NCBI GenBank assembly: GCA_002722105.1
Contig: PBKF01000039.1
Span: 1-15,006, forward strand
DNA from: Fidelibacterota bacterium
Lineage (GTDB): Bacteria; Marinisomatota; Marinisomatia; Marinisomatales; UBA1611
Direction: 5' to 3'
DNA: 15,006 bases
Of the stretch, positions 1 to 15,006 are shown piece by piece. A program made the position numbers and the translations under genes. The first letter of the stretch is position 1. Every line of letters starts with the position of its first letter. Under the pieces are notes generated by a model, which was given only the letters and a program-made list of their open reading frames with translations, ran no database searches and had not been told where the DNA came from.

Positions 1-1078
1 CAAGGATGTGGCAGATATGTTGGTGTATGCTGTTAACACTGATGGTGACTTATTATGGAAGAATTATATACATGGTGGTATTTGGGATCTGGGCTCATCA
101 GTAACACCTCTTAATGATGGGGGTTATATGATATTGGGTGTTTTTGAAGGAATAGAGTGGGGGGGGTGTTGCTACACACTCAATGGTGATCAAAGGGATA
201 TCATTAAATTAGATGCTGAAGGAAAAATTGTATGGAAAAAAGAAATTGAATTTTCAAATAATGGTGAAGCAAGTTGGTATAAAAAAGTTGGAAAATCCTT
301 AATACAAACTTCCTACGGAGATTTGGTCTTTTTAACACCAGGTGGTTCAGGAGGCGTTAATGTGATTATGATGGATGCAGATGGAGTATTAAAATGGAGT
401 ACTAATTATCTTTCATATTCATCTTGGAATTATAATATGGAAATCATTGAGACAGAAGATGGTGATCTAGCATTGGTAACAGGAAGTACTGCTAGATTCT
501 CTTTATTGGATTATGATTCTGGTGAGATTTTGGAAGAAGTAGAATATGAAGGATTAAACTATCCGAGAGCAATTGTCAATGTAGATGGAGATTTTGCCAT
601 GATTGGAAGAGCTGATGAAGAAAATGAGCCTATATTTCTGTTGAAAATTTCAGATGATGGAGAAGAGATGTGGCGAAAAATTTGGTCTGGTGATACAACC
701 AAACCCAGAAAAGCTTTAGATTTAATTCACACAGCAGATGATGGATATTTACTTTTTTGTTATTCAGACCCTCACCCTTATGCAACCCTAATTAAAACAG
801 ATGAAGAAGGGAATGAAGAATGGCGAAAGAAATATGCAGATTATATTGGAGGGAGCCAGGGATGGATCCATAAAACAGATGATGGAGGTTACTTTATGGC
901 TTCAGGATATGCAGTTACAAAATTAAATATTAATGGAGATGTTGAATGGAATGCAGCTGCACCAACAGGATTTGATAAATTTTTCAATAATGACATGGTT
1001 TCAGGTATAAACTATGATATGAAAAAGATCGATGGTGGAGCAGTTATGTGTGGCTATGGATCGGCAAGTTGGGAATGA
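1..1078 (+). CDS. Propeller-repeat secreted protein, 5' end outside window (paralogue of the next gene)
   Basis: The frame is already open at base 2, reading K-D-V-A-D-M-L-V-Y-A-V. This matches an internal stretch (T-K-D-A-A-D-M-M-V-Y-A-V) of the neighbouring full-length protein at about residue 155. The GTG at position 8 is therefore not the real start, and about 150 N-terminal residues probably lie off the left edge. What remains is a chain of beta-propeller-like blades marked by repeats such as DGGYMILG, EDGDLALV, DDGYLLF and DDGGYFMASG. Each is followed by a D-x-x-G-x-x-x-W strand (for example DEEGNEEWRKKY). Such repeats are common in exported proteins of the FCB group, and no enzyme motif is visible. 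The protein ends in GSASWE, exactly as its paralogue does. It is probably exported and anchored, but its signal peptide cannot be seen. Specific function is unknown. Confidence 0.85.
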   Translation, partial: KDVADMLVYAVNTDGDLLWKNYIHGGIWDLGSSVTPLNDGGYMILGVFEGIEWGGCCYTLNGDQRDIIKLDAEGKIVWKKEIEFSNNGEASWYKKVGKSLIQTSYGDLVFLTPGGSGGVNVIMMDADGVLKWSTNYLSYSSWNYNMEIIETEDGDLALVTGSTARFSLLDYDSGEILEEVEYEGLNYPRAIVNVDGDFAMIGRADEENEPIFLLKISDDGEEMWRKIWSGDTTKPRKALDLIHTADDGYLLFCYSDPHPYATLIKTDEEGNEEWRKKYADYIGGSQGWIHKTDDGGYFMASGYAVTKLNINGDVEWNAAAPTGFDKFFNNDMVSGINYDMKKIDGGAVMCGYGSASWE

Positions 1079-1155
1079 AATAGTTATTTATATTTCATAA
1101 ATCTATTTATTTGAAAATAAATTATTTAAATACCTAGAAGCAATATACTAGACAT
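1079..1155. other. Short AT-rich spacer between the two paralogues
   Basis: This 77-bp spacer is almost entirely A and T. It contains a weak inverted repeat, ATTTATTT at 1105-1112 and AAATAAAT at 1115-1122, with a two-base centre. That could be a minor hairpin, but it has no GC in the stem and is weak evidence for a terminator. No Shine-Dalgarno sequence stands before the ATG at 1156, which is common in FCB bacteria. Confidence 0.4.
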
Positions 1156-2700
1156 ATGAAGAAAATATTTTACTTAGTTTTATCTTTTCTTATCTTTTTC
1201 ACAACTTGTTCAGATGATATTGCAGATCCGCAATCAGATTTACCAATAATTGATGTCCCAATCTACTATGGGACCTATCTTTACAATGATGAGGACTGTA
1301 GCAGATCTGATATCCAATATGCAATAATGGATGAGAATGGTATAACATTTTTTGATTTTCTTGGTGATAATTGTGATGATACAGTTAAGTGCTACTCAAA
1401 GGACACCTATGCACTAACAGAAGTTACATCAGATACATTTTTGATCATCACTGATGAGGAAAGTAATATTACCAATGGTGAATTATTTATCACAGGAGAT
1501 ACCGTAATTACAGTGTCCTTTGATGGAATCACAGGATATGAAACATATACCTGGGATAAAATAAAAGATGCTATTTATTCGTTCACACCGCTATGTGACA
1601 AAGAATATGAATACACTAAGGATGCGGCAGACATGATGGTATATGCAGTAAGTGATGATGGTGATTTAATATGGAAAAATTATATTCATGGTGGGATTTG
1701 GGATTTAGCATCATCTGTTACGCCTATGCATAATGGGGGATACATGGTTCTGGGAAAATTTCATAGTGATGAGTCCAGTGGATGTTGCTATACGGATGAC
1801 CATAATCATAGAGATATTATTAAACTTGATAATAATGGAACTATTGAGTGGCATAAAGAAATAGATATTTCCAATTCTGGTTATTCAGATCATCTCCTTG
1901 GTATTGGTACGTCACTAATCGAGACGTCTAACAGAGATTTGGTGTTTTTGACTGTTGGGGCACCTGGGAATAATAAACTAATGATTGTTATGATGGATTC
2001 TGAAGGTGAAATAATCTGGACAAGAACATATTTTACTGAAGACTTAAACTATAGCTCTGGTCAGGTAGAAATATTAGAAACAGATGATGGGGATTTGGCT
2101 TTAGCCGCTTACAGTTGGCCATCTGGACTTATTGCTATTCTTGCATATGACTCAGGTGAAATTTTGGAAGAGAATGATTTACCCTGCAAATATTGTAGAA
2201 AGATTATTAAAAGCGACGATGGTTTTGCTGTCCTTGGAACGGGTGGTTCTGATCACTATGCTACTCTTGTAAAAGTTGATGAAAATGGTGATTCTCTTTG
2301 GTCGCAAGTGTACGATGATCCCAGTCTGTGGGAGCCACTTGATTTAATTCAAACAGAAGATAATGGTTTTTTATTATTTGGATATTCTCAACCACCCCCC
2401 TATGCAACATTAGTTAAAACAGATGCTCAAGGTAGTGAATTATGGAGAAAAAAATATAATGATTATGTTGGTGGAGGAAAGGGATGGATCCATAAGACAG
2501 AAGATGGTGGCTATTTCATGGTTTCTGGATATGCAGTGACCAAACTAGACTCTGAATTTGACGTTGAATGGAATGCAGCTGGTCCAAAGGGTTTTGAAAA
2601 GTATTTCAATAATGGAATGGTTTCCGGAATTAACTATGATATGAAGCAGATCGAAGGTGGTGCTATTATGGTTGGCTATGGATCTGCAAGTTGGGAATAA
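1156..2700 (+). CDS. Probable lipoprotein with N-terminal beta-domain and propeller repeats
   Basis: This 514-residue protein begins with a basic start and a hydrophobic stretch (MKKIFYLVLSFLIFFTTC), then S-D-D. That fits a relaxed signal-peptidase-II site with Cys18 as the lipidated residue. The acidic residues after the Cys are compatible with surface display as known in Bacteroidetes, but this is inference. Residues about 35-150 form a separate beta-rich segment starting GTYLYNDEDC, with paired cysteines (CSRSD, DNCDDTVKC). Residues about 155-514 are DGGY-type propeller blades (NGGYMVLG, DDGDLALAA, DDGFAVLG, EDNGFLLFG, EDGGYFMVSG) with D-x-x-G-x-x-x-W strands. The protein is clearly similar along its propeller to the upstream partial gene, implying tandem duplication. 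It carries no type IX sorting domain, and the gene that follows does. A substrate-binding or adhesion role is possible, but no function can be assigned. Confidence 0.85.
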   Translation: MKKIFYLVLSFLIFFTTCSDDIADPQSDLPIIDVPIYYGTYLYNDEDCSRSDIQYAIMDENGITFFDFLGDNCDDTVKCYSKDTYALTEVTSDTFLIITDEESNITNGELFITGDTVITVSFDGITGYETYTWDKIKDAIYSFTPLCDKEYEYTKDAADMMVYAVSDDGDLIWKNYIHGGIWDLASSVTPMHNGGYMVLGKFHSDESSGCCYTDDHNHRDIIKLDNNGTIEWHKEIDISNSGYSDHLLGIGTSLIETSNRDLVFLTVGAPGNNKLMIVMMDSEGEIIWTRTYFTEDLNYSSGQVEILETDDGDLALAAYSWPSGLIAILAYDSGEILEENDLPCKYCRKIIKSDDGFAVLGTGGSDHYATLVKVDENGDSLWSQVYDDPSLWEPLDLIQTEDNGFLLFGYSQPPPYATLVKTDAQGSELWRKKYNDYVGGGKGWIHKTEDGGYFMVSGYAVTKLDSEFDVEWNAAGPKGFEKYFNNGMVSGINYDMKQIEGGAIMVGYGSASWE

Positions 2701-2707
2701 ACCCACG

Positions 2708-3418
2708 ATGCAGTGCCTATTTTTGATATTAGGATTATCAATTCTTGCCGCAGATGGAAATCGTGATCCATCCTTCGAATTTAATTTTAGTAGTTCAGAA
2801 ATATATGTTGGGGAAGATTCAGTTGGATCCTTTTATGGAACAATTTATAATCTATCATCTAGCCCTATTAGTCTAGCCGTAGTTCGGAGGATCAATCTAT
2901 TACCAAATAACTGGACATCTTCAATTTGTCTTGGTACTATTTGTTATTTTGAATCTATAGATAGCGTAAGTATTGATATGAGTGCTGAAGATTCAATTGC
3001 TTGCGGTCTTTTAGCATGGATTGATGGTGCTGGACAGGGAACTGTACAATTAGATATTTTTGATTTAGAATCCAATGTACACCAAATTGTAGATGTAAAC
3101 TTTTTTGTTGGAAATGTTGGCCTGTCTGAAGAAGTTCATTTGATTAACAGAATTTCACTATTACCATCTTATCCAAATCCATTTAATCCAATTACCAGCA
3201 TTCGTTTTAATATCCCGTTTTCAGTTACAGCCAAATTACTGTCTTTAAAGATATATGATATTACGGGTCATTCGGTTGACATATTAGTAGATGGACTAGT
3301 GGAAGCAGGTTTCCATGAACTCCAATGGAATGCATCTAATCAGACCAGTGGAGTATATTTCGTAGAATTACTTTCCGGAAAAAATCGATATGTTCAGAAA
3401 TTGGTTTTAGTGAAATAA
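2708..3418 (+). CDS. Small secreted protein with type IX secretion C-terminal sorting domain
   Basis: About 236 residues from the ATG at 2708, which lies 7 nt after the upstream stop. The frame stays open back to an ATG at 2657, but that would overlap the previous gene. The 2708 start places a short hydrophobic leader (MQCLFLILGLSILAADG) at the N terminus. This leader lacks the usual basic residues, so an ATG at 2678 is an alternative. Residues about 20-145 are a beta-sandwich-like segment (FSSSEIYVGEDSVGSFYGTI, then PNNWTSSICLGTICYF) resembling Ig-like segments seen in other exported FCB proteins. Residues about 155-236 are a classic type A sorting domain: LLPSYPNPFNPITSIRFNIP, then LKIYDITGHSVDILVDG, GFHELQWNAS, SGVYFVELLSG and a basic tail QKLVLVK. 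This domain directs export across the outer membrane by the type IX system. Function of the passenger is unknown. It is probably co-transcribed with the upstream lipoprotein. Confidence 0.85.
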   Translation: MQCLFLILGLSILAADGNRDPSFEFNFSSSEIYVGEDSVGSFYGTIYNLSSSPISLAVVRRINLLPNNWTSSICLGTICYFESIDSVSIDMSAEDSIACGLLAWIDGAGQGTVQLDIFDLESNVHQIVDVNFFVGNVGLSEEVHLINRISLLPSYPNPFNPITSIRFNIPFSVTAKLLSLKIYDITGHSVDILVDGLVEAGFHELQWNASNQTSGVYFVELLSGKNRYVQKLVLVK

Positions 3419-3424
3419 TATATT

Positions 3425-5287
3425 TTAAGAAGAAATCAATTCTTCAATTATTTTTAACATATTATTATATTCTTTCTCTTCAAATAATCTAGTTAGAAGA
3501 ACGATTTTACCTTTCTGATCAATAACAATATTTCTGGTCACACCGCTATTTTTATCTGCAAACATTCCAAAAATATCTGCATTTGGATCTAGCGCAAGGG
3601 GATAGGTAACTTTCATTTCCTTTTTGAAGTTAATGACTGTTTCAAGTGGCTCATCACGATCAATACCAATTAAAACCACATTCTCACCTTTATATTTTTG
3701 CTGGATATCCTTTTCAAGGTGGGGCATCTCCTGGCGGCAAACAGAACACCAGCTTGCTGTGAATTGAAGAATAACTAATTTTCCTTTCAAGTCTGATAGT
3801 CTAACTTTTTTTCCGTTAGTATATTCCATTTCAAAATCAGGTGCTTGCTCACCGATATTGACAATAAAACCTCTCTCATCTGAGCCACGTTTTTTTACCA
3901 TTTCAATAAATGGTTTACTACCTGCTCGAAGTTGACGCTCTTGGGTTTCAAAATCCACTTCATATAACCCAAATTTCATATCATATCCTTCAGCCCATTC
4001 GAAATTATCCATTAAACTCCAATAAAAGTATCCTCTGATATCTAACCTATCTTTTAATGCACGATTCATTGCATACAGATATCTTTTGATAAAGATGGGG
4101 CGAATATTATCATTTCTATCTGCTAATCCATTTTCTGTAACATAAATAGGAACTTTCAAGCTGCTGATGGTATGTAATGCACTATAAAATCCCTCAGGGT
4201 ACAATGCATAATCCATATCCGTTTGAATATCTTTTGGTCTTCTTTCAAATATAAACGGTTCATTCGGATTTAATTGGCCCTTAACGTGAAACCTTGAGTA
4301 ATAGTTTAATCCGATAAAATCAAATGATCCAATTGCATCAGGATTCTTGAGTTCATTTTTTACCATTCCCGGCATATAAAATATTGATTGTCCAGTTTGA
4401 AAAAATTGTAAGGTTGAGTTTGTGAAAACATCATTTAAAACAAAACTAAATACCCAATCTAGAATGTGCCATCTTCTCAAAGGTTCGAATTGAAATATAT
4501 TTTTTACCAATCCAATTTCTACTTTAGTTCCACCAGGCAAACTTTTAAGCTTATTATAAATTTGAATGTGAGCATTCAGCATATTCTCAAGAACAATTCC
4601 TGCAAGTGCAGGGTCTTTTTTCCCAGGCGGAAATACTCCATTAAAATAACCCTGTGAGACATACACAGATGGTTCATTGATTGTGCACCATATGGGTACT
4701 AGGGAGTGTAATTCATTAAATATTAGTTCGGAGAGTTCCAGGAAATGTTTGATATTTTCTTTTTTCTCAAATGCGCCCAACTTTTCAAACCAGATAGGGT
4801 GTGTAAAATGATGTAGAGTAATAACTGGTGTTATTTCAGATTTTATCAGTGCATTACAAAGATTTTTATAATGCTGTATTACATTATAATCAATTTTTCC
4901 TTTTTTAGGTTCGATTTTGGACCATGCAATAGAGAATCGGTAATGATTAACTCCTAATTCTTTCATGAGGCCAATATCAGTATTGTATTGATTCCAATGA
5001 TCAGCTGCTATCCCTGATTTATCTCCATTATGTATTCTGCTATTGTTATTTTCATCAAAGGAATTCTCCCATATGTACCAATTATTATTATCGTTATACC
5101 CTTCCACTTGATGTGCAGCAGTCGCTGTACCCCAGGCGAATGTACTGGGAAAATGAATATCTTCAGTATCTATTGTATCCCAGTCCCACTCTACTTCAGG
5201 ATTAGATATAGATAAATATGTTACAGAAAAAACCCAACCAAAAAGTATCAGAGTAGATAGTGCGATTAATAATCTTTTAATGCTCAT
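3425..5287 (-). CDS. Membrane-anchored GH1 beta-glycosidase fused to a TlpA-like thioredoxin domain
   Basis: From the preferred ATG at 5287 the protein has 620 residues (an ATG at 5320 would overlap the upstream gene). The start gives MSIKRLLIALSTLILFGWVF, a signal-anchor, so the rest should face the periplasm. Residues about 45-465 are a complete glycoside hydrolase family 1 barrel. It has FPSTFAWGTATAAHQVEG, the acid/base Glu205 in TINEP, the nucleophile Glu385 in VTENG, and the sugar-site motif DNFEWAEGYDMKFGL. GH1 enzymes hydrolyse beta-glucosides and related beta-glycosides, and most are cytoplasmic. Residues about 475-620 are a ResA/TlpA-type redoxin: GEQAPDFEM, then a CXXC active site WCSVC (Cys514, Cys517). 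Thr (GVTRN) stands where many thioredoxins have a cis-proline. There is no stop or frame break at the junction. An in-frame ATG at 3901 could give the thioredoxin domain alone, without a signal. The gene lies 2 nt downstream of the PLP-enzyme gene and is probably translated with it. The substrate is not deducible. Confidence 0.9.
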   Translation of the reverse strand: MSIKRLLIALSTLILFGWVFSVTYLSISNPEVEWDWDTIDTEDIHFPSTFAWGTATAAHQVEGYNDNNNWYIWENSFDENNNSRIHNGDKSGIAADHWNQYNTDIGLMKELGVNHYRFSIAWSKIEPKKGKIDYNVIQHYKNLCNALIKSEITPVITLHHFTHPIWFEKLGAFEKKENIKHFLELSELIFNELHSLVPIWCTINEPSVYVSQGYFNGVFPPGKKDPALAGIVLENMLNAHIQIYNKLKSLPGGTKVEIGLVKNIFQFEPLRRWHILDWVFSFVLNDVFTNSTLQFFQTGQSIFYMPGMVKNELKNPDAIGSFDFIGLNYYSRFHVKGQLNPNEPFIFERRPKDIQTDMDYALYPEGFYSALHTISSLKVPIYVTENGLADRNDNIRPIFIKRYLYAMNRALKDRLDIRGYFYWSLMDNFEWAEGYDMKFGLYEVDFETQERQLRAGSKPFIEMVKKRGSDERGFIVNIGEQAPDFEMEYTNGKKVRLSDLKGKLVILQFTASWCSVCRQEMPHLEKDIQQKYKGENVVLIGIDRDEPLETVINFKKEMKVTYPLALDPNADIFGMFADKNSGVTRNIVIDQKGKIVLLTRLFEEKEYNNMLKIIEELISS

Positions 5288-5289
5288 AT

Positions 5290-6243
5290 TCAGAATGAAA
5301 ACCCTTGTTCTCTCATCCAATCATCATTTGGAAATTTAGTCATATAATTCCGGATGCCATCCGGTAGCAATACAAGACAATTCTGTCCCTGTTTTAGTTG
5401 TGTTGCAGTTTTCAGTGCTGCAATCATGGCAGTACCAGATGAGCCACCACATAACAATCCTTCTTCTTTGATAAGTCGTCTTGCCATTAGAAAGGATTCT
5501 TCATCCTTGGTTTTCACATATTCATCAACGAGAGAATTATCTAAGACATCCGGGAAAAAATCATAGCCAATACCTTCTACCAAATAAGGAGATATTTCAG
5601 TACCGCCTCCAAGAATGGAACCCACAGGGTCTGCGCCGATAACTTTGATTCCAGGGATTTCTTCCTTAAGTCGTGTAGCTACACCTGTTATTGTACCGCC
5701 AGTACCTACACCAATTACAATCATATTTAAATCAGTTCCAAAATCATCCAATATTTCCTGGGCTGTTCCTTCATAATGTGCATTAGGATTCGATGGGTTT
5801 GAATATTGATCTAAAATATGGGAATTTGGTATTTCTTGATTGAGTTTTTTTGCTACACCAATATGACTCTTCGGGTCATCCCAGGCCGCTTCTGTTGGCG
5901 TCCTTATAATTTCTGCACCTAATGCTTCCAAAGAAATCTGTTTTTCCTTGCTCATTTTTTCAGGCATGGTGATGATACAACGATATCCCTTTACAGCTGA
6001 TGCTAAAGCCATTCCTTGTCCAGTATTACCGGAAGTTGGCTCAATGAGTGTATCACCAGGCTTAATCCGACCACTTTTTTCTGCATCTTCAACCATTCTC
6101 CATCCAATCCGATCTTTCACCGACCCACCAGGATTGAAATATTCACATTTAACAAATAGGTCGCAGTCCAGTTCGCTACCGATTTTATTCAGTCGAATAA
6201 CTGGTGTGGTGCCAATAGTGTCTAATATTGAATTAAATATCAT
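5290..6243 (-). CDS. Cystathionine beta-synthase-like PLP enzyme (catalytic domain only)
   Basis: 317 residues of the fold-type II PLP beta-family. Lys43 in GGSVKDR is the Schiff-base lysine, SGNTG at 71-75 binds the substrate carboxylate, and [10 protein letters not shown] near 185 holds the PLP phosphate. Several segments follow cystathionine beta-synthase rather than ordinary cysteine synthase: [10 protein letters not shown], the [10 protein letters not shown] and NSHILDQY region, [21 protein letters not shown] and GIRNYMTKF. The known reaction of that branch condenses serine (or an activated serine) with homocysteine to cystathionine; many bacterial relatives can also act as O-acetylserine sulfhydrylases. 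The haem-binding N-terminal and regulatory CBS-pair C-terminal domains of the animal enzyme are absent, as is usual in short bacterial forms. A good Shine-Dalgarno precedes the ATG. It is the first gene of a two-gene operon. Family is certain; cystathionine synthase versus cysteine synthase activity is less so. Confidence 0.9.
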
Positions 6244-6252
6244 TTTTTTTAG

Positions 6253-6258
6253 TTCCTC
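6253..6258 (-). promoter_or_regulatory. Ribosome binding site of the PLP-enzyme gene
   Basis: On the minus strand GAGGAA lies 9 nt before the ATG at 6243. It is one of the few clear Shine-Dalgarno sequences in the window and supports that start. Confidence 0.65.
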
Positions 6259-6278
6259 ATAAAAAGTTCTCTTTTTAA

Positions 6279-6345
6279 GTAAAACGTCTTCAATAAATTA
6301 CAGGACTCAATTCAATCTGTACACGTAAAACATCTTTGATAAATA
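6279..6345 (+). repeat. Two imperfect 21-bp direct repeats in the divergent promoter gap
   Basis: The segment beginning GTAAAACGTCTT at 6279 recurs as GTAAAACATCTT at 6325, and both copies are followed by an ATAAAT stretch. The two copies are 46 bp apart. They lie between the divergent PLP-enzyme gene and the EF-hand oxidoreductase operon, and the second copy overlaps the proposed TTG start of the latter. They could be operator half-sites controlling one or both directions, or chance similarity in AT-rich DNA. No convincing -35/-10 pair could be picked out. Confidence 0.4.
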
Positions 6346-7823
6346 CATCTAAAAAGTTAGTGGGTCCGTTTCTTGTAGATCTCCGCAATAAATTTCAAGA
6401 AATTGCGGGTGATGACCAACTTATTGACAGAAACGAATTTCGCAAAGGATTAGAAATTTCCAATGAAGGTATTTCTAATCGTTTATTCGATATTTTTGAC
6501 AGGGATAATAACGGTTCGATAGACTTTGAAGAATTCATGGCAACTATTGAGACGATCATCAGTGGAACAAATCAGGATAAGATAAAATTTGCATTTAATC
6601 TTCATGATTTGGATGACAGTGGTTTTATAGATGGCCCTGAGCTAAAAATACTAATAGAACAAAGTTTTTTAGAAAATAATCTTGATTATGATGAATTTCA
6701 ACTTGACCTGTTAGTGGATGAGTTTTTTAAGCGAGCTGACAAGGATAAAAGTGGAACCATTGATTTCAATGAATTCTTAGATGTTGCCGATGCTTTTCCT
6801 GATTTTTTGAATGGTTTTGCAGTTAATCCCGTAAGTTGGCTCGTATCTGACCGTTATGATAAAGCCAAACAAAATGTAGGTGATGATAGTAAACCCTTAA
6901 TTCAGAATCAAATTCAAGTACAAGATATCGGTATTTTACAATGGCTATTAATTCCAAGGCTGATTTTTCTTTATAATGTCCTTATCAATAGAAAAAAGAA
7001 TAGAGAGTTTGTTGATTTGAAGGCAATTCATCTTCTACCATCAAAAATTTTAGAACTTACAATTTCTACACCGGATGGGTTTACTTTTAACCCCGGAGAT
7101 TATTTATATGTTAATTGTCATGAGATTTCCAGAATGGAATGGTATCCTTTCAATATTATTCATTATACAAATTCAGGAGATCTTACTCTTCATATAAAAT
7201 CAAATAATAAATGGACAAGGAAATTGTATCGTGAAATAGTAGAAGGCCTTCAAAATAGAGAAGATATAAACTGGTCCATAAGAATTGATGGCCCTTACGG
7301 TTCGTCAAGTAATAATATTATGAATACGGAGCATGCAATTTTGGTGGGTGCTGGTCATGGCATCTCCAGAATAGCTCCAATACTACAAGACATTGCTTTA
7401 AAATCAAAAGAAGATAAAGATCAATTATCCTTGAAACGTATTGATCTTTACTGGCTTAATAATGATGAGCATTATTTTGAATGGTTTACGAAATTATTGG
7501 ATGAGATAAATTTTAAAAATGATGATTCTTTTTTTCGGTATCACATTTTTTTTGTAGATAAAAACCCCGAAGAAATGAAAGAAAGAATGATCTATATTTC
7601 CACTGATATATTGAACAAGGAAACAGATGTAAAGTTAGTTGATAATATTTGGGTAAATTCGAGTTTTGGAATTCCAAATTGGAAAGATGAATTGAAAAAT
7701 ATTTGCTCCGTAGGTGAAAATGTAGATTCAAAATTATTTTTTAGCGGACCCAGAAAGTTGAGGGGCAACTTAATTGAAGAATGTAAAAATTTAAATATAG
7801 TCTATCACGAGGGAGATTTTTAA
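6336..7823 (+). CDS. EF-hand protein with NOX5/RBOH-type FAD-NADPH dehydrogenase module, no haem domain
   Basis: 495 residues from a TTG at 6336; no in-frame ATG occurs before the EF-hands, and GTG at 6360 is an alternative. Three canonical EF-hand loops are at 55-66 (DRDNNGSIDFEE), 91-102 (DLDDSGFIDGPE) and 135-146 (DKDKSGTIDFNE). A degenerate one at about 23-34 makes a four-hand set as in NOX5. Residues 202-495 follow the NADPH oxidase dehydrogenase domain: WLLIPRLIF, LLPSKILELTI, NPGDYLYVNC, EWYPFNI (FAD site), LHIKSNNKWTRKLY, IDGPYG, LVGAGHGIS (NADPH loop), LYWLNNDEHYFEWF, FGIPNWKDEL, FFSGP and a terminal Phe. The six-helix haem domain that normally separates the two parts is missing: only about 48 residues with one hydrophobic stretch (198-217) join them. 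Oxidase residues are altered (His to Tyr in HPF, Thr to Asn after it, Cys to Ser in CGP). It probably transfers electrons from NAD(P)H through FAD under Ca2+ control to an unknown acceptor. It leads a three-gene redox operon. Confidence 0.85.
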   Translation: MINTSKKLVGPFLVDLRNKFQEIAGDDQLIDRNEFRKGLEISNEGISNRLFDIFDRDNNGSIDFEEFMATIETIISGTNQDKIKFAFNLHDLDDSGFIDGPELKILIEQSFLENNLDYDEFQLDLLVDEFFKRADKDKSGTIDFNEFLDVADAFPDFLNGFAVNPVSWLVSDRYDKAKQNVGDDSKPLIQNQIQVQDIGILQWLLIPRLIFLYNVLINRKKNREFVDLKAIHLLPSKILELTISTPDGFTFNPGDYLYVNCHEISRMEWYPFNIIHYTNSGDLTLHIKSNNKWTRKLYREIVEGLQNREDINWSIRIDGPYGSSSNNIMNTEHAILVGAGHGISRIAPILQDIALKSKEDKDQLSLKRIDLYWLNNDEHYFEWFTKLLDEINFKNDDSFFRYHIFFVDKNPEEMKERMIYISTDILNKETDVKLVDNIWVNSSFGIPNWKDELKNICSVGENVDSKLFFSGPRKLRGNLIEECKNLNIVYHEGDF

Positions 7824-7827
7824 TAAA

Positions 7828-8556
7828 TTGAAACTTCTAGAAAATAAAATTGCAATTATTACTGGAGGTGGACGTGGCATTGGGAAAGCCACTGCACATC
7901 AATTTTCTGAAGAAGGTGCAACGGTTATCATTGCAGAATTTGATAAAAAAACAGGAGAAGAGACAGCTAAAGCAGTTAATGGGTATTTTGTAAAAACTGA
8001 CATTAGTAATGAAAAGAGCGTCTCTTATTTATTTAAATATATAAAAAAAGAATTCAGAAGATTGGATATTTTGGTAAATAATGCAGGTGTACTTCTAGAC
8101 AATACACTGAGAAAAATGAATACTGAACAATTTGATGCTGTAATTAATGTTAACCTCCGCGGGGTATATTTTTGTGGAAAAGCAGCTGCCGAGATGATGA
8201 AAGATCAGGGTAGTGGTGTAATTCTTAATGCATCTTCCGTTGTAGCACATAATGGTAATTTTGGTCAAACAAACTATATAGCCAGCAAGACTGGTGTTGT
8301 AGGTATGACAAAAGTCTGGGCCAGGGAGTTGGGAAAAGATGGAATTCGGGTAAATGCTATAGCACCTGGTTTTATACAAACAGATATGATACTGGGAATG
8401 CCGGAAAAATTAATTAATATGATGGAAGAAAAGGTACCTCTCAAACGATGGGGAAAACCGGAAGATGTGGCGAATGCTTACACATTTTTAGCTAGTGATG
8501 AAGCCAGTTATATTTCTGGAACTGTTTTAAATGTCGATGGAGGAGTAGTGGTTTAA
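7828..8556 (+). CDS. Short-chain dehydrogenase/reductase, FabG-like
   Basis: 242 residues from a TTG start 4 nt after the preceding stop, with GGGAG upstream. It is a classical SDR. The cofactor loop is TGGGRGIG (12-19), NNAG is at 84-87, and the catalytic set is Asn109, Ser137, Tyr150 and Lys154 in YIASK. The IAPGFIQTDM and LNVDGG segments are typical of beta-ketoacyl-ACP reductases. An acidic residue at the end of the second strand (IIAEFD, Glu37) suggests NAD(H) more than NADP(H), but this is inference. FabG-like enzymes reduce 3-oxoacyl thioesters, though many homologues act on other ketones or alcohols. Its place between two flavin-type reductases, not in a fatty-acid cluster, argues against a housekeeping fabG role. 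Its stop overlaps the next start by one base (TAATG), indicating translational coupling. Confidence 0.9.
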   Translation: MKLLENKIAIITGGGRGIGKATAHQFSEEGATVIIAEFDKKTGEETAKAVNGYFVKTDISNEKSVSYLFKYIKKEFRRLDILVNNAGVLLDNTLRKMNTEQFDAVINVNLRGVYFCGKAAAEMMKDQGSGVILNASSVVAHNGNFGQTNYIASKTGVVGMTKVWARELGKDGIRVNAIAPGFIQTDMILGMPEKLINMMEEKVPLKRWGKPEDVANAYTFLASDEASYISGTVLNVDGGVVV

Positions 8557-9041
8557 TGAAAATTTTAATTGTGTCATCTTCTAAAGGGAATAATTATAGA
8601 CTTGGGCAAAAAATAAGCATAATGCTGAATGTTGACCATGAGCTGATATCCTTAGAAGATTATACACTGCCTTTGTTTATTCCTGATGGAAAAGGGGCCG
8701 ATAAAAATTTATTAGATGAGTTAGTGCAAAAATTTGAATCTGCTGATGGATTTATTTTCTGTGCACCGGAGTATAATGCTGGAATTTCACCTATCCTTAC
8801 AAATACCATTACATGGATAACAGTTTCTACTAAGCAATGGCGACAAGCTTTCTTAGATAAAAAAGCTTTGATTGCCACTCACAGTGGAAGCTCAGCCTAT
8901 GCCTTTCTTTCTGCTTTTCGACACCAGTTAGAATATATGGGCTGTACCGTATATCATCGAAATATTTCCATTCATAAAAATGCACAATTTAATCATCATT
9001 CCGTTGGTAGTATATTAATCGGATTTAAAAAACTATTTTAG
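8556..9041 (+). CDS. NADPH-dependent FMN reductase family protein (flavodoxin fold)
   Basis: 161 residues. The N terminus MKILIVSSSKGNNYRLGQKI is a flavodoxin-like first strand and phosphate loop. APEYNAGISPILTNTITWIT at 70-89 is the signature of the NADPH-dependent FMN reductase / azoreductase / chromate-reductase family (Pfam FMN_red type), where APEYN contacts the flavin. GSSAYAFLSAFRHQLEYMG is the usual helix after the fourth strand. The protein is slightly shorter than typical members (around 180) because the last helix is short. It probably reduces FMN, quinones or similar two-electron acceptors with NAD(P)H. It overlaps the SDR stop by one base and is the last gene before a strong hairpin, so it is part of the same transcript as the EF-hand dehydrogenase. 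Confidence 0.88.
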   Translation: MKILIVSSSKGNNYRLGQKISIMLNVDHELISLEDYTLPLFIPDGKGADKNLLDELVQKFESADGFIFCAPEYNAGISPILTNTITWITVSTKQWRQAFLDKKALIATHSGSSAYAFLSAFRHQLEYMGCTVYHRNISIHKNAQFNHHSVGSILIGFKKLF

Positions 9042-9043
9042 AT

Positions 9044-9087
9044 AATTTATAAAATAGGCCAGCTTATGCTGACCTATTTTATAAATT
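9044..9087. terminator. Long bidirectional hairpin between convergent genes
   Basis: The arms are 9044-9063 and 9068-9087 (20 nt each, one C-A mismatch) around a TTAT loop. The core is AGGCCAGC pairing with GCTGACCT, flanked by an AT-rich stem that supplies T-rich tails on both strands. It starts 3 nt after the FMN-reductase stop and ends 10 nt before the stop of the convergent heat-shock gene, so it is placed to terminate both transcripts. Confidence 0.85.
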
Positions 9088-9096
9088 AATCAGTTA

Positions 9097-9534
9097 TTAG
9101 CTAATTTTGATTTCCCTTTCTTTTGGAAGAGCCACTTCATTTTTTGGAAATTCGATAGTCAAAATTCCATTTTTAAAGTTTGCTGTAATATCTTCTTCTT
9201 TTACCGTTTCTGGTAAATTAAACGATCGTTTAAATGTCCCAAAATGTCTTTCTCTGTAATGATAGCTCACTGATTTTTCATTGTCGACTGCTCGATTACC
9301 GGAAATTGTCAGGATATTATCCGTGATATTCACTCTTACATCCCTTTTTGTAAGGCCCGGTATATCAGCAGTTAAAGTAAATGAATCATTTGATTCTTTT
9401 ACATCAATAGATGGTGACCAATTCATGTTTGATGTAACTTGAAAATTCCAGTCATTATCAAATACATTGCTAATCATTTTATCCATACCATCAAAGATTG
9501 AAGCTGGTCTAGGTGTCCATTTAATTAATGTCAT
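9097..9534 (-). CDS. Small heat-shock protein, Hsp20/alpha-crystallin family
   Basis: 145 residues, the usual length for bacterial class A small heat-shock proteins. A short N-terminal arm (MTLIKWTPRPASIFDGMDKM) precedes the alpha-crystallin domain at about 38-130. That domain contains DVKESNDSFTLTADIPG, ERHFGTFKRSFNLP and the A-x-x-x-N-G-x-L motif (118-125). The C-terminal anchoring motif is I-K-I (142-144). Such proteins bind unfolding clients without ATP and form large oligomers in the cytoplasm. The gene is monocistronic, convergent with the redox operon and divergent from tldD. No CIRCE element is visible upstream. The direct repeats in the gap at 9621-9684 may regulate it. Confidence 0.95.
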   Translation of the reverse strand: MTLIKWTPRPASIFDGMDKMISNVFDNDWNFQVTSNMNWSPSIDVKESNDSFTLTADIPGLTKRDVRVNITDNILTISGNRAVDNEKSVSYHYRERHFGTFKRSFNLPETVKEEDITANFKNGILTIEFPKNEVALPKEREIKIS

Positions 9535-9540
9535 TTTTGA

Positions 9541-9546
9541 CTCCTT
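9541..9546 (-). promoter_or_regulatory. Ribosome binding site of the small heat-shock gene
   Basis: On the minus strand AAGGAG lies 6 nt before the ATG at 9534. This is the strongest Shine-Dalgarno in the window, fitting a gene that must be translated quickly and heavily. Confidence 0.75.
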
Positions 9547-9620
9547 ATTTGTTTATTTGAAATTCAATATTTTTTAGACAATTCTAATGCCAATTGTAAA
9601 TGCACTTCCAAAACAACAGA

Positions 9621-9684
9621 TATACTGTAAATATGGCTTAATACTTGCTCATCATAAAATTCTATACTGCCAATATGGCATATT
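9621..9684. repeat. Pair of 22-bp direct repeats spaced 42 bp (operator-like)
   Basis: Copy A is 9621-9642 (TATACTGTAAATATGGCTTA, then AT) and copy B is 9663-9684 (TATACTGCCAATATGGCATA, then TT), with 18 of 22 positions the same. The centre-to-centre distance of 42 bp equals four turns of the helix, so both would face the same side. Copy B contains a near-palindrome TGCCA-ATA-TGGCA (9668-9680), and a third TTGCCAT follows at 9688. This looks like a cooperative regulator site for hsp20, tldD or both. The protein that binds is unknown. Confidence 0.5.
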
Positions 9685-9968
9685 AAATTGCCATAATAAT
9701 TTAGCGTAGTCAATTTGTGTTATATTAAAAATAAACCTTTTAATTATATATTTATCTGATCAGGGATTAATTTTAGAATAAGAAAATCACTAAATATTTA
9801 AATCAATGTTTAAAATTATATTCTTCCGTATTATAAATCATTTTTGATTAGTTCAGAGTTAATTTCCCTTTGTTAGAACAAATGATCTACCAATAAAAAC
9901 ATTATGGTATTAGATATGGAAATAATAAAAAAATGAACTAAAGAATTTTCAATTAAACAGGATTAACA

Positions 9969-11411
9969 ATGAAGTTAGATATTAATTTAAACCACCTAAT
10001 GAGTGCAGTGGATGTTCCTGCTCAATGGGTTGGCCTTCGTGAAGTATATGAAGCTCACACGCCTAGAATGATTAGGGATGGTGTGCCTGTGGCGAATGGT
10101 CGATCTGCAACCCACGGTATAATGGTGGAAGTATTGGTTGATGGTCAATTTGGGTATTTTGGTACACCTAACATGACACCTGAAGGTATAGCAAATGCCG
10201 CCAAAAAAGCATTCCAACAGGCAAAAATTGCTTCTCAGCATGCTACCTATCAATTTGATGAATCTGCGCGGCCATCACATCAAGGAACCTATTCATCGCC
10301 TTTTACAAAAAATCGAGAAAGTTTATCTGCAGGAAAGCTGAATGAGATTCTGCTAGAAGCGTACAATCATTTAAAAGTTTCTGATAAAATTGTGAGTGCT
10401 TCATCATTATGTCAGGTCATCGAAACATCTTTCAAATTTCTTAGCTCAAACGGTAGTGACATTCATCAAGATTTTTTGATGCTGGAATTCGATTTGAGTG
10501 CCACCGCAGCTGATGGTACAAACCAGCAAACAAGAACTTTTGGTGGTATGCGCGGGACGTGTCGTCAAATGGGTATGGAATATTTTGATAAATTTGAAAT
10601 ATTCGCTAATGCAAATCGAATTGGAGAACAGGCAATTCAATTATTAAAAGCGGAAGATTGCCCCAATGGTGAAATGGACCTTGTAATTGCTCCTGATCAG
10701 ATGATGCTGCAGATTCATGAAAGTATTGGCCATGCACTGGAAGTAGATAGAATACTAGGAGATGAAAGAAATTATGCAGGCTGGAGTTTTGTGAAATTAG
10801 AAGATTTTGGTTCGCTTCAATATGGTTCAAAACTCATGAATATTACATTTGACCCAACGCTAGAATCTGAATTTGCTTCCTATGCATATGATGATGGTGG
10901 ACTTAAAGCAACTAAAGAGTACCTTATTAAAGAAGGTTTACTCCTTCGTGGTTTGGGAGGAAAAGAAAGTCAAATCCGTTCAGGACTCGACGGTGTTGCA
11001 AATTTTCGATCTAGTGGATGGAATCGTGCACCGATTGACCGAATGGCAAATATAAATCTGGAACCGGGTGATTCAACTTTTGAAGATTTGATTGGTCAGG
11101 TTGAATCAGGCGTATACATGGAATCAAATAAATCATGGTCCATTGACGATTATCGCAATAAATTTCAATTTGGATGTGAATATGGGCGACTAATCAAAAA
11201 TGGGGAATTGACTAAGGTTGTTAAAAATTCAAATTATCGTGGAATTTCGACACCATTTTGGAATAGTCTCAAAGGTGTTGGAAGCGAAGAAACATTTGGT
11301 ATTTATGGCACGCCAAATTGCGGGAAAGGTGAGCCGAATCAGGTGATTCGTGTGGGGCATGCTTCTCCAACATGCTTATTTGAAAACATTCAGGTTTTTG
11401 GAGGTGTATAG
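9969..11411 (+). CDS. tldD: TldD metalloprotease subunit
   Basis: 480 residues, family TldD/PmbA (peptidase U62). The metal site is HESIGH: His250, Glu251 and His255 form the HExxxH motif of TldD, followed by AL-EVD. Cys403 in FGCEYGRLI is the expected third ligand near the C terminus. N-terminal strands (ANGRSATHGIMVEVLVDGQF) form the beta-domain shared with TldE. In Escherichia coli TldD with TldE makes a zinc protease that degrades unfolded peptides, such as the CcdA antitoxin, and trims the leader of microcin B17. The partner gene follows directly with a one-base overlap (TAGTG), so both are made together. No peptide-natural-product genes are visible in the window, so a housekeeping peptide-clearing role is the simpler reading. 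Confidence 0.93.
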   Translation: MKLDINLNHLMSAVDVPAQWVGLREVYEAHTPRMIRDGVPVANGRSATHGIMVEVLVDGQFGYFGTPNMTPEGIANAAKKAFQQAKIASQHATYQFDESARPSHQGTYSSPFTKNRESLSAGKLNEILLEAYNHLKVSDKIVSASSLCQVIETSFKFLSSNGSDIHQDFLMLEFDLSATAADGTNQQTRTFGGMRGTCRQMGMEYFDKFEIFANANRIGEQAIQLLKAEDCPNGEMDLVIAPDQMMLQIHESIGHALEVDRILGDERNYAGWSFVKLEDFGSLQYGSKLMNITFDPTLESEFASYAYDDGGLKATKEYLIKEGLLLRGLGGKESQIRSGLDGVANFRSSGWNRAPIDRMANINLEPGDSTFEDLIGQVESGVYMESNKSWSIDDYRNKFQFGCEYGRLIKNGELTKVVKNSNYRGISTPFWNSLKGVGSEETFGIYGTPNCGKGEPNQVIRVGHASPTCLFENIQVFGGV

Positions 11412-12733
11412 TGGAAAATATTTTTAATACACTAAGCGAGTCATTGTTCATAGAACTAAAAAATGAAGAAAGCCTGATTTTATCATTCTCAGGTGAAAAT
11501 AGTCAATTTATCCGTTTTAATAATGCAACCGTTCGACAAACTGGTTTAATAGATGATGCAGATATGGAACTAAAATTCATTGTGAATAACCGGACGGTTC
11601 ATGGTGGATTTACTGTTTCTGGGAATTTTGATACGGATATAGAACGGGGGAAAGTAGAAATTTCACGGATGCGTATGGAAGCGAAGGAAATTCCAGAAGA
11701 CCCATTTGTCGTTTTACCAGAAAATGCTGGTTCAAGCCATGAAGTTAAGTCAGCTAATGGATTGCCTTTTGAAAATGCTGTTGATGCTATTTTACCTGCT
11801 GTGGATGGCGTTGATTTTGTTGGCATTCTTGCCAACGGAAGAATGTTTCGTGGGAATGCGAATAACTTAGGGCAGAAACATTGGTTTGAGACTGAATCCT
11901 ACAGCTTGGATTATTCATTGGTCACGCCTGAACATCAAATGGTTAAAGGATCTTTTGCAGGTACAGACTGGAATCAGCATGACTATGAATCCTATGTTAG
12001 GAGATCGAGGAAAAAATTGTCTCTTATGGAAAGGAAGCCCGTGAAGATTGAGACTGGGGAATATCGTACCTGGTTTGAATCAGCTGCAGTAGCAGATTTT
12101 CTTGGAATGTTCAGTTGGAACGGTATATCTGAAGCATCTTTAAGACAAGGATGTAGTGGATTTGGTCGTATGCGCCATGATGATGTACGCTTATCGCCTA
12201 AATTTTCTGTGTCAGAAGATTTTACGCCAGGTTTTTGTCCAAAATTCAATTCCAATGGAGAAATTTCTTCTGAACAGCTGATATTAATTAAGGATGGTGA
12301 ATTAAGAAATACATTGGTAAGCAGCAGGTCTGCCAAAGAATACGATGTAGAATCAAACTTTGCAGAAAGTGGTGAGTTTATGAGATCTCCAAAAATGTCT
12401 CCAGGTTTGTTAAATCAACAGGATGTTACCAGCGCAATTGATAAGGGATTGTACTTATCTAATATCCATTATTTGAATTGGAGTGACAATGCCGGTGGGC
12501 GCATTACTGGTCTAACACGTTATGCGTGTTTCTGGGTTGAAGGCGGAGAAATAGTATCCCCAATTGAAACCATGCGCTTTGATGATTCTTTTTACAATTT
12601 TTTTGGTGAGAATCTCATTGATGTGGAAGATAAGGCAAGCATCAATCCGGAAACAGGAACCTATGGTGGTAGAACTCTTGGTGCAACCACTTGCCCTGGT
12701 ATTTTAGTGGATGACTTTGCACTAACACTTTAA
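11411..12733 (+). CDS. tldE: TldE/PmbA partner subunit of the TldD protease
   Basis: 440 residues from a GTG start that overlaps the tldD stop by one base. It belongs to the TldD/PmbA family but has no HExxxH motif, as expected for the non-catalytic TldE half of the heterodimer. Family features are the early FIRFNNATVRQTGLIDDADM segment, WFETESYSLDYSL, and the late LSNIHYLNWSDNAGGRITG and CFWVEGGEIVSPIE segments. TldE shapes the substrate channel over the TldD active site in the known complex. It is translationally coupled with tldD and followed after 3 nt by rmuC. Confidence 0.9.
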   Translation: MENIFNTLSESLFIELKNEESLILSFSGENSQFIRFNNATVRQTGLIDDADMELKFIVNNRTVHGGFTVSGNFDTDIERGKVEISRMRMEAKEIPEDPFVVLPENAGSSHEVKSANGLPFENAVDAILPAVDGVDFVGILANGRMFRGNANNLGQKHWFETESYSLDYSLVTPEHQMVKGSFAGTDWNQHDYESYVRRSRKKLSLMERKPVKIETGEYRTWFESAAVADFLGMFSWNGISEASLRQGCSGFGRMRHDDVRLSPKFSVSEDFTPGFCPKFNSNGEISSEQLILIKDGELRNTLVSSRSAKEYDVESNFAESGEFMRSPKMSPGLLNQQDVTSAIDKGLYLSNIHYLNWSDNAGGRITGLTRYACFWVEGGEIVSPIETMRFDDSFYNFFGENLIDVEDKASINPETGTYGGRTLGATTCPGILVDDFALTL

Positions 12734-12736
12734 TAA

Positions 12737-13834
12737 ATGGATTATACTGTTATTATATTATTTATTCTAGGCTTTGTACTGGGTGGTGGTTTAGTATGGT
12801 TTGTTCGTCAAAAGGAAATAGATTCAATTCAGCACAGTCAGGATGAATTAAAATCATCTTTTGGTGATTTATCTAATGAAGCACTGCTAAAAAATCAAAA
12901 ACAATTCCTAAATCTAGCTTCTACAGAGTTTTCAAAATTAATTGAAAACTCAGGTTCACAACTTGATTCCAAAAAGGAATTGATAGATTCTGCATTAAAA
13001 GAGATGAAGGATAATCTTAAGGACCTGTCAAAAAATACTATTGCCCTTAAGAGTCAAATGGAAGAATCCAAAACAAGTGTGGGTGAATTAACAAATACTA
13101 CCAACAAGTTGCGACAGATATTATCCAGTTCCCAGGCTCGTGGCCAATGGGGTGAAAAGATGGTAAAAGATATTTTAGATTTTATTGGACTGGTAGAGGG
13201 GTTGAATTATACTCAACAGGAACAGATTTCTGGTGGAAGTAACAGGCCGGACTTTACTTTTTACCTACCTGATGATAAATCGATTAATATGGATGTGAAA
13301 TTTCCTTTAGCACATTATGAAAAATATGTAACTGCTGAAACAGATTCTGAACGGGATGCTGAAAAAAAACAATTTTTATCTGATGTAAGAGAACGTATCA
13401 AAGAAGTATCAAAACGTGGTTATATTGATCCTAAAGGAGGTACCGTTGATTATGTCCTGCTATTCATCCCTAATGAAAGTATATACTCATTTTTAAACCA
13501 AGAAGATCATGAATTAATTGATTTTTCACTGAAGCAGAAAATTTTGTTATGTTCACCTATTACATTATATGCAATCCTTTCTTTGATTCGCCAGGCTGTA
13601 TCCAATTTTGCTATGGAGAAAAAAGCAGGTGAAATGCAGGAGTTGGTAGGCATATTTCGGAAACAATGGGATAACTTTATTGTTAAAATTGATGCAATGG
13701 GAAAAACATTAAATTCTCTTGGAAATCATTATGAAGAATTAAGCGGGACAAGGCGTAGGGCTCTTGAAAAACCAATGGAAAAAATTGAAGAATTAGAATT
13801 AGGGACTAAAGAAGTAAAAAGTATCGAGCCATGA
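12737..13834 (+). CDS. rmuC: RmuC family protein, membrane-anchored nuclease-fold
   Basis: 365 residues. Residues 4-23 are a transmembrane helix (VIILFILGFVLGGGLVWFV), and residues about 28-128 are a polar helical region likely to be coiled coil. Residues about 130-330 are the RmuC domain with SSQARGQWGE, then RPDFTFYLPDD and MDVKFPLAHYEKY. Pro171-Asp172 with Asp186-x-Lys188 fits the PD-(D/E)XK-like core noted for the family. RmuC limits inversions and other rearrangements between short inverted repeats in Escherichia coli. The start lies 3 nt after tldE and the stop overlaps the next start (ATGA), so it is inside the tldDE operon. A functional link to TldDE is not established. Confidence 0.92.
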   Translation: MDYTVIILFILGFVLGGGLVWFVRQKEIDSIQHSQDELKSSFGDLSNEALLKNQKQFLNLASTEFSKLIENSGSQLDSKKELIDSALKEMKDNLKDLSKNTIALKSQMEESKTSVGELTNTTNKLRQILSSSQARGQWGEKMVKDILDFIGLVEGLNYTQQEQISGGSNRPDFTFYLPDDKSINMDVKFPLAHYEKYVTAETDSERDAEKKQFLSDVRERIKEVSKRGYIDPKGGTVDYVLLFIPNESIYSFLNQEDHELIDFSLKQKILLCSPITLYAILSLIRQAVSNFAMEKKAGEMQELVGIFRKQWDNFIVKIDAMGKTLNSLGNHYEELSGTRRRALEKPMEKIEELELGTKEVKSIEP

Positions 13835-14250
13835 AAAAACTCACACTTTATTTGCTTTTGTTTACTGGATGTGTTACACCACCAGATTATAAAGATGGAT
13901 TATTAGAGAATATTCCGGCTGTGGTAAACAATATAGATTATTTTTCATTGTCTGTGAATGGAGATGATTTTTCAGAAGAACATGAATGGGAGTTATCCCT
14001 ATCAACAGACACAACGGACTCTATTTTAACAACGCTTATCCTTTCTGATGTGAAAATCAGTAATTCTGATTCTACATTATTGTTAATGATGAATGATTCC
14101 GGAGATACAATATTTCAGCCCTATCTTTTGAGTAATATCGTATGGACAAGTACAAACTCTATTTCAGGTATAGGCTCTCCTAGAAAAATTTCGTTTTTAG
14201 GTGATAATTTTACAGGCAGGTTAGAATATCAGATTATCAAAACACCCTAG
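13831..14250 (+). CDS. Small lipoprotein of unknown function
   Basis: 139 residues, overlapping the rmuC stop by 4 nt (ATGA). The N terminus MKKLTLYLLLFTGCVTPP is a short lipoprotein signal with Cys14 at a relaxed lipobox (FTGC). The mature part, about 125 residues, is acidic, rich in Ser, Thr and Asp and probably all beta: SLSVNGDDF, EWELSLSTDTT, LILSDVKISN and GRLEYQII look like strands of a small sandwich. No known domain is recognised. It would be anchored in the inner or outer membrane facing the periplasm. It is the last gene of the tldD-tldE-rmuC transcript. Confidence 0.8.
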   Translation: MKKLTLYLLLFTGCVTPPDYKDGLLENIPAVVNNIDYFSLSVNGDDFSEEHEWELSLSTDTTDSILTTLILSDVKISNSDSTLLLMMNDSGDTIFQPYLLSNIVWTSTNSISGIGSPRKISFLGDNFTGRLEYQIIKTP

Positions 14251-14262
14251 GCAAAACAACAA

Positions 14263-14282
14263 AAGAATAAAGATTTATTCTT
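14263..14282. terminator. Weak AT-rich hairpin between convergent genes
   Basis: AAGAATAAA (14263-14271) pairs with TTTATTCTT (14274-14282) around a two-base centre. It sits 13 nt past the lipoprotein stop and overlaps the last codons of the convergent nuclease gene. The stem is nearly all A-T, so it could act in both directions only weakly. Confidence 0.35.
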
Positions 14283-15006
14283 CCCATGCAGGGCAGAGAA
14301 ATTCTTTATAATCACAATATTGACAGTTATAGTCACCCTTATTAGTTTCAAATGATCCTGATCGAATACCTGATGCAACACTCTTGATCGTATCTCGGTA
14401 TTCTTCCAATTCTTCATCTGTAAACCTGTGAGATGCGATGGGATTATCTCCAAAACGTAAAAAGTGTAGACTGGCATCACCGGGTTTTCCATTAATACCT
14501 TCAACTGCACCATGGAGCAGCGCTTCGGTGTACAATGCCATCTGGATATTCTTAATTACTTTTTGCTTTTTTCGACTAGTTTTATAATCTACAATTCCTA
14601 AAGAATCTCCATGATCATCAATACGGTCGATTTTTCCGGATATTTTCACATTTATATCTTCCATCATATATGTAAAACTCTTCTCTCGACCAATTACATT
14701 GGTTGGATTATTCTGAAAAAAAAGAAAATAATCTGATAATAATTCTTCACCTTGTTTACGGAATTCATCGCCTCGTTGACGATATTCAAATGAATCTTCA
14801 CGCCAATATTTTTCTAAAAGATCTAATAATGTTTTCTCGGTTTGCTTATTTGCTTCTAAACCGTGGAATTCTTCTAAAATACTATGCATAATTGATCCGA
14901 ATTCACCAGTAGCTCGAGTTTTCCGTTCTGGAACTTTATCTATATATTTTAATCTATATTTTAATGGACATGAATTGTAGGTTTCAATTTTGGTCGATGA
15001 TAAGGT
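14275..15006 (-). CDS. PD-(D/E)XK nuclease of RecB/AddB type with Fe-S cysteines, 5' end outside window
   Basis: 243 codons are visible and the frame stays open to the right edge; the ATG at 14889 is internal. Upstream of it the reading is L-S-S-T-K-I-E-T-Y-N-S-C-P-L-K-Y, the usual start of the RecB/AddB-like nuclease domain, so the true start lies beyond base 15006. Further motifs are FGSIMHSILEEFHG (catalytic His region), KISGKIDRID (Asp) and LGIVDYKTS (D-x-K). The last cysteines, CQYCDYKEFLC near the C terminus, combine with the Cys of SCPLKY to make the four-Cys 4Fe-4S pattern of AddB and Cas4. It may be a stand-alone nuclease or the C-terminal domain of a UvrD-type helicase; the window cannot tell. 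It would act on DNA ends in repair or recombination. No CRISPR array or cas1/cas2 is nearby. Confidence 0.85.
   Translation of the reverse strand, partial: TLSSTKIETYNSCPLKYRLKYIDKVPERKTRATGEFGSIMHSILEEFHGLEANKQTEKTLLDLLEKYWREDSFEYRQRGDEFRKQGEELLSDYFLFFQNNPTNVIGREKSFTYMMEDINVKISGKIDRIDDHGDSLGIVDYKTSRKKQKVIKNIQMALYTEALLHGAVEGINGKPGDASLHFLRFGDNPIASHRFTDEELEEYRDTIKSVASGIRSGSFETNKGDYNCQYCDYKEFLCPAWEE

Follow-up and report, generated by a model that had tools for sequence, protein, structure and literature searches.

Here we describe EF-DH, a bacterial protein in which a sensor with four EF-hands is followed by a TM6-like segment with a basic tail and by a NOX-type dehydrogenase whose isoalloxazine/nicotinamide end is kept, and from which most of the haem core, the defining part of NOX enzymes, is missing. 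Its sequence suggests that EF-DH is probably a calcium-sensing reductase or sensor. Our best reading, to which we assign a probability of about one half, is a membrane-peripheral, calcium-sensing flavin reductase preferring NADH, that is, a protein resembling NOX5 but lacking TM1-TM5, whose role would have changed within a single family of Marinimicrobia.

The window analysed here is a stretch of 15,006 nt from a Fidelibacterota bacterium (assembly GCA_002722105.1, contig PBKF01000039.1, positions 1 to 15,006, forward strand); the features of interest are compiled in Table 1. The open reading frame list and its translation place the EF-DH gene exactly where an earlier note on this DNA had placed it.

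Table 1. Features of the EF-DH locus (positions in the window, residues in EF-DH)
Feature	Position	Strand	Basis or remark
GH1 glycosidase + AhpC/redoxin domain fusion, conserved neighbour	3425..5320	-	Pfam, synteny
PALP (CysK-like) gene, conserved divergent neighbour	5290..6243	-	Pfam, synteny
Divergent intergenic region between EF-DH and CysK-like gene	6244..6335	.	80-96 bp in 19 loci
EF-DH (haem-less NOX5-like protein, 495 aa)	6336..7823	+	TTG start; ORF, Pfam, homologues
EF1 loop, residues 25-36, degenerate	6408..6443	+	alignment with relatives
EF2 loop, residues 55-66, canonical	6498..6533	+	Pfam, alignment
EF3 loop, residues 91-102, canonical	6606..6641	+	Pfam, alignment
EF4 loop, residues 135-146, canonical	6738..6773	+	Pfam, alignment
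Post-EF motif, residues 153-171, including FPDFLNGFAVNPVSWL	6792..6848	+	aligns to the NOX5 stretch after EF4
Variable linker, residues 172-198	6849..6929	+	position of TM1-TM5 in NOX5
Retained TM6 segment + basic tail, residues 199-222, GILQWLLIPRLIFLYNVLINRKKN	6930..7001	+	alignment, models, hydropathy
FAD_binding_8, residues 227-325	7014..7310	+	Pfam 8.5e-20
NAD_binding_6, residues 334-483	7335..7784	+	Pfam 3e-20
Terminal Phe 495	7818..7820	+	translation
SDR (FabG-like), 4 bp 3' of EF-DH	7828..8556	+	likely cotranscribed, judging by spacing
FMN_red flavodoxin-fold protein, overlaps SDR end	8556..9041	+	likely cotranscribed, judging by spacing

Pfam detected EF-hands in three stretches of EF-DH together with both dehydrogenase domains, and no Ferric_reduct domain (PF01794) in the protein at E values up to 1. 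The layout that the earlier note had proposed to check by profile search, EF-hands plus a NOX dehydrogenase without a haem domain in a bacterium, is therefore real, and is shared by 115 of the 120 listed homologues (see below). The protein has the FAD and NAD(P) dehydrogenase typical of the NOX family and, as judged from sequence and model, combines an FNR fold carrying FAD and NAD(P)H sites with the absence of a haem domain. Its top PDB sequence match is not an unrelated reductase but a 719-residue NOX5 chain (6sz5 and others; 4.9e-61), aligned over three stretches that include query residues 17-171 against chain residues 14-168 and query 201-300 against chain 374-475. As chain residues 169-373 are unmatched, 205 residues of NOX5 face about 29 of EF-DH. 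The NCBIfam NAD(P)H-flavin reductase model, whose cut-off is 230 bits, scored 32.5 bits, and close kinship to Fre was thus not found. The dehydrogenase had been likened to that of eukaryotic NOX5; NOX5 is indeed the best PDB match, but identity is somewhat higher to bacterial than to animal NOX5s. On shared columns the window protein is 34-37% identical to three Marinimicrobia NOX5s, 35% to the NOX5 of Cylindrospermum stagnale (csNOX5) and 30-31% to three animal NOX5s, and the haem-less set as a whole gives mean identities of 0.345, 0.344 and 0.311, respectively.

A protein search in which the 7999 best candidates were scored returned 149 homologues at E <= 0.001. The listing covers 120 of these, of which 115 measure 481-507 aa, carry EF-hand, FAD_binding_8 and NAD_binding_6 domains without PF01794, and range from 43 to 98% in identity. 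The one listed homologue for which an organism is named comes from Candidatus Marinimicrobia, and all six loci located in named genome records by scanning contigs with short peptide patterns belong to Candidatus Neomarinimicrobiota. In the phylum, 24 of 245 genomes match, all within one family of 33 genomes; with rows read by eye, the haem-less type is carried by 23 of these 33 and by none of the other 212. The 23 include three genomes with pieces of 60-136 residues only (G122, G136, G145), and the gene is also incomplete in four others (G003, G005, G124, G143). One genome of the family (G131) carries full-length NOX5 alone and another (G002) carries both types. The genome search covered a single phylum of fragmentary MAGs, in which a missing gene is weak evidence, and this scope together with the 7999 candidates of the protein search leaves room for haem-less homologues outside Marinimicrobia. 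For residue counts we compared a haem-less set (the window protein and the 120 listed matches, P0001-P0121, less five shorter than 480 aa; n=116) with a NOX5 set (the query and the best 120 of 820 matches, P0122-P0242, less four shorter than 640 aa; n=117); each was selected for its resemblance to a single query, and neither is therefore a random sample.

In the haem-less proteins TM1-TM5 are missing, and the segment QWLLIPRLIFLYN within residues 199-222, which we take to correspond to TM6 of the NOX topology, is kept and highly conserved. The distance from W168 to P207 is 37-43 residues in the 116 haem-less proteins, window included, versus 202-227 in the 117 NOX5s, so that a linker of about 40 residues joins the EF-hands to the dehydrogenase. 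The suggestion that a linker of about 48 residues had replaced the whole haem domain thus holds for TM1-TM5 but not for TM6. Four His columns (positions 289, 293, 348 and 361 of P0133) are kept in 114-117 of the 117 NOX5s and are gaps in 116/116 haem-less proteins, which, with the lack of PF01794, leaves EF-DH without the six-helix haem domain of the NOX family; a fifth (P0133 275) is Q in 105, H in 6 and E in 5 of the haem-less set. The linkers contain no His in 91 proteins, one in 19, two in five and four in one. Since most have none and few have two or more, there is no conserved pair, and the paired-His multi-helix region that might have been overlooked did not appear. Because nearly all of the membrane haem part is missing, EF-DH cannot carry electrons through the membrane in the way NOX5 does. 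A first AlphaFold model had a mean pLDDT of 76.8 and a pTM of 0.67; a second, with NOX5 rows added, was poorer (71.7 and 0.54). Fold searches were based on the first model, and Foldseek and VIA rows with an rmsd above 10 were left out. Two observations weigh against membrane placement: the two models give the TM6 segment a pLDDT of about 62 and about 40, respectively, and its KD-19 hydropathy averages 1.43, reaching 1.6 in 26/116 haem-less proteins, versus a best-window mean of 2.34 in NOX5.

The calcium ligand pattern of EF2, EF3 and EF4 is complete in 116/116 aligned haem-less proteins versus 103/117 NOX5s, and EF1 is degenerate, with G at loop position 1 in all 116, so that the earlier count of three canonical EF-hands and a degenerate one was right. 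This is the arrangement of the NOX5 subfamily (four EF-hands, of which EF1 is non-canonical and the other three are canonical), the non-canonical EF1 being described as a trait of NOX5 itself (PMC9421330). From its sequence, EF-DH very likely binds calcium. In the NOX5 switch as presented in PMC11088703, calcium rearranges EF3-EF4, an inhibitory segment is displaced and a helix over the NADPH site is loosened; the csNOX5 mutants D611H, D631R and D631A are reported not to be activated by calcium (PMC7317449). At the positions of this Asp pair (located with a numbering offset of 24, inferred from 693 vs 669 residues) D-D occurs in 3/116 haem-less proteins versus 106/117 NOX5s, and the window protein has E and K. 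The contact between sensor and dehydrogenase in EF-DH must differ from that of NOX5.

The dehydrogenase keeps part of its site and has changed another part. P271-F272 is present in 116/116 haem-less proteins, GxG in 110 (missing in 6), SGP or CGP in 112 (99 + 13), and R/K at 288 in 95; DGP.G and G471 are kept, the last residue is F in 95, in line with the terminal Phe pointed out earlier, and an aromatic residue lies within the last six in 115. N214 is found in all 116. Relative to the NOX5 majority residues, the Cys of CGP (C470) is S in 101/116, H270 of HPF is Y in 99 and T273 is N in 99; the T-P following GxG is altered, with P345 replaced by R/K in 116/116, and S352 is D in 115/116. Overall, 23 of the 51 dehydrogenase sites that are >=97% conserved in the NOX5 set have a different majority residue in the haem-less set. 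DUOX1 R1424 and R1495, which bind the NADPH 2'-phosphate according to PMC11564096, align at N376 and I446 of EF-DH, and R1337, suggested there to help nicotinamide approach, aligns at K288. Both 2'-phosphate positions are R/K in 0/116 haem-less proteins versus 107/117 NOX5s; the same source presents this Arg pair as a trait of NADPH-specific NOX, SpNOX being without it. The nicotinamide end of the site is kept; with the NADPH phosphate contacts and the NOX5 Asp pair mostly gone, EF-DH may or may not be the calcium-gated NAD(P)H:FAD enzyme that had been envisaged, and the NAD(P)H part of that label calls for correction.

The two sets also differ in where they are conserved. For pairs of 40-50% overall identity, the EF domain, TM6 segment, FAD lobe and NAD lobe are 57%, 55%, 40% and 37% identical, respectively, among haem-less proteins, and 39%, 39%, 47% and 48% identical among NOX5s. 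The same contrast is seen in the 50-60% and 60-75% bins, where the EF domain and TM6 are better conserved than either dehydrogenase lobe in haem-less pairs and less well conserved in NOX5 pairs. When divergence is matched, the NAD lobe ranks last among the domains of the haem-less proteins and first, or equal first, among those of NOX5, in a comparison whose pairs are not independent and whose NOX5 set is taxonomically wider. This inverted constraint implies that selection is now strongest on the sensor and membrane segment and weaker on the nucleotide lobe.

The surroundings of EF-DH were compared in 22 loci, 21 with EF-DH and one (L048) being the NOX5 locus of G131. In the 18 EF-DH loci that extend upstream a CysK-like gene is always divergent from EF-DH, and these loci and the window are the 19 whose gap is given in Table 1; by eye, the blocks AAAAAGTTCTCT, ATAAATTA and AAAACATC recur in this divergent region in several relatives. 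A small heat-shock gene lies 3' of EF-DH, sometimes indirectly, in 17 of the 19 loci reaching past the gene (exceptions L001 and L050). The SDR gene is present in four of the 21 EF-DH loci (L001, L002, L003, L005) and beside the G145 fragment, which retains CGP and the terminal Phe at its end; redoxin occurs without GH1 in L002, L006 and L040. One genome (G130; L082 328-462) is without EF-DH, a similar upstream region running into the SDR gene. In a tree of four neighbouring genes, for which 43% of the G130 columns were filled, it groups with the window and G002 (support 99 and 95). Assuming a correct assembly, the gene can thus be lost; a clean loss or an assembly gap is the likely explanation. 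The locus is also present without EF-DH in G131 and G132, and in G133 EF-DH lies away from CysK; the neighbour-gene tree is compatible with one gain or several losses. Several further observations were made along the way. In L050 8123-12524 (G124), EF-DH is flanked on either side by CysK, GH1 and redoxin, in an inverted repeat that probably stems from faulty assembly. The GH1-redoxin fusion has, by eye, an N-terminal hydrophobic stretch, and the adjacent ORFs 8-1078 and 1156-2700 of the window encode proteins that, also by eye, appear closely similar, an apparent tandem duplication. A role in defence was considered and dropped, because a PADLOC search gave no match at E values up to 0.01.

The phylogeny was inferred from 78 rows hand-chosen out of 233, over 453 columns that exclude the haem domain, without an outgroup and hence unrooted. 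All 27 haem-less rows fall together to one side of a single branch (SH-aLRT 100), and the rows nearest to them are three Marinimicrobia NOX5s (support 92, not starred). An animal origin was rejected, the grouping of haem-less proteins with the animal NOX5 clade having a p-AU of 0.027 on a quick tree, for a group picked after viewing the tree.

How such a protein could have arisen has several answers. EF-DH could be an artefact of assembly or binning, or a decaying pseudogene, as the fragmentary state of the MAGs might suggest; this we practically discount. With 115 listed homologues full-length and identical in layout, EF-DH is not an assembly accident, and neither the frameshift or deletion that the earlier note had allowed for nor decay, the sense in which it had spoken of a relic, fits well with strong conservation, with conserved synteny and with the absence of a stop from all 27 match rows in 24 genomes. 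That note had also raised a pre-oxidase module, an EF-hand reductase predating insertion of the haem domain. The haem-less branch is long (0.72) and midpoint rooting places the clade outside the sampled NOX5s; since the root is unknown, the tree alone leaves an older origin possible, and the equal mean identities to Marinimicrobia NOX5 and csNOX5 likewise weigh against derivation from NOX5. Loss of TM1-TM5 from a NOX5 is favoured, however, by the presence of a TM6 segment and of a post-EF motif of the NOX5 type, and the pre-oxidase ancestor, which would also have to account for the confinement of EF-DH to one family of the phylum searched and for listed NOX5 matches (best 120 of 820) that include Cyanobacteria, proteobacterial MAGs and animals, appears very improbable. 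As far as the sequences indicate, EF-DH is more likely a derived NOX5 than a pre-oxidase or a decaying relic.

Several known systems bear on what EF-DH might do. NOX5 (human; csNOX5; PDB 8u85, 5o0x, 8cap) has EF-hands, post-EF motif, TM6, FAD_binding_8 and NAD_binding_6 in the same order and, according to the model, the same dehydrogenase fold; EF-DH differs in lacking TM1-TM5 with their conserved His and in having mostly lost the Arg pair, the CGP Cys and the Asp pair. Full-length Marinimicrobia NOX5s (P0122 in G002; 662 aa in G131, L048) come from the same bacterial family and are nearest in the tree but, unlike EF-DH, have a complete haem domain. The G131 NOX5 is not at the CysK locus but adjoins genes for multi-CXXCH cytochromes: in L048 8507-16250 it lies directly 3' of one such gene, with two more nearby (Pfam) and, by eye, a porin-like ORF. 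In G002 (L007 577-3254) a 229-aa ORF with CXXCH motifs precedes the full-length NOX5. These full-length NOX5s may be wired to periplasmic cytochromes. Most of the transmembrane helices, along with the haem His, are absent from the splice variants NOX4D and NOX2-beta as they are from EF-DH, NOX4D reportedly retaining one of six helices (PMC3485160, PMC5739649); in its account of these products, PMC3485160 leaves open whether they produce ROS of their own. They are mammalian splice products of parent enzymes without EF-hands, whereas EF-DH is a separate conserved bacterial gene. The isolated haem-free dehydrogenase of SpNOX is described as a flavin reductase using NADH or NADPH, and as having a much lower affinity for FAD than the complete protein (Km 12.89 vs 0.049 uM; PMC11031084). 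It is a fragment produced in the laboratory, has no EF-hands and is about 16% identical to EF-DH in the modelled structural alignment. EF-DH appears to have the parts for a calcium-responsive flavin reductase of this kind, with determinants that argue for NADH.

Much of the residue evidence presses on this preferred reading. The altered CGP Cys, P345 and HPF His, the six proteins without GxG, the 23 switched sites, the weakly conserved NAD lobe and the scarcity of the Asp pair all count against it, and FAD binding would have to do without contacts that the TM domain supplies in SpNOX, as given in PMC11031084. The main alternative, which we entertain tentatively, is that EF-DH is instead a non-catalytic calcium sensor, a pseudo-oxidase whose dehydrogenase serves as a ligand-binding or docking module and in which calcium, perhaps with nucleotide, steers a membrane partner. 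The inverted constraint, the loss of the Cys and the Arg pair, and the fixation of novel residues (R/K345, D352, N214) are what this would lead one to expect. We put forward with equal reserve that a NOX5 became a calcium signalling protein without transmembrane redox, its haem core removed, its dehydrogenase refitted for another nucleotide ligand through R/K345 and D352, and its sensor and membrane segment the most constrained. Yet P-F, GxG, DGP.G, G471 and the C-terminal aromatic residue are kept, as fits a working flavin/nicotinamide site, and in our judgement the Cys-to-Ser change may still permit hydride transfer. A further alternative is a split NOX, in which a distinct haem-b membrane protein would receive electrons from EF-DH in trans, just as MsrQ does from Fre; the retained membrane segment and the parallel of the SpNOX dehydrogenase with Fre-MsrQ (PMC11031084) speak for it by analogy. 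A partner is hard to find, however: PF01794 occurs in one of six EF-DH MAGs, there as the complete NOX5, and in 6 of 130 genomes of the order (three over the cut-off), G002 being the sole EF-DH carrier among the six, and no haem protein was found among the six window genes scanned. On the basis of this search, which covered haem partners of the PF01794 type in incomplete MAGs and, for neighbours, genes of the window, we consider a split NOX improbable.

Under the preferred reading of a calcium-sensing flavin reductase, EF-DH would have arisen through loss of TM1-TM5 from a NOX5 and would sit at the cytosolic face of the inner membrane by means of its TM6 segment. NADH rather than NADPH would be the substrate, and hydride would pass from the nucleotide to FAD or free flavin in the manner of a reductase, because the protein has no haem to accept electrons. 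Calcium on EF2-EF4 would control whether the nucleotide site can be reached, by way of a contact unlike that of NOX5. Candidate electron acceptors are free flavin and, in loci that encode it, the adjacent FMN_red protein.

Mammalian splice forms had already provided examples of NOX proteins in which most transmembrane helices are missing, but a separate, conserved bacterial EF-hand gene without the haem domain is apparently new, no description having been found in the openly licensed PMC literature. EF-DH allows the effect of calcium on the dehydrogenase alone to be asked about directly and, being truncated by nature, could serve as a system in which to study how hydride transfer in NOX5 is triggered by calcium. 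If our interpretation is true, EF-DH is a candidate for a protein dedicated to calcium responses in a marine phylum that is uncultured, and its evolutionary lesson would be one of modular loss in the NOX lineage, with full-length NOX5 persisting in the same bacterial family.
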